Assembly (NCBI GenBank): GCA_030531005.1
Contig: JAUMTW010000001.1
Span: forward strand, 427,036-491,035
Source of the DNA: Corynebacterium sp.
Lineage (GTDB): Bacteria; Actinomycetota; Actinomycetes; Mycobacteriales; Mycobacteriaceae
Direction of reading: 5' to 3'
DNA length: 64,000 bases
The notes below the pieces were generated by a model. The model did not search any database, was not told the DNA's origin, and saw nothing but the letters and a program-made list of their open reading frames with translations. A program made the translations under genes and the position numbers. Positions 1 to 64,000 of this stretch are shown here, in pieces. The first letter of the stretch is position 1, and each line of letters starts with the position of its first letter.

Positions 1-105
1 ATTTCGCTTGAGATTGCATCCCAAGCCGGTATGATTATGCGAAAGCAATGGTCATGCCGGCTTTTGCTATGGTTAGCCATAGGTTCTGTTGCTTTAGGAG
101 CTTAA
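1..105 (+). CDS. Possible C-terminal end of a gene entering from the left edge
   Basis: Frame 1 is open from the first base to a TAA at 103-105 and gives 34 residues ending in a basic then hydrophobic stretch (RKQWSCRLLLWLAIGSVALGA-like, split here as a basic cluster followed by about 15 hydrophobic residues). This could be a C-terminal membrane anchor of a gene lying mostly outside the window. The open stretch is too short to prove coding, and no family is recognisable. Confidence 0.2.
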   Translation: MSLEIASQAGMIMRKQWSCRLLLWLAIGSVALGA

Positions 106-1373
106 GTGGTGTGCCGTCGTGTGGCTATGATGCCAAGATTATTTTGCCTGGTAACTGGCGCAAAAGCCGCCGTATCGTGGTCAGGGAAGTGCGTGTTCTG
201 CAAGTGAATTGTGTGGGCGTCGCATTCGTATCCACTGATCTACACCCTGGCCATCATGTACAGCAAAACTAAGCATTTTTCTATAGCAGGTTTTGATGAT
301 CCCAGCAGAGACATCAATGCTATGTGAATACCTACAACATGCTCCTACACAATTTCCATGAGGTACCGGATTATGTATGGCAAGTAGGATTGGGAAGCAA
401 GATGGAAAGTTCGGATGGAAACTGTGCAACAATAGGTTGCCTGCGAACGATACCTGGCGTTCAGAGTTCTTACACTGTTGGAGTGGATCATCAAACGGAG
501 TATCGGGACGCTTGTTGAAGCGGCCGTTAATACCAGCATATGCTCAGCTATCACATCACGCTGCTAGCTAGCGTATATGCGTACTTGAAGCAAATTGGTG
601 CATAGCTGGTTCGTGCATAACGTCAACGTTACTTTTGGAGTGCCCACGCTACTACTGCGGTTTAGCGTATTCCAAAATCTCCGTGTGTTATTGAATTCAC
701 CTGCAACAATCGTATAGTCCGGCCACCATAGCCCGAACATGAGACTTCTCAGCGCTGGATGTTCCCGGGGGATCGACGGACATCTGCGAGCCTTAGTAGC
801 GGGAAAAGTTCGCCAATGAAAACGTGCAGTAATCGTCATGCCAACAGCGCACTGTCACAGAGAAGAACACCCGGAAACTAGGGCCCGGCACAGAGCCTAC
901 GAAGGCAGAGGGAACGGGGAAATAGGCAACTAGGGCAGAAGACACCAGGCCAGAGTTGAAAACACGATACCGCGCGAAAATGTGAAATACAGTATCGAAA
1001 ATGTTTAAGGAAAAAGCGAGGTTCCTGAGGTTGCGATCGCTATTTTCGCCAATTTTGCCCGTAAAGCATTCAGGGGACGACTCAATGGCATGTACCTGTA
1101 GATGCGCCCCTATGTCGCCGCTTCATGTATACCTGCACCAGAAAATTTAGGGTGGCATATCCAGCCTAGAAGAGGCAAGACATATACCGCTGGATTTGAT
1201 GATGCTATTCCATTGCGCCCGACCAAGATTTGGATCACACCATATGAATCATGGGTGGTAGCTATCCGCTTCAGAAGAACTTAACTGCTGCCTCATCTTT
1301 GAGTGGATCGCGCGATCCCTGTCTTGCGATGGCCGAGTCAGGCACGTGGGGAAAGAATCTGCGCTCGTGTTGT
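106..1373. other. Gene-poor 1.27-kb stretch, probably decayed DNA
   Basis: No reading frame longer than about 90 codons exists on either strand, and none of the short ones has a ribosome binding site together with a recognisable protein family. The stretch is too long to be just a promoter region for a genome of this density. It most likely contains remnants of lost genes. I could not identify a parent family from the translated fragments. Confidence 0.4.
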
Positions 1374-1419
1374 AAACAATGTCTGGGCTCAACAAATCTG
1401 ATACGCCCAGACATTGTTT
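1374..1419. terminator. 15-bp perfect hairpin after the GH1 gene
   Basis: Bases 1374-1388 (AAACAATGTCTGGGC) are the exact reverse complement of 1405-1419, with a 16-base loop. The hairpin lies 20 bases past the stop codon of the minus-strand glycosidase and the stem ends in a TTT/AAA run on both strands, so it can terminate transcription from either side. Confidence 0.75.
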
Positions 1420-1438
1420 CGGTGAACTCGTTTGGTGG

Positions 1439-2878
1439 TTAACCCAACGATGCTGCTTGCCCTGCTTGCGCTTTCAGGAGTTGCGATCGCGGCCCATTGG
1501 GATCTGCCTTATTCAGGCATGAATTAGGGAAAGAAGCGAAAGAACAGAATGTCGGCTGCAGGTACAGCTGGGCATCTGCGCCTACTCCACCTTGGGAAGT
1601 AATCCTGCGATAGGTGTCTACTGCATCCGTTGGAATACGCTGCAGGGTTGGATCATTCTTAATATTGACTGTCCACAATCCAAAGCGAGAATCATATGAA
1701 CCCCACTCATAATTATCTACCAGTGACCAGTAATTATAGCCGATAAGCGGAATGCCATCGGCTTTGGCGCGTTGAAGCCAATACACAGTGTCATGGAGAT
1801 ACTCGCCACGGGTATAGCCATCTGGGCGCGGTGCAGCATTATCGGTTGGCATACCATTTTCTACGATATAGAGAGGCTTATCGGGGAAGAGCTCATGGTA
1901 CTGCTGGAGGGCATAATATATGCCTTCTGGTTCTGGAGTGACTGCTGCAAAGTTCCCAAAAGCGGCATGGATTGCGCTTAGGTTCGTAGCGGAAACAGAG
2001 TAATAATAGTCAATCCCCACATAATCCATATTGGAGAGCAACCGCTGTTGTAAAAATTTCTGCTGAATCGGAGTGATGGTGGGCATGAAAGCAAAATTAC
2101 TTCCCACCAATGCTGCAGGATCATGTGCATGGGCAGCCTGATATCCGATGGCGTTCCAGCGCTCGATCATATCCAAATAAGCAGGAAGATCATCGAGCTT
2201 TGCCAGCCCAATTTCGTGCTCATGCGCAAACCAAATAAAGGGCTCATTTAAGGTAACCCACATGGTGCCATTGCCGCCCCAGCGTTGGGTAATAAAGTCT
2301 GTATACGCAGTGAATCGTTCTGCCGCGAATTCACTTAATACGCCACCATTATCTATAATCCAACCGGGGTAGACATAATGCACCATGGTGATCATTGGAA
2401 CCATTCCGTAGTCACGAATGGTTTGGATTACGTCATCATAGTAGGCAACTTCTTCCATATTGTATTGCCCGGGCGTTGGTTCAATGCGTGCCCATTCAAT
2501 GCCAAGTCGGAACGTATTAACACCGAGAGAAGCTGCATTCGCAATGTCTTCGTGGTAACGGTGTCGGAAGTCAGCAGCATTGTCTACTGCGTCGATAGTC
2601 TTATGTCCATCGACGTGGGAAGTTTGTGCATACCGGTACCAATTACTATCAAAATTTGATCCTTCAATTTGGAAGCCGGAAGTTGCTACACCCCAGTGGA
2701 AATTTTCTAGCCCACCTTGATTATTGGGAATACCCGCAGTTGCAGGGGAAAACATTGCCGCACACATGCTTGCAACGAGCAAAATATTTGCTACTAGTGC
2801 TGGGCGACGACGCGCCGGATTCTGTGCTTGCTTTGGAGGGCAAGCACTTCTTTGTCGAAATGATTGTAAGCTCCACAT
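1439..2878 (-). CDS. Secreted glycoside hydrolase family 1 protein
   Basis: A 479-residue GH1 (beta-glucosidase/beta-galactosidase-type) retaining glycosidase. The (beta/alpha)8 signatures are clear: NFHWGVATSGFQIEG near residue 60-72, the acid/base Glu in VTLNEPF (about E212) and the nucleophile Glu in YIVENGMP (about E340). Residues 1-48 form a basic, then hydrophobic segment ending SPATAG, which fits a Sec signal peptide, unlike the cytosolic phospho-glucosidase BglA later in this window. The C-terminal 45 residues after the barrel are extra. The ATG at 2878 is chosen over the TTG at 2884. There is no good Shine-Dalgarno, but a TATACT box lies just upstream, so a leaderless or near-leaderless mRNA is possible. 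The location next to sialidase and endoglycoceramidase genes suggests trimming of host glycans. The true substrate is unknown. Confidence 0.88.
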   Translation of the reverse strand: MWSLQSFRQRSACPPKQAQNPARRRPALVANILLVASMCAAMFSPATAGIPNNQGGLENFHWGVATSGFQIEGSNFDSNWYRYAQTSHVDGHKTIDAVDNAADFRHRYHEDIANAASLGVNTFRLGIEWARIEPTPGQYNMEEVAYYDDVIQTIRDYGMVPMITMVHYVYPGWIIDNGGVLSEFAAERFTAYTDFITQRWGGNGTMWVTLNEPFIWFAHEHEIGLAKLDDLPAYLDMIERWNAIGYQAAHAHDPAALVGSNFAFMPTITPIQQKFLQQRLLSNMDYVGIDYYYSVSATNLSAIHAAFGNFAAVTPEPEGIYYALQQYHELFPDKPLYIVENGMPTDNAAPRPDGYTRGEYLHDTVYWLQRAKADGIPLIGYNYWSLVDNYEWGSYDSRFGLWTVNIKNDPTLQRIPTDAVDTYRRITSQGGVGADAQLYLQPTFCSFASFPNSCLNKADPNGPRSQLLKAQAGQAASLG

Positions 2879-3156
2879 AAGCAAAGTATAAATGCTTGAT
2901 GGTGTTAGAAAAGCTACATTTCAAAGAGATCTTCTTCACGTTGTACGGAACAATTGCGCTATTCATAGAGTTTTTGAGGTTGGAGGGGAAAGCGCTCGGA
3001 GCATGATGCGAGCCCAAGCACCCTCGAGCAGTTTTGACTGGATCCTGCTAGGACTCTCGCCCACTCAAGGGTACTTGGGTTTCTTAAGGCGTCTGGGGGA
3101 CCGCGGCGCATATGCGCCAGGGGCTGGGAAGCTGTCTTTGCTTCCTTAAACAGTGC

Positions 3157-4056
3157 TTAAGCCACAGAGGTAGTGCTACATGCTTGGTAAATATTGCGAA
3201 TCATGCGCACTCGCCGCTCAAGTGAGGCTTCCGGAGGCACACAACATTTCGCCCCAAGGTATGCTACCGACGCTGCTGCAGCAGCTGCTTGGGACACGTG
3301 GTTGGGCGTCATCAACGAAGCTGGCTCATCCGTGCTCAAAGGTAGGTGACCATCAATCCATTCCGGACCATAGATGGTCTCTTGTGGAGAAGCCCCAGAA
3401 AAAATGACTCCAACAAGCTTGCCAGCTTTTGCGGCCTGTTCCACATGAGCCAAGGGAGCAACATCGCCGCGCGAGCCCACAGCACTTCGCCCCCAATTTA
3501 AAGACACCCCGATACCAAGCTCACGAGCGACGGCTAACTCTTCTTCTAAGGGTAAAAACCCTTTTTCTGGGGTGTGATTGGTAGAGCGCTCATCGCAGTG
3601 CTCAATTGTCAATGAGGTAGAACCCCAATCCCACGAAAGCACTTCGGATAAAGAACGTGCAAATGCCTCTGGGGTGGAATGCTGGGTAGGTGCCGAATGC
3701 AATGCCACCCAGGAAAATACCGAATGGCCCGCTATTTCATGTACCCGTTGGACATCCTGATACAGCTCTTGGGTGAATTCCAACGCCGCTGACCGCCCAG
3801 CCTCATCGGGCGACCCCAACCCAAAGGAAGGAGCGTCCCAGACATTCACCATGGTGCCGGGAATTGCGGTTAGCACCGAAGAAGTGAAGCGATCCGCCAA
3901 AAGCTCTCCAAGAAACTCTGGACGATCAAACTGGCCGGGGTACGGAACCTCTAATCCATCAACCCAGCCGGTAGCTGCCAGGGCATCATAATACGCCCGC
4001 TGCCCGGCATCATTATCTGGTTGGGAAGCATAAGCGCCAACAATAAACTTGGACAT
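3157..4056 (-). CDS. DUF4862 family protein
   Basis: A 299-residue cytosolic protein that I recognise as DUF4862. Its alternating pattern and the segments SLTIEHCDER and VARELGIGVSLNWGR resemble TIM-barrel sugar isomerase/endonuclease IV-like folds, but no reaction is established. The ATG at 4056 is preferred to the TTG at 4062 because AAGGAG sits 8 bases upstream of it. It starts 42 bases after the stop of the sialate-type transporter gene and is surely cotranscribed with it, so a role in handling a sialic acid or another sugar released by the neighbouring glycosidases is a fair inference. No signal peptide and no membrane segments are seen. Confidence 0.8.
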   Translation of the reverse strand: MSKFIVGAYASQPDNDAGQRAYYDALAATGWVDGLEVPYPGQFDRPEFLGELLADRFTSSVLTAIPGTMVNVWDAPSFGLGSPDEAGRSAALEFTQELYQDVQRVHEIAGHSVFSWVALHSAPTQHSTPEAFARSLSEVLSWDWGSTSLTIEHCDERSTNHTPEKGFLPLEEELAVARELGIGVSLNWGRSAVGSRGDVAPLAHVEQAAKAGKLVGVIFSGASPQETIYGPEWIDGHLPLSTDEPASLMTPNHVSQAAAAAASVAYLGAKCCVPPEASLERRVRMIRNIYQACSTTSVA

Positions 4057-4098
4057 AAGCAAAACTCCTTAATTACCAGGGGAATGAAACAGCAACAA

Positions 4099-5607
4099 CT
4101 ACTTCGTTAGGGCAATAGTTTCATCGTTGCCATCCTCAGGGCGCACGGCAGAGGCATCAATAAGTTCCTGGGCGCGGCGCGGTAAATTCAGGCCAATAGA
4201 CAAAATCACGATGCTGGCGAAGCCAACTGAAAGTACAGCCAAGGCCATACCAAAGCCCCAAGAAGCAGCAAGTGCTGCACCAAGTACTGGGCCAACCGCC
4301 CCACCAAGAGCACCAACGTTATAGCAAAAGCCGAGACCGGCCGCGCGCTTTTCAATAGGGAAGTAAGAAGAAACCCACTTCGGCAGCAATCCGGAAATAC
4401 CTTGGCCGAACATCTGATTAAAGAACAGCAATAGCGCAACCAGGGCTACCCATTCGCCATTTTGCAAGAACAGTGGGAAGACTAAAGTCTGGGAGATGAA
4501 CAAAGAGATCACATACCAGCGACGCATCCCGAACTTATCACCGGCAAAACCAGCCAAAATATAACCCAGAGCATTACCAATACCGGCGAAGCTCACTACA
4601 TTCGCTACCGTATTTGGATCCATGCCCACATCATTGAGATAGGTAGGCAGCAATCCCTGGATAGGCCAGGTATACATAAAGGAAGCAAAGATTGCGACCA
4701 TAATCATCACGCCCACAACCCAACGATGAGGGTCAAACTGGTAGATGAAGTACACGAAGATACCACCAGCAGCAACGCCAAGAATAGCGATTACCCAAGC
4801 TGGTATTCCACCGACAGCGAAAATAAGTAGTAAGAATACAGAAGCTGTAATTACGCCAATCATATTCCGGGTACGCTGTGGTCCTCGGAATAAAACGGTG
4901 ATCATATCCGCTTCAGTCTTTTCAGACTTCTGCATCTCTTCCCAATCATCTGCCTCTGGCAAACTGCGACGCATATGGATCGCAACAACGATAGGAATAA
5001 TGCCGGTGAGGAACAAGGCGCGCCAGCCCCAACCTGGAGCAAAAGATTCAACCCAAGGCACCAATAGGCGATCCACTTGGGCAGCAAGAATCACACCAAA
5101 AGCAAAACCGGAAAGCAAAAAGCCACTAGCCTTATTGCGCATGTGTACCGGCCATGACTCAATGATATAGGTAGCCGAAGCAGAATATTCGCCAGCCATG
5201 GCAAACCCAATAACCAACCGGCAAATAAACAATAGCCAGAAACCTGGGGAGAATGCCATCAAAATAGAGGCACCGGCGAATAAGAAAATGGAAACGATCA
5301 TGGCTAGCTTCCGGCCATGCTTATCAGCCATTGCGCCCAGGATCAGACCACCAATCCAGCGCGATACGAAAGCGGCCGAAACCAACGCAGCGGATTCTAC
5401 TAACGTTAGATCAAACGCATCACGGATATAGGGCAAAGCGAAGGCAATCAGCACAAAGTCATAGCCATCAAGGAGAACACCGAGCCAGGCAGCAAAGAAT
5501 GCCTTCCACTTTTCCTTAGATAGATGCTTGTACCAAGGTAGATTTGGATCATAATCCAGGTGTGCCCGCGCTGGGCCTTGACCTGTCGATTGGGGATTGT
5601 GCGACAT
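4099..5607 (-). CDS. nanT: MFS transporter, sialic acid (NanT-like) type
   Basis: A 502-residue major facilitator superfamily protein with about twelve membrane segments. The loop motif GAMADKHGRKLAM (between segments 2 and 3) and the RLVIGFAMAGEYSASATYIIESWP segment (described in part) fit the sialate:H+ / metabolite:H+ symporter group that includes E. coli NanT. The length also fits that group. The ATG at 5607 has AAAGGA 8 bases upstream. It lies between the sialidase gene and the DUF4862 gene on the same strand, which supports N-acetylneuraminate as substrate. No catabolic nanA, nanE, nanK or nagAB genes occur in this window, so those steps must be encoded elsewhere if this is right. The symbol is therefore a functional suggestion. 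Confidence 0.78.
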   Translation of the reverse strand: MSHNPQSTGQGPARAHLDYDPNLPWYKHLSKEKWKAFFAAWLGVLLDGYDFVLIAFALPYIRDAFDLTLVESAALVSAAFVSRWIGGLILGAMADKHGRKLAMIVSIFLFAGASILMAFSPGFWLLFICRLVIGFAMAGEYSASATYIIESWPVHMRNKASGFLLSGFAFGVILAAQVDRLLVPWVESFAPGWGWRALFLTGIIPIVVAIHMRRSLPEADDWEEMQKSEKTEADMITVLFRGPQRTRNMIGVITASVFLLLIFAVGGIPAWVIAILGVAAGGIFVYFIYQFDPHRWVVGVMIMVAIFASFMYTWPIQGLLPTYLNDVGMDPNTVANVVSFAGIGNALGYILAGFAGDKFGMRRWYVISLFISQTLVFPLFLQNGEWVALVALLLFFNQMFGQGISGLLPKWVSSYFPIEKRAAGLGFCYNVGALGGAVGPVLGAALAASWGFGMALAVLSVGFASIVILSIGLNLPRRAQELIDASAVRPEDGNDETIALTK

Positions 5608-5972
5608 GATGAAAATCCTTTACACAACAGAAGGGGAGAGAGGGTAGAAAAAGATGAGAGGAACGCCGCTTTTGGGTAAGTTAATGCTCATCGTAAGATG
5701 TACTAGGTCGATACAGTGCGGTATCGTTGTTTCTGAGTAACGCAAGTAGTTGACCACTTTCTTCAGTCTTGAAGGAAAATAGCAGGGGTTAGTTCCTCCG
5801 TCATTGCAATATGCAATGCAGTTTGCGCTTGCTTTTTGAGGGGCAGCAGATTGGCAATATGCCAAAATGCACTTGTCCTGTAGACCTAACGAGTGCAAGT
5901 ACATTGAATATGCCGAAGAAGTGACATCTAGGAGTCTGTAGCATGGCAATTTTTTCTTTAGAATCCATACTT
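5608..5972. other. 365-bp gap between sialidase and transporter genes
   Basis: This holds the leader of the transporter gene on the minus strand. A 128-codon minus frame (5620-6006) overlaps the 3' end of the sialidase gene but resembles nothing and has no start signal, so I do not call it. The length of the gap suggests that the transporter has its own promoter. I could not place one with confidence. Confidence 0.35.
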
Positions 5973-8279
5973 TCAGGCCAGAGTATTGCGGGAATCGGTT
6001 AGCCAAGACAGCGGAATTCGAGTGAAGAACAACCCCTGTGTTTCACGTTCCCACAGTAAGCCCAAATCGCCATTTTCCAATTGAGCAAGGCATTGATACA
6101 CATAGTGCCGCGGTTGGAAAACTCGGTTGTGAGGCCAGGTGTGGATGTCTCCATAGCTCAAGCGCAGCACTCCACATCCCCGGAAAGGCAACATCTGGGA
6201 GGCATTAGCAAACACCACTGCAGGTTCGCCATTGACGTCAATGCTGATTGCATTAGGCTGCGAGAAGATCTCCGTGAGCTGCTCAATAAAATCAACTTCG
6301 CCCCAGCTTGCTCCGCCATCCCAAGAAATCGCGTGAGCTACCTTGCCACTCGGATGCTGATTGCGCATGAAGACATGTACAGAACCATCTGGCAACTCCA
6401 CAAGTGCCGATTCATGTAAAGAAGCACGGTCATCACTGAGAGTGCGGGAGTCAAGAGTGGATCCTTCAAATTCTCGGCCATCATTAGGAGAGGCTCCCAG
6501 GTGCCAGGTAGCTCCAGTGTCATCTGTGTACATAGCAGCGCAGGAGAATGTGATGCCCTCTTCATGGTTGTAATAGACCGGGATGAGGATTCGCCCCTTA
6601 TGCTCACCATATTTCAGCTGGATGCCGTTACCGGGGGAAGTACCAAAGAAACGCATCCAAGGCTGCTTAACCTGGGCGGTAATATCCTGCGGAGCTGACC
6701 ATGTTGCGCCGTCATCATCAGTATGAATGACTTGGACATAACTGGTCCGGTGGGTAAACAAACTTTCTTGTGGGTCCACCCCATAGGCCAAGTAGATGTT
6801 ACCTGCGGGAGTATCTTCAGAGAGAACATCACCATTGGGTGCAACAGTATATGCTGTGGGGGCTCCATCGATTGTGGTTACCGAACCGTCTGCATGCAGA
6901 GTGAAAAAATCTCCACTGCGGTTATGGAGTTGTACCCGCCCCTGTTCATCAAATCCCGTACCAACAGCGGCATTAGGTTGGCCCACTCCACCAGGGAAGT
7001 GGTCGATGACCATCAATACCCGTTCGCTTGATTGGTCTTGAACCAAGACAGAATCAATCACGGATGCGCCGAGTGCACCATCACCAGGGTATTCAATGAG
7101 AGTCTGTTGATCTTCCCAGGTCTTGCCATCATCAAAAGAGCGCCGCAGCACAAAATTAATATCGTTCGGACTGTCATTGGCAATACTTACCCGTTGATCG
7201 GCTCCAGCCAGCAAAGCCCCAGATTTCAGGCGTAGAAGAGATGGAATTCGGTAACTTTTAGAATCGTGAAAACCAGTGTCAAAGAGAGCTTGAGTCGGTA
7301 GTGGTTGTACTCCAGCCAAGCGCTTGACCTGAAAATCACTTAAGACGCTATCGTAGATTGCGGCAGTTTGCGCTTCGCCAAAAAGGCGAGAATTCGCCAA
7401 GTTCATGCCTACAGTGACGCGCTCTAGTGGGGCGATATCAGCAAAGAACGCAGCTCCCGGTGCCAATGCCACTTGATAGCCGTCCACATAGAGGATCAAG
7501 GCTCCCCGACCAGAAGTCAGCACCACATCATGCCAATTACCATCGTCCCAATGCCCGCTAGCGATTACCGAGGCAATGCATTCTGGTTGCATAGCGTCAT
7601 GTTCGAATACACGGAATGCTACGTTGCCGTCTTCTAGGACTAATTCGCAACGTTGGTGGCCACTGCCGCCCGCGATGATAGTTCCCCCTTGCCCTTGGCC
7701 GCGGGCCCTGAAGCGAGCACGTAATGAACCTTGCGCAAGTGCACCGCAGCGTTTGGTATCCCGTGCAGAGAGTTCGGCCGCAGCGAATTCCAAGAAAGGC
7801 TGAGCACTGGGCGCTAACGCCGGCAGAGCCGTTGCTGCTAAGCCCTCAGAATAGAGTTGTACGCGGGATATTTCGAGGACATGTGCCGGATTGAGCTTGA
7901 GTTCGGTAGCTTCGAGTTCGCTTAGCCATCCGAGCGGAGTGCAGCTGAATGCCTCATACCCATCTACATGGATATGTAAGCCTTGCGCATCATAGTTGAA
8001 CGCTAGCGTATGCAGCTTGGCATCATCGAGCACCAGGGTATCTTCAGCGTCAAGATAGCGGGTGTCGGCCCCCTTGGCATAGGTGCCGTTTAGTCGTCCG
8101 CCGGTGATTTCTGCGGTGATGTGCCCGTTATTTCCCTGGAGCGCAAATATCGGGCCGTCAATATTGCTTTGAAATTGCAAGAGTAAGCAACCCGTTGCGC
8201 TGCGAAATTCAGTGAGGGAAACGCTGGCTGATGGCTGTGTGAGGTCAAGGATGAGGCAATCTTGCGGACTTGAATTCAT
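5973..8279 (-). CDS. GH33 exo-sialidase with two LamG-like domains
   Basis: A 768-residue sialidase that releases terminal sialic acids. Two concanavalin/LamG-like jelly rolls come first (about residues 1-150 and 160-320, each with a VDGY motif). The six-bladed propeller follows, with YRIP (R344), four Asp boxes (SFDDGKTW 381-388, TDDDGATW 520-527, TDDTGATW 585-592, SWDGGASW 652-659), a triad-type Arg in FMRN (R639) and the Tyr-rich YVYQ near 726-729. The FGTSPGNGIQL segment resembles the NanB/NanC-like branch that carries a CBM40 domain, so a trans-sialidase product cannot be excluded. GGAAGG lies 7 bases before the ATG at 8279, which I prefer over the ATG at 8285. There is no signal peptide, unlike the secreted corynebacterial NanH. 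It lies upstream of the sialate-type transporter gene on the same strand. Confidence 0.9.
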   Translation of the reverse strand: MNSSPQDCLILDLTQPSASVSLTEFRSATGCLLLQFQSNIDGPIFALQGNNGHITAEITGGRLNGTYAKGADTRYLDAEDTLVLDDAKLHTLAFNYDAQGLHIHVDGYEAFSCTPLGWLSELEATELKLNPAHVLEISRVQLYSEGLAATALPALAPSAQPFLEFAAAELSARDTKRCGALAQGSLRARFRARGQGQGGTIIAGGSGHQRCELVLEDGNVAFRVFEHDAMQPECIASVIASGHWDDGNWHDVVLTSGRGALILYVDGYQVALAPGAAFFADIAPLERVTVGMNLANSRLFGEAQTAAIYDSVLSDFQVKRLAGVQPLPTQALFDTGFHDSKSYRIPSLLRLKSGALLAGADQRVSIANDSPNDINFVLRRSFDDGKTWEDQQTLIEYPGDGALGASVIDSVLVQDQSSERVLMVIDHFPGGVGQPNAAVGTGFDEQGRVQLHNRSGDFFTLHADGSVTTIDGAPTAYTVAPNGDVLSEDTPAGNIYLAYGVDPQESLFTHRTSYVQVIHTDDDGATWSAPQDITAQVKQPWMRFFGTSPGNGIQLKYGEHKGRILIPVYYNHEEGITFSCAAMYTDDTGATWHLGASPNDGREFEGSTLDSRTLSDDRASLHESALVELPDGSVHVFMRNQHPSGKVAHAISWDGGASWGEVDFIEQLTEIFSQPNAISIDVNGEPAVVFANASQMLPFRGCGVLRLSYGDIHTWPHNRVFQPRHYVYQCLAQLENGDLGLLWERETQGLFFTRIPLSWLTDSRNTLA

Positions 8280-9053
8280 GAACATTCCTTCCGAGGCATT
8301 GACTACGTCTCACATCTGACGTCTGACAAGTATCGTGTCTATAGAATAATGGAATAGTGGAGAAAAAGAGAGGGATTTTGAAAATTCCTTATCGCTTTAC
8401 GGTGTCAATGGAATATGATTCCGCCGTACGCAGCGGTTATGGTAGTGAGGTGCTCTATAAAACCAGAATTGATCCACTTTTAGAGCGTTGTGTATTACCC
8501 CATTTAGGGGTGAATGCGACGGAAAAAGATGTTAGAGAATTTGGCAACTTCATGTGGGCCAATGTGGAAGGCTGCGGTAGTGCCCGCTGTTTTTTGCGGT
8601 TACTTAGTCGCGGTGCTTGGGGATTGTGAGTGGCAAGACAATTCGAAAACTATTTTTAGATCAGATGTCCATAAAGTGTGTGCCGCTTCCTTATGTACGT
8701 ATTTTCGCACCAACCGAAGATTATAGGAGGATATCTTTCGGCTGCGTGTGAGACAGCAGGGCTGTTATTCAGACTGCACGAGTAATGAAAGCGGCCACAC
8801 TCGCTCACTGTAATGCTCAGGGTTAACAACGCTTTTGAAGTTTATATCGCAGGTGACAATGAATTCCCGGTTATAGCAGTCCGGGAAAGCCCCTCTTTCC
8901 TTGTTCACAGGGCCAGCTTTTCTGCCTTTCTGCCTTAACAGTTTCTCGGACTTTTGCTTTAGGATAATGGCGGGAGTATCTCAGTCTCATCTGTGAGGGG
9001 TTTCACGTAATCTTGTATATATACCGGTGAGCTGAGCTTGTTATCTTTAGGGT
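8280..9053. other. 774-bp divergent intergenic region
   Basis: The region separates the minus-strand sialidase gene from the plus-strand endoglycoceramidase gene and must hold both promoters. A TATATATA tract at about 9016-9022 could be the -10 region of the endoglycoceramidase gene. A 90-codon plus frame at 8357-8629 has no recognisable family. The size leaves room for a small gene or remnant that I cannot identify. Confidence 0.4.
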
Positions 9054-10661
9054 ATGTCGTTCCCTTATTTTCCCTCATTATGGAGCGCTCGTACACAGCA
9101 CAACGCTCCCGCAAATCCTATGGCACTTCGGCGTTTGCCCGCCTGCATTGGCTTCCTCCTCAGTGTGTTGATGCTGCTTAATGCTGCCTTCGTGCCAGTT
9201 CAGGCAAATGTGGAGACTAAAGATTCTCCAAGTGAGGCGGTACCTATTGCTGCAAATGCGCCCTCAAAAATCACTCAAGCAGGTCAATGGTTGGTTGATG
9301 AACAAGGCCGAGTTTTCTTAACCCAAGGCGTGAACATGGTATACAAGCATCCTCCATATACCGCACAGGCCGCTGGGTTTAATGCTGATGATGCCGAGTG
9401 GTTACAGGCGCAAGGGTTTGATTCGGTTCGCCTTGGCATTATTTGGAAAGCAGTAGAACCAGAGCCTGGCGTGTATGACGATGTATATTTGGCGCAGATT
9501 GCCGAAACGGTGACGATGCTTGCTGATCATGGCATCGCTACGCTCATTGATGCTCACCAGGATATGTATCACGAAAAATTTCAGGGAGAGTTCGCGCCGG
9601 ATTGGGCTGTAATTGATGACGGCTATCCTAGTTTCCTGCAAATAGGATTTCCCACCAATCAAGTTGTAAATGTGGGTTTGCTTCGAGCCTACGATAACTT
9701 CTTAAATAATCGGATGGGGCCAGGAGGCGTCGGCCTTCAAGATCGTTTTGCAGCCATGTGGCAGCATGTAGTCACGCAATTGGGTGGACTTCCATCCATC
9801 ATGGGCTATGACATTATCAATGAGCCCTGGCCAGGCAGTGATTTCCCAATCTGCTATGCAACGCTCGGGCATTGCGATGATGCAATAGCGAAACTTGATA
9901 GCTTGCATCAAAAAGCTGCGGATGCCATAACGGCAGTAGACCCTACAGCAACAATATATTTTGAGCCGTATTCGGTTTGGAATGCAGGGATAGCAATTAA
10001 CCCGCAAGCCCCCAAGGTTCCAGAGACTGCGGGTACCGTATTGAGCTGGCATGTGTACTGTGCAACCAATGCACTAATTGGGAAATATACCGGGTGTGAC
10101 CTACCAGATGGACAAGCGTTTGCTAACGCTCAGGCGATTTCCGATTCCCAGCAAATTCCGTCATTACTCTCTGAGTTTGGAGCCACAGATGATACTGACA
10201 CCTTATTAGGGGTAACGAACCTGGCTCGGGCTAATCGAATTGGCTGGCAGTATTGGTCCTATTGTGGATGTGATGATCCCACTACTCAAAATCAGCGGGA
10301 GCAAGGCATCGTTGCAGATCCCCAAGTCCCGGGGGCGGTCACAGCTGATGCTGTCAACGCAGAAAAGCTTGCAGTGCTCGCCCCGCCTCATATGCGTTTG
10401 ATAGCCGGAACTCCTGAGCTAACTCATTGGGATCACAACGCCAAGCAGTACCAAGCTCGCTGGACAACGACGCGAGCAGATGAGACTGGAGTATTTACGG
10501 CCGGTGAAAGTGTACTGTATGTGCCTTCGGCAAATTTCCCACATGGATTTGATATCCACGTCACTGGAGGTAGTTATACTATCGCACCCGATGGGCATAC
10601 GGTATATATTGCAGCAGATAAAGAAGCTTCAGAAGTTGCGGTAGAAGTGGTACCTGCTTGA
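9054..10661 (+). CDS. Secreted endoglycoceramidase-like GH5 glycosidase
   Basis: A 535-residue GH5 protein related to actinobacterial endoglycosylceramidases, which cut the bond between the oligosaccharide and ceramide of glycosphingolipids. The acid/base Glu is in IINEPWPGS (E257) and the nucleophile in SEFGATDD (E374). The LIDAHQDMY motif and the C-terminal beta-sandwich (about 430-535) also fit this group. A Sec signal lies at about residues 23-51 (MALRRLP then a hydrophobic core ending VQA). The ATG at 9054 has TTTAGGGT directly upstream. The ATG at 9120 would give a shorter and more typical signal peptide and may be the true start. No membrane anchor or LPXTG motif is seen, so the enzyme should be released. 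Its partner sialidase gene is divergently transcribed next door. Confidence 0.88.
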   Translation: MSFPYFPSLWSARTQHNAPANPMALRRLPACIGFLLSVLMLLNAAFVPVQANVETKDSPSEAVPIAANAPSKITQAGQWLVDEQGRVFLTQGVNMVYKHPPYTAQAAGFNADDAEWLQAQGFDSVRLGIIWKAVEPEPGVYDDVYLAQIAETVTMLADHGIATLIDAHQDMYHEKFQGEFAPDWAVIDDGYPSFLQIGFPTNQVVNVGLLRAYDNFLNNRMGPGGVGLQDRFAAMWQHVVTQLGGLPSIMGYDIINEPWPGSDFPICYATLGHCDDAIAKLDSLHQKAADAITAVDPTATIYFEPYSVWNAGIAINPQAPKVPETAGTVLSWHVYCATNALIGKYTGCDLPDGQAFANAQAISDSQQIPSLLSEFGATDDTDTLLGVTNLARANRIGWQYWSYCGCDDPTTQNQREQGIVADPQVPGAVTADAVNAEKLAVLAPPHMRLIAGTPELTHWDHNAKQYQARWTTTRADETGVFTAGESVLYVPSANFPHGFDIHVTGGSYTIAPDGHTVYIAADKEASEVAVEVVPA

Positions 10662-11239
10662 TTGCTCCCTGCGTTGGTGCTACCTGCCAGTCAGGAACTT
10701 ACTGCGCAGGTGTACCGCGCCATAGTCTGCGCTACTTGTGCCTTTAGGGCTTTCTTGCTTGTCAATGCTGGGGGAAGCATGAAACTACCTCCAAGGGGCA
10801 ATTGAGAAGATTTACGGTCACAGCGACGCTTTTTAGCTTTGCACAGGAAACTGCAGATTCCCTGTAGTTAGCTCGCCTGCGCTCATGCCCCAGCTGAGTT
10901 CAATCCGGGAAAGTTGAGCATCGTTGGACCAGTAAATCTGAGCGACGTGGAAGGGGAGCGGCTTTTGATCTCCAGTAGTGAGCGCGCGAGTAATCTGCGA
11001 TTTCCGATTCTTCGCTGAAAATGTGGATTCGTTCGTGGAAATTTGGGAAATGCCCGGAAAATGTATTGTGTTCTGTGGGAAATTCTCCTAATATTGTGAC
11101 TGTTTTACGCCAAATTGCTTTGTGTGACTCTGGCGACATTGTATCCGGTTTTTGTGCTGCATGTACGGTACGCAATCGTTTGAATGTTGACTCGAGCAAC
11201 AAGGCGATTGGCCTCTTATTCGAATTGAAAGGTTGACTC
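10662..11239. other. 578-bp region upstream of ptsG
   Basis: It contains the end of the endoglycoceramidase transcript and the ptsG promoter region. A weak TACCTGC/GCAGGTGTA hairpin lies at about 10680-10713. An imperfect GlxR-like site (TGTGACTCTGGCGACA, 11123-11138) is discussed under rejected items. The 71-codon plus frame at 11021-11236 looks spurious. Confidence 0.35.
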
Positions 11240-13294
11240 ATGGCTTCTGTGAAGCAGACTTCTGAGTTTATCTTGGAGCAGGTTGGTGGTGCCGAAAACA
11301 TCTCCAGCCTTACGCACTGTGCAACCCGTTTGCGCTTCCAATTGCGTGACCAGTCCAAGGCAAACCAGGAAGCCCTGGATGAAAACACTGACGTCCTTGG
11401 CGTGGTACCCCAGGGTAGCACTGGCCTACAAGTCGTGATGGGTGGTGGAGTTGCTGACTACTACCAAGAAATCGTTCGCCAACCAGGCATGGCTGATAAA
11501 GCAGCTGCCGATGAAGATGCGGATCAGAAGAAGAATTCCAAAGAATACGGCGGCGTACGCGGCAAGTATTCCAAGGTCGACTACTGCTTCGAATTCCTCT
11601 CGGACACCTTCCGTCCTATCCTATGGGCGTTACTTGGTGCCTCACTTATCATCACCTTGCTGGTATTACTCGATACCTTCGAGGTCCAGGATTTCCGTCA
11701 AGAGCTCAGCGAGCAGCCTCCAACCTATCAGTTGCTGCACGCAATGTATCAGTCGGTGTTCTACTTCCTGCCAATCATGATTGGTGCTACTGCAGCTCGT
11801 AAGCTTGGCGCCAATGAGTGGGTAGGTGCAGCCATTCCGGCAGCCTTGATGACTCCAGAATTCGCAGGGTTGGGCAACGTTGCTGAAACTGTGAACTTTA
11901 TGGGTGGCGACGCTCAGTCGGTTACAGTTTTCGGTCTGCCACTGATTCTCAATGATTATGCTGGTCAGGTCTTCCCGCCGCTGCTTTCCTCCATTGGACT
12001 GTACTGGGTAGAAAAAGGGTTAAAGAAGATCATTCCTTCAGCAGTGCACATGGTATTCGTGCCATTCTTTTCGCTGCTATTCATGATCCCGATCACCGCC
12101 TTCTTGCTCGGCCCCTTTGGTATCGGTGTTGGTAACGCAATCTCCAACTTCTTAAGCGCAGTTAATGACTTCTCGCCATTCGTGCTCGCCATTGTGATCC
12201 CATTGATGTACCCATTCTTGGTGCCGCTGGGTCTGCACTGGCCACTGAATGCGATCATGATCAACAATATCGCAACCTTGGGCTATGACTTCATCCAAGG
12301 CCCAATGGGTGCGTGGAACTTCGCCTGCTTCGGTGTCGTCACCGCTGTCTTCGTCCTGTCCATTAAGGAAAAGAATCCCCAAATGCGTCAGGTCTCTTTA
12401 GGCGGTTCTATGGCCGGTCTGCTTGGTGGCATTTCCGAGCCATCACTCTACGGCGTGCTGTTGCGATTCCGGAAGTCATATGCTCGCCTCCTGCCAGGCT
12501 GCTTGGTAGGCGGTATCGTAATGGGCTTCTTTGGAGTCACCGCAAATGCCTTCGTATTCACTTCAGTACTGACCATTCCCGCAATGGACCCAATTGGTGG
12601 CTATGCCTTAGGTATCCTGGCAGCCTTCACCACTTCTTTCCTGTTGGTACTCTTCTTTGATTACCGCACCAAAGAAGAAAAGGAAGAAGTACTGGCAAAG
12701 CTTGCTGCGCAGCGCCAAACTTCTGAAGAAGTTGCACCTGCAGCACCTGCTGCCGCGCAGGAACCTGCTTCCCACGGTGGCGTTGCTGTTGCTACCAAGC
12801 CAGTGAAGACCGCGCTGCAAGCCGGTACTGTCACTGAGCTGACCAGCCCGCTCGAAGGCGAAGCTGTTGCCTTGAGCGAAGTTCCAGACCCAATCTTTGC
12901 CGCTGCAAAGCTTGGCGAAGGGATTGCCATTAACCCAACCGGGGATACGGTGTATGCCCCGGCCGATGCAACGGTGCTCACCGTGCAGAAGTCTGGTCAC
13001 GCTATCGGTCTGCGCTTGGATTCTGGTATTGATTTGTTAGTCCACGTTGGTATCGACACCGTCCAACTCGGTGGCGAGGGCTTTGACGTCAAGGTGGAAA
13101 AGAAGCAGCAGGTTCGCCGCGGCGAGGCATTGATTTCTTTCGATAAAGCCTTCATCACCTCTAAGGGCTACAGCATGATAACCCCAGTGTTGGTTACCAA
13201 TACACCGAAGTTCGCTAATGTCGAAGGTCTGCCTGCTGCAGCGGCGAACACCGATACCGTGGTTATCCGTACTACCGCAAAGGATGCAGAGTAA
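11240..13294 (+). CDS. ptsG: Glucose-specific PTS permease EIIBCA
   Basis: A 684-residue phosphotransferase permease that imports and phosphorylates glucose. Domains run B-C-A: EIIB with the phospho-Cys in THCATRLRF (C27), EIIC at about residues 110-480 with about ten membrane segments, an Ala/Pro-rich linker (about 495-530), and EIIA with the phospho-His in LLVHVGIDTV (H602). The EYGGVRGKYS stretch and FEFLSDTFRPILWALLGAS match my memory of C. glutamicum PtsG, which has nearly the same length. GAAAGG lies just before the ATG. A good hairpin terminator follows, so it is probably monocistronic. In C. glutamicum ptsG is repressed by SugR. I could not verify an operator here. Confidence 0.95.
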   Translation: MASVKQTSEFILEQVGGAENISSLTHCATRLRFQLRDQSKANQEALDENTDVLGVVPQGSTGLQVVMGGGVADYYQEIVRQPGMADKAAADEDADQKKNSKEYGGVRGKYSKVDYCFEFLSDTFRPILWALLGASLIITLLVLLDTFEVQDFRQELSEQPPTYQLLHAMYQSVFYFLPIMIGATAARKLGANEWVGAAIPAALMTPEFAGLGNVAETVNFMGGDAQSVTVFGLPLILNDYAGQVFPPLLSSIGLYWVEKGLKKIIPSAVHMVFVPFFSLLFMIPITAFLLGPFGIGVGNAISNFLSAVNDFSPFVLAIVIPLMYPFLVPLGLHWPLNAIMINNIATLGYDFIQGPMGAWNFACFGVVTAVFVLSIKEKNPQMRQVSLGGSMAGLLGGISEPSLYGVLLRFRKSYARLLPGCLVGGIVMGFFGVTANAFVFTSVLTIPAMDPIGGYALGILAAFTTSFLLVLFFDYRTKEEKEEVLAKLAAQRQTSEEVAPAAPAAAQEPASHGGVAVATKPVKTALQAGTVTELTSPLEGEAVALSEVPDPIFAAAKLGEGIAINPTGDTVYAPADATVLTVQKSGHAIGLRLDSGIDLLVHVGIDTVQLGGEGFDVKVEKKQQVRRGEALISFDKAFITSKGYSMITPVLVTNTPKFANVEGLPAAAANTDTVVIRTTAKDAE

Positions 13295-13370
13295 TCGGGT
13301 AGTCGTACGAGCACACGAGCGCTCTAGCGCTCTAGTGCAGTTTGGTGAGCTGCTTGCCTGCTGACTGTGA

Positions 13371-13407
13371 AAAGGCCTTGGCACTTCAACGAAGCGTCAA
13401 GGCCTTT
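13371..13407 (+). terminator. ptsG terminator hairpin
   Basis: AAAGGCCTTG (13371-13380) is the exact reverse complement of 13398-13407, with an inner CTTC/GAAG pairing and a final TTT. It lies 77 bases after the ptsG stop codon. Confidence 0.75.
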
Positions 13408-13472
13408 GTGCTGCCTCCAGGAGTAGGGGGGGATGGGGTCGCGCATGTCTTTTTACGGGCTAGAATGAGCCT

Positions 13473-14099
13473 ATGTATATTGTGGGCTTAACAGGTGGTA
13501 TCGGTAGTGGAAAGTCAACAGTCAGTACCTGGCTCAGAAGCCACGCGCCAGACGTTGTCACCATCGTTGATGCGGATGCCGTATCGCGTGAAATTATGTC
13601 TCCGGGTTCACCAGTCTTGCCGCAGCTCCAAGAAGTATTTGGTGCCGATATTCTTGATGAGCATGGCGAGCTGCGACGCAGCCTGTTAGCCCAGCGCGCC
13701 TTCCACGATGAGCAACACACCGCCCAGCTTAATGCGATTACTCATCCAGAAATTCGACGTCGCGTGCGAGCCAAGATTGATGAAGCCACCACGCCATTAG
13801 TGATCCTAGATCACCCGCTGCTTATTGAAACGAATGCCGATGCGCTCGTAGATTCCGTGCTCGTTGTTACGGCTGATGTAGAAGCGCGAATAGCCCGCCT
13901 AGTACATCAGCGAGGACTGGATGAAGTGGATGTGCGCCGGCGTATGGCACAGCAGCTCAGCGATGCTCAGCGAAATAGTTATGCGGACGAACTTATTGAT
14001 AATTCTGGCACTTTGGAGGAATTAGAGGCCCAGATTGCCCAGTGGTGGGATGAGCTTGCGCAGCAACTGGGTTTGGGTGCTTCACAGGCATTGAGTTGA
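13473..14099 (+). CDS. coaE: Dephospho-CoA kinase
   Basis: This enzyme phosphorylates the ribose 3'-OH of dephospho-CoA with ATP, the last step of coenzyme A synthesis. The 208-residue protein starts with the P-loop GLTGGIGSGKST (residues 5-16), followed by VDADAVSREI and LDHPLLIET, all typical of CoaE. The length is close to the usual 200 residues, since it lacks the extra C-terminal domain found in mycobacteria. The ATG at 13473 is the natural start because the P-loop follows at once. Its position upstream of uvrB matches other corynebacteria. It is cytosolic and probably essential. Confidence 0.95.
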   Translation: MYIVGLTGGIGSGKSTVSTWLRSHAPDVVTIVDADAVSREIMSPGSPVLPQLQEVFGADILDEHGELRRSLLAQRAFHDEQHTAQLNAITHPEIRRRVRAKIDEATTPLVILDHPLLIETNADALVDSVLVVTADVEARIARLVHQRGLDEVDVRRRMAQQLSDAQRNSYADELIDNSGTLEELEAQIAQWWDELAQQLGLGASQALS

Positions 14100-14280
14100 A
14101 ACAATTTCCATTGTGCTATAGAAATATTTCATAGCGGTGCCTATGGGGATTGAACTGGGCAAATAGATTGATGCAGCAGTCAAGTAATTGTGCTTCTGCC
14201 GAAAATCTCGTAACAGAAAGATCCCTGCGCTTCTATAATTGGTAGCAGTTCTCGTTCCTAGGCCTTCGAAAGGTGCTCTT

Positions 14281-15717
14281 ATGGCTGATACCCGCCTTGC
14301 TCACTTCATTAATGGCGAATTTGTTACCCCCCGTGGCAGCGAATCCCTCGACATCATCAACCCTGCCACCAATGAGGTTGTGGCGGAAGCCCCAATTGCT
14401 ACCGCCGCAGAAATTGACGCTGCTTTTGCAGCTGCAACGGCCGCCTTTGAATCTATGCGCACGAGCACTCCTAGTCAGCGTCAGCGTTGGCTGCTGCAGC
14501 TGGCAGATTCCTTAGAAGAGCACGCCGATGAGATCATCGATGCCCAACACCGCAACACCGGTCAACCAAAGGCAGCAATTCGGCAGGAAGAGGTCTTAGG
14601 TGGCGCCGATCAATTGCGTTTCTTCGCAGGTGCTGCTCGCACCTTAGAAGGCCGCGCAGCCATGGAGTACCTCCCCGGGCATACTTCGTATATCCGTCGT
14701 GAACCACTTGGCGTCATTGCACAAGTCACTCCTTGGAACTATCCATTGGCGATGGCGATCTGGAAAATCGGCCCTGCAATTGCAGCCGGTAACACTATCG
14801 TGATGAAGCCATCGGATACCACCCCAGAATCCACCCTGGTGCTTGCCAAGCTGGCAAAGGATATCTTGCCTGCAGGAGTCTTCAACGTTATTTTGGGCGA
14901 TGCCAGTGTAGGTTCTGCTATGAGTGTGCATCCAGATGCGGCAATGGTTGCTATCACCGGGTCCGTGCGTGCTGGTCAAGCAGTAGCGAAGGCTGCTGGA
15001 GGGGAGCTCAAACGCACCCACCTGGAACTTGGTGGTAAGGCTCCAGCCATTGTTTTCGCCGATGCTGATTTGCCTCGCACGGCAGAACTCCTGTGCGCCT
15101 ATGGTTTCTTTAATGCCGGGCAAGATTGTACCGCCGTCACCCGTGTGCTCGTGGAGGAAAGTATTGCCGATGAATTTAGCGACCTGCTCGTTGCTGCGGC
15201 CAAGAAGGTCAGTACAGGTAACACTAATGAGGCTGATAATGAATATGGCCCGCTGAATAATTCCCGACACTTTGCCGCTGTGAGTGAAAAACTGGAGAAC
15301 CTGCCAAACCATGCCACGGTCTTAACTGGTGGTAAACGCGTGGCAGGGAACCCTGGCTTTTTCATCGAGCCAACTGTCATTAGCGGAGTGCGTCAAGATG
15401 ATGCGATCGTGCAAGAAGAAAGCTTCGCTCCAATCCTGACCATTCAAACGTTTGAGAGTGAAGAAGAGGCATTACGCCTTGCGAATGGGGTGGACTACGC
15501 CCTGGCATCCTCGGTGTGGACCAGCAACCATGGGAGGGCCGGTCGTTTTGCCCGCGATTTAGACTTCGGCTGTGTATGGATCAATACGCACATGGTGCTG
15601 TGTGCGGAGATGCCTCATGGTGGCTTTAAGCTTTCCGGTGATGGCAATGACTTGTCCATCTATGCCGTGGAGGAATATACCCGCATTAAACATGTAATGA
15701 GTGACATTACGGCCTAA
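14281..15717 (+). CDS. patD: Aldehyde dehydrogenase, gamma-aminobutyraldehyde type
   Basis: A 478-residue NAD(P)+-dependent aldehyde dehydrogenase. Visible motifs are the cofactor-binding VTPWNYPLAMAIWKIGPAI, the general base Glu in LELGGKAP and the catalytic Cys in NAGQDCTA. The ending GGFKLSGDGNDLSIYAVEEY and similarity to C. glutamicum PatD suggest oxidation of gamma-aminobutyraldehyde from putrescine. No patA or putrescine importer lies beside it, so this assignment is moderate. The ATG at 14281 is chosen because GAAAGG lies 8 bases upstream. The GTG at 14239 would add residues that the family lacks. It sits alone between coaE and uvrB. Confidence 0.85.
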   Translation: MADTRLAHFINGEFVTPRGSESLDIINPATNEVVAEAPIATAAEIDAAFAAATAAFESMRTSTPSQRQRWLLQLADSLEEHADEIIDAQHRNTGQPKAAIRQEEVLGGADQLRFFAGAARTLEGRAAMEYLPGHTSYIRREPLGVIAQVTPWNYPLAMAIWKIGPAIAAGNTIVMKPSDTTPESTLVLAKLAKDILPAGVFNVILGDASVGSAMSVHPDAAMVAITGSVRAGQAVAKAAGGELKRTHLELGGKAPAIVFADADLPRTAELLCAYGFFNAGQDCTAVTRVLVEESIADEFSDLLVAAAKKVSTGNTNEADNEYGPLNNSRHFAAVSEKLENLPNHATVLTGGKRVAGNPGFFIEPTVISGVRQDDAIVQEESFAPILTIQTFESEEEALRLANGVDYALASSVWTSNHGRAGRFARDLDFGCVWINTHMVLCAEMPHGGFKLSGDGNDLSIYAVEEYTRIKHVMSDITA

Positions 15718-15736
15718 GGGCGTAGGGTAGACGAAC

Positions 15737-15777
15737 ACCTGGTATCCGAGAGAGCATGTATGCTGCGGCTGCCAGGT
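15737..15777 (+). terminator. Terminator after the aldehyde dehydrogenase gene
   Basis: ACCTGG (15737-15742) pairs with CCAGGT (15772-15777), with an inner AGCAT/ATGCT hairpin, and is followed by a TTTTTCTTT run. It falls 20 bases after the stop codon. Confidence 0.65.
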
Positions 15778-15857
15778 TTTTCTTTGTAGGGCACTTGCAG
15801 CGTGCTCCTGTGGGGGATCTTGCCCGGTAATTGTGGAGCGGGGTGTAAGCTAATCCC

Positions 15858-17960
15858 ATGGCATTTGCGGCAGAACACCCGGAGTTACCTGAATCAGATT
15901 TTCGCCCGGTGGGTGCAGTCGAACGCACCGGTGGCGAGTTTGAAGTCATCTCGGAATACCAGCCAGCAGGCGATCAACCACAAGCCATCGCCGAGCTGGA
16001 CAAACGACTGAATGACGGTGAGCGCGACATTGTGCTGCTTGGTGCCACTGGTACCGGTAAATCTGCCACCGCGGCCTGGCTTATTGAAAAGCAACAACGG
16101 CCCACCTTGGTCATGGCACCAAATAAGACCTTGGCTGCGCAGCTTGCACACGAGCTGCGTGAACTGCTGCCTCATAACGCGGTGGAATACTTCGTATCCT
16201 ATTACGACTACTATCAGCCAGAAGCCTATATTGCGCAGACCGATACTTATATTGAAAAGGATTCCTCGATCAACGACGACGTTGAGCGACTGCGCCATCG
16301 GGCTACCTCGAATTTGCTTTCCCGGCGTGATGTCGTCGTAGTCTCCTCAGTGTCGTGCATTTATGGTTTGGGTACTCCGCAATCCTATCTGGATCGCTCA
16401 GTGGTTTTGCGCGTTGGCGAAGAAGTCGAGCGGGACCGTTTCCTACGTCTGCTCATCGATATTCAATATGATCGCAATGATATTGGCTTTACCCGTGGTG
16501 CTTTCCGCGTAAAAGGCGATATTGTGGACATCATCCCGGCCTATGAGGAACTTGCAGTACGTGTGGAATTTTTCGGTGATGAAATTGATGCCCTCTACTA
16601 TATCCACCCCTTAACTGGGGATGTCATTAACCAGGTTGACGAACTCCGTATCTTCCCAGCCACACACTATGTGGCCAGTCCAGAGCGGATGGAAAAGGCA
16701 ATCGAGGCAATTAAAGAAGAACTCGCGGACCGCCTGGCCGACTTGGAAGAGCGCGGCAAACTGCTGGAGGCCCAACGCCTACGCATGCGCACTGAATATG
16801 ATCTCGAGATGATTCAACAGGTGGGTTTTTGCTCGGGTATCGAGAACTATTCACGGCATTTGGATGGGCGGCTTCCAGGCTCGGCGCCGGCAACTTTGTT
16901 GGACTATTTCCCCGAAGATTTCCTCACCATCATCGATGAGTCCCACGTAACCGTGCCACAAATTGGCGGTATGTTCGAAGGCGATATGTCGCGTAAACGC
17001 AACTTGGTGGAATTCGGCTTCCGCCTGCCGTCTGCCTTGGATAACCGGCCGCTAACCTGGGAAGAGTTCGAGCAGCGTGTGGGCCAAACTGTCTATTTGT
17101 CTGCAACCCCGGGTGATTATGAGATGTCCGCGGCAGGTGGAGAATTCGTCGAGCAGGTCATTCGCCCAACTGGCTTGGTCGATCCAGAGATTTCAGTACG
17201 CCCGACTAAGGGACAAATTGATGATCTTATCCACGAGATCCGCCTGCGCACTGCAAAAGATGAGCGGGTCTTGGTCACCACCTTAACCAAGAAGATGGCC
17301 GAAGACTTAACTGATTACCTGCTCTCGAATGGCATTAAGGTGCGCTACCTCCACTCAGATATCGACACCTTGCAGCGCGTGGAATTACTCCGCCAATTAC
17401 GACTTGGTGAATACGATGTACTGGTTGGTATCAACTTGCTGCGTGAGGGCCTTGACCTTCCCGAAGTTTCCTTAGTGGCTATTTTGGATGCTGATAAAGA
17501 AGGCTTCCTGCGGTCCACGCGCTCGCTCATTCAGACTATTGGTCGTGCAGCACGTAACGTATCGGGAGCGGTGATCATGTATGCCGATAAGATCACAGAT
17601 TCCATGCAATATGCTCTCGATGAAACTGAGCGCCGTCGCGAAAAGCAGATCGCATATAACACTGAACACGGCATAGACCCGCAACCGCTGCGTAAAAAGA
17701 TCGCCGACATCCTCGATCAGGTGGCTGAAGAAACGGACGGTGAAGTGCCGACTGATGGCAGTGCGGATGCGAGCTTCGCTATTGCAGAACGCAAAGAAAA
17801 TATGCCGGCAGCAGATTTGGAAAAGCTTATCAACGAGCTTACTACTCAGATGAAGATTGCCGCCCGGGAGTTACAATTCGAACTCGCCGGACGGCTGCGT
17901 GATGAAATCGCGGACCTACGCAAAGAACTGCGTAATATGCGCGAGGCTGGCATCGAGTGA
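15858..17960 (+). CDS. uvrB: Excinuclease ABC subunit B
   Basis: The damage-verifying helicase-like subunit of nucleotide excision repair, which is loaded by UvrA and recruits UvrC. The 700 residues show the Walker A motif [13 protein letters not shown] (about 61-73), the DNA-clamping beta-hairpin with [17 protein letters not shown], and the C-terminal UvrC-binding coiled coil (about 650-697, [19 protein letters not shown]). The length is typical. The ATG at 15858 matches the known corynebacterial N-terminus (MAFAAEHP), but no Shine-Dalgarno is visible, so the mRNA may be leaderless. The last 45 bases overlap the 3' end of the convergent HelD gene. Confidence 0.97.
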
Positions 17961-20267
17961 TGCCGGCCACGGCCCAGCCAATACCAATGACTGGGTCGCC
18001 CGGGTGGCAGCAACATAGAGATCCTGCCACCCTTGTGGGGATGCCTCCACAATGCGGGCGGCATCTATCACCACTACGTGGTCAAATTCCAAGCCTTTGG
18101 CAGCACTCACCCCGAGCACCGGGAGCTCTGGATTCGTCTGCTGTAAGCTCGCGGCTACAGCATCAGGGGCGATGAACTGGACCAAGCGCTGCGGATAGCG
18201 GCTGTGCAATGTAGTGATAACGTCGGCTAAGACCTCGGGCGTTGTTTCTGTTACATAAGAGAGCGGAATCTCGGTATCGCGTAGGGCTGTGCTTGTTGCG
18301 GGCTGCTCCAAGTACTGGGCACTAATGGCATTTGCCAATTCCGTTACTGTCTTCGGGGTGCGGTAATTAACGGTAAGTTGATGATGCCGAAAGCGTGTTT
18401 GTACAAAGGGGCGTAATGCCTCTTGCCAATCATCGACACCTGCAGGCGCTCCGGTTTGGGCTACATCCCCAACGATGGTCATCCACCGTGAAGGGCTGCG
18501 TCGCATTACCATACGCCACTCCATCGGACTTAACTCCTGAGCTTCATCAATAACTACATGCCCATAAGCCCAGCGTAGATCCGCTTGCGCACGCTGTGCC
18601 GTGGTTCGAGAATCCTGGGTCTCATGGCGACTTGCTAATGCTGCGGCATCAATAACGTCATGTGCTGAAAGGATCTCTGCCTCAGTCTCATCATCTAAGT
18701 CAGTATTGGCCGAACTCGTGAGGATATCTAAGGCCTCGGCGGCATCTTCGACATGCTGGCGCCACTGCTCTTGCGCCTGAGCAGCCGCATCTTCTGGAGT
18801 AAGCACCCCAATGAGTTCTGCCAGCTCATCGAGTAAGGCAGCATCACTTGCGGTATAAGCCTCGGGATGTTCACGCCACAAGGCATGCTGAGTTTCCTCG
18901 TCATAGTCATACGCCACCCGGGCAATCTGTTGGGGATCACCGTAGAAGCTAGTAAGCACCTGCGTTGGGGTAAGCAACGGCCAAAAATCATTGGCGAGCT
19001 CGCTAAATTGTGGGGCCGTCAAAATATCATCGTGGAGCTCATCCACATCAGCTTGGCCTAAGAGGTTCTCCCCACCCAAGGGGTCGGTGCCGATATGGAC
19101 TTGGAGTTGGCGAGCTAAAAGTTCCGCTAAGTGATCCTGGAAAATGCCCGCTGCCTCATTATGCGGCTTGCGTGAACGTCGCGCTCGCGTACGCGCAGCC
19201 TTAATCGTGGCCGGCGTGATCTCTAAATTGATGCCTTCCAGTACGAAGTGCCGCGGGGTCGTAGGGATCTGCTGATAATCTTGGACGAGCCGCTTGAGAA
19301 TAGTGACCATCTCAATCGAGCCTTTGACCTCCCGGGCAAGCAGGCTCTCACGCGCTTGGGGATTAATCCCAGGGTAGAGCTGACCAATAGTTTGTAACAC
19401 CACACCCGTCTCGCCAAGTTCTGGTAGCACGCGGGAAATATACTCCAAGAATGTAGGACTAGGTCCAACAATGAGCACACCCGTTTTCGCCAACTGCTCG
19501 CGCCAGGTGTAGAGCAAATAAGCCACTCGGTGCAAGGCTACGGCAGTCTTGCCAGTGCCAGGGCCACCTTCAACTACCACAATGCCTCGCGAAGGATCAC
19601 GGATAATCGCATCCTGCTCCCGCTGAATGGTCTCCACAATGGAGTTCATATGGGCGGTACGTGCAGCCTGCAAAGCTTGGTGTAACGCAGATTCACTCAC
19701 CACGTCACTGCCAGAATCAAGCTGATCCTCACCAGCTAATACTTCGTCATCAATGCGGGTAACTTTGCGCCCAGTGGTGCGAATGTGGCGGCGGGTATGC
19801 ACCCCTTCTGGATTCGCAGTTGTTGCCAGATAAAATGGGCGTGCTTGGGGCGCACGCCAATCCAACAACAACGTACGGTAATCATCAGCAGTATCAATAA
19901 GCCCCAAACGGCCGATATAGCGGCGATCCAAATCCGGGTTTTCAGCAACCGGATTATCCTTAGGTCCTTGCGCATCAATATCAATACGGCCAAAGACTAA
20001 ACCGAGCTGCGCGATATTAAGCCGATCAATCTTGTCTTGTAGGCTGTGGTATTCGGTTTCACGACGCACCAACGCCTCAGCATCCGGAGTAGAGAAATCC
20101 ACCTGCAACATGACCTCTTTTAGGCGCTGTTGGGCAGTGATGACTTCCTGATCTAAGAAATCAAAAAGGGTATCGACCACCTGTTGCTCGCTGGAAACAG
20201 CCTCGGTGTTGGAAAGAGGAGCGGCGTTAGAACGGGTTGTGGCGTTTGGGGAAGAAAAGGTGCTCAT
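17916..20267 (-). CDS. HelD-like UvrD-family ATPase/helicase
   Basis: A 783-residue superfamily 1 protein of the HelD type, which in Bacillus and mycobacteria binds RNA polymerase and helps release stalled or terminated complexes. Visible motifs are an N-terminal coiled coil (about 20-100), the Walker A motif [17 protein letters not shown] (about 240), the Walker B-type [11 protein letters not shown] (about 590), and [15 protein letters not shown] with YVAATRA near the C-terminus. The start is the ATG at 20267, preceded by AGAAAG. The longer upstream frame lacks support. The gene ends inside the uvrB coding region on the other strand, so the two genes share 45 bases. Confidence 0.9.
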
Positions 20268-20607
20268 ACAACTTTCTGGAAAAGAGTGTGGAATGGAGAT
20301 TGCTGTCTGTCTATGTTTTCGTTCGCAGAATGTGCAGGATAGCAAATACAGCTGAAAACAAGCTAGGGAAAACAAGCTAGGGAAATCAGGCGCGGTGGGC
20401 AGGGTGGTTGAGGTGAGTTTGGCTCATTTGCGCAGCGGTGTCAGCAATGGGCTGCATGTTACTAGTCCGCACTGCATAGCGCTTGCAGGGGGCTAATTAT
20501 TCCCATGTATCGGGGCCTGCATGCCTTGGGGCCAGAGATGACGCCTGGATGGTTGCCTTGATCTGCGCTAGATATCGGTGTGGTACGAGCCAATTGTGGG
20601 CAAAAAA
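20268..20607. other. Intergenic region upstream of the HelD gene
   Basis: About 340 bases between the HelD gene start and the terminator of the downstream-lying DoxX gene, both read on the minus strand. It should contain the HelD promoter. I see no coding frame that I can support. Confidence 0.3.
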
Positions 20608-20648
20608 CTGCCTCGCCTGACCCATTTGATGGGGAGCAGACGAGGCAG
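20608..20648 (-). terminator. DoxX gene terminator
   Basis: On the minus strand CTGCCTCG (20648 to 20641) pairs with CGAGGCAG (20615 to 20608), followed by TTTTTT. An inner CCCAT/ATGGG stem extends the hairpin. It is a textbook intrinsic terminator, 18 bases after the DoxX stop codon. Confidence 0.85.
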
Positions 20649-20665
20649 CAGGGGAGAAAGAAAAC

Positions 20666-21580
20666 TTAGATGTCGAACTTCTTGGTCTTCTTCTTGGCCT
20701 TAGCTGCAGCCTTCTCAGCATCCTTTTGCAGCTTCTTCGCCTTCTTCTCGGCCTTCTTTGCGTTCTTGCCCTGAGACTTCTCAACCTGCTTCCAAGCTTC
20801 CTGTGCCTTGGACTGCGCAGCAGAAGCAGCCTTGACAGCCTTGCTCTGGGCAGCCTTGGTGTGAGCCTGTGCGGTCTCCAGCCACTCATCAGCGTTATCG
20901 TCGAAGAAATCCTTTGCCTTCTCAGCGGCAGATACTGCGGTGTCCTTGGCTTTTTCAGCAGTTTCTTGCGCTACTTCGATCCAGTCGTCCTTGTTCTCTT
21001 CCACATAGTCCTTAGCTTGGGAAGCAACTTCGGCAACCTTATCGGAAGCATCGCCCAACCAGCTTTTCGCGCTGTCAGCGAAAGATTCAGTTTCTTCCTT
21101 GGTAGGAAGTGCCTGCTGTACAGAGTTAGAAGCCTTCTTCGCAGCACGGTTGGCACGCCACTTCAGACCTGGCTTGCCCTCGGTGTCCATGCTGACGATA
21201 ACCAGACCGCCGAGCAGGGCAGCATCGGTGAGTAGACCCTGACGCTGTGCAGCCTTCTCATCGGCACTCTCAGCCTTCCAGAAAGCGTTCTTGGTCAGTA
21301 CCTCTGGAGCAGACAGCAGGGCGAGGGTAGCAGCGGAAAGGCGAGGAGCCTTGCCAATTGCCAGTAGGGAACCTGCAGCAACCTTGGCGGCACCGAGGCC
21401 GCGAGCAGCGGTTGCGGGATCAGAAGGGATGAACTTGGAGTACTGAGAAGGGAGGTATTCCTTGACAGTGTCCAGGGTGTTTTGAGTTTCCTCTTCCTTG
21501 GACTGTGCATCCTTGATGGTAGAAACGCCGTCTGCAATATAGACGGAGGCGATCATCGGACGAGCGAGCTTGCGGATCAT
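20666..21580 (-). CDS. DoxX family membrane protein with Lys/Ala-rich tail
   Basis: A 304-residue protein. Residues 1-145 carry the DoxX-type membrane domain (RKLARPMIASVYIADGV, then AAKVAAGSLLAIGKAPRLSAATLAL and a segment with LLGGLVIVSMDTEGKPG). Residues 150-304 form a charged, mostly helical tail with repeating D-W/F and A-A-K-A units (DDWIEVAQETAEKAKD, DEWLETAQAHTKAAQ), ending in an AEKKAKKLQKDAEKAAAK-like run rich in Lys. Such tails can bind acidic polymers or membranes. The function is unknown. The start at 21580 has AAGGAG about 10 bases upstream. The gene is monocistronic, with a clear terminator. Confidence 0.85.
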   Translation of the reverse strand: MIRKLARPMIASVYIADGVSTIKDAQSKEEETQNTLDTVKEYLPSQYSKFIPSDPATAARGLGAAKVAAGSLLAIGKAPRLSAATLALLSAPEVLTKNAFWKAESADEKAAQRQGLLTDAALLGGLVIVSMDTEGKPGLKWRANRAAKKASNSVQQALPTKEETESFADSAKSWLGDASDKVAEVASQAKDYVEENKDDWIEVAQETAEKAKDTAVSAAEKAKDFFDDNADEWLETAQAHTKAAQSKAVKAASAAQSKAQEAWKQVEKSQGKNAKKAEKKAKKLQKDAEKAAAKAKKKTKKFDI

Positions 21581-21920
21581 AATAGGATTTCTCCTTGGTT
21601 TGCAACGGTTGTACGCGTTTATGCTGTATTTGCTGAATCCGATCCTTGCAGTGAGAGCAGCGCAAGAACCGGCGAATTTGCGTTTTCACAGAAACATTAC
21701 TGAGTAAACGCAATTTCTATGAAGTTCAAGCTTACTACGAGTTGGAATGCCGTGCTAGTTCTAATACGACTTTCCAACACGCCGCTTGCCCCTCGAACGA
21801 GGGTGGGCGCTGGTTACCGGGATAGAATGGATGGCCTGAATATAACCGTTCTCGGATCAACTGCCGCCGGGGCTACGGGCCTCAAATGAACCTGGACACC
21901 CCGGGAGAAGTAGCGGTGGA
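21581..21920. other. 340-bp intergenic region
   Basis: The region lies between two minus-strand genes and should hold the DoxX promoter. A compensated hairpin (GCCCCTCG..CGAGGGTGGGC) lies near 21786-21809 and may end the upstream hydrolase transcript. No coding frame is supported. Confidence 0.3.
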
Positions 21921-22532
21921 TTACCACTTACGATCCCACCACGTATCTAAATTTGGGCGTTCTGCGCCTAAGGTGGTGTCGTCACCATGGCCGGGATGCA
22001 CGATGGTTTCATCAGGATAGACATCAAAGAGATGGTCCTTGACATCATTGAAGAGTCGCTTGAATTCGCCCTCAGTGGACGTTTTCCCAACGCCACCGGG
22101 GAAAAGAGAGTCGCCAACAAAGAGGTGATCTTGCTCGCCAATATGCGCATGCAGCGACGCGCCACCCGGGGTGTGACCACGCAGAATACGTACGGTGAGG
22201 TTATGGCCACCAAATGAGATGGTGTCTTTATCATGGAGTTCGACATCAACGGCAACGGGCATTGCCGGGGCATCTAAATACGGGGCAAAGTGAGTAGCCC
22301 CGGTTTTTTCAATAATCTTGGGTAGGGCGCGCACATGGTCCCAGTGGCGGTGCGTGGTGAGTACCTTGGTAATACGAACCCCAGCGCGCTCGGCTAGCGC
22401 TAGAATAGCGTCCGCGTTATCTGCGGCATCAATAAGGAGACCTTCATCCCCACTGCACAGCAGATAGACGTTATTGTCCATTTCGGAGACGGAAATCTGG
22501 TGATAGTGCAAGTCGTTATGTGAATCAGTCAT
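21921..22532 (-). CDS. Metallo-beta-lactamase fold hydrolase
   Basis: A 203-residue glyoxalase II-like MBL-fold protein. The zinc motif THRHWDHV (about residues 70-77), a further ligand His in RGHTPGG, and the Asp in LFVGDSLFPGGVG are present, followed by VHPGHGDDTT near the end, so both metal sites look intact. The family hydrolyses thioesters or similar substrates, and the physiological substrate is not known. The ATG at 22532 is chosen because the family starts there. The ATG at 22568 is possible but has no better ribosome site. In corynebacteria this gene commonly sits between uvrB and uvrA. Confidence 0.82.
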   Translation of the reverse strand: MTDSHNDLHYHQISVSEMDNNVYLLCSGDEGLLIDAADNADAILALAERAGVRITKVLTTHRHWDHVRALPKIIEKTGATHFAPYLDAPAMPVAVDVELHDKDTISFGGHNLTVRILRGHTPGGASLHAHIGEQDHLFVGDSLFPGGVGKTSTEGEFKRLFNDVKDHLFDVYPDETIVHPGHGDDTTLGAERPNLDTWWDRKW

Positions 22533-22816
22533 AGTATCGAGCCTAGCTGCAATCATTGCTAGCCGCATAGATTCGTACCTCTGTTCTATTTTGCGCTAGA
22601 GTAACGGGAATACCTACCACACGGTGGATGCAGCTGGAATATCGGAAGAACAAGCTGCCTTTCCTCCTTATTCCTAAGGTGTGTGCCAAGCCCCTCGCGT
22701 TCAGTACTGATGCCGCAACGCATGAGAGTAGGAATGCCGGGGATGAGCTGTTTGTGACGCATCCGGTATCACGGGTGGTAGTGCCCATACCCTGCAATTT
22801 GGATAGGAACTTATAC

Positions 22817-25657
22817 GTGGCTGATCGCCTCATTGTGCAAGGAGCGCGGGAAAATAATCTCCAAGGCGTAGACATCGATCTCCCCCGCGACAAGATGATC
22901 GTGTTTACTGGGCTTTCCGGCTCTGGTAAATCCTCATTGGCTTTCGACACGATCTTCGCCGAAGGTCAACGTCGCTATGTGGAATCCCTTTCCGCCTATG
23001 CCCGCCAGTTTTTGGGGCAGATGGACAAGCCCGATGTGGACTTCATCGAAGGCCTCTCGCCAGCGGTATCCATTGACCAGAAATCTACGAACCGTAACCC
23101 GCGCTCGACTGTGGGTACCATAACCGAGGTTTATGATTACCTCCGTTTGCTCTATGCCCGAGCTGGTGCTGCGCACTGCCCGAAGTGTGATGCCAAGATC
23201 TCCAAGCAGACACCCCAACAAATTGTGGACCAGGTCTTTGAGCAGCCAGAGGGTGTGAAGTTCCAGGTACTCGCCCCAGTGGTACGCTCGCGCAAGGGGG
23301 AGTTCGTGGACCTCTTTGAGCAGTTAGCTGCTGATGGCTATGCCCGCATTAAGGTTGATGGCCAATTGGAGCAGCTCTCTAATCCGCCGAAGCTGGAAAA
23401 GCAGATTAAACATGACATTGATGTTGTTGTTGATCGCCTGCAGGTTAAGTCGCACCAAAAGCAGCGTTTGACTGAATCGGTGGAAACCGCATTGCAGCTC
23501 GCTGATGGCATCGTGGAAATCGACTACCTCGATCACCAGGTGCGTTATTCCGAGCATATGGCATGTCCGAATGGGCACCCCATCGGCATTACCGAACTTG
23601 AGCCACGCAGTTTCTCTTTCAACTCTCCTTATGGTGCTTGTGCTGCCTGTGATGGTTTGGGCACAACCCATGAGGTAGATATTGATTTGGTTATCCCGGA
23701 TCCAACTGCGCCAATGCGCAAAGCTATCCATCCATGGTCACTGGGTTCCAGCAGCAATTATTACGCTAAGATGCTCGAAGGTATCGCAGCGGAATTGGAT
23801 TTTGACCTGGATCAATCCTGGGAATCGCTGACGAAGGAACAGCAGCACGCTATGCTGCATGGCACTGATGTCCGCCTACGATTGAACTACCGCAACCGCT
23901 TTGGGCGGCGGCGTTCGTATGATGTGAAGTTCGAGGGTGTTTTGGCTTTCTTGCATCGTCGTCTGGAGTCCACTGAGAGCGAAGGCCAAAAAGATCGTTA
24001 CATGGGCTATATGCGCGAAGTGCCCTGTAAGAAGTGTAAGGGTACTCGTCTGCGCCCGGAGATTTTGGCGGTACGTCTGCAAGCTGCAGCAGGGGAGAAG
24101 TCCATTGCGGATCTCACCGCACTTTCGGTTGCTGATGCTGCGCGCTTCTTAGATACCCTGACCCTTGGTGCACGGGAGACAATGATCGCTGGTGCAGTGC
24201 TTAAGGAGATTCAGGCTCGGTTGAAGTTCTTGCTCGATGTCGGTTTGAACTATCTAACCTTAAATCGCGCTGCCGGCACCCTATCCGGTGGCGAAGCCCA
24301 ACGTATTCGCCTCGCAACCCAGATCGGTTCCGGATTGGCTGGAGTGCTGTATGTGCTTGATGAACCTTCGATTGGGTTGCATCAGCGCGATAATCAGCGC
24401 CTGATCGCCACCTTGGAGAATCTGCGTGATATCGGCAATACCTTAATCGTGGTTGAACATGATGAAGATACCATCAAGGCCGCAGACTGGTTAGTTGATA
24501 TTGGGCCGCAAGCCGGTGAATATGGTGGCCGCATTGTCTACCAAGGTGAGCCAGCGGGTATCACTGAGGCGGAAGGATCGCTTACCGGTGATTACTTAAG
24601 CGGTAAGCGCGTGCTGGGTGTGCCGGCACAGCGGCGACCGCTAGAGACAGGCCGCACGCTGAAGATCCTCGGGGCGAAGGAAAATAACCTGCATAATGTC
24701 TCGGTGGATATTCCATTAGGCGTGCTTACCTGCATCACCGGGGTGTCTGGTTCTGGTAAGTCCACATTGATTAATCAGATTCTTGCAAAGAGCTTGCAAA
24801 ATAACCTCAATGGAGCCCGCCAAGTGCCTGGTAGACATCAGCGCATCGAAGGCCTCGAGCACCTCGATAAGTTGGTGCAGGTAGATCAGTCTCCAATTGG
24901 GCGTACACCGCGCTCGAACCCTGCTACATATACTGGTGTCTTCGACAAGGTGCGCAGCCTCTTTGCGGAGACGCAAGAAGCCAAGGTGCGTGGATACAAA
25001 CCAGGACGCTTTAGCTTCAATGTGAAGGGTGGGCGTTGTGAGGACTGCCAAGGTGATGGCACTTTGAAGATCGAGATGAACTTCCTGCCTGATGTCTATG
25101 TGCCTTGCGAAACCTGCCATGGAGCTCGCTATAACCGGGAGACCTTGGAAGTCCATTACAAGGGCAAGAACATTGCAGAAGTGCTCGACATGTCGATTTC
25201 GGAGGCAGCGGAGTTTTTCGAGCCGATTGGTTCGATTCACCGCTACCTACAGACCTTGAATGAAGTGGGCTTGGGTTATTTGCGCTTAGGGCAAGCTGCA
25301 ACCACCTTGTCTGGCGGTGAGGCGCAACGTGTGAAGCTTGCTTCCGAGCTGCAAAAGCGCTCCAAGGGGCGCACCATCTACATCTTGGATGAGCCTACGA
25401 CTGGTCTGCATTTTGAAGACATCCGTAAGCTCATGTTGGTGATTCAGGGCCTAGTGGATAAAGGCAATACGGTGGTCATTATTGAACACAACCTGGATGT
25501 AATTAAGGCGGCGGACTGGATTATCGATATGGGGCCAGAAGGCGGCTCTGGCGGTGGCAAGGTTGTGGCTACTGGTACTCCAGAAGATGTTGCTAAGGTG
25601 CAGGGCTCCTATACCGGTCAGTTCTTAGCGCCACTCTTGGATGCTGCCAAGTCGTAG
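22817..25657 (+). CDS. uvrA: Excinuclease ABC subunit A
   Basis: The damage-sensing ABC ATPase of nucleotide excision repair, which works as a dimer with UvrB. The 946 residues contain two ATPase modules, each with a Walker A motif ([12 protein letters not shown] near 30, [12 protein letters not shown] near 640) and a signature ([18 protein letters not shown]), plus zinc-binding Cys pairs ([15 protein letters not shown] with CETCHGARY). The start is the GTG at 22817, preceded by GGATAGGA at a spacing of 8. The frame is open further upstream, but those residues do not belong to the family. The length is then typical. Confidence 0.96.
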
Positions 25658-25770
25658 CTGCTTACATACTCGGGCTACTTACGCGAGTCTAGGTTGTTAC
25701 GCGTCTCGGTTATAAGCGAAGTAGGTATGCGGAAGTAGGGAAAGGCTTGCTGCTTTGTGCTGTCTAACCT

Positions 25771-25800
25771 GCGCCTATATGGCATGCAGTGTATAGGCGC
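25771..25800 (+). terminator. Hairpin after uvrA
   Basis: GCGCCTATA (25771-25779) is the exact complement of 25792-25800 across a 12-base loop. There is no strong T-run, but the hairpin is the best stop for uvrA, 113 bases past its stop codon. Confidence 0.5.
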
Positions 25801-26066
25801 TGTGTAGGCATTGTGGGAGCTGGCGTGTGGTATTTGCAATCGGAAGACTAAGTTGTTAAAGTATTCGAGTGCTACCTCCTCTGTAGGTTGCCATGAACTT
25901 TTCGCACCGAACGATGCGAATTGGGCCCCTGGTGCTAACAGAGGATGCAAGTGGAGATCATCCCACCCGAAGCCGCTCGTACGGATCAAGGTAAAGGTGT
26001 AGCGGAACCGCATGAAGCAAGATTTTCTTCAAGAATCTTTTTGTGTTGTGTTCTATGCTTATGATC
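25801..26066 (+). other. Upstream part of the infC leader region
   Basis: About 270 bases between the uvrA hairpin and the infC leader hairpin, presumably carrying the infC-rpmI-rplT promoter. I see no coding frame that I can support. Confidence 0.3.
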
Positions 26067-26085
26067 TCCCGTCCGCAGGACGGGA
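26067..26085 (+). promoter_or_regulatory. infC leader hairpin (attenuator-like)
   Basis: TCCCGTCC (26067-26074) pairs perfectly with GGACGGGA (26078-26085) around a GCA loop and is followed by TATTTTGTTG. It stands about 100 bases before the infC start. The shape fits an intrinsic terminator inside the leader of the IF3-L35-L20 operon, where attenuation by L20 or translation is known in other bacteria. The hairpin is seen directly and the regulatory role is inferred. Confidence 0.55.
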
Positions 26086-26188
26086 TATTTTGTTGCCCAG
26101 GTTCGTTGAAACAATCTGTGGTGATAGAAGTTCCAGTTTTGTGGTGTGGTGCAGCAATTCAGTTCAATTTGCTACTTGAGGAGTCCCC

Positions 26189-26710
26189 ATCAGCGCTGAA
26201 GCTCGCATTAATGAGCGTATCCGAGTTCCTGAGGTACGTTTGGTCGGCCCAAACGGCGAACAGGTTGGCATCGTGCGTATCGAAGATGCCCGTCGCCTCG
26301 CCTATGACGCGGATCTTGATCTCGTAGAGGTCGCGCCAACTGCCAAACCTCCGGTGTGTAAGATCATGAACTACGGCAAGTTCAAGTACGAGCAGGCCCA
26401 GAAGGCCCGTGAAGCTCGGAAGAACCAGCAACAAACTGTAGTTAAGGAACAGAAGTTCCGCCCCAAGATCGATGATCACGACTACGAGACCAAGAAGAAC
26501 AATGTGATCCGATTCTTGGACAAAGGGTCCAAAGTAAAGGTCACCATCATGTTCCGCGGTCGTGAACAATCTCGCCCCGAGCTCGGATTCCGCCTTCTCG
26601 AGCGCCTGGCTGACGACGTTGCCGAGCACGGTGTCGTCGAAGTAAAGCCAAAGCAAGATGGCCGGAATATGACGATGGTTTTCGGACCCGTCCGCAAAGG
26701 CAAGAAGTAA
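26189..26710 (+). CDS. infC: Translation initiation factor IF-3 (ATC start)
   Basis: IF-3 binds the 30S subunit and checks start-codon and initiator tRNA pairing. The 173-residue protein has the N-terminal domain ([37 protein letters not shown]) and the C-terminal domain ([30 protein letters not shown]). The family-conserved N-terminus begins at residue 2 with S-A-E-A-R, directly after an ATC codon at 26189 that has GAGGAG 5 bases upstream. No ATG, GTG or TTG lies in frame before 26240, where a TTG would delete conserved residues. A non-AUG start (ATT/ATC/ATA) is the hallmark of IF-3 autoregulation in other bacteria. It is the first gene of the infC-rpmI-rplT operon. Confidence 0.93.
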
Positions 26711-26733
26711 ACGAAGTAAAGGAATATTTCCCA

Positions 26734-26928
26734 ATGAAGCAGAAGACCCATAAGGGCACCGCTAAGCGCATCAAGGTGACTGGTTCCGGTAAGCTCCGTC
26801 GTGAGCAGGCTAACCGCCGCCACCTCTTGGAAGGTAAGCCTTCTACTCGTACGCGTCGTCTGAAGGGCACCGAGGACGTTTCCAAGGCTGACACTAAGCG
26901 CGTTAAGCGTCTGCTGGGCAAGGCCTAA
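26734..26928 (+). CDS. rpmI: 50S ribosomal protein L35
   Basis: A 64-residue, highly basic protein of the large ribosomal subunit. The [20 protein letters not shown] start and the [16 protein letters not shown] core are typical of L35. It begins 23 bases after infC with AAAGGAA upstream of the ATG, so it is cotranscribed with infC and rplT. Confidence 0.96.
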
Positions 26929-26986
26929 TCCTCCCCAAAACCGCCCACCTCATACACGAACTCTCAAACGTTAAGGAAGTACTACT

Positions 26987-27370
26987 GTGGCACGTGTGAA
27001 GCGCTCTGTGAATGCGAAGAAGAAGCGCCGCCAGATTATGAAGTCCGCCAAGGGCTACCGCGGTCAGCGTTCCCGCCTTTACCGTAAGGCTAAGGAACAA
27101 TGGCTGCACTCCATGACTTACTCTTACCGCGATCGTCGCGCCCGTAAGTCTGAGTTCCGCAAGCTATGGATCACCCGTATCAATGCTGCTGCTCGCATGA
27201 ACGGCATCACCTACAACCGCCTGATCCAGGGCCTGCGCCTGGCTGAGATCGAGGTTGACCGCAAGGTACTGGCTGACCTGGCTGTTAACGACTTCGAGGC
27301 ATTCTCCACTATCTGCGAAGCTGCGAAGGCTGCGCTGCCAGAGGACGTTAACGCTCCAAAGGCTGCCTAA
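26987..27370 (+). CDS. rplT: 50S ribosomal protein L20
   Basis: A 127-residue L20 protein that binds 23S rRNA early in large-subunit assembly and in several bacteria represses its own operon. [19 protein letters not shown] and the [17 protein letters not shown] segments identify it. The start is GTG at 26987 with AAGGAAG upstream. It is the last gene of the infC operon and is followed by a strong hairpin. Confidence 0.96.
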
Positions 27371-27423
27371 ATGCCGCGCTGAGCTCTGTACGGCTTTCGC
27401 CGCGGCTCATACAAGCGAATACG

Positions 27424-27468
27424 ACAATCCCCACCTGTACTCTTCGGAGAAAAGTAGGTGGGGATTGT
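27424..27468 (+). terminator. infC-rpmI-rplT operon terminator
   Basis: A perfect 13-bp stem pairs 27424-27436 (ACAATCCCCACCT) with 27456-27468, with a 19-base loop. It lies 54 bases after the rplT stop codon. The U-run is poor, so it may also act as an RNA-stabilising end. Confidence 0.75.
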
Positions 27469-27629
27469 GCTGTATGAGGAGTACTTGTCGAAGTTGTAGC
27501 GCCTGGCGTTTTCTCGGTGGTTTAGTTTTGGAGATGAGCAAATATAATCAAATGCGTATCGCACACGTGCGCTCGAGGCACTTCATTTCGCTGTGTTAGG
27601 CGCAACCGTTAACGACAGTAGGGACAGGT

Positions 27630-29735
27630 ATGGGAATCAGTCGTTGGATTCAACGCATATTCGGCGTTCAAAAGAGCCGCAATACGCAAGAGTCACAAGT
27701 CCAATTTGAATATCTTCATCCAGATGGTTCCCGCACCCATGCGCCTGGTGCACAGGGGCATCCGTATGCGCATCAGCAGATGGCTGCTTCGGGGTTACCT
27801 CATAGCGGTCTGCATCAATCTCCAGCGCAGCCACACCCAAGTGCACAGGCATACCAACACGGTAGTGTGCAGGCTGCGCAATATCCGCAGCGTCTCTATG
27901 GCACCGTGGAGTTTGGTCCTGCTCCCAGGCGGGCGCATACGGGCTCTGTGCAACCGAACATGCCAACTCAGCAGTCTAGCTACCCACCACACCCAGGGGC
28001 TCAACCGGAAGCAGGGCATGCGCCTGTGGGCTTCCAGCAATCAGGGGTATTACCGCAATCATCTGATCAAGGACATACCATTCCAAAAATCCAGCAGTCT
28101 GGTATGCCACAGTCAGGTCTGCCACATAATCCACATAATAATGGCGGCATAGGGCCGCTTTCGAGTACACCTGGACAGTCGCAAGCTGGAAGTGGATATC
28201 AGGGGGAGCATCAACCACCACAAGCTGCTACACAAGGTTATGCGCCACATCCAGAGACAGCTGTTCAACGCCCGCAAAACCTGCAGCAACATGCCCAGTA
28301 TCAGGAGAACATGCCTGTGCAGGCGGGCTTTGTTGCTAGGGAAGTGCCCCCAAACTCGGCCGCTATGCCAGGGGAAGAAGCTGCGCGGCAGTACCCGGGT
28401 ACACCGATGCCACCCCAAACAAACCCTGATCATCAGGCGCCACAGGTAACGCAGCCTCATTCGTATCCTGTATCCCACAGTCAGCCAATTCCACCGCAAG
28501 CCCTACACGGGATTACAGCTGCCAACGTACCCCAGCACATGCCCCAGCACATCCCCCAATACAAGCCTGCGAATCTGCCCGAATTCATTTATGTCGTGCC
28601 CAAAGCACAGCAAGAGCAAGCAGCTACACCCCATAAACAGCACCCCACAAATCCGAGTAGCCAAACCCCGGTACCAACCAAATACAAGGGGCGACCAGTC
28701 ATTTATTGGAGTCAAGATATTAGTCGATACAAGCGGGAGGGGGATCTGGATCAAGCACTCACCATTGCCAAGGGCTGTATTGATGCTTTAAGCGCAGCAG
28801 CACCGCGTATTCCTGCCGACACCATTGAGTTCTTCGTTACCCAAGCAGCAATTATTCAGCACAAGCAAAAGGATTTTGCCGGGGAAGTTGCGACCCTTGA
28901 AGCTTGGGTTCATCTCGACGGACCCACCCCGCGCGAGGAAATGCGCTTAAGCCTGATCAAACGACTTGCCAAAGCTCGGGAATCGCTTGCCCGGCAGCAA
29001 GGTGAGGATCCAAGCGCACACAAGGCCGAGTGGAAGCGTTACGTAGAGCTCGAAAAAGCCTATAAGGAACAACTCGCACAGCAAGCACAAGTTCCATCCC
29101 ACAAGCCGGCAGCGTCGACAGCGGCAGGAAAGAGCACGGCCTCAAACAATTCCAGGAGTTGGTCAAGTAAAAAGCGTTCTCAAAAGTCCGGTAAATGGAT
29201 CGCCCCGCGCGAGGTCCTTGCCAGCCCGACCTTCGTGGCAGTCGATTTTGAGACGGCTAATAAGCAAGGTGGGGAATCCGCTTGCCAAGTGGCATTGGTG
29301 AAGTTCTCCGGCAATCAGATAGTGGAGCGTTTCAGTACTTTGCTCAAGCCTCCATGCGGCTACGACTACTTCGAGTTCACCTATCTTCACGGCATCGGTG
29401 AAAGCGATGTGCGTGATGCCCCAACGTGGGCAGATATAGCACCCGCAATTTCCCAATTCTGTGGTGATCTACCGGTCTATGCGCACAATGCAGCATTCGA
29501 TGCCCGAGTGTGGAGAGAACTCGATACCCACTTCGGAACCCACACGTTACCGACGCAGTTCTATTGTTCCTACCGCACAGCACAGAAAATGGTACATGGC
29601 CTGGACAACTATAAACTGCCTACCGTGGTCAAAGCCTTGGTGCCGGGCTATGAACTTGACCACCATAAAGCAGATTCGGATGCTGAAGCCTGCGCGCTGA
29701 TCATTGCGTCCCTACGAGGCATCAACGGCGTATAG
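27630..29735 (+). CDS. DEDDh 3'-5' exonuclease with long Gln/Pro-rich N-terminus
   Basis: A 701-residue protein. Residues about 535-700 are a DEDDh exonuclease of the DnaQ/epsilon-like class: VAVDFETA (D539, E541), YAHNAAFDARVW (third Asp), and HKADSDAEA (His and last Asp), so the active site is complete. Residues about 25-330 are low complexity, rich in Gln, Pro, His, Gly and Ser, and surely disordered. Residues 340-480 look helical. Such nucleases degrade single-stranded DNA or RNA ends. This is not the replicative epsilon subunit by its architecture. The ATG at 27630 follows GGGACAGG. An FHA or BRCT domain, often attached to such enzymes in actinobacteria, is not visible. Confidence 0.85.
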   Translation: MGISRWIQRIFGVQKSRNTQESQVQFEYLHPDGSRTHAPGAQGHPYAHQQMAASGLPHSGLHQSPAQPHPSAQAYQHGSVQAAQYPQRLYGTVEFGPAPRRAHTGSVQPNMPTQQSSYPPHPGAQPEAGHAPVGFQQSGVLPQSSDQGHTIPKIQQSGMPQSGLPHNPHNNGGIGPLSSTPGQSQAGSGYQGEHQPPQAATQGYAPHPETAVQRPQNLQQHAQYQENMPVQAGFVAREVPPNSAAMPGEEAARQYPGTPMPPQTNPDHQAPQVTQPHSYPVSHSQPIPPQALHGITAANVPQHMPQHIPQYKPANLPEFIYVVPKAQQEQAATPHKQHPTNPSSQTPVPTKYKGRPVIYWSQDISRYKREGDLDQALTIAKGCIDALSAAAPRIPADTIEFFVTQAAIIQHKQKDFAGEVATLEAWVHLDGPTPREEMRLSLIKRLAKARESLARQQGEDPSAHKAEWKRYVELEKAYKEQLAQQAQVPSHKPAASTAAGKSTASNNSRSWSSKKRSQKSGKWIAPREVLASPTFVAVDFETANKQGGESACQVALVKFSGNQIVERFSTLLKPPCGYDYFEFTYLHGIGESDVRDAPTWADIAPAISQFCGDLPVYAHNAAFDARVWRELDTHFGTHTLPTQFYCSYRTAQKMVHGLDNYKLPTVVKALVPGYELDHHKADSDAEACALIIASLRGINGV

Positions 29736-29854
29736 CTGCTCAGGTGCGCGCTGATCAGGTGTGCAGTGACGCGGCACTAGCAAGTAGCTGCAGTTCCTAT
29801 GAGTAAAACCACCCTGCTGTGCTTGGGCACTTACCATCAAAGCAGATAAGCTAT

Positions 29855-30799
29855 GTGGATGTGAATACCCCCGAACTCGATTTCAGTGCGGCCCTGAGCG
29901 AACGCACTCCGCGTATTGTCCAAGCGGCAAAACTGCTCAAATCTTCTGAGCGACGCAAGACCAAGCGTTTCTTAGTCGAAGGCGGCAATAGCGTGGAAGC
30001 CTCCCTGGCAACCGGGGCCGCAACTGATGTATTCGTCACTCAAGCTGGCAGTGAAAAATACGCAGACCTGCTCCAGCTTGCAGTCAACGTCCATGCCTAT
30101 ATTCATCCCATTAACCACAAGGCTGCTCAAAAGCTCGCTGACACTAGCACCACTCCTGGGATTTTTGCGGTATGCAGAAACGTGACGTGGAACCTTCATC
30201 AAGCGCTGAAGGGACATCCCCGCATGGTGTGCGTGGGTGTTGAAACCAATGACCCTGGAAACGCTGGCACCCTCATGCGCTTAGGAGATGCCATGGGCGC
30301 GAACGCTGTGATTTTTGCCGGTGATACTGTCGATCCCCAAGCACCAAAGGCGGCACGCGCCTCTACTGGATCGCTGTTCCATGTGCCAGTGGTCCGCAAC
30401 CGAGACATCGACTTCGTACTCGAGAAGCTGCAGCGCCAGGGCTTTGCCTTAGCTGCAACGGCTGCTGATGGTGATCTGGATATTCGCAATAGTGCTGACA
30501 CTTTGGAGCAACCAATTGCCTGGCTTTTCGGTAATGAGGCTCATGGGCTCAGCCAAGCAGTCCAAGACCGTGCTGATTTCCGGGTGCGCATTCCAATTCG
30601 TGGGAACGCCGAATCACTCAACCTGGCTACTGCTGCAGCGATCTGCATGTACGAAACCGCCAAGGTTCAAGATGCTGCCTATGAGCGTGAACGTGCAGCC
30701 AAAGAAGCAGGCGAGGAGTTACCAGCTGCTGCACCACAGCCACCTGAGACGCTTGCGGCGAGTGGCGCTTTAGAAACGTCCGCCGTACCAGAGGCTTAA
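29855..30799 (+). CDS. SpoU/TrmH-family RNA 2'-O-methyltransferase
   Basis: A 314-residue SPOUT-class methyltransferase that uses S-adenosylmethionine to methylate ribose in rRNA or tRNA. An N-terminal substrate-binding part (RFLVEGGNSVEASLA) precedes the knotted domain with ETNDPGNAGTLMRLGDAMGA (motif 1), WLFGNEAHGLS (motif 2) and PIRGNAESLNLATAAAICMYE (motif 3). It matches the actinobacterial gene upstream of pheS. The exact base methylated is unknown. The start is uncertain: the GTG codons at 29855 and 29861 are both in frame and neither has a clear ribosome site. The C-terminal 40 residues are Ala/Pro-rich and probably loose. Confidence 0.88.
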   Translation: MDVNTPELDFSAALSERTPRIVQAAKLLKSSERRKTKRFLVEGGNSVEASLATGAATDVFVTQAGSEKYADLLQLAVNVHAYIHPINHKAAQKLADTSTTPGIFAVCRNVTWNLHQALKGHPRMVCVGVETNDPGNAGTLMRLGDAMGANAVIFAGDTVDPQAPKAARASTGSLFHVPVVRNRDIDFVLEKLQRQGFALAATAADGDLDIRNSADTLEQPIAWLFGNEAHGLSQAVQDRADFRVRIPIRGNAESLNLATAAAICMYETAKVQDAAYERERAAKEAGEELPAAAPQPPETLAASGALETSAVPEA

Positions 30800-30806
30800 G
30801 CAAACA

Positions 30807-30824
30807 CAGCCCATCTTTGGGTTG
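30807..30824 (+). terminator. Short hairpin after the methyltransferase gene
   Basis: CAGCCCA (30807-30813) pairs with TGGGTTG (30818-30824), with one G-U pair and a TCTT loop, followed by TTGCCATTAT. It is a compact stem 7 bases after the stop codon. Confidence 0.5.
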
Positions 30825-31022
30825 TTGCCATTATGGTGCCTCACGTCATCACAGTGCGCAGCAACGAAGCATCACCGCGCTCGTGACATACGCGCGCGGT
30901 TTTCTCGCGTCCTAGATGAAAATACCGCCGCTAACCCGCTATGCTTATTGGGTTAGTAATGCCCAGAGCACATCGATGATCGGCTCTGCGAGCGGGTAGA
31001 ACACATAATGAACGAAAGGTGA

Positions 31023-32069
<1,047 letters not shown>

Positions 32070-32156
32070 ATTTGTAGGTCTTAGCAGCCAAATAACGGTT
32101 GGCTACTGAGACCCCGCACTATCAACGAAAGCTAAGCACAAGGAGATTTTCCACCC

Positions 32157-34667
32157 ATGTTGATTGCACAAAGTTGGCTCGAGCGCCTCTTAGAGCAAGG
32201 AACCCCAAGCTGGTCCGTGCCAGCAGCTGAACTTGACGCAGGTTTTGTTCGCGTTGGGTTTGAAACTGAAGGCTATGAGCCAATCCCAGAAACCACCGGC
32301 CCACTAGTCCTTGGGCGGGTTGCTGAAATCGTAGAGCTTGAAGGCTTTAAAAAGCCTATTCGGCATTGTCAGGTAGACGTAGGGCAAGCCAATGGCACCG
32401 GCGAGCTCCAATCCATTGTCTGCGGTGCCCGCAACTTCCAAGAAGGTGACACGGTTGTAGTTAGTCTGCCTGGGGCAGTGCTTCCTGGAAACTTTGCTAT
32501 CTCTGCCCGCGAAACCTATGGCAAACTCTCTGCCGGGATGATCTGCTCTGCCGCTGAATTAGGACTAGCCACCAAACAAAACTCCGGGATTATCGTGCTT
32601 GATCCTAGTGTGGGGCAGCCAGGCGATGATGCCCGTCCTATCTTAGGCTTAAGCGATACCGTTTTTGATGTGAACATCACCCCAGATCGCGGCTATGCCC
32701 TTTCTGCGCGTGGTTTGGCCCGCGAACTGGCCTCCGCCTTTGAAATTCCCTTTGTGGACCCAGCGAATGACCCACAAGTAGCAGGGATTTCCACTGCTGC
32801 GGTTCCTGCCGCGGACGGGGAATTGTTGGAAGTTGAGCTCGGCGCAGAAACCGAGGCTCGTCGCTTTGGGCTACGCCAGGTTACCGGCATTGATCCGAAT
32901 GCGGAAACCCCCTTCTGGTTGCAACGCGAACTTATGTTGGCCGGGCAGCGCCCAGTCAATGCAGCCACTGACGTTACCAACTACATCATGCTGCTGTTGG
33001 GGCAACCAATGCACGCCTTTGATGCCGATAAGATTGCTGGCAAGTTGGTAGTGCGCAATGCCAGCGCAGGCGAAGCATTTGAAACGTTAGACCACGTAGA
33101 GCGCACCCTGGATGCAGAAGACGTGGTGATTTGCGATGACAATGGCATCCAGTCCTTAGCTGGCGTCATGGGTGGCACTGAATCGGAGATCTCGGAAACC
33201 ACCACCAATGTATATTTTGAGGCTGCTAACTGGGCACAGCTGCGGATTGCGCGTACCTCCCGGCGCCATAAGCTAAGCTCTGAGGCTTCACGTCGCTTTG
33301 AACGTGGCGTAGATCCTGCCATCGTAGAAGTAGCACTGGATATGGCCTGCGCATTGTTAGTAGATATTGCCGGTGGCAGTATTAGCGCGCAACGCACCTT
33401 AGTCGGTGAGGTCCCAGCACTTCCTGCCATCTCCATGGATGCTGCCCGCCCAGGTGCCGTTGCTGGTGTGGAGTATGGTCAAGCCACGGTGGTGCGCCGC
33501 TTGGAAGAAATTGGCTGTACCGTTGCAGTAGACGGTACCCGTTTAGAAGTTACTCCTCCTAGCTGGCGATGGGACCTAAGCGAGCAATGTGACCTAGTAG
33601 AAGAGGTTATTCGTCTGGAGGGTCTGGAAGGCATTCCAAGTATTACCCCTCAAGCCCAGGTAGGCCGGGGCTTGACTGCTGCGCAGCGCCGTCGCCGAGC
33701 CATTGGCCACGCATTGGCATACAATGGCTACGCCGAAATTCTGCCCACCCCATTTATTGCTAATGACGTCTTTGACCTGTGGGAATTGCCAGCAGATGAT
33801 CCGCGCCGTAATACGGTCAAGGTTCAAAACCCCTTGGATAAGGACTACGCTCAACTGGGCACCACCTTGCTACCAAGTATGCTCGAAGCTTTGGGACGCA
33901 ATGTAGCCCGTGGCCGGGGAGATCTAAGCCTTTTCGGCTTGCAGCAAGTGGTAGAGGCAGTATCTGCAACCAGTTCGCCCATGTTGGATGTGTCCCGTCG
34001 GCCAAGCGATGCCGAGGTTGCTGATCTCCAAGCAACCTTGCCAACCCAACCCCTCCACGTGGCCACGCTAGCCAGTGGAGACCTGGAATTTGCAGGACCA
34101 TGGGGCAGTGGACGTGCCTATACCTATGCCGATGCCATTGAATCTGCCCGTATCGTGGCGCGTGCTGCTGGGGTAGAGCTGGAAGTGGCCAATGCACAGC
34201 AGCTGCCATGGCACCCCGGGCGTTGTGCCACCTTAAGTGTGGATGGCGAAGTTGTTGGCTATGCCGGCGAGCTACACCCACAAGTGCTTAAGGCCTATAA
34301 ACTGCCCGCACGCACCTGTGCCATGGAATTGAATGTTTCGGCACTGCCACTGCGCGAAGTTCTGCCTGCTCCAGTACTCTCCCCATTCCCGCCCGTACAC
34401 CAAGACTTAGCTTTGGTGGTAGATACGGCAGTGCCAGCAGAAGCGGTGCGTGCTGTGATTTCCCATGCTGCTGGAGAATTCCTAGAGGATGTTTCTCTCT
34501 TTGACGTGTACACCTCCACAGAGTTGGGTGAGGATAAGAAGTCATTGGCATTTGCTTTGCGCTTTAGGGCTTTGGATCGCACCCTGACAGAGGAAGAAGC
34601 TTCTGCTGGACGCCTCGCTGCTGCAGAGGCTGCGGCTGCAGAATTTGATGCGGTGATGCGCGCCTAG
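32157..34667 (+). CDS. pheT: Phenylalanine-tRNA ligase beta subunit
   Basis: The 836-residue partner of PheS, with the editing site and tRNA anticodon-binding parts. The N-terminal tRNA-binding OB domain (about 45-155, CQVDVGQANGTGELQSIVCGARN), the B3/4 editing domain (GLRQVTGIDPNAETPFWLQREL), the B5 domain and the C-terminal ferredoxin-like anticodon domain (FPPVHQDLALVVDTAVPAEAVR) can all be seen in order. AAGGAGA precedes the ATG at 32157. The length is typical. Confidence 0.96.
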   Translation: MLIAQSWLERLLEQGTPSWSVPAAELDAGFVRVGFETEGYEPIPETTGPLVLGRVAEIVELEGFKKPIRHCQVDVGQANGTGELQSIVCGARNFQEGDTVVVSLPGAVLPGNFAISARETYGKLSAGMICSAAELGLATKQNSGIIVLDPSVGQPGDDARPILGLSDTVFDVNITPDRGYALSARGLARELASAFEIPFVDPANDPQVAGISTAAVPAADGELLEVELGAETEARRFGLRQVTGIDPNAETPFWLQRELMLAGQRPVNAATDVTNYIMLLLGQPMHAFDADKIAGKLVVRNASAGEAFETLDHVERTLDAEDVVICDDNGIQSLAGVMGGTESEISETTTNVYFEAANWAQLRIARTSRRHKLSSEASRRFERGVDPAIVEVALDMACALLVDIAGGSISAQRTLVGEVPALPAISMDAARPGAVAGVEYGQATVVRRLEEIGCTVAVDGTRLEVTPPSWRWDLSEQCDLVEEVIRLEGLEGIPSITPQAQVGRGLTAAQRRRRAIGHALAYNGYAEILPTPFIANDVFDLWELPADDPRRNTVKVQNPLDKDYAQLGTTLLPSMLEALGRNVARGRGDLSLFGLQQVVEAVSATSSPMLDVSRRPSDAEVADLQATLPTQPLHVATLASGDLEFAGPWGSGRAYTYADAIESARIVARAAGVELEVANAQQLPWHPGRCATLSVDGEVVGYAGELHPQVLKAYKLPARTCAMELNVSALPLREVLPAPVLSPFPPVHQDLALVVDTAVPAEAVRAVISHAAGEFLEDVSLFDVYTSTELGEDKKSLAFALRFRALDRTLTEEEASAGRLAAAEAAAAEFDAVMRA

Positions 34668-34757
34668 GCCTGAGAGTCTGGATCAATGAAAGCTAGATTG
34701 TGGTGGAGCATAGCCACACCGCATCTGGGGGCTGATTGTGATAGCCCAAAATAAGTA

Positions 34758-34796
34758 CATCCCCCGGTAAGGACTATTGATCCTTACCGGGGGATG
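34758..34796. terminator. 16-bp perfect bidirectional terminator
   Basis: Bases 34758-34773 (CATCCCCCGGTAAGGA) are fully complementary to 34781-34796 across a 7-base loop. On the minus strand the stem runs into TACTTATTTTGG. It sits between pheT and the convergent PAP2 gene and serves both. Confidence 0.85.
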
Positions 34797-34869
34797 CATG
34801 CTTATCCCGCTATTTTCCTCTTGAAGAAATTTTTGCAACAAGCTCCAACGATGAGGCGGAGGCTTTGTT

Positions 34870-35001
34870 ATTCGAGTATTCACAGGCCTTTTGCTGCGGG
34901 GGTCTTTCGGCCTGATAATTATTGGTGCGGTGGTTATGGGTGGCGTAGGTATTGGCGGCGTGGCATTTCTGGCTGACGCTTTTGGGATTGCACGCGAGTA
35001 G
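34870..35001 (+). pseudogene. Possible small one-TM protein, probably frameshifted
   Basis: This frame encodes about 43 residues, hydrophobic and Gly-rich (GLLLRGSFGLIIIGAVVMG, then GVGIGGVAFLADAFGIARE), and ends at the TAG at 34999-35001. There is no standard start codon at its head, though GGCGGAGG ends 7 bases before an ATT at 34870. An ATG at 34851 (ATG AGG CGG AGG) lies one frame off and would join this frame after a two-base loss. A small membrane-protein gene broken by a frameshift is the simplest reading. The length is too short to be sure. Confidence 0.25.
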
Positions 35002-35052
35002 TGAGGGAGAACCAGTATCGATGCCACCTTCAAGAGGTACAAAGCAGTGACC

Positions 35053-36102
35053 CTATACTGCTGCTCGGCTTTCTACATTGCCTTCGATGCTTGGCTTCGT
35101 GAGCCAGCTGACTAACCAGAGCCCAGCGCATACTACCCCTAAGGTAAGCATGAAACTGACGATAGTGTCTGTTGGCCAGTGAGCTCCCACGATGACCCGG
35201 CTGAGCGCCATAGTGCCACCCCAGAAGATGCCGAACCACAGTGCGATGCGCCAAGCTTTCTTGCTGATTGGGTAGAGTAAGATTGCTAATGCCGCAAGGG
35301 TGGTACCTTCCTGGGTATGTCCTGATGGGAATGAACGATGTCCATTGTTGCCATTGATGTGGTACCAAACACTAAACGGACCTTCGCCTGCGGCTACTTC
35401 ATAAGGACGGAAGCGGCCCCATAAAGTCTTCATTTGGTCATTGATGCCGTGCCCGACCCAAATGACAGCGAGCATAATGACTGCTGCAATGGCAATGGCG
35501 TGCAAACGCTCTTGGGTGCGCTGACGAAGGAAATACCAGGTGACTACGCATAAAAGCGCGGTGATGATGGCCGCAGCGAAGGCCGCGGATAACAATTCGC
35601 TCAAGCTAGCTGTTTCGGTGCTATCGTTGTTTGCTAATCCGATCGCTAGGCCGGTTGCTTTGTTTGCTTCCCAGCTACGCCGATAATCCGCAACTTGTTG
35701 ACACCAATTGAGAATAAAGAGAAAACTAGCCCAACCAAGCAGCACAGTGCCAATGCTCCTAACCACTGTGGGCAGCTTCGTCTTCCAGAGGCATCCTGCC
35801 AGTGTGAGCATAGCAAGCGCGCCTAAGACAGCAGGTGGGAATTCCCCGTACGTCTGCATGATAACCCCATAGAGATCGTTCGAGTTTATCAGTGCATTGC
35901 TGATGTCTTGATCTGTGAATGTGGCTATTAGGAGCAGGGCAGTAGCGATCAGAAAAACCCAACCTAAACTCCGGGTAGGAAGGATTTGGAGGTCTTGGCG
36001 CATGCTACGCTTCGCACCGTTGGTACTTGGTGGAGTGGCAATCTTTTGTGCAGTAGGGCTGGAGTCTGATCGCGAGGGTTCATTTGTTCGTAATTCGGAC
36101 AT
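35053..36102 (-). CDS. PAP2-superfamily membrane phosphatase
   Basis: A 349-residue integral membrane protein with about six to eight hydrophobic segments. The lipid-phosphatase signature is complete: KTLWGRFRPYE (motif 1), SFPSGHT (motif 2) and SRVIVGAHWPTD (motif 3). Enzymes of this type remove phosphate from undecaprenyl pyrophosphate, phosphatidic acid or similar lipids on the outer face of the membrane. The first 40 residues are hydrophilic. No clear ribosome site precedes the ATG at 36102. It converges on pheT, with a shared terminator. Confidence 0.88.
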   Translation of the reverse strand: MSELRTNEPSRSDSSPTAQKIATPPSTNGAKRSMRQDLQILPTRSLGWVFLIATALLLIATFTDQDISNALINSNDLYGVIMQTYGEFPPAVLGALAMLTLAGCLWKTKLPTVVRSIGTVLLGWASFLFILNWCQQVADYRRSWEANKATGLAIGLANNDSTETASLSELLSAAFAAAIITALLCVVTWYFLRQRTQERLHAIAIAAVIMLAVIWVGHGINDQMKTLWGRFRPYEVAAGEGPFSVWYHINGNNGHRSFPSGHTQEGTTLAALAILLYPISKKAWRIALWFGIFWGGTMALSRVIVGAHWPTDTIVSFMLTLGVVCAGLWLVSWLTKPSIEGNVESRAAV

Positions 36103-36467
36103 GAACTAAAAATTAGCCAGGCAATGTTGCCAATTTTAGTCAGATGAGTAAATGCTAAATGAATTCGGTGGAAACATTGCATTCTCACAGAGTACGAATA
36201 TGGTTTCAGGGGATTATCGAGAGAGGGTAATGACCCACTGGCTTTTTGTTAATTTGGTAATGAGAATAATTAGTATATCCATTACAAGTTTAGATGGCGC
36301 TGATTGTGGGCCGAGGACAAATGTAAACGATTTTCAGCTTTTAATTTGCACTATGGCTTGTTAGAGATGTCTGCCACATTATATTGGTGATGCTTGATTA
36401 TTGAAGTTAGATACACTTAATATATGGCTATATTGAATATATTGACTAGTTCGGAAAGGGGGCGTCG
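36103..36467. other. AT-rich 365-bp intergenic region
   Basis: Visibly richer in A and T than its neighbours, with AT runs such as TTAATATATGGCTATATTG (36417-36435). It is divergent between the PAP2 gene and the secreted-protein gene and should hold the promoters of both. The change in base composition continues into the next two genes and suggests foreign origin. Confidence 0.45.
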
Positions 36468-36993
36468 ATGAGAAAGGTGGTTGCAGCTCTTTTTGGGGCT
36501 CGTTCTCGGTTTGAGTTTGCAAACAGCGGGTATCGCTACTGCAACATCAGATGAATCGTGGGATTCTGCGGGAGAGAGTGCGTTATTGCAGCTGAATTGT
36601 GATATGGGAGACGAAACTGTAGTTGAACGTGATGACGGCATGGTCAATGTAGTTGGCTGTCTAACACTTGGGACGGAAAACTCTCAAGAGCGTGGATATA
36701 GGCCTACGGAACGTCAAACGTACAGGTGTGGTAGTAGTTACGTAGAAAATTTCCATTATGGACTCCTATTTTATCGTGGCACCGCATATGCGAGTGGAGC
36801 TCGGGCTTCAGGGCAGAATTGCGGTGGAAGTGGCAGAGTTGTTGTAGCTTCCATTCGTTACACGCGCAACGGCAAGCAGCTTGGTGCCGCGCATGCTGGC
36901 GTTGGGCAGAAGAGGACAATCCAGGTGAAGGATAATTTGTCTTTACGTGGCCCTAAAACCCAGTATTCGTACAATTTCTTGCTAAGGAAGTAG
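36468..36993 (+). CDS. Small secreted Cys-containing protein with apparent 1-base frameshift in the signal peptide
   Basis: The mature part is about 150 residues with four Cys (in LNCDMGD, VVGCLTL, YRCGSSY, QNCGGSG) and no family that I recognise. An ATG at 36468 with AAGGGGG upstream opens a frame reading MRKVVAALFGARS, while the secreted-protein frame is one base off and reads LFLGLVLGLSLQTAGIATA. Removing one T from the T5 run at 36490-36494 joins them into a perfect signal peptide (MRKVVAALLGLVLGLSLQ..). Alternatively translation starts at the TTG at 36481, giving 170 residues without the basic n-region. The gene is followed after 8 bases by a membrane-protein gene. Composition is AT-rich for this genome. 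Confidence 0.6.
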
Positions 36994-37001
36994 GTTGTTC
37001 G

Positions 37002-37433
37002 GTGAAAACTCTATCGAAGATGGGTTGGGGACTGTTAAGTGGAGTCACTTGTGCTTTTCTGGCACTCTATTGCTGGTTGTTATTGAGCGATTTAGCTTTT
37101 GATTTGGATGCGGAATTCGGCTATGACCATGCAAGTCGCACAATCATTGCTGGGTTTGCTGCCGTGGCAGTAGCGTTTATTCTGACAATTCTGTATATCA
37201 CCTATCTTCTGGTATCTCAGTGGAATACCAAGAACTTTTTTCGTTGGTTACGGTGGGTCATTGCCGTGTGTCTGACGGTATCGGTTCTCACCACTGTTGG
37301 GGTGATTATAGATACTGGGGAATATAATGCGGCAGCTGCAGCGCTCCAATTGGTAGCGTTACTGCTAGGACCTCTTGGTATTAAAGTTTGCACTTTGATT
37401 ATCGCAGAAGTTGAAACTGGGAAAGGGAATTGA
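37002..37433 (+). CDS. Small four-helix membrane protein
   Basis: A 143-residue protein with four predicted membrane helices (about residues 8-30, 48-72, 86-108, 112-135) and no recognisable family. The GTG at 37002 is 8 bases after the stop of the secreted-protein gene, and AAGGAAG inside the end of that gene serves as ribosome site, so the two are cotranscribed. A small exported protein with a small polytopic partner recalls bacteriocin/immunity or toxin/immunity pairs. This is inference only. Confidence 0.7.
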   Translation: MKTLSKMGWGLLSGVTCAFLALYCWLLLSDLAFDLDAEFGYDHASRTIIAGFAAVAVAFILTILYITYLLVSQWNTKNFFRWLRWVIAVCLTVSVLTTVGVIIDTGEYNAAAAALQLVALLLGPLGIKVCTLIIAEVETGKGN

Positions 37434-37949
37434 TTCTGGCTCCGATGCCAATTTGTTGGTATGGGTTGGACTATGCTGTGGTGGCGCCGAGTTCTTGCTT
37501 CCGGTATTGCGGAGGTTGCTCCGGCGCCACTGTAGGTGCCATTTTGTGGGGCAGTGCTATTAATTGCTATTAATGCTGTAAAGCCATTGGAACCTATTTG
37601 TGCGAGCGATGCTGAAGATCGCATGCCGTAATGCTGACCGCTTTATGGGGGTCGGTATTGCTGAAATCTTCGAATTTTTACATCAATTTTGTGGGCTTTC
37701 CGGTGCTTGGGGTCAGGCTTATAATTCCCTTCTTTGCGCTCTATTGTTGCACCATGTCAGATTTCAAAATCAGCGGCAACTAGCAAGGCGCCGCTGTTTG
37801 GCGGATGATAAATGCGATAGCCAGTGACAGGTACGTGTAAGGATACGCTTAATCGTCATTGGAGATTTGTTGAGGTGCCTGTACGCACAAGATGGGTGGA
37901 TAAAGCCTTGGGCACTGGTGGGAAAATTTAGCCGCATATTTTACAAATA
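37434..37949. other. Region between the islet and argC
   Basis: A long stretch without a supported gene. A hairpin of 9 perfect bp (GTGGCGCCG at 37481-37489 and its complement at 37522-37530) probably ends the upstream two-gene transcript. A 75-codon frame at 37600-37827 is not convincing. The argC promoter lies at the right end. Confidence 0.4.
37481..37530 (+). terminator. GTGGCGCCG hairpin after the two-gene islet
   Basis: Nine perfectly paired bases enclose a 32-base loop that can fold further. It starts 48 bases past the membrane-protein stop codon. No T-run is present, so termination is likely but not certain. Confidence 0.4.
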
Positions 37950-37966
37950 TGTGCATAATATGTACA
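37950..37966 (+). promoter_or_regulatory. Candidate ArgR box overlapping the argC promoter
   Basis: TGTGCATAATATGTACA is a near palindrome and resembles bacterial ARG boxes. It covers a CATAAT sequence that could serve as the -10 element 17-22 bases before the argC ATG. ArgR, encoded in the same cluster, would block RNA polymerase here when arginine is plentiful. The sequence is seen and the binding is inferred. Confidence 0.5.
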
Positions 37967-37975
37967 CTGCATTCC

Positions 37976-39019
37976 ATGGTTACCAAGATTGCAATTGCCG
38001 GAGCGAGTGGCTATGCCGGGGGAGAAATCCTGCGGTTGTTACTGCAGCACCCTGCATACCTGGCAGGAGAATTAGAAATTGGCACACTCGGTGCTGGGTC
38101 TTCTGCCGGAGAATCCCTGGCGCAAGCCCTGCCGCATTTACCGCAACTGCATGACCGTCACTTTGATACCACTACAGCTGAATCCTTGGCGGGCCATGAA
38201 GTGGTCTTTTTAGGCTTGCCCCATGGGCATTCAGCAGCTATTGCAGAACAATTAGGCCCCGATGTTCTAGTCATTGACTGTGCTGCAGATTTTCGGTTAC
38301 GTGATGAGCAAGCTTGGGGGGCTTACTACGGCGGAAGCTATGCCGGGTGTTGGCCATACGGTATCCCGGAGTTGCCGGGGCATCGGCAAGCTTTGCAAAA
38401 CACGAAGCGGGTTGCTGTACCTGGTTGTTTCCCCACCGGGGCAACGCTTGCCCTGTGGCCGGCAGTACAAGCTGGCATTATTGAACCCGCTGTGAACGTG
38501 GTCTCTATCACTGGAGTTTCCGGGGGCGGAAAAAAGGCTGCCGTGAGCTTGCTAGGCGCAGAAACCATGGGTTCGCTCAAGGCATATAACACCGCTGGGA
38601 AGCATCGGCATAATCCCGAAATTGCCCAGAATCTCAACGAATTCAGCGCAACCCCAGTGAGTGTGAGTTTTACCCCGGTCTTGGCTCCATTGCCGCGCGG
38701 TATTCTCACCACCGCTACTGCACGCCTTGCTGAAGACATCAGTAATGAGAAGGCCTATGAGGTCTATGCTAAGGCATATCAAGATGAACCCTTTGTACGG
38801 TTGCTTCCTGCTGGTATTCAGCCTCAAACCAAGGCTGTGGTGGGTTCGAATATGTGTTACATACAAGTAGAAGTTGACAGCACTTCCGGGACTCTGTTGG
38901 TGACCAGTGCTATTGATAATTTGACCAAGGGAACCGCCGGGGCAGCTATCCAATGCATGAACTTAGCTTTAGGATGGGAAGAAACCGCAGGATTGCCCCG
39001 AACTGGGTTGGCTCCCTAA
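37976..39019 (+). CDS. argC: N-acetyl-gamma-glutamyl-phosphate reductase
   Basis: Third step of arginine synthesis: NADPH-dependent reduction of N-acetylglutamyl phosphate to the semialdehyde. The 347 residues begin with the nucleotide-binding [17 protein letters not shown] and carry the catalytic Cys in [11 protein letters not shown] and the HRHNPEI segment. The ATG at 37976 (MVTKIAIAG) is chosen over the ATG at 37949, because the longer form adds nine residues foreign to the family and would lie inside the promoter. With a -10 at 37954-37959 the 5' leader would be only about 10 bases. It is the first gene of argCJBDFRGH. Confidence 0.95.
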
Positions 39020-39145
39020 ACCTGGGAGCAGAAGCTGTCAGCGAGCAACGCTTGGCAGAGTTTCCCAAATCGTGCAAAGACGCCACTCGCTGCTGGGTGG
39101 TTGATCCCGGACTCCATACCAGATAACAAAGCTAGGATAACGTTG

Positions 39146-40324
39146 ATGAATCTTCAGGTAGAGGCGCTTGCCGATGCAATTACCAAGCCAGCTGGTTTCC
39201 GTACTGCAGCTACCGCAGCCCGTATTAAGCCTTCCGGCAAGCCAGATATGGCCCTGGTGGTCAATGAGGGGCCCCTGACCACTGCAGCTGGGGTATTTAC
39301 GCGTAACCGCGTGGTAGCTTCTCCAGTGAAAATTACTAAGCAAGCCGTTTCGGATTCCCATATCCAGGCCGTAGTCTATAATTCCGGGAATGCCAATGCC
39401 TGCAATGGACACCAAGGTGATGTGGATGCCCAAGCCATGGTGCAACAAGCAGCAGCGAGCTTACAGATCCCGGAAAGCGCGGTAGCTATTTGTTCCACTG
39501 GCATTATTGGGGAACCTTTGCCAATGCCCAAAGTGCTTGCTGGTATTGAAGATCTTGCCCAAAACTTAGGTCCGCATGGCCATGCCGCTGCTGAAGCGAT
39601 CATGACCACAGATACTGTCTCTAAGGAAGCCTATGTGAGCTTTGGAGATTGGAGTATCGGCGCAATGGGCAAGGGCGTGGGGATGATGGCCCCTTCCTTG
39701 GCCACCATGCTGGTCTGTATTACCACTGACGCGGTGGTTGATCCGGCAGTTGCGCAAAAAGCCCTTTCTCAAGGCTGCGCTACCACCTTCAACACTTTGG
39801 ATATTGATGGGTCTACCTCCACTAATGACACCGTGCTGCTATTAGCCAGTGGAGCTAGTGGGGTAGAGCCTTCGGTCGCAGAATTTGAGCAAGCGGTGCA
39901 TGCCGTATGTGCCAGCATTGCAGATCAGCTGCAATCTGATGCTGAAGGGGTGACCAAGCGGGTACGGATTACAGTTACCGGTACCACCACTGATCAAATG
40001 GCACTCAATGCTGCTCGAACTCTTGGGCGCGATAACCTCTTTAAATGCGCCATGTTTGGCTCAGATCCAAACTGGGGCCGGGTGTTAGCAGCAGTAGGTA
40101 TGGCAGATGCCGATATGGATCCAGAAAATATTTCGGTGTATTTCAATGGCCACCCGGTTTGTGTCAACTCTGGTGGAGCACCAGGGGCTCGGGAGGTGGA
40201 CCTGAGTGGCGCCGATATTGATGTGCGGGTAGATCTTGGCACCGGCGGAGCAGGGGAAGCATTTGTGCGCACCACAGATCTTTCGCATGCTTACGTAGAA
40301 ATCAATTCCGCGTATACCACCTAG
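39146..40324 (+). CDS. argJ: Bifunctional glutamate N-acetyltransferase/ornithine acetyltransferase
   Basis: ArgJ moves the acetyl group from N-acetylornithine to glutamate and so runs the cyclic arginine pathway. It may also use acetyl-CoA. The 392-residue precursor has the self-cleavage site with the nucleophile Thr in [13 protein letters not shown]. The C-terminal half shows [12 protein letters not shown]. The ATG at 39146 has AGGATAACG upstream, and longer starts are less likely. It lies 126 bases after argC. Confidence 0.95.
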
Positions 40325-40403
40325 TCTCCAGTGATTAAGGATCTACTGGGTAAAGAGCCGACAAGCAGTTCTTGTATGGCTTTGGAAAGGAACCACATCT
40401 TCA

Positions 40404-41336
40404 ATGTCACACGCTAAGGTATTGAACCAACTGACAAACCAAGACCGGGCAACGGTTTTGGCAGAAGCCTTGCCCTGGTTACAGGCACACCGCGATAAAA
40501 TTGTGGTGGTGAAATACGGTGGCAATGCCATGGTGGATGATGAACTCAAGGCGGCCTTTGCCGCCGATATGGTGTTCTTACGCACTGTGGGGGTCAAGCC
40601 GGTGGTTGTCCATGGTGGTGGACCTCAAATCAACTCCATGCTGGATAAGCTCGGCATCAGGGGCGAATTTAAGGGCGGATTCCGAGTGACCTCACCTGAG
40701 GTGATGGATGTGGTACGCATGGTGCTCTTTGGTCAGGTAGGCCGTGACTTGGTGAACTTGATTAATTCCCATGGCCCATATGCTATTGGTACTTCGGGTG
40801 AAGACGCAGGATTATTCCGTGCAGAAAAGCGCCTGATCGACGTCGATGGCGAACTGGTAGACATCGGCCAAGTAGGATCTATTACGCACGTCGATGCCTC
40901 CAGCCTCATGGACATCATCGACGCCGGGCGAATCCCGGTGGTTTCCACCATCGCACCAGGAGATGACGGCGAAATCTACAATATCAACGCCGACATTGCA
41001 GCAGGTGCACTCGCCGCAGCCTTAGGTGCGGAACGCCTGGCAATTCTGACCAATGTCGCAGGTCTCTACACCGACTGGCCATCCCAAGACTCTCTGGCCT
41101 CTAAGGTTTCACTCTCCGCATTGCGCGAAATGCTACCGCGCCTCGATAGCGGCATGATCCCGAAGATGGAAAGCTGCCTTGATGCCGTCCAACACGGGGT
41201 CCAAGCAGCTCACGTACTTGATGGCCGCGTTGCCCACTGTGTGCTGCTCGAGCTCATGACCAACGGCGGTGTAGGAACCATGGTGCTCCCAGATAGCGAA
41301 CTCGACCAACCACTGACCTATCACCGCGCGAGCTAA
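40404..41336 (+). CDS. argB: Acetylglutamate kinase
   Basis: ArgB phosphorylates N-acetylglutamate with ATP, the committed and usually arginine-inhibited step. The 310 residues show [10 protein letters not shown] (ATP site), VVHGGGPQI (substrate loop) and [20 protein letters not shown]. The ATG at 40404 follows GGAAAGGA. The length is a little greater than the E. coli enzyme and fits the arginine-sensitive hexameric type. Confidence 0.95.
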
Positions 41337-41405
41337 GCCGCAACAATAGCAACAACCACAGTACAAACAGCACAACCACCACACTAAAAACTTGCAAGGA
41401 CAACG

Positions 41406-42626
41406 ATGAACGCCGCACCAACCCCTACATGGTCAGAAGTCATGATGAACAACTACGGCACCCCCGCCGTCAAACTCGTCTCTGGCAAAGGTGCATGGGT
41501 CCAAGATGCCCAAGGCAAGCAATACTTGGACCTACTCGCCGGTATCGCGGTGAACGCGCTGGGCCACCAGCATCCTGCTGTCATCAACGCATTAGAAACC
41601 CAAGCGCACACCCTAGGACATATTTCCAATATCTTCAGCACCCCCGTAGTCCTTGAAGTCGCCGCAAAGCTGCAGCAATGCGTGGGCTCTCACTTGGAAG
41701 AAGCCAAAGCCCAAGCAGTTGCTCAAGATACTCGCGTATTCTTCTGCAACTCAGGTACAGAGGCCAATGAAGCCGCCCTCAAGATCACTCGCTTGACAGG
41801 TAAGACTCGTGTACTTGCTGCTCATCACGGCTTCCATGGCCGCACCATGGGTGCACTATCGCTCACCGGTCAGCCAGCTAAGCGGGATATCTTCGCGCCC
41901 ATTGTTCCTAACGTGGAGTTTTACCCGTATGGCGATATCGCCTTCTTGCGCGAACTTGTGAAGCAAAACCCGGCGAACACCGCGGCAATTTTCCTCGAAC
42001 CTATTCAAGGTGAAACCGGCGTCATCCCCGCCCCAGCCGGATTCTTAACCCAAGTGCGTGAACTCTGTGATGAGTACGAGATCCTCATGGTTGTGGATGA
42101 AGTACAAACCGGAGTTGCCCGTACCGGCACCTTCTATGCCTACCAATCCGAGCAGATTGTGCCAGACATCATCACCATGGCCAAGGGACTTGGTGCGGGA
42201 ATGCCCATCGGCGCCACCCTGGCAACGGGGAAAGCTGCGAGCCTGCTTACCCCGGGAAGTCATGGCACCACCTTCGGCGGTAACCCCTATGCCTGTGCAG
42301 TAGCTCGGGCAGTACTCGAAACCATTGATGATGCGTTTATCGCTGAGGTTGCCAGCAAAGGAGCAGCATTCGCCGAGCAACTTGGCGCAATTGCAGGAGT
42401 GAGCGAGGTTCGCGGGCGCGGGCTGATGGTAGGAGTGGTTTTAGAACACCCCATTGCTCACGATGTCGTTCGCATCGGTTTGGAACACGGACTTATCCTC
42501 AACGCCCCCAGTGTCAACGTAATTCGCTTGACTCCGCCGCTGATTATCAGTGCTGAAGAACTCACCCAAGCAGCATCGAGCTTGGCTGAAGTCATCGCAC
42601 AATGTGCATCAGCGACCGCCCGGTAG
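41406..42626 (+). CDS. argD: Acetylornithine aminotransferase
   Basis: A PLP-dependent class III aminotransferase that makes N-acetylornithine from the semialdehyde with glutamate as amino donor. The 406 residues contain [13 protein letters not shown], the cofactor Asp in VVDEVQTG and the PLP Lys in [13 protein letters not shown]. The ATG at 41406 has AAGGAC upstream. It may also serve in lysine synthesis, as in other bacteria. Confidence 0.95.
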
Positions 42627-42641
42627 GGTAGGAGAACCTGA

Positions 42642-43694
<1,053 letters not shown>

Positions 43695-44210
43695 ATGAGC
43701 ACCACCGCCCAAGCTCGTGATCCGGCCAATACAGAGATATTGCTGCAAACCCGGGTAGCCCGCCAATCTACTATCCAAGAAATCCTCGAATCCCAGCGAG
43801 TCGAGAGCCAACAGCAACTCTCAGATCTCTTAGAGGCTAGAGGCATCGTTATAACCCAAGGCACCTTATCGCGTGACCTTGATGCCATTGGGGCCCGCAA
43901 AGTCCGCCCACCCAAAGGCCGTGCTTACTACACCACCAGCTCGCAGCCGGAAGCTCCAGACTTTACTGGGGTACATGACAAGCTGCGGCAACTGCTTGAA
44001 GAGCTGCTCGTCGATGTCGATCACACCGGGAACACTTTGGTACTGCGCACGCCACCTGGAGCTGCGAACTACCTGGCATCCTATATCGATCGCAGTGGCT
44101 TCCATGATGTTGTTGGCACGATTGCGGGTGATGACACCATCTTCGTGCTAGCGCGTGACCCCAAAACTGGGGCGGAACTTGCCAATTTGATTGGCATCAG
44201 CAATGTCTAA
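43695..44210 (+). CDS. argR: Arginine repressor
   Basis: A 171-residue ArgR. The N-terminal winged helix (about 15-85, with [22 protein letters not shown] and [16 protein letters not shown]) binds ARG boxes. The C-terminal part (about 95-170, with [17 protein letters not shown] and [11 protein letters not shown]) forms the arginine-binding hexamer core. The ATG abuts the argF stop codon, and AAGGAG inside argF is the ribosome site. Its likely target lies before argC in this window. Confidence 0.96.
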
Positions 44211-44373
44211 TCCTAAGTGTGCTGGGCCTGGCTGGTAGCATGCTAGACAGAAAGCACAGCAGGCTGGCATCAGCAACTGAAGTTGAGCTTTCAGCAGTTG
44301 TATCCCGCAGCGCGTTAGAGCCATAAACTCATAAACCACCGAACAAACACATACCTCTTTGAAGGAGAATTCC

Positions 44374-45573
44374 ATGACTAATCGCGTCGTACTCGCATAC
44401 TCTGGCGGCCTAGATACCTCGGTTGCCATCCCATACCTGGCCAAGATGACCGGTGGCGAAGTTGTTGCCGTCTCCCTGGACTTAGGGCAAGGCGGCGAAG
44501 ACATGGAGTCTGTACGCCAGCGTGCCCTGGACTGTGGTGCTGTGGAATCCGTGGTCATTGACGCCAAGGATGAATTCGCCAATGACTATTGTCTCCCAAC
44601 CATTCAGGCAAATGGTCTCTACATGAAGCAGTACCCATTGGTCTCTGCTATCTCGCGTCCTTTGATCGTCAAGCACCTGGTCGAAGCTGCCAAGCAGTAC
44701 GGCGGAACGCATGTTTCCCATGGCTGCACTGGTAAAGGCAACGATCAGGTTCGTTTCGAGGTTGGCTTCCGCAACCTCGCTCCAGAGCTGGAAATTATTG
44801 CACCAGCCCGCGACTACGCTTGGACTCGTGATAAGGCTATTGCCTTTGCAGAAGAGATCAACCTGCCTATTGAGCAATCCAAAAAGTCCCCATTCTCCAT
44901 TGACCAAAACGTTTGGGGTCGTGCGGTAGAAACCGGCTTCTTGGAGGACCTGTGGAACCCACCAACCAAGGACCTCTATGCCTACACCGAAGACCCTGCA
45001 ATGGGTAACGCCCCAGATGAACTCATCATCAGCTTTGAAGGTGGTGTACCAGTCGCGATTGATGGCAAGAAGGTCACCGTGCTCGAGGCTATTGAAGAAC
45101 TCAATCGCCGCGCAGGTGCCCAGGGCGTAGGGCGCCTTGACATGGTTGAAGATCGTCTGGTTGGCATCAAGTCCCGCGAAGTTTACGAGGCTCCAGGTGC
45201 GATGGTCTTGGTCAAGGCACACGAGGCCTTAGAAGATGTCACCGTTGAGCGCGAGTTGGCCCGTTACAAGCGTCTCATCGATGCCCGCTGGTCTGAAGAG
45301 GTGTACGACGGCCTGTGGTACGGCCCACTGAAGCGCTCCCTGGATGCTTTCATCGCTTCCACTCAGGAGCACGTCACCGGCGATATTCGCCTGGTGCTGC
45401 ATGCTGGTTCTATCGTCGTCAATGGCCGTCGCTCTGAGCACTCCCTCTACGACTTCAACTTGGCCACCTACGACACTGGCGACACGTTCGACCAAACCCT
45501 GGCAAAGGGCTTCGTGGAGCTGCACGGTCTTTCTTCCAAGATCGCGAATCGCCGCGACCGCGAGGTGAACTAA
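44374..45573 (+). CDS. argG: Argininosuccinate synthase
   Basis: ATP-dependent joining of citrulline and aspartate. The 399 residues start with [12 protein letters not shown] (P-loop of N-type ATP pyrophosphatases) and contain [21 protein letters not shown]. The ATG at 44374 has GAAGGAGA 7 bases before it, and the frame upstream of it is noncoding. The 163-base gap after argR leaves room for a separate promoter. Confidence 0.96.
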
Positions 45574-47013
<1,440 letters not shown>

Positions 47014-47040
47014 CGGATTACCGCTGTTCAAGTAGTATCT

Positions 47041-47092
47041 GAGCCGTGGCAGCCTCGCGTATGTTGATCATGCGCCCCAGGCTCCACGGCTC
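47041..47092 (+). terminator. Terminator of the arg cluster
   Basis: GAGCCGTGG (47041-47049) pairs with CCACGGCTC (47084-47092), and the stem continues inward as AGCCT/AGGCT with one bulge. TTATCATT follows. It begins 27 bases after argH. Confidence 0.8.
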
Positions 47093-47215
47093 TTATCATT
47101 CGTGAGTACTTGGGTTGGTGGCGCCCGAGATTGCTGCAGTGGGGGATTCTCTCGGGCATTTTCGGATGGTGTCGGTAGCTAGCATTTTGGCAGAAAGCAG
47201 GTAGTATATTCCACT

Positions 47216-47401
47216 ATGAGTATTGACCCAACCTTGTTGGAGATTCTGGTTTGCCCTCAAGACCACGGGGCACTGGACTATGATGAGCACGCTCAAGTAC
47301 TGATCAATCCACGACTCGGGGTCGCCTATCCAATCGAAGATGGCATCCCAGTCATGTTGGTCGATGCTGCACAATCCTGGCCGAAATCTTCGGCTGAGTA
47401 A
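47216..47401 (+). CDS. Trm112-family zinc-ribbon-like protein
   Basis: A 61-residue protein of the Trm112/YcaR family (LLEILVCPQDHGALDYD, then LGVAYPIEDGIPVML). In other organisms such proteins bind and activate methyltransferases. Only one Cys remains, so the zinc site is degenerate, as is common in bacteria. No Shine-Dalgarno is obvious, and a TATATT box close to the ATG at 47216 suggests a very short leader. Its position before tyrS is conserved in corynebacteria to my knowledge. Confidence 0.85.
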   Translation: MSIDPTLLEILVCPQDHGALDYDEHAQVLINPRLGVAYPIEDGIPVMLVDAAQSWPKSSAE

Positions 47402-47494
47402 TCCCATTTGGGTCGTCTGGGGAAGCAAGCAAAGGAAGACAGTACGTGCTGCTTTCTTGCTTTGCTTCCTATGAATCTATGAAAGACATCCGTG

Positions 47495-48754
47495 ATGCCT
47501 AACATCATTGATGAGCTGTCTTGGCGCGGCTTAATCAACCAGTCCACTGACCTTGAGAATCTGCGTGCTGCAACTGAGCAGCCCATTACCGTCTATTGCG
47601 GCTTTGATCCTACAGGGGCTTCGCTGCATGCCGGCCACTTGGTTCCATTACTGCTGCTGCGTCGCTTCCAGCAAGCCGGCCATAACCCCATATTGGTGGC
47701 GGGCGGAGCCACTGGTATGATCGGTGACCCCCGCGATGTCGGCGAGCGCAGCATGCTTACCGCAGAGCAAACTGCTGCAAACCTGGAAAGCATCGTAAAG
47801 CAGCTGCAGCGCTTCGTTGACTTTGACGGCCATCATGCAGCCCGTCTCGTCAACAATGCTGACTGGACGACCGGGATTAGTATCACCGATTTTCTGCGCG
47901 ACGTAGGCAAGCACTTCTCGTTGAACACCATGCTCAACCGGGATACCGTGAAACGCCGCTTGGAATCCGATGGCATTTCCTACACGGAATTTTCTTATAT
48001 GCTGCTGCAGGCAAACGATTTTGTGCATTTGCGGCGTACCTATGATTGCACCCTGCAAATCGGTGGTGGCGACCAGTGGGGCAATATCGTTGCCGGTGTG
48101 GACCTTAACCGGCGCGTCGATGGCGCTAGCGTACACGGGCTTACTGTACCGTTAGTAACTGATGCCGAAGGCAACAAGTTTGGCAAATCCACCGGTGGTG
48201 GCAAGCTGTGGCTGGATGCCGAACTGACTTCACCATACGCATGGTACCAATACTTCCTGAATGCCCAGGATGCTGACGTCATCCGTTACCTGCGTTGGTT
48301 TACCTTCCTCACTCAAGAAGAATTGGCTGAGTTAGAGCAAGCCGTAGCAGATCGCCCCGGTGCCCGTGAAGCACAGCGCCGTCTTGCCCAAGAAATGACC
48401 ACGCTCTTACACGGCGAAGCAGCAACGAAGGCAGTAGAGCTAGCTTCCCAGGCATTATTTGGACGTGCGGAACTCCAAGACTTGGATGAGGCGACACTAC
48501 GGGGTGCACTGCAAGAAACTGGTATCGCACAAGTAGTTGCTGCAGAAGCAAATATTATCGATTTGCTTAGTGCAACTGGTTTAGTTGCCTCGAAATCTGC
48601 TGCTCGTCGCGCCATTAAGGAAGGCGGCGTGTATGTGAACAATCAGCGCGTTAACGATGAAGCCTGGCAGCCAGCTCCAAGTGATCTGCTACATGGCAAG
48701 TACTTAGTTTTGCGCAAGGGCAAGAAGAATTTCGCAGGCATTGAATTAGTTTAA
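47495..48754 (+). CDS. tyrS: Tyrosine-tRNA ligase
   Basis: Class I synthetase that charges tRNA-Tyr. The 419 residues show the HIGH-equivalent HAGHLVPL (in [13 protein letters not shown]), the YMLLQANDF tyrosine pocket region, the KFGKS loop (KMSKS equivalent) and a C-terminal S4 RNA-binding domain (about 350-415, [19 protein letters not shown]). The ATG at 47495 is preferred to the GTG at 47492, with GAAAG upstream. The length is typical of the TyrRS type with the S4 domain. Confidence 0.96.
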
Positions 48755-48771
48755 TACTTTTTCTACTTTTG

Positions 48772-48803
48772 AGGCTGCAGGTGAATATCCATGCCTGCAG
48801 CCT
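48772..48803 (+). terminator. tyrS terminator
   Basis: AGGCTGCAGG (48772-48781) is the exact complement of 48794-48803 across a 12-base loop, 17 bases after the tyrS stop codon. Confidence 0.75.
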
Positions 48804-49405
48804 TACTGCATCTAATTAGGTGCTCAGTCGAAGCAACACCCGGAGTTACAAGGGGCCGGATAAGTTCATAGCCTGGTCTTCGCCTGAGAACTTGAGCCGT
48901 AGTTGCGATAAATTTACGAAAGAACTAAGCAGGGGAAGCCCTGCTGGTGTTGATGCCGTTTTATTTTCCTCAACCTCAAATGCGTAGGGGTAGTAGTGCG
49001 TGGCGTGCGGAAGTCTCATGCGGATGTCTAGTGAAGGCATTCATCCGCTGGTAGTGGTTTGCACTTTCTTGAGTGAACTGGAGTTTAGCGTGCCTTGGTC
49101 TTGAGGGTTTTTGCTTATCCGATACTAGCTTGAGTTCATCTTCTGGCTGCCTGCTGGTCCTTTTACATCGTGCTTCGTACAGACTGTTGAGCAAATAGGC
49201 TGAGATGGTCAAGTAATTTTGCAATGATGGTGCGAGATTGAAAGGTTATAGTATCTGGTCCTGGCGCCAGTACTGTGAATTTTCGCAGCCTAATAAAATT
49301 AGGCGTCTGGCACTAGGCGCCCCGAAAATCAAGTCTGTAGCGGATAAGCCTAGTTTCTGGGGGGATTCAGCCACGGGAAACTTGTCCTCCGATAGCGTTT
49401 TGCGC
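48804..49405. other. 600-bp region without a supported gene
   Basis: It lies between tyrS and the 3' end of the convergent bglG. Frames on both strands are short and unlike known proteins (the plus frame 49238-49597 runs antisense into bglG). The sequence may be decayed, because this is a common breakpoint between core and accessory genes here. Confidence 0.35.
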
Positions 49406-50311
49406 TTAATTTTGCATCAAACGAGCAATATGCAAGGTGAGATAGGTAAGTTCTGCGTTAGAGCATTCGATTTCCGCTTCGAAATTAATAGCTACCATAA
49501 CGCGTTTTGCAATCCTATAGGCAGTAGGGTACTCATGAGCAACAGCATCTTGGAGACGTGCACCTGGTATTGCGGTTTCTTGCACCGGGTTAACTAATCG
49601 CTTCAGCAGAAAGCGGATGTGGGCAATAAAGCGTGCTGTGGCTAAAGAATCGCGATCGAGGATTCCAGGACCGCCGGGTAAAGCCGCGTCAACTATATCT
49701 AAAATGCGCTCCAGTAGTTCAGTTAAAGCAACAGTGCGAGCGAAATTTTGATTATCGCGATCATACTGTACATTGACCACATGTAAGGCAATAGCAACAG
49801 CCTCACTGGTATCGAATTGCACCCCGGTTTGGGCTCGAACTAGTTGGCAGGCCTGTTTCCCAAAAGCGTATTCGCTGGGGTAGAGATGCTGGATTTCCCA
49901 TTGTAACGCTGCCGGTGACTTTGCGCCGGCAAGGGTACGTTCTGTCGCCAAACGCAAATGGTCGGCTAAAGCCACAACTGCACTATCCGGCAAAGATGTA
50001 TGGCAGATTACCTGAGCTAGATCAGCGAGATTTTGAGCCAGTTCCAATTGTTTTGGGTCGATTTCAGCAACTAGGCGAGCAAGTTGTTCTGGAGGTTGGT
50101 TGGCCGCAGAATGATAGATTTGCTGTATTTCGGTGGTGGCAATGAGGTCTCCCCGCTTACGCTGGAATCCAATGCCTCGGCCAAAAAGGACAGCATCTTG
50201 CGTGGGGTCTGGTGTTGGTTGCGTACTAGATACCGCTAACACCACATTGTTATTTAGTACCTGCGCAACGCGCCAGGAAGAAGATTTAGTCACCGGTATA
50301 TCTCCACACAA
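49406..50311 (-). CDS. bglG: BglG/LicT-family transcriptional antiterminator
   Basis: A 301-residue regulator that binds an RNA antiterminator (RAT) and lets RNA polymerase pass the leader terminator of the bgl operon when beta-glucosides are present. The N-terminal RNA-binding CAT domain (about 12-65, VAQVLNNNVVLAV and GRGIGFQRKRGD) precedes two PRD domains (about 75-180 and 185-300). Conserved phosphorylation-type His lie in HLYPSEY-like and HVVNVQYD segments. BglF would phosphorylate the PRDs and switch it off without substrate. The start at 50311 is the first possible Met, and the internal TTG/GTG codons are alternatives. It is the last gene of the bglF-bglA-bglG set, separated by a hairpin. 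Confidence 0.92.
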   Translation of the reverse strand: MCGDIPVTKSSSWRVAQVLNNNVVLAVSSTQPTPDPTQDAVLFGRGIGFQRKRGDLIATTEIQQIYHSAANQPPEQLARLVAEIDPKQLELAQNLADLAQVICHTSLPDSAVVALADHLRLATERTLAGAKSPAALQWEIQHLYPSEYAFGKQACQLVRAQTGVQFDTSEAVAIALHVVNVQYDRDNQNFARTVALTELLERILDIVDAALPGGPGILDRDSLATARFIAHIRFLLKRLVNPVQETAIPGARLQDAVAHEYPTAYRIAKRVMVAINFEAEIECSNAELTYLTLHIARLMQN

Positions 50312-50361
50312 AATGATTTCTACAATTCATCTATACGTATGCTGATGCCCTACTGCGGATA

Positions 50362-50408
50362 CTCAAGGTATTACTTGTGACACCTTCGGTGGCAAGTAAT
50401 ACCTTGAG
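50362..50408 (-). terminator. 16-bp perfect hairpin between bglA and bglG
   Basis: CTCAAGGTATTACTTG (50362-50377) is fully complementary to 50393-50408, and the loop holds a small CACC/GGTG stem. It begins 12 bases after the bglA stop codon. It should cut most read-through into bglG, or protect the bglFA mRNA 3' end. No RAT-like sequence overlaps it, so control by BglG here is not supported. Confidence 0.8.
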
Positions 50409-50419
50409 ACGGTCACGAG

Positions 50420-51844
<1,425 letters not shown>

Positions 51845-53806
51845 TTAAGATTCGAATATTGTTGCAGTTGGGGTATCCATCAACGCCAATGGCTGTCCAT
51901 GGCGAATCTTCCCGGTGTGCAAAGCAGTGACCTCTATGCTGCGAGGTTCCGGTATTACCACGATGGTAGTAGGATCTAGACCTTCTGCAGTTAAAAAGGG
52001 CAGATCGACTTCGGCAATTGGTTGGCCCGCGGTAATCTCATCGCCTTTAGTGACGAGGGGAGTAAAGCCAGCGCCTTTGAGTGCGACGGTGTCCAGACCT
52101 ATATGAATTAAGACATCAATACCATTTGCAGTGCGAATGCCGTAGGCATGTCCAGTTTTCATGGCTACTTTAACTGTGCCACTGATTGGGGCATATATCG
52201 TGCCGGAATCTGGAAGTAGTGCAATGCCATTGCCCATGCTTAAGGAAGAAAATACGGGATCATTGACATCAGCTAGTGCTACGACCGTGCCATCTGCGGG
52301 AGCAACGAGCTTTTCAGCTACCGCAATATCAACTCCTGCCCGTGGAGGCGTCTCGGAGGGAGCAGCAATGCTCTGCTGTGAAGCGGTACGGTCTGCCTCG
52401 CGTTGTTGCTTGGAGAGGCCAAAGAAATAGGTGAAGGTAGCTGCCAGTATAAACGCTAAGAGGGTACCAGCACTAAGCCAATAAAAGTTTGTCCAGCTAC
52501 CTGTGGGATCAATCGCAAGAGTTAATGTGAGCAAAGCAGGAGTGCCTGCTCCATATACCATTGCCCGGCCTAAACCGACGATGATGCCACCACACCCTGC
52601 TGCCACAATACCTAGGATGAAGGGACGCTTGCGCGGAAGGGTAACGCCATAGACGGCAGGCTCAGTCACACCAAAGATACCGGCGAGTGTTGCTGAACCG
52701 GCTAATGCTTTATCTTGAGCATTGCGCAAACGCAAAAACAGGCCAAAGGCCGCACCGGCCTGGGAGAGGACAGCCGGGAAGCAGGCAGCCATTAAAGGAT
52801 CGAAGCCATGAACAGTGAAGTTGTTCATAAACACTGGCACAATACCCCAGTGCACGCCGAAGATCACCATGACCTGCCATAACATAGCAATGAGTGCACT
52901 TGCTATCACGGGGGTGGCGTCATAGCTTATCTGCAAAACTGTGGCGAGCGCTTCTCCAATATATACTCCAGCTGGGCCTAAGGTTATTAAGGTCAGAGGA
53001 ACTATAATCATTAAGGCAAAAAGAGGCGTGAAGAATGTACGCACAGATTCGTGCAACCAGGCATCACAGCGCTTTTCGATCAGGCTTTGTACCCAAACGG
53101 CCACAATAATAGGGATGACAGTCGAACCATAAGACTGCATAACAACTGGGATGCCGAGGAAGGTGACAGATTCGCCAAGTTGCGCATAGGAGAGCAGGGG
53201 CATCTGAGTTTCTACTCCGTCATACAGCACAGTGGCATTTTGCACTTCGGTATAGAGTAAAGCTGCTGCAATGGTGATGGAGGTGTACATATTTGCACCG
53301 AATTTGCGAGCTGCAGTGGCTGCTAATAATACCGGGAGGAAAAAGAAGAGGGCATCACTAGTGGAGTAGAGAATGGCATAGGTGGTAGCGGTAGTGTTGA
53401 CCCATCCTAGAGCAACAAAGAGTGCTAGGAACCCTTTGAGGATGCCGGCCGCTGCCAACACGCCAAGAAGTGGGGCAAAAATTGCCGAGATAATATCGAT
53501 GGCTTTGCCGACCAAAGATTGTTTCACCGGAGTAGTGGCGCCAGTAGCGTTTCCTAAGTCGGCCGGTAGTTGTTGATAGACCCGGGAGACACTATTGCCG
53601 ATTACCACTTGGAATTGGCCTCCAGATTCTACTGTCGTAATCACCCCAGGTAGCGCTCGCAGTGCGGCCACATCAACCTTTTTATGGTCATTGAGCACGA
53701 AGCGTAGCCGTGTTGCACAGTGTACGACTGATTGTACATTGTCGGCCCCGCCAATGTGGTGCAGAATATCGGTGGCAAGTTGGCCGTAATCTACTTTTGA
53801 AACCAC
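51845..53806 (-). CDS. bglF: Beta-glucoside PTS permease EIIBCA
   Basis: A 653-residue PTS permease that imports and phosphorylates aryl- or alkyl-beta-glucosides. Domain order is B-C-A: phospho-Cys in VHCATRLRF (C30), a membrane EIIC domain at about residues 100-470 with FGVTEPAVYGVTLP, and EIIA with the phospho-His in VLIHIGLDTV (H568). It should also phosphorylate and inhibit BglG. AAAGGAT stands before the start at 53806. A leader terminator with a RAT-like element lies upstream. Confidence 0.94.
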   Translation of the reverse strand: MVSKVDYGQLATDILHHIGGADNVQSVVHCATRLRFVLNDHKKVDVAALRALPGVITTVESGGQFQVVIGNSVSRVYQQLPADLGNATGATTPVKQSLVGKAIDIISAIFAPLLGVLAAAGILKGFLALFVALGWVNTTATTYAILYSTSDALFFFLPVLLAATAARKFGANMYTSITIAAALLYTEVQNATVLYDGVETQMPLLSYAQLGESVTFLGIPVVMQSYGSTVIPIIVAVWVQSLIEKRCDAWLHESVRTFFTPLFALMIIVPLTLITLGPAGVYIGEALATVLQISYDATPVIASALIAMLWQVMVIFGVHWGIVPVFMNNFTVHGFDPLMAACFPAVLSQAGAAFGLFLRLRNAQDKALAGSATLAGIFGVTEPAVYGVTLPRKRPFILGIVAAGCGGIIVGLGRAMVYGAGTPALLTLTLAIDPTGSWTNFYWLSAGTLLAFILAATFTYFFGLSKQQREADRTASQQSIAAPSETPPRAGVDIAVAEKLVAPADGTVVALADVNDPVFSSLSMGNGIALLPDSGTIYAPISGTVKVAMKTGHAYGIRTANGIDVLIHIGLDTVALKGAGFTPLVTKGDEITAGQPIAEVDLPFLTAEGLDPTTIVVIPEPRSIEVTALHTGKIRHGQPLALMDTPTATIFES

Positions 53807-53852
53807 AAATCTATCCTTTCAACATCAGTTCCAGATTTCGCCTATGAACGCG

Positions 53853-53943
53853 AAAAACCTGGTCAACGCACGATGCATTGACCAGGTTTTGCTCTCGGAA
53901 AGTGAAAAAGCTGGCGCTCCTTCATATACAAGATAACAACCCC
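53853..53943 (-). promoter_or_regulatory. bglF leader: RAT-like antiterminator and terminator
   Basis: Read on the minus strand, GGGGTTGTTATC (53943-53932) and GAGCAAAACC (53894-53885) match the two sides of the RNA antiterminator bound by BglG/LicT proteins. The right side overlaps the left arm of a 13-bp terminator (AAAACCTGGTCAA, 53890-53878, paired with 53866-53854, then T). The two folds are mutually exclusive, the classical design. The RAT is longer than the usual 29-30 bases: its middle holds an extra hairpin (GAAGGAGC with GCUUUUUC, 53923-53916 and 53911-53904). Confidence 0.7.
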
Positions 53944-54106
53944 GGAAGGTGTTTGATTGACTACAGTTTAGCATGAGATATGCAATTTTTGGTAACGATA
54001 ATGGCATGCATCACTGTTGTCTGATTGTTGGATCCTTCAGGCGATGAGCCATGGCAGTTAAAGATTAAGGCAGGTTAGAGGAATGAGACCGAGAGTAAGC
54101 ATATGT

Positions 54107-56302
54107 TCAGGCTTGAATCTCGCTGGTATATTTTGCAAGGAGCATTTGTGCCTCCTTGGCCTTAATCTCGAAGCCAGATTTCTGCTTGTAGTAGAACTGC
54201 TCGATTAAATCCCACGCAATAGCTGCGGCAGCCTCATAGTCAGTACCTTCAGGCGGATGTACGTTAGAAATGCAATTACGCTGCTCATCAGTAGATCCGG
54301 GTTGCGCTTTATAGGTTAAATATAGACCCAACGAACTGGGAACGCTCATTCCAGGGCGCTCCCCAATGATCATGATTACGACGTCCCACTGTGCTGCAGC
54401 AGCGATGTGATCGCCTAACGCCACCCGGGCTTGGTGGGCAAAGACTGGTTCATCGATGTGGTATTGGCCGGGGTTAAGGCGAAAAAGGGCATCGATAAGC
54501 TGTGGTCCGTGCATATGTACTGCTTGGGGTGAGAGGCCATCTGCCAGAACGATCCCAATGCGGGCCTCGGGCTGGGGGTGAATATGGGCCACGCTATGCG
54601 GCAGGCGCCCTAAATCTGGTCGGGTTAAATACTCTACCCGTGAGCCTGCTTGGGATGAGACCTCGCGGAATTGGCTCCCGTATCCAAGTTTGGTTAGGGC
54701 TGTAGCAACCACGTCCCATTGTGCTTGTGAGTGCACGCTATCACGGGCTTGCCCGTGATCTTCCAATAGTTGAGTGCGTGCGGAGGTTGGCAATCCAGCT
54801 CCACATTGCCCCAATGCAATTCGTGCGGGGGAGAGTTCCTGCAGGGCTGCAACCGATAACTGTGCGCTTGGTGTAGGGACGATAGCTTTTGTATTCGTTG
54901 CACTTAAACTCGGAATGTCTCCCCAAGCAACTGTGGTCGTCTCATCCAAGCGACCAGTGGCATCAGTAATAGCATGTTCCTGCAACCAGTGTGCAAACTC
55001 CGGGGCTGGGGTTGTGCCGCTAATCTGCCGGGCGAGCGCAATATCGTGATAAGACAAAGATTGATATCCCAGCATCACGTCATCACTGCCGGGTACCGCA
55101 ATGACGAACCCGGTATTGGCAGCAAGCAACAGCTGCAGCAAGGTATCCATATCATTGCTATCAGCCTCGGCATGATTGGTGTAGCAAACATCAACACCCA
55201 TCTGTAGGCCCAAGAGCTTGCCGCAAAACTGATCTTCCAGACCGGCGCGAATAATTTGCTTACCGTCATAGAGGTATTCTGGGCCAATAAAGCCCACCAC
55301 CGTATTAACAATGAAGGGATCGTAATGACGAGCTAACCCATATGCGCGGGCTTCCAGGGTTTGTTGATCAATAGGTGTGCCATCAGGGCTGCGATAATCA
55401 CCGGCGGATAGTGCCGAACCTTGCCCAGTTTCAAAATACATAACATTGTTGCCGACACTGCCGCGATGGAGTTCTTTGGCTCCCGCATAAGCCTCATCAA
55501 GTAAATCGAGACTGACACCGAAACTGCGATTGGTGCCCTCCGTGCCGGCAATTGATTGGAAGACTAAATCAACTGGGGCGCCTGCTTCTAGCAACTTTAC
55601 AGTAGTGCTGACGTGGGTGAGTACACAGGATTGGGTAGGGATTTCATAGCGTTGGCGTACCCTATCGAGGAGTTCGAGGAGCATACGCACGCGCTGTGGA
55701 GAATCGGTAGCAGGATTAATGCCGATCACGGCATCCCCAATCCCCATACGCAAACCATCAACAATGCTAGCAGTAATGCCCACCGGATCATCTGCAGGAT
55801 GGTTTGGTTGTAATCGCGTACCCATGCATCCGGGCAACCCTAAGGTAGTGCGAAAACGAGTAACCACTTGCGCTGCTGCAGAAACCGCAATGAGCTCAGC
55901 GTTGCTCATGAGTTTGCTGACGGCGGCAACCATCTCTGGGGTGAGCCCGGGAGCGATCGCAGCAAATTGGGTAGCACCATCTAGAGCAGCGCTTGCACGT
56001 AAGAGCCATTCGCGGAACTCGCCCACAGTCAGGTGGGCAATGGGACGAAAAGCCTCAGCATCATGGGTATCTGCCACTAGACGGGTCACCGCATCAACCT
56101 CATAAGGCAAGACTGGGTGTTCTAAGAGGTCACGCAAAGTAACGTCTGCTAGCACCCGTTGGGCGGCTACTCGTTCAGCGGCACTCGTGGCGCTGGCGCC
56201 GGAAAGGACGTCGCCACTGCGATGTGGGGTAGCTTTTGCCAGGACTTGAGTGAGGCTATTGAAGGTGTAGGTGGTAGTGCCAATGCGACAGCGATAGGCC
56301 AT
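54107..56302 (-). CDS. eutBC: Fused ethanolamine ammonia-lyase, EutB-EutC
   Basis: A coenzyme B12-dependent enzyme that turns ethanolamine into acetaldehyde and ammonia. The 731-residue chain carries both subunits. EutB (about 1-455) has NRSFGVSLDLLDEAY, NVMYFETGQGSALSAGDY and VCYTNHAEADSNDMD. After a short linker, EutC (about 490-731) has ARIALGQCGAGLPT, LADGLSP and RNCISNVHPPEG. Most organisms encode two proteins (about 453 and 295 residues). Here the EutC N-terminal arm is shortened. AAAAGGAA precedes the ATG at 56302. It is downstream of the permease gene by 52 bases, with no microcompartment, eutA or acetaldehyde dehydrogenase genes nearby. Confidence 0.93.
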   Translation of the reverse strand: MAYRCRIGTTTYTFNSLTQVLAKATPHRSGDVLSGASATSAAERVAAQRVLADVTLRDLLEHPVLPYEVDAVTRLVADTHDAEAFRPIAHLTVGEFREWLLRASAALDGATQFAAIAPGLTPEMVAAVSKLMSNAELIAVSAAAQVVTRFRTTLGLPGCMGTRLQPNHPADDPVGITASIVDGLRMGIGDAVIGINPATDSPQRVRMLLELLDRVRQRYEIPTQSCVLTHVSTTVKLLEAGAPVDLVFQSIAGTEGTNRSFGVSLDLLDEAYAGAKELHRGSVGNNVMYFETGQGSALSAGDYRSPDGTPIDQQTLEARAYGLARHYDPFIVNTVVGFIGPEYLYDGKQIIRAGLEDQFCGKLLGLQMGVDVCYTNHAEADSNDMDTLLQLLLAANTGFVIAVPGSDDVMLGYQSLSYHDIALARQISGTTPAPEFAHWLQEHAITDATGRLDETTTVAWGDIPSLSATNTKAIVPTPSAQLSVAALQELSPARIALGQCGAGLPTSARTQLLEDHGQARDSVHSQAQWDVVATALTKLGYGSQFREVSSQAGSRVEYLTRPDLGRLPHSVAHIHPQPEARIGIVLADGLSPQAVHMHGPQLIDALFRLNPGQYHIDEPVFAHQARVALGDHIAAAAQWDVVIMIIGERPGMSVPSSLGLYLTYKAQPGSTDEQRNCISNVHPPEGTDYEAAAAIAWDLIEQFYYKQKSGFEIKAKEAQMLLAKYTSEIQA

Positions 56303-56354
56303 GTCATTCCTTTTGGGAGGTTCTGGAAGGTGGATGGGGTATGGGTAGGTTGCC

Positions 56355-57731
56355 TTATTGGCGCTGCACCTTATACCACCCGGTCATAGCGAGGAGTAAT
56401 AGCAATCCACACAAGCCTACCCGCCAATCGGAGATAAAGACTGCCACGATAGCGATGCATGTGATTGCTAGTGCAAACCCTGCCGTAGCAACTCCACCAG
56501 GTGCGACATATGGTCGCTGTAACTGTGGGCGATTCCGACGCAGCACAATGAAAGAGATCATGATGAGTGCATATGAGACCACAGCACCAAAGACGGCCAC
56601 GCTCATTAAGGTATCGCCATCAAAGAAGACGGTGAGTACGAGGCCGAGGATAGCCGGCAAAATTAATGCCCAAGTGGGAGCGCCACGCCGGTTGGTGCGC
56701 CCTAAGAAATCGGGTAACACCTTATCGCGAGCCAGAGAATAGATCAGGCGGGAATACCCGTAAGTAATTGAGAAAAATGAGGTGATCAGTGCTAGTAGAG
56801 CTGCCCCGGAGATGAACTTTATCACCGCACTATGAGCGCCTATGTGGTGTAAAGCATCGACGAGCGGATTATTTGAAGCACCAATGACGCCACTTGTTGC
56901 TGCGGCGGGGCCAATGATCAGCATGGCGAGGGCGCTGCACAGTAGCACGCCCATAGAGACCTTAATGGCGCGGGGAATATCTTTCGCTGGATTCTTGGCC
57001 TCTTCTGCTGCCATGGGTACGCCTTCTACGGCTAGGAAGAACCAGATGGCAAATGGGAAGGCCGCCCAAATTCCCACAAATCCATGCGGGAAGAATCCCG
57101 TTGGGTTATGTGCAGCGCCATTGTCGGTGAAATTAGCTAGGTCGGCGTGTGGCAGCAGATAAAAGCAGTACACCACCAGGGCCAACATGCTCAGGGCAGT
57201 CATGGCGAGTAGTACCCGCATGGCCTCACCAGCACCGCAGAGGTGTAAGCCTACGAAGACGCCATAACAAATCAAAGCAATTGGCCAGTTGGTCTCAAAG
57301 GGATTAAGGCCGATACCGCTTAAATATCCGGCAATGAAAGCGGGGAGGGCAGCAGGCGCAATGACGTATTCCAAGAGGACAGCTGCTGCGGTGACATATC
57401 CGCCGGTGCGCCCTAACGCAACGCTGGCAAATCGATATCCGCCCCCGGCGCTGGGGAGTGCTGCTGAAAGTTCGCCTAGGCAGAGACACATGCAGTAATA
57501 CATTGCAGCCACGATGAGCACCGCAATGAACATGCCTCCAAAGCCCCCGCGCTCAAGGCCGAACTGCCAGCCGGCGAAATCTCCAGAGATAACGAAGGCA
57601 ACTCCTAAGGCTGCGAGCAGGATCCAGCCTACGGAACCAGCCTTCAATCCGGTATCAACGTTAGGCGAGGATGACTGGGTATTTTGGGCGAAGGTGCGGG
57701 TGGAAAGAGAGGGCTTGTGGCGAAGTGTCAT
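56355..57731 (-). CDS. eat: Ethanolamine permease (EAT family, APC superfamily)
   Basis: A 458-residue amino acid-polyamine-organocation carrier with about twelve membrane helices. The sequence around GDFAGWQFGLERGGFGGM and the AVEGVPMAAEEAKNPAKDIPRA segment fit the bacterial ethanolamine permease group. It should feed ethanolamine to the EutBC enzyme encoded 52 bases downstream. The start is the ATG at 57731 with a perfect AGGAGG 6 bases upstream. The frame is open for another 132 codons, but that part resembles no permease and holds a C9 run. Confidence 0.9.
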   Translation of the reverse strand: MTLRHKPSLSTRTFAQNTQSSSPNVDTGLKAGSVGWILLAALGVAFVISGDFAGWQFGLERGGFGGMFIAVLIVAAMYYCMCLCLGELSAALPSAGGGYRFASVALGRTGGYVTAAAVLLEYVIAPAALPAFIAGYLSGIGLNPFETNWPIALICYGVFVGLHLCGAGEAMRVLLAMTALSMLALVVYCFYLLPHADLANFTDNGAAHNPTGFFPHGFVGIWAAFPFAIWFFLAVEGVPMAAEEAKNPAKDIPRAIKVSMGVLLCSALAMLIIGPAAATSGVIGASNNPLVDALHHIGAHSAVIKFISGAALLALITSFFSITYGYSRLIYSLARDKVLPDFLGRTNRRGAPTWALILPAILGLVLTVFFDGDTLMSVAVFGAVVSYALIMISFIVLRRNRPQLQRPYVAPGGVATAGFALAITCIAIVAVFISDWRVGLCGLLLLLAMTGWYKVQRQ

Positions 57732-58206
57732 TGCAATCCTCCTGGCGGAATTGTGCTCCAATGTTATGGCTGCTTGACAAGCAGAATTCCTAAAGTTTGG
57801 TGTTGGTAGAGTCTCACGTGGCAACGGGTGAGTGCTCGGCGAGGTGGTTAGCTTTGTAATGCATTGCTGCCGGTGAGTGTTGGTTGCACGGGCTCGCAGA
57901 AGGTGTACTGCGTCTTTGTGGGGGGGGGCAAGCTCATGGGTGAAGCGCTGTAACCAACAGTTTATATCTATAGACCAATAGAAACAAAAGGTTGGTTGCG
58001 GTTCCTCAAGCGCTGACATTCGGATACCGGCCAAAGCACTCAAATGTTCGAATGTAGAAAAAGTAATGTCCTGCTCGGAACTTACAGTAAAGGCAAATAG
58101 TAGCCATGTGTGGCACTGCGAAAACACACAAAGCTTTCAAGCTGATGTGCCTTAATGTACACGCTAGACACGGGCGAAAAGTGAACCACTGTTAAAGGAT
58201 CTGTTG
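57732..58206. other. 475-bp divergent region with a G9 tract
   Basis: The region lies between the ethanolamine permease gene (minus) and the Abi_2 gene (plus) and contains both promoters. A run of nine G occupies 57920-57928. An imperfect GTGTG/CACAC inverted pair lies near 58109-58130. Neither can be assigned a function from sequence alone. Confidence 0.45.
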
Positions 58207-60732
58207 ATGACGCTAACGAATGATTCCACCAAAGTAACTCCGGCAAGCCTGGCTGCGCAGCACCGTTTCAACAATTCGCGGCGCCCAACGAAAATACACC
58301 GAAATGGCAGGCACTCGGTGTTCGGAATATCTGTCTCGGATAAGCGAAGCCGCGAAGTTTCAGATATCCTTGCCGGCTTAGAAAGGACTACAGAAAGCCG
58401 ACGCCATCACCACCGAGCGCAAAATTTTCAGGTTCCAAGGCACGAATCCTCAACTTTTGCCACCAAGCAATTAGCGACGATAGCTAACCAGACGCAAGAT
58501 TTTTCCCAAGCCAAGCTGGCAGTATTACCTGCAGGATTTCGGATTGTAGCAAGCGAATTTGCTCCGTCAGATGCTGCTAGGGAGGTATCGGAAATGCCTA
58601 ACGCAGAACAAAGTGCGTACCCCAGCAGCGAAGAAGTACAGCTGTTTTGGCAAAGCCGGCTAGCAATTGTATCGCCATTCATTACCTATCAAGAGTTCAT
58701 GCAGGCCATGGAACATAGCATCCAAGTAGCGAATGGCCTCGATCAGGACCAAATGGTAGCGGTAGATAGTCGGAGCCCTGCGAATATGCCTCAGCGAAAG
58801 CCGAAGATGCGCAATACATTGGAAGCACACCTTTCCGATACTGAGCTAGCATCCTTGCGCTGGGAATTGACGTTGGAAAATGCGCCCGGCAAAACGTATG
58901 ACAAGGACGCCAAGGCAGCAAGTTATGCTGCTGCTGACCCCGTTGATACGAACGCGGACCGAGAAACAATTGTAGAAATCACGAAGCAAACAGCACTTGA
59001 CCGAAAAGCGGATGATTCTGGTGCTTGCATCGCGAATACAACTTCGGCAGAAGATAAATTGGTGACGGCGGCCGACCCGGCGCAAGGTGCTATACACCAG
59101 CAAACACATGCCGATGAAGCCTTAAGTGCGGGGGTAGATAATTCTTATTCGGTGCCAACAGGTAATGACCAAGTTGGTGATGGCAATACTGGTGGCTCGA
59201 TTTCAAAGCACCCTCGTGCTTCTCGAGCAGATGCTTCGACTGCAATCATGCAGCAAGAACGAGGTGACGATCGTTATACTCTGGGCCGAGGCGCAAGCCA
59301 TGTGTTCGGGTCAGAATTCACAGAGTATGTTGGAGCACCTGTGCGCTTGCCACAGAGCCAACTGGCAAAGCTTCAAAATGCAATGAGCTCCGGCCCCACA
59401 ATTACCCAGGTAACCGCTGCACGAACCGGTGATGCGCTGCATGATGTGACCATTGCAGAAGAACCTGCGCATCATCGCGCAACCTGTAATCACGTTCTTC
59501 GAGCGGAAACTGACGTGGTAGGCGAGAGTAGCGCTACACGAGGTAAACAAATGAGCTCGCCAGCGGATGCGACAAAGCCGGATAGTACCGCCCAAGCTCC
59601 TAACCGTGAGCAGGACGAACCTGCAGGTCCAGTAGAGCGTATGGAATCCGATCATGGCGCGAGTGGCGCTGCCAGACTATTGATGCCAGGTAATCGCTTT
59701 CCAAAACGAGGCCAGGTTATAGCCGAGAGCTTTGAGGATCAACTCAACGCACTCGTAACCCAAGGGCTACAAGTGGAGGATCGCACGAAAGCAATTAGAC
59801 TACTATCACGCGTCAACATTTGGTCTCTGCAACAGTACCTCCAACACTGGCGCTATTGTAGTACGGATCCAAATGGGGGTTTTCGGCGCACAGCTTGTTT
59901 TGAAGATGTGCAAAAGCTCTATGAAGTAGAGCGTCAATTGAGCGGGCACGTAGGTGCGTTGCTACAAGAAATTGAACTCACTTTAAGAACTCGTTTTGTT
60001 CAGGCTTTTGTGTATTGCAAAGGTGCTGATGCCAACTTTGTCGATGTCGTTCGACTGGGAAGTCCTGGGCGAGAAGCGGTGGAACATCCTTGGTATCAGG
60101 CGATAGAAAGGCAACTTGTGGGCAGCGATAATCCGGGCCTGCAAATTATCCCAGAGGCTCGGCGGGGGAAACCGGCGATCAGGTTAAAAGACTTTCGCAA
60201 AATCCCAGTGTGGGTCCTGGTAGAATTTTGCACCTTTGGAGCGCTAAACGGGGTCATGCACTCATGTGAGTGGGCCGGCATACCTCAACACATGGCACAA
60301 GAGCTCAGGATGTCATTCGAAGATTTGCAGGATATGACCGCGGATTTTGTGGATCTTCGCAATAGTATTGCCCATCATAGAACCCTGTGGAATGCGCAAC
60401 GAGAACCCTTGTTTCAAGTCTCTCGCAGTGAGCTCGAAGCTCACTTGGGCAAGACGGTAGAGTACTCCTGGAATTCAGTATATGCAGTGCTGGTGAGTAT
60501 GAGTATTTTCGCTCAACGTGCTGGAATAGCCCCTAACTGGCTTAATGAGATAATTCATCCCTTGCTCAATGCGAACCCAATTTTACGAGAAGGCGTGATG
60601 CGTCCCGCAGAACACGTACTGGAAAACGTGGCATATGCAGCGGAATTGCCGGAGCAAGTGATAAGAAAAACGCTCTCATTAGAGCAATTGAATCAGCATG
60701 CTCATGACCTGCCAGTCGATGATGTTGCATAA
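58207..60732 (+). CDS. Abi_2 (AbiD/AbiF-like) HEPN-type protein with ~490-residue N-terminal extension
   Basis: The C-terminal part (about residues 495-810) is an Abi_2 domain, found in phage abortive-infection proteins. It starts with FPKRGQVIAESFEDQLNAL and contains LRTRFVQAFVY and the HEPN RNase-type motif LRNSIAHHRTLWN (R718, H723, H724, N729). Family members are usually 300-400 residues. Here about 490 extra residues precede it: polar, rich in Ala, Thr, Asp, Glu, Ser and Gln, without visible repeats or membrane segments, and probably disordered. The ATG at 58207 has AAAGGA 7 bases upstream. It stands alone, without a partner toxin or antitoxin gene, and is terminated by a hairpin. An RNase that stops growth on phage infection is the family-based guess. 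Confidence 0.82.
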   Translation: MTLTNDSTKVTPASLAAQHRFNNSRRPTKIHRNGRHSVFGISVSDKRSREVSDILAGLERTTESRRHHHRAQNFQVPRHESSTFATKQLATIANQTQDFSQAKLAVLPAGFRIVASEFAPSDAAREVSEMPNAEQSAYPSSEEVQLFWQSRLAIVSPFITYQEFMQAMEHSIQVANGLDQDQMVAVDSRSPANMPQRKPKMRNTLEAHLSDTELASLRWELTLENAPGKTYDKDAKAASYAAADPVDTNADRETIVEITKQTALDRKADDSGACIANTTSAEDKLVTAADPAQGAIHQQTHADEALSAGVDNSYSVPTGNDQVGDGNTGGSISKHPRASRADASTAIMQQERGDDRYTLGRGASHVFGSEFTEYVGAPVRLPQSQLAKLQNAMSSGPTITQVTAARTGDALHDVTIAEEPAHHRATCNHVLRAETDVVGESSATRGKQMSSPADATKPDSTAQAPNREQDEPAGPVERMESDHGASGAARLLMPGNRFPKRGQVIAESFEDQLNALVTQGLQVEDRTKAIRLLSRVNIWSLQQYLQHWRYCSTDPNGGFRRTACFEDVQKLYEVERQLSGHVGALLQEIELTLRTRFVQAFVYCKGADANFVDVVRLGSPGREAVEHPWYQAIERQLVGSDNPGLQIIPEARRGKPAIRLKDFRKIPVWVLVEFCTFGALNGVMHSCEWAGIPQHMAQELRMSFEDLQDMTADFVDLRNSIAHHRTLWNAQREPLFQVSRSELEAHLGKTVEYSWNSVYAVLVSMSIFAQRAGIAPNWLNEIIHPLLNANPILREGVMRPAEHVLENVAYAAELPEQVIRKTLSLEQLNQHAHDLPVDDVA

Positions 60733-60867
60733 GGGAGTTCTAAAGCGAGACGGTGTTACGGTTGGCCAAAGCCAATACGGGAACTGACGGAGGCCTTGGT
60801 AGAGAGAGGGCTCGGTGGGGCACCCATGGCAAAGACTTGCTGCGATAAATCCCTAGAATGCTGAAAG

Positions 60868-60904
60868 CCCCAAGGCTGGAATGATTATTTTCCAAGTCTT
60901 GGGG
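60868..60904. terminator. Bidirectional terminator between Abi_2 and lipoprotein genes
   Basis: CCCCAAG (60868-60874) pairs with CTTGGGG (60898-60904), with further pairing CTGGA/TCCAA inside. It lies between two convergent genes and is flanked by AAAG and GTTCC. Confidence 0.65.
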
Positions 60905-60999
60905 TTCCTAGCTATAAAGTGCTTATAAAGTGCTGCTAGTAGCTCGATGTTTAGAGTCTGGCATCACTTAGTCGAGGGAATAAGGAAATCCTGGTCGGG

Positions 61000-61548
61000 T
61001 TAGTTCAGTGCTAGTTCGACAACAATGCTGGCAGTTTCCTGCTCGTTATCATCATTATGCACCTCGGTTTCGATGCGTACTGTGGATTCGTCCTCACTCA
61101 CCTCTACGACGGCTGCAGCTTCTTCGGCATCCGAAGTTTCCCAATCGGTGCTATCAATTTCAACGCTGAAATCGTCCAGGATCCAAGCATCGTTACGCAG
61201 CTCTAAATCAACATCAAAATCTGCGGTAGCGGTATCCGTCTCATCAATGTCAATTTCGCGAACTCCACCATCAGAGTTGATCTTATACTCGAGCGGGCCC
61301 AGAGAAGCTGTGTCTACAGCGGCACCATCAAGCTCGATGGTTTCAATAGTTGCTTGGCCTTGCGTAGCGGAGTCAGTGGCGGTGCTCGTTGTGGCGGTAT
61401 CGGTCACCGTGGAAACCGAAGTGACAGTTTCAGTGGTGGATTCAGCAGTGGAGGAATCATCGGAGCTGCAAGCAGCCAAGCCGAAGAAGCCGAGCGAAGC
61501 GATTGCAGGGACAGTAAGTCCTTTATAAAAACGATTCTTTGTAGTCAT
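61000..61548 (-). CDS. Putative lipoprotein
   Basis: A 182-residue exported protein. Residues 1-27 form a lipoprotein signal (basic start, hydrophobic core, LAAC with C27). A Ser/Thr/Asp-rich spacer (about 28-65) follows, then a domain of about 115 residues with alternating acidic strands (YKINSDGGVREIDI, DVDLELRNDAWILDDFSVEI, TVRIETEVHNDDNEQE). The family is not recognisable. The start at 61548 has GGTGG upstream and gives the canonical signal. A longer frame to 61599 does not. The domain may be immunoglobulin-like. No partner gene is adjacent. Confidence 0.8.
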   Translation of the reverse strand: MTTKNRFYKGLTVPAIASLGFFGLAACSSDDSSTAESTTETVTSVSTVTDTATTSTATDSATQGQATIETIELDGAAVDTASLGPLEYKINSDGGVREIDIDETDTATADFDVDLELRNDAWILDDFSVEIDSTDWETSDAEEAAAVVEVSEDESTVRIETEVHNDDNEQETASIVVELALN

Positions 61549-62062
61549 GTCCACCACTGTAGATAAAAATGATGGTCTATGCACATAAAACAGCAGCAAG
61601 ACATCACGAAATTGAGCTCACTGCAGGGTAAACGTAAGGATTGCGGGGTGTGAGATTTGTGTACAAGTTATATTCTTTGGCGTTCTGTGTTGCGTGTTTA
61701 CGGTAGGGATGCGACAGGGCGGGGCAATGCCTAACTGGCGCCAAAACCGCGAGGTTTGAGCTGTAGGTAAAATACTCTGACGCGTATTAGTGCGCAGCAA
61801 GAGGAGAATGCTAGCAGTAGCAGTATTTTGGTGGGGCATCAGATGTCTAGAGGCTTGTCGCCACTTCTATGGTGAGCAGACACTGTGGATAGGAATTGAG
61901 CTTAAAACACTTGGAAATCAAGCCTAGTTAGTGTGAAATATCGCATTGGCGTGGCTTGTAGCCTCCAGTGACTCAGAACCAGAAAGGTGGCAAGCATGGC
62001 TATAACCATGAATTCTCCTTAGCTAATTCTCTCTAGCTTGAAATTGTGCCAACCTGATACTT
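61549..62062. other. 514-bp region without a supported gene
   Basis: Between the lipoprotein start and the decayed bglG copy. It should carry the lipoprotein promoter. The right half may be the lost 5' part of the bglG copy or its leader, but I find no trace of a CAT RNA-binding domain in any frame. Confidence 0.35.
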
Positions 62063-62790
62063 GTGCCTAATGCAATCGAACCATCAGAGCAGCTTGCGCG
62101 GTTGGTGGCCGAAATCACTCCGGAACAACTCAATCTGGCACAAGATGTGGCCAGTATGGCGTCAGAGATGTGTGACACCATTTTGTCTGACAGTATCTTC
62201 GTAGCCTTAGGAGATCGACTTAGCTTTGCAGTAGAACATGCAGTGCAAGGGGTGGAGCTTTTTGTCTCGTTGCTATGGGAAGTCCAACATTTTTACCCAA
62301 GTGAATGCTCTCTTGGTAAAACAGCTATACAGAAAATCCGGGAAACTACTGGTGTTCAAGTAGCAACTTCCGAAGCTGTTTTTGCGTTGCACGTGGTGAA
62401 TTCGTAACTTGATGGTCAGACGGGAAGCTTTGAGCAGACTACTATTTTTGACCAAAACTTCTTGCCCGCCTTTTAGATATAGTGGATGCACAATTGCCTG
62501 GGGGCAGGAGTACTTGATAGAGATGTTGTGGCAAAGGCCCGCTTAATTGTGTATGTAAAGTTTTTGTTTAAGCGCTCCTTTAACGGAACTGGTCACCAAG
62601 ATATTGATCCTCGGGCATTGAAAACTCGGTGGCTGTCCAGTATCCGCAGGGATATGCAATTGCTAAGCGGGTAGTCCTCGGCGTAAATTTTGAAACAGGC
62701 CAAGAATTTGCAACAGGCGAAACAACATATTTTAAGCCTGCATACAGCACGCCTTTTGCTAGTTGCTCAAGAGATAAGCTTATAGCCCTC
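62063..62790 (+). pseudogene. Decayed bglG/licT-like antiterminator copy
   Basis: Frames in turn match the bglG protein of this window. PSEQLARLVAEITPEQLNLAQ to ALHVVN (62063-62400) matches PRD1. PKLLARLLDIVDAQLPGG (about 62450-62505) matches the PRD1-PRD2 joint. AGVLDRDVVAKARLIVYVKFLFKR (about 62505-62580) matches PRD2, and NSVAVQYPQGYAIAKRVVLGVNFETG to LHTARLL (about 62623-62770) matches the end. At least four frame changes break it, and the N-terminal RNA-binding domain is gone. It must be inactive. No second bgl operon lies beside it. Confidence 0.85.
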
Positions 62791-62851
62791 AACCAGCATT
62801 AAAAAATGAGGGTAAGGGCTATATAACGCTATATAACATAGTGGCCGGGAA

Positions 62852-63175
62852 TTAATCGTACGTAGTAAATGCTACAGAGTAATGCCGTACCACTGAATCG
62901 CTAGACAGTGGCTTATGATCAGATCCATGCTGATGCTTTTCCGCATGTGACTTGGCAAATGCCCGGCCTTCGCGCCATGCAGTGTAGTACTTTTCATCCT
63001 TCCACTTAGTAACAACCAGCCAACGATCATCATCAGGTTCGGTTGGTTGGCATAGATCAAAACCCTCGAAGCCTTCGACATCTGCAAGCCCGCTAGCGTT
63101 ATGTGCAAAGCGTGCAGCTACAGTTTCCTGATGTTCCTTGGGAACAGTAATTTCATTCGTGACGATAATACTCAT
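62852..63175 (-). CDS. Antibiotic biosynthesis monooxygenase-family protein, heme-degrading type
   Basis: A 107-residue ABM-fold protein. NEITVPKEHQETVAARFAH, VEGFEGFDL and WLVVTKWKDEKYYTAWREG resemble the IsdG/MhuD group of heme oxygenases that open imported heme to release iron. Conserved-looking Asn (N7), Trp in the TKW position and His in SHAEKH are present, but their role is inferred. The ATG at 63175 has TAAGGG upstream, and a longer frame to 63325 adds nothing typical. It is alone, and no heme importer is next to it. Confidence 0.82.
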   Translation of the reverse strand: MSIIVTNEITVPKEHQETVAARFAHNASGLADVEGFEGFDLCQPTEPDDDRWLVVTKWKDEKYYTAWREGRAFAKSHAEKHQHGSDHKPLSSDSVVRHYSVAFTTYD

Positions 63176-63505
63176 GACCCTTAGCATAGTGCCTGTTAAC
63201 AGTGCGCGGGTGAAAACTTGAATAAAAATCACTCCAACTAAGTCGGAGGAAGAGCTCTGGATTTTGAACAGGGAGCTGGCAAATAGTGTCACTGTTCGAA
63301 TGATTGACCACGATTGCCATGGCATGAACTATGGCAGGGATATGCTGGTTTTCCCGGCGAGTATTCGTTGCAATGGTGGAGTCCTAGAACCTTTGAACAA
63401 GTGCAAGATTGTAACGTGATAACTAGATTCGTAAAGAATTCCTCGCAAAAAACCTCCAAGCCATACGGGGAATAGGGTAGAAGCTAAGAGGTATCGTTAA
63501 TAAAG
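63176..63505. other. 330-bp divergent intergenic region
   Basis: It separates the ABM gene (minus) and the DUF488 gene (plus). I see no DtxR-like iron box that I would defend, and no coding frame. Confidence 0.3.
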
Positions 63506-63874
63506 TTGCACGAAATTTTACGAGGCGAATGTCCACAGCCAGCGCAGCCGGTATTGGTAGATCGACTTTGGCCACGTGGAGTATGGAAGGATAATCCACT
63601 AGTCCAACAATGGGGATGGATGAAGAGCGTGGCGCCTAGTACCGAATTGCGGAAGTGGTTCGCCCATGATCCAAACCAATTCTATGATTTTACTGAACGC
63701 TACCGGCAAGAGATTGAAGCTAAGCACGATGATCCAGAGGTGCAAAGCCTCCTAACCTTGGGACTAATCGGTGAAGTTGCTTTGCTTTACGCGGCGAAAT
63801 CAACTACCTGCAATCATGCAGTTGTACTAGCGCATAGGGCCAATGAGCCACTGCAGCATGGACAGACAAGGTAG
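63506..63874 (+). CDS. DUF488 family protein
   Basis: A 122-residue protein of DUF488, with the family hallmarks VLVDRLWPRGVWKDNP, APSTELRKWFAHDP and VALLYAAKSTTCNHAVVL. The function is unknown. The start is the TTG at 63506, because two stop codons stand in frame just upstream. The ribosome site is weak, so an alternative internal start is possible. The N-terminus is slightly shorter than usual. Confidence 0.82.
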   Translation: MHEILRGECPQPAQPVLVDRLWPRGVWKDNPLVQQWGWMKSVAPSTELRKWFAHDPNQFYDFTERYRQEIEAKHDDPEVQSLLTLGLIGEVALLYAAKSTTCNHAVVLAHRANEPLQHGQTR

Positions 63875-64000
63875 CGATCATCTTCAATATCTAAAGACTC
63901 GAAAAAGATGCGATTATAGTCGTGAAACAAGGCACTTACCTCGGTATTTGTGTTTATTTATTCAGGTGTGTAACTTTATCGAAGTCGCAACGAGCGGTCG

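Follow-up and report, generated by a model that had tools for sequence, protein, structure and literature searches.

The best overall explanation for a five-gene locus of Corynebacterium sp., to which we give a little under an even chance, is that glycans are cut outside the cell by an endoglycoceramidase (EGC) and a GH1 glycosidase, that a sialidase acts inside, and that these pieces were joined at one site. According to this model, two host-glycoconjugate scavenging pieces would have come together at a site prone to insertion, with an rpsA-like gene on one side and PTS-coaE-uvrB on the other. Outside the cell, EGC would detach the intact glycan of host glycosphingolipids, whether or not it carries sialic acid, and the GH1 enzyme may remove beta-linked glucose or galactose, acting on glycolipids or on glycans already freed. 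A NanT-type carrier may then import a small sialoside, from which the leaderless sialidase would release sialic acid for the nan pathway, whose genes lie on another contig; a DUF4862 protein would probably serve as a metal-dependent sugar isomerase/epimerase in this intracellular branch. The model builds on the gene identities, the EGC fold, the lack of a recognisable leader on the sialidase, a conserved sialidase-MFS-DUF4862 module and the tie of that module to nanE. In short, two secreted enzymes probably release sugars from host lipids, and sialic acid is probably handled inside the cell.

Gene content and insertion site

An earlier note on the window (the whole stretch of 64,000 nucleotides that was analysed) had grouped a sialidase, a sialate-type transporter, an EGC and a GH1 glycosidase. 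Open reading frames and Pfam/NCBIfam matches placed all four genes where they had been reported, with two corrections: GH1 and the transporter are separated by a fifth gene, encoding the DUF4862 protein, and EGC runs divergently to the other four genes, across a gap of 768 bases. The order at the site is a four-S1-domain rpsA-like gene, the locus genes, PTS, coaE and uvrB. The PTS EIIABC gene (11240..13294, plus strand) lies outside the claimed pathway and is a conserved neighbour by which the insertion site can be recognised: PTS, coaE and uvrB also flank the sialidase module in genomes G127, G138 and G060, and PTS adjoins it in G029.

The GC contents of GH1 (0.479) and EGC (0.498) are lower than that of the window (0.519), a weak hint of mobile origin. 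A plasmid search with EGC gave 8 matching records, of which the best, at 40% identity, came from Mycobacterium riyadhense; with GH1, no plasmid matched at E<=1e-40. Rfam gave no match in window positions 1-15000, promoter-like and terminator-like sites were not above shuffled sequence, and intergenic pieces of the locus had no match at E<=1e-3 in those relatives' loci with which they were compared.

The endoglycoceramidase and the GH1 glycosidase

The EGC (9054..10661, plus strand; Cellulase, E 1e-21; Glyco_hydro_5_C) combines a GH5 domain with a C-terminal beta domain, and is predicted to be secreted from a strongly hydrophobic N-terminus (best 12-residue mean 2.8). N256-E257-P258 and E374 did not vary in either of two alignments, one of 16 sequences and one of 28, the window's included; we take the Glu of the NEP motif to be the acid/base and E374 the nucleophile. 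A PDB sequence search matched the Rhodococcus equi EGC at E 1e-42, and the predicted fold, like that of EGCase I/II, is a (beta/alpha)8 barrel followed by a beta domain at the C-terminus. The likeness to R. equi endoglycoceramidase I (PDB 5ccu, 5j14, 5j7z) covers residues 65-535, C-terminal beta domain included, and extends to the catalytic motifs, although identity in the structural alignment is only 29-30%. Against the NCBIfam equivalog 'endoglycoceramidase I' (NF051847) the protein scored 231.4 bits, under the curated cut-off of 700; it is thus, judged by sequence, a relative of endoglycoceramidase I that is not filed as that equivalog. In a tree of 30 rows it grouped inside the Corynebacterium clade (99/98), where its branch is long (0.6). 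The earlier note would have given way to a GH5 enzyme acting only on plant or fungal glucans; at the level of fold, the protein is an endoglycoceramidase and no such glucanase. That EGC and GH1 might instead target non-host glycolipids (steryl glucosides, fungal or plant glucosylceramide) rather than gangliosides strikes us as very improbable.

The GH1 protein (1439..2884, minus strand; Glyco_hydro_1, E 2e-52) is, from its sequence, a predicted secreted beta-glycosidase whose subgroup is widespread in the family. N213-E214-P215 and E342-N343-G344 are intact in all 12 proteins aligned, the window's included (12 of 14 GH1 proteins were put in, two being left out), the N-terminus is strongly hydrophobic (best 12-residue mean 2.5), and the conserved C-terminal tail has two invariant Cys (447, 456). 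Matches of at least 50% identity occur in 14/242 genomes of the genus, and the GH1 profile matched at E<=1e-80 in 203/401 genomes of a sample of the family. The protein belongs to the GH1 family, but its score against the beta-glucosidase model TIGR03356 (186.6 bits) is below the cut-off of 478.5. Trimming of GM1/GM2-type glycans looks incomplete, as a genome search gave no match to GH20 or to the GH2 C-domain.

The sialidase, the carrier and DUF4862

The sialidase (5973..8285, minus strand; BNR_2, E 6e-18) has an N-terminal LamG-like domain and a GH33 domain. It matched C. perfringens NanI-type chains at E 3e-91 in a PDB sequence search, residues 333-768 aligning to NanI, with a YRIP-type motif and Asp boxes seen by eye. 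Compared by alignment score with intramolecular trans-sialidases (NanB/NanL type), it reached 126 bits (1sli) and 83 bits (NanB), vs 310 for the hydrolytic NanI type. No signal peptide was seen by eye or by a hydrophobicity scan (best 12-residue mean 0.95), and GGAAGGA stands a few bases upstream of the second ATG. The scan cannot alone separate sialidase kinds, since a Tat-type copy (L118) reached only 1.23 and a copy leaderless by eye (L114) 1.79 further in; we therefore rejected it as sole proof of a missing leader. The enzyme is predicted to be cytoplasmic; it may still reach the outside by leaderless export or lysis.

This prediction bears on the route of the earlier note, in which the sialidase works outside, the MFS carrier imports the sialic acid, and EGC and GH1 then dismantle the asialo glycolipid. 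Every part lies within 9.2 kb, a Tat-type leader would escape a simple hydrophobicity measure, and a similar scenario has been proposed for the sialidases, sialic acid transporter and EGC of Cutibacterium acnes (PMC3848858). Nevertheless, the window copy is the only sialidase found in the genome by search with the window sialidase, and it shows no leader, which argues against external removal of sialic acid. Moreover, R. equi EGCase I structures are titled as complexes with GM1 and with GM3, both sialic acid-bearing, so EGC may not depend on sialic acid being removed first. We consider this route unlikely; the steps probably follow another order.

The transporter (4099..5607, minus strand) falls in the NanT-type sialate:H+ symport subfamily of MFS carriers (NF003024, 706.4 bits vs a cut-off of 604). 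We know of no NanT-type carrier that imports sialyl-oligosaccharides; the protein may import free Neu5Ac only, leaving a cytoplasmic sialidase without substrate. Genes for sialic acid use, which the earlier note had suggested seeking elsewhere, are found together on another contig (C45:1667-12112): nanE (243.6 bits, cut-off 189) and nagB (353.9 bits, cut-off 326) stand, whereas their nanA/nanK/nanR-like neighbours score below their cut-offs, the adjoining DapA/NanA-family and ROK-family genes falling below every cut-off shown. The nan genes have an Opp-like ABC carrier next to them, and the substrate of the MFS carrier may therefore be another one.

The DUF4862 protein (3157..4062, minus strand; PF16154, E 5e-95) keeps E154-H155-C156-D157, N189-W190-G191-R192, D237 and H239 invariant in 19 sequences, and nanE is present in 20/20 genomes carrying it. 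It is possibly a xylose-isomerase-like TIM barrel: the single-sequence model had a pLDDT of 46, its best Foldseek match was UlaE (E 1.7e-3, with nothing reaching E<=0.001), and the profile match to D-tagatose 3-epimerase was weak (E 0.23). The protein is thus a candidate isomerase/epimerase in sialoside use; the literature searched contained no mention of it. In an inverted route, EGC would cut the glycan whole outside, the NanT-type carrier would import the sialylated oligosaccharide, and desialylation would follow in the cytoplasm together with a novel isomerase reaction catalysed by DUF4862, which would then be an enzyme new to sialoside catabolism. This route seems to us quite unlikely.

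Distribution among relatives and comparison with known systems

We compared 47 relatives' loci of 9-17 kb, built around EGC (15), GH1 (13) and DUF4862 (19) and reaching ~6-8 kb to each side (less in L120). The sialidase-MFS-DUF4862 module is conserved and tied to nanE. EGC or GH1 joined it in 0/47 loci, so a conserved five-gene cluster was rejected, and with it the conservation on which the earlier note had staked its proposal. The 6 other genomes that carry EGC as well as GH1 have them on separate contigs or at least ~90 kb from each other. Among 242 genomes of the genus, the grouping is seen only here.

The count of 0/47 also suits two independent systems that share a hotspot by chance, with no joint ganglioside pathway, an alternative that we judge somewhat unlikely. 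In it, EGC and GH1 would forage for lipids with secreted lipases while the sialidase module served mucin- or milk-type sialosides. GH1 is near a lipase, GDSL esterase and/or acyl-CoA ligases in 7/13 loci, and EGC is near lipases in 3/15 Corynebacterium and 3/5 Cutibacterium loci (L168, L169 and L171; not L155 or L156). Further, 7/13 EGC genomes lack nanE; with nanE in 6/13 vs 4.2 expected (p 0.22), the presence of EGC across the genus is not tied to sialic acid use. On the other hand, the window has no homologue of those lipase types, nor do 12/15 Corynebacterium EGC loci. After collapsing related genomes by hand, GH1-sialidase (4 vs 0.6 expected) and GH1-EGC (3 vs 0.26) overlaps exceed expectation though the genes are unlinked elsewhere; EGC-sialidase overlaps were only 2 (vs 0.36). 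Moreover, four kroppenstedtii-group genomes have all five genes, spread over three separate loci.

Lipid auxotrophy, with EGC and GH1 supplying ceramide fatty acids, was considered as a driver and not kept. A match to type I fatty acid synthase is absent from 9/16 EGC genomes of a broad set vs 69/242 overall (p 0.015) and from 7/14 GH1 genomes (p 0.067); the window's genome has a weak one (187.7 bits, in an open frame of 2494 aa). A search for ceramidase in the genome gave no match, but its control matched nowhere either, so this negative carries no weight.

As for the ganglioside route of the earlier note, the EGC fold and nanE/nagB elsewhere speak for it, while its external sialidase and conserved cluster found no support; joint action on gangliosides is possible but unproven. 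If our preferred model is true, some corynebacteria would take host glycolipids apart outside the cell and remove sialic acid only inside it, keeping sialic acid from competitors, and DUF4862, a family without known function, would gain a part in the use of sialic acid.

Neither the components nor the broad idea of a ganglioside route is new; the wiring of the parts seems to differ from the earlier proposal. C. acnes has a sialidase-transporter-CAMP2 gene cluster and EGC/lipase genes PPA2106/PPA2105, for which a ganglioside role was proposed (PMC3848858). The enzymes are of the same kinds as in the window, and EGC and triacylglycerol lipase bear neighbouring gene numbers; by gene number, however, the sialidases (PPA0684, PPA0685) are apart from EGC (PPA0644, PPA2106), and the account given of these genes mentions neither DUF4862 nor GH1 (PMC3848858). 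In actinobacterial nan clusters, nanA/K/E occur mostly with Opp-type ABC carriers and sometimes with MFS carriers and sialidases (PMC8754123). DUF4862 is absent from the main text of that study, and the window differs in having its MFS-sialidase module on another contig than nanE. The 'secretome' described from genome data for C. kroppenstedtii subsp. demodicis brings together EGC, beta-glucosidase, NanI sialidase and lipase (PMC13244258). The sialidase is termed secreted there, whereas the kroppenstedtii-group orthologues L124-L127 show no leader here; if our model is true, that published reading would need correcting.

Composition of the gene group and probable location of the sialidase

An earlier note proposed that a sialidase, a transporter, an endoglycoceramidase (EGC) and a GH1 glycosidase form a cluster that could dismantle gangliosides by desialylation, uptake, release by EGC and trimming by GH1. 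The grouping was correctly observed and the four named genes are correct, but a fifth, encoding a DUF4862 protein, was omitted. The genome (2.57 Mb, 45 contigs; window at C26:427036-491035) carries on the minus strand the genes for GH1, a predicted secreted glycosidase (1439-2884), DUF4862 (3157-4062), a NanT-type sialate:H+ symport subfamily carrier (MFS, 4099-5607) and the GH33 sialidase (5973-8285); the EGC gene (GH5; 9054-10661, plus strand) is divergent, 768 bases from the others. The identification of EGC is strong. About 1.5 kb without a sizeable gene (window 1-1438) separates GH1 from the end of an rpsA-like gene that lies just past the edge of the window; within this gap, positions 1374-1419 hold an inverted repeat with perfect 15-base arms.

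Over its catalytic part, the sialidase aligns with hydrolytic enzymes of the NanI type (E 3e-91). No leader was seen on it, by eye or by hydrophobicity scan: its best 12-residue mean over the first 60 residues was 0.95, versus 2.8 for EGC and 2.5 for GH1, on a measure that fails to separate sialidases with a leader from those without (1.23 for a Tat-type copy in locus L118, 1.79 for the sialidase of L114, leaderless by eye). Among 13 sialidase sequences, from the window and 11 further loci (L118 giving two), a leader was absent by eye in 11, the start codon being uncertain for L115-L117, and Tat-like leaders were found on two, the second genes in L118 and L120. In the L118 tandem (8807-13533), the Tat-type copy, with 52 residues ahead of the point aligning with window residue 23, lies beside a copy leaderless by eye and orthologous to the window's, with 25 residues ahead of window residue 28. 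In the L120 tandem (2-4565) the locus boundary truncates the first copy, whose start is uncertain in L139, another stretch of the same genome. Because no leader was seen and one sialidase was found in the window's genome (genus search with this protein as query), desialylation outside the cell by this enzyme appears unlikely, lysis or unusual export being possible ways to it. The ganglioside route, an idea already known, is only partly supported here, and its steps probably run in a different order from that proposed.

Conservation and co-occurrence

The sialidase, MFS and DUF4862 genes (the module) are neighbours in 10 of the 19 other DUF4862 loci, with the sialidase inverted in the four kroppenstedtii-group loci (L124-L127) and a second sialidase between the module genes in L118 and L120; an eleventh locus has the sialidase and lacks the MFS. 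The combination with EGC or GH1 did not prove to be conserved: neither was found in the 19 DUF4862 loci, neither GH1 nor the module in 15 EGC loci, and neither EGC nor the module in 13 GH1 loci, weak MFS matches (23-24% identity) in named loci being left out of these counts. In the six other genomes with both EGC and GH1, a distance of roughly 90 kb or more separates the two genes, or they sit on different contigs. The module lies between a PTS EIIABC gene (11240-13294, plus strand, in the window) and coaE-uvrB in three genomes (G127, G138, G060), and on the opposite side of the PTS gene in the window and G029. A four-S1-domain (rpsA-like) gene comes next in the window's genome and G060. The site looks insertion-prone.

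Across 242 genus genomes, we defined sets for EGC (13 of the 40 genomes with a match, at E<=1e-190, or 16 in a broader set), GH1 (14 of 80, at E<=1e-150), sialidase (18 of 39, keeping only long orthologues, a few of them split in two, and dropping matches to a domain alone), DUF4862 (20 of 21; short match in G178 dropped) and NanE (79 of 115, E<=1e-20). Overlaps were 6 for GH1-EGC (expected 0.75), 8 for GH1-sialidase (1.0) and 5 for EGC-sialidase (1.0); with close relatives merged by hand they became 3 (0.26), 4 (0.60) and 2 (0.36). nanE was present in all 20 DUF4862 genomes (expected 6.5, p 3e-11; 13/13 merged by hand), 17/18 sialidase genomes, 11/14 GH1 genomes and 6/13 EGC genomes (p 0.22), the p-values ignoring kinship among genomes. 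DUF4862 and the sialidase are therefore part of sialic acid use; EGC does not track it, and GH1 is intermediate.

DUF4862 and sialic acid genes elsewhere

The distance from DUF4862 to nanE is about 10 kb in five genomes (G011, G202, G126, G088, G137), 17-27 kb in three, and larger or across contigs in 12. In C. parakroppenstedtii (L125), a DHDPS-family (nanA-like) gene borders the module, and a glucosamine-isomerase-family (nagB-like) gene lies near it. As the earlier note had suggested looking for, nan genes do occur elsewhere in the window's genome: contig C45 carries a cluster in which nanE and nagB score above their cut-offs; the same cluster includes a ROK kinase (candidate nanK), a NanR-like regulator, a DapA/NanA-family gene (candidate nanA) and the genes of an Opp-type ABC carrier, among them one for a Tat-type binding protein. 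Since a carrier of its own seems to come with this cluster, the MFS may serve a different substrate.

DUF4862 within the sialidase module is the freshest lead. Three motifs (E-H-C-D, N-W-G-R, D-x-H-L-P) are invariant across 19 sequences. A single-sequence model was poor (pLDDT 46) and none of its fold matches reached E 0.001, the best, at E 1.7e-3 or weaker, being to UlaE, rhamnose isomerase and tagatose/psicose epimerases; with a 19-sequence profile, D-tagatose 3-epimerase ranked first, not significantly (E 0.23). These two weak hints concur, tentatively, on a sugar isomerase or epimerase.

Neighbourhoods of EGC and GH1, and published systems

GH1 lies near a lipase in five loci, a GDSL esterase in six and paired acyl-CoA ligases in three, at least one of these in 7 of 13; judged from N-termini by eye, the lipases and esterases look secreted. 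EGC is near lipases in 3/15 Corynebacterium loci and 3/5 Cutibacterium loci (L168, L169, L171); two of those three Corynebacterium loci (C. oculi, C. mastitidis) additionally carry genes for a GDSL esterase and an aldehyde dehydrogenase. In the C. amycolatum group none of these lipases was found at the EGC loci, and EGC adjoins glgA-like or glgC-like genes. Such neighbours occur both in this group (L090-L094) and in Cutibacterium (L155-L156), three of them checked with Pfam and the others assigned by clustering or eye. The window held no homologues of these lipases at E<=1e-6.

Divergent EGC-like genes lie near a macrolide-glycosyltransferase-like gene in L098, L099 and L100 (G072, G049, G129), and in G072 a pair of EGC genes is arranged face to face. 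Mycolicibacter-type genomes show two to three consecutive EGC matches (L193, L197, L201, L205, L209, L211, L213, L218, L221, L223). At window 49406-53806 lies a further GH1-like gene, sharing 26% identity over 242 residues with the secreted GH1; its neighbours are a second PTS EIIABC gene and one for a PRD/CAT_RBD antiterminator. The group resembles a common beta-glucoside PTS operon, and contig C39 carries a comparable set (L148). The fatty acid synthase match of the window's genome (L229, G000:C1:64928-65770; E 2.4e-55, open frame 2494 aa) is the weakest best match among 173 genomes with one, the next being G212 (3.8e-65).

In the literature searched, the term DUF4862 was not found, and we recognised no further paper on this arrangement in Corynebacterium beyond those that follow. 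One survey covers sialic acid genes in actinobacteria (PMC8754123). A list for C. kroppenstedtii subsp. demodicis includes EGC, beta-glucosidase, NanI sialidase and lipase (PMC13244258), and it was suggested in 2013 that the sialidases, sialic acid transporter and EGC of C. acnes act on gangliosides (PMC3848858).
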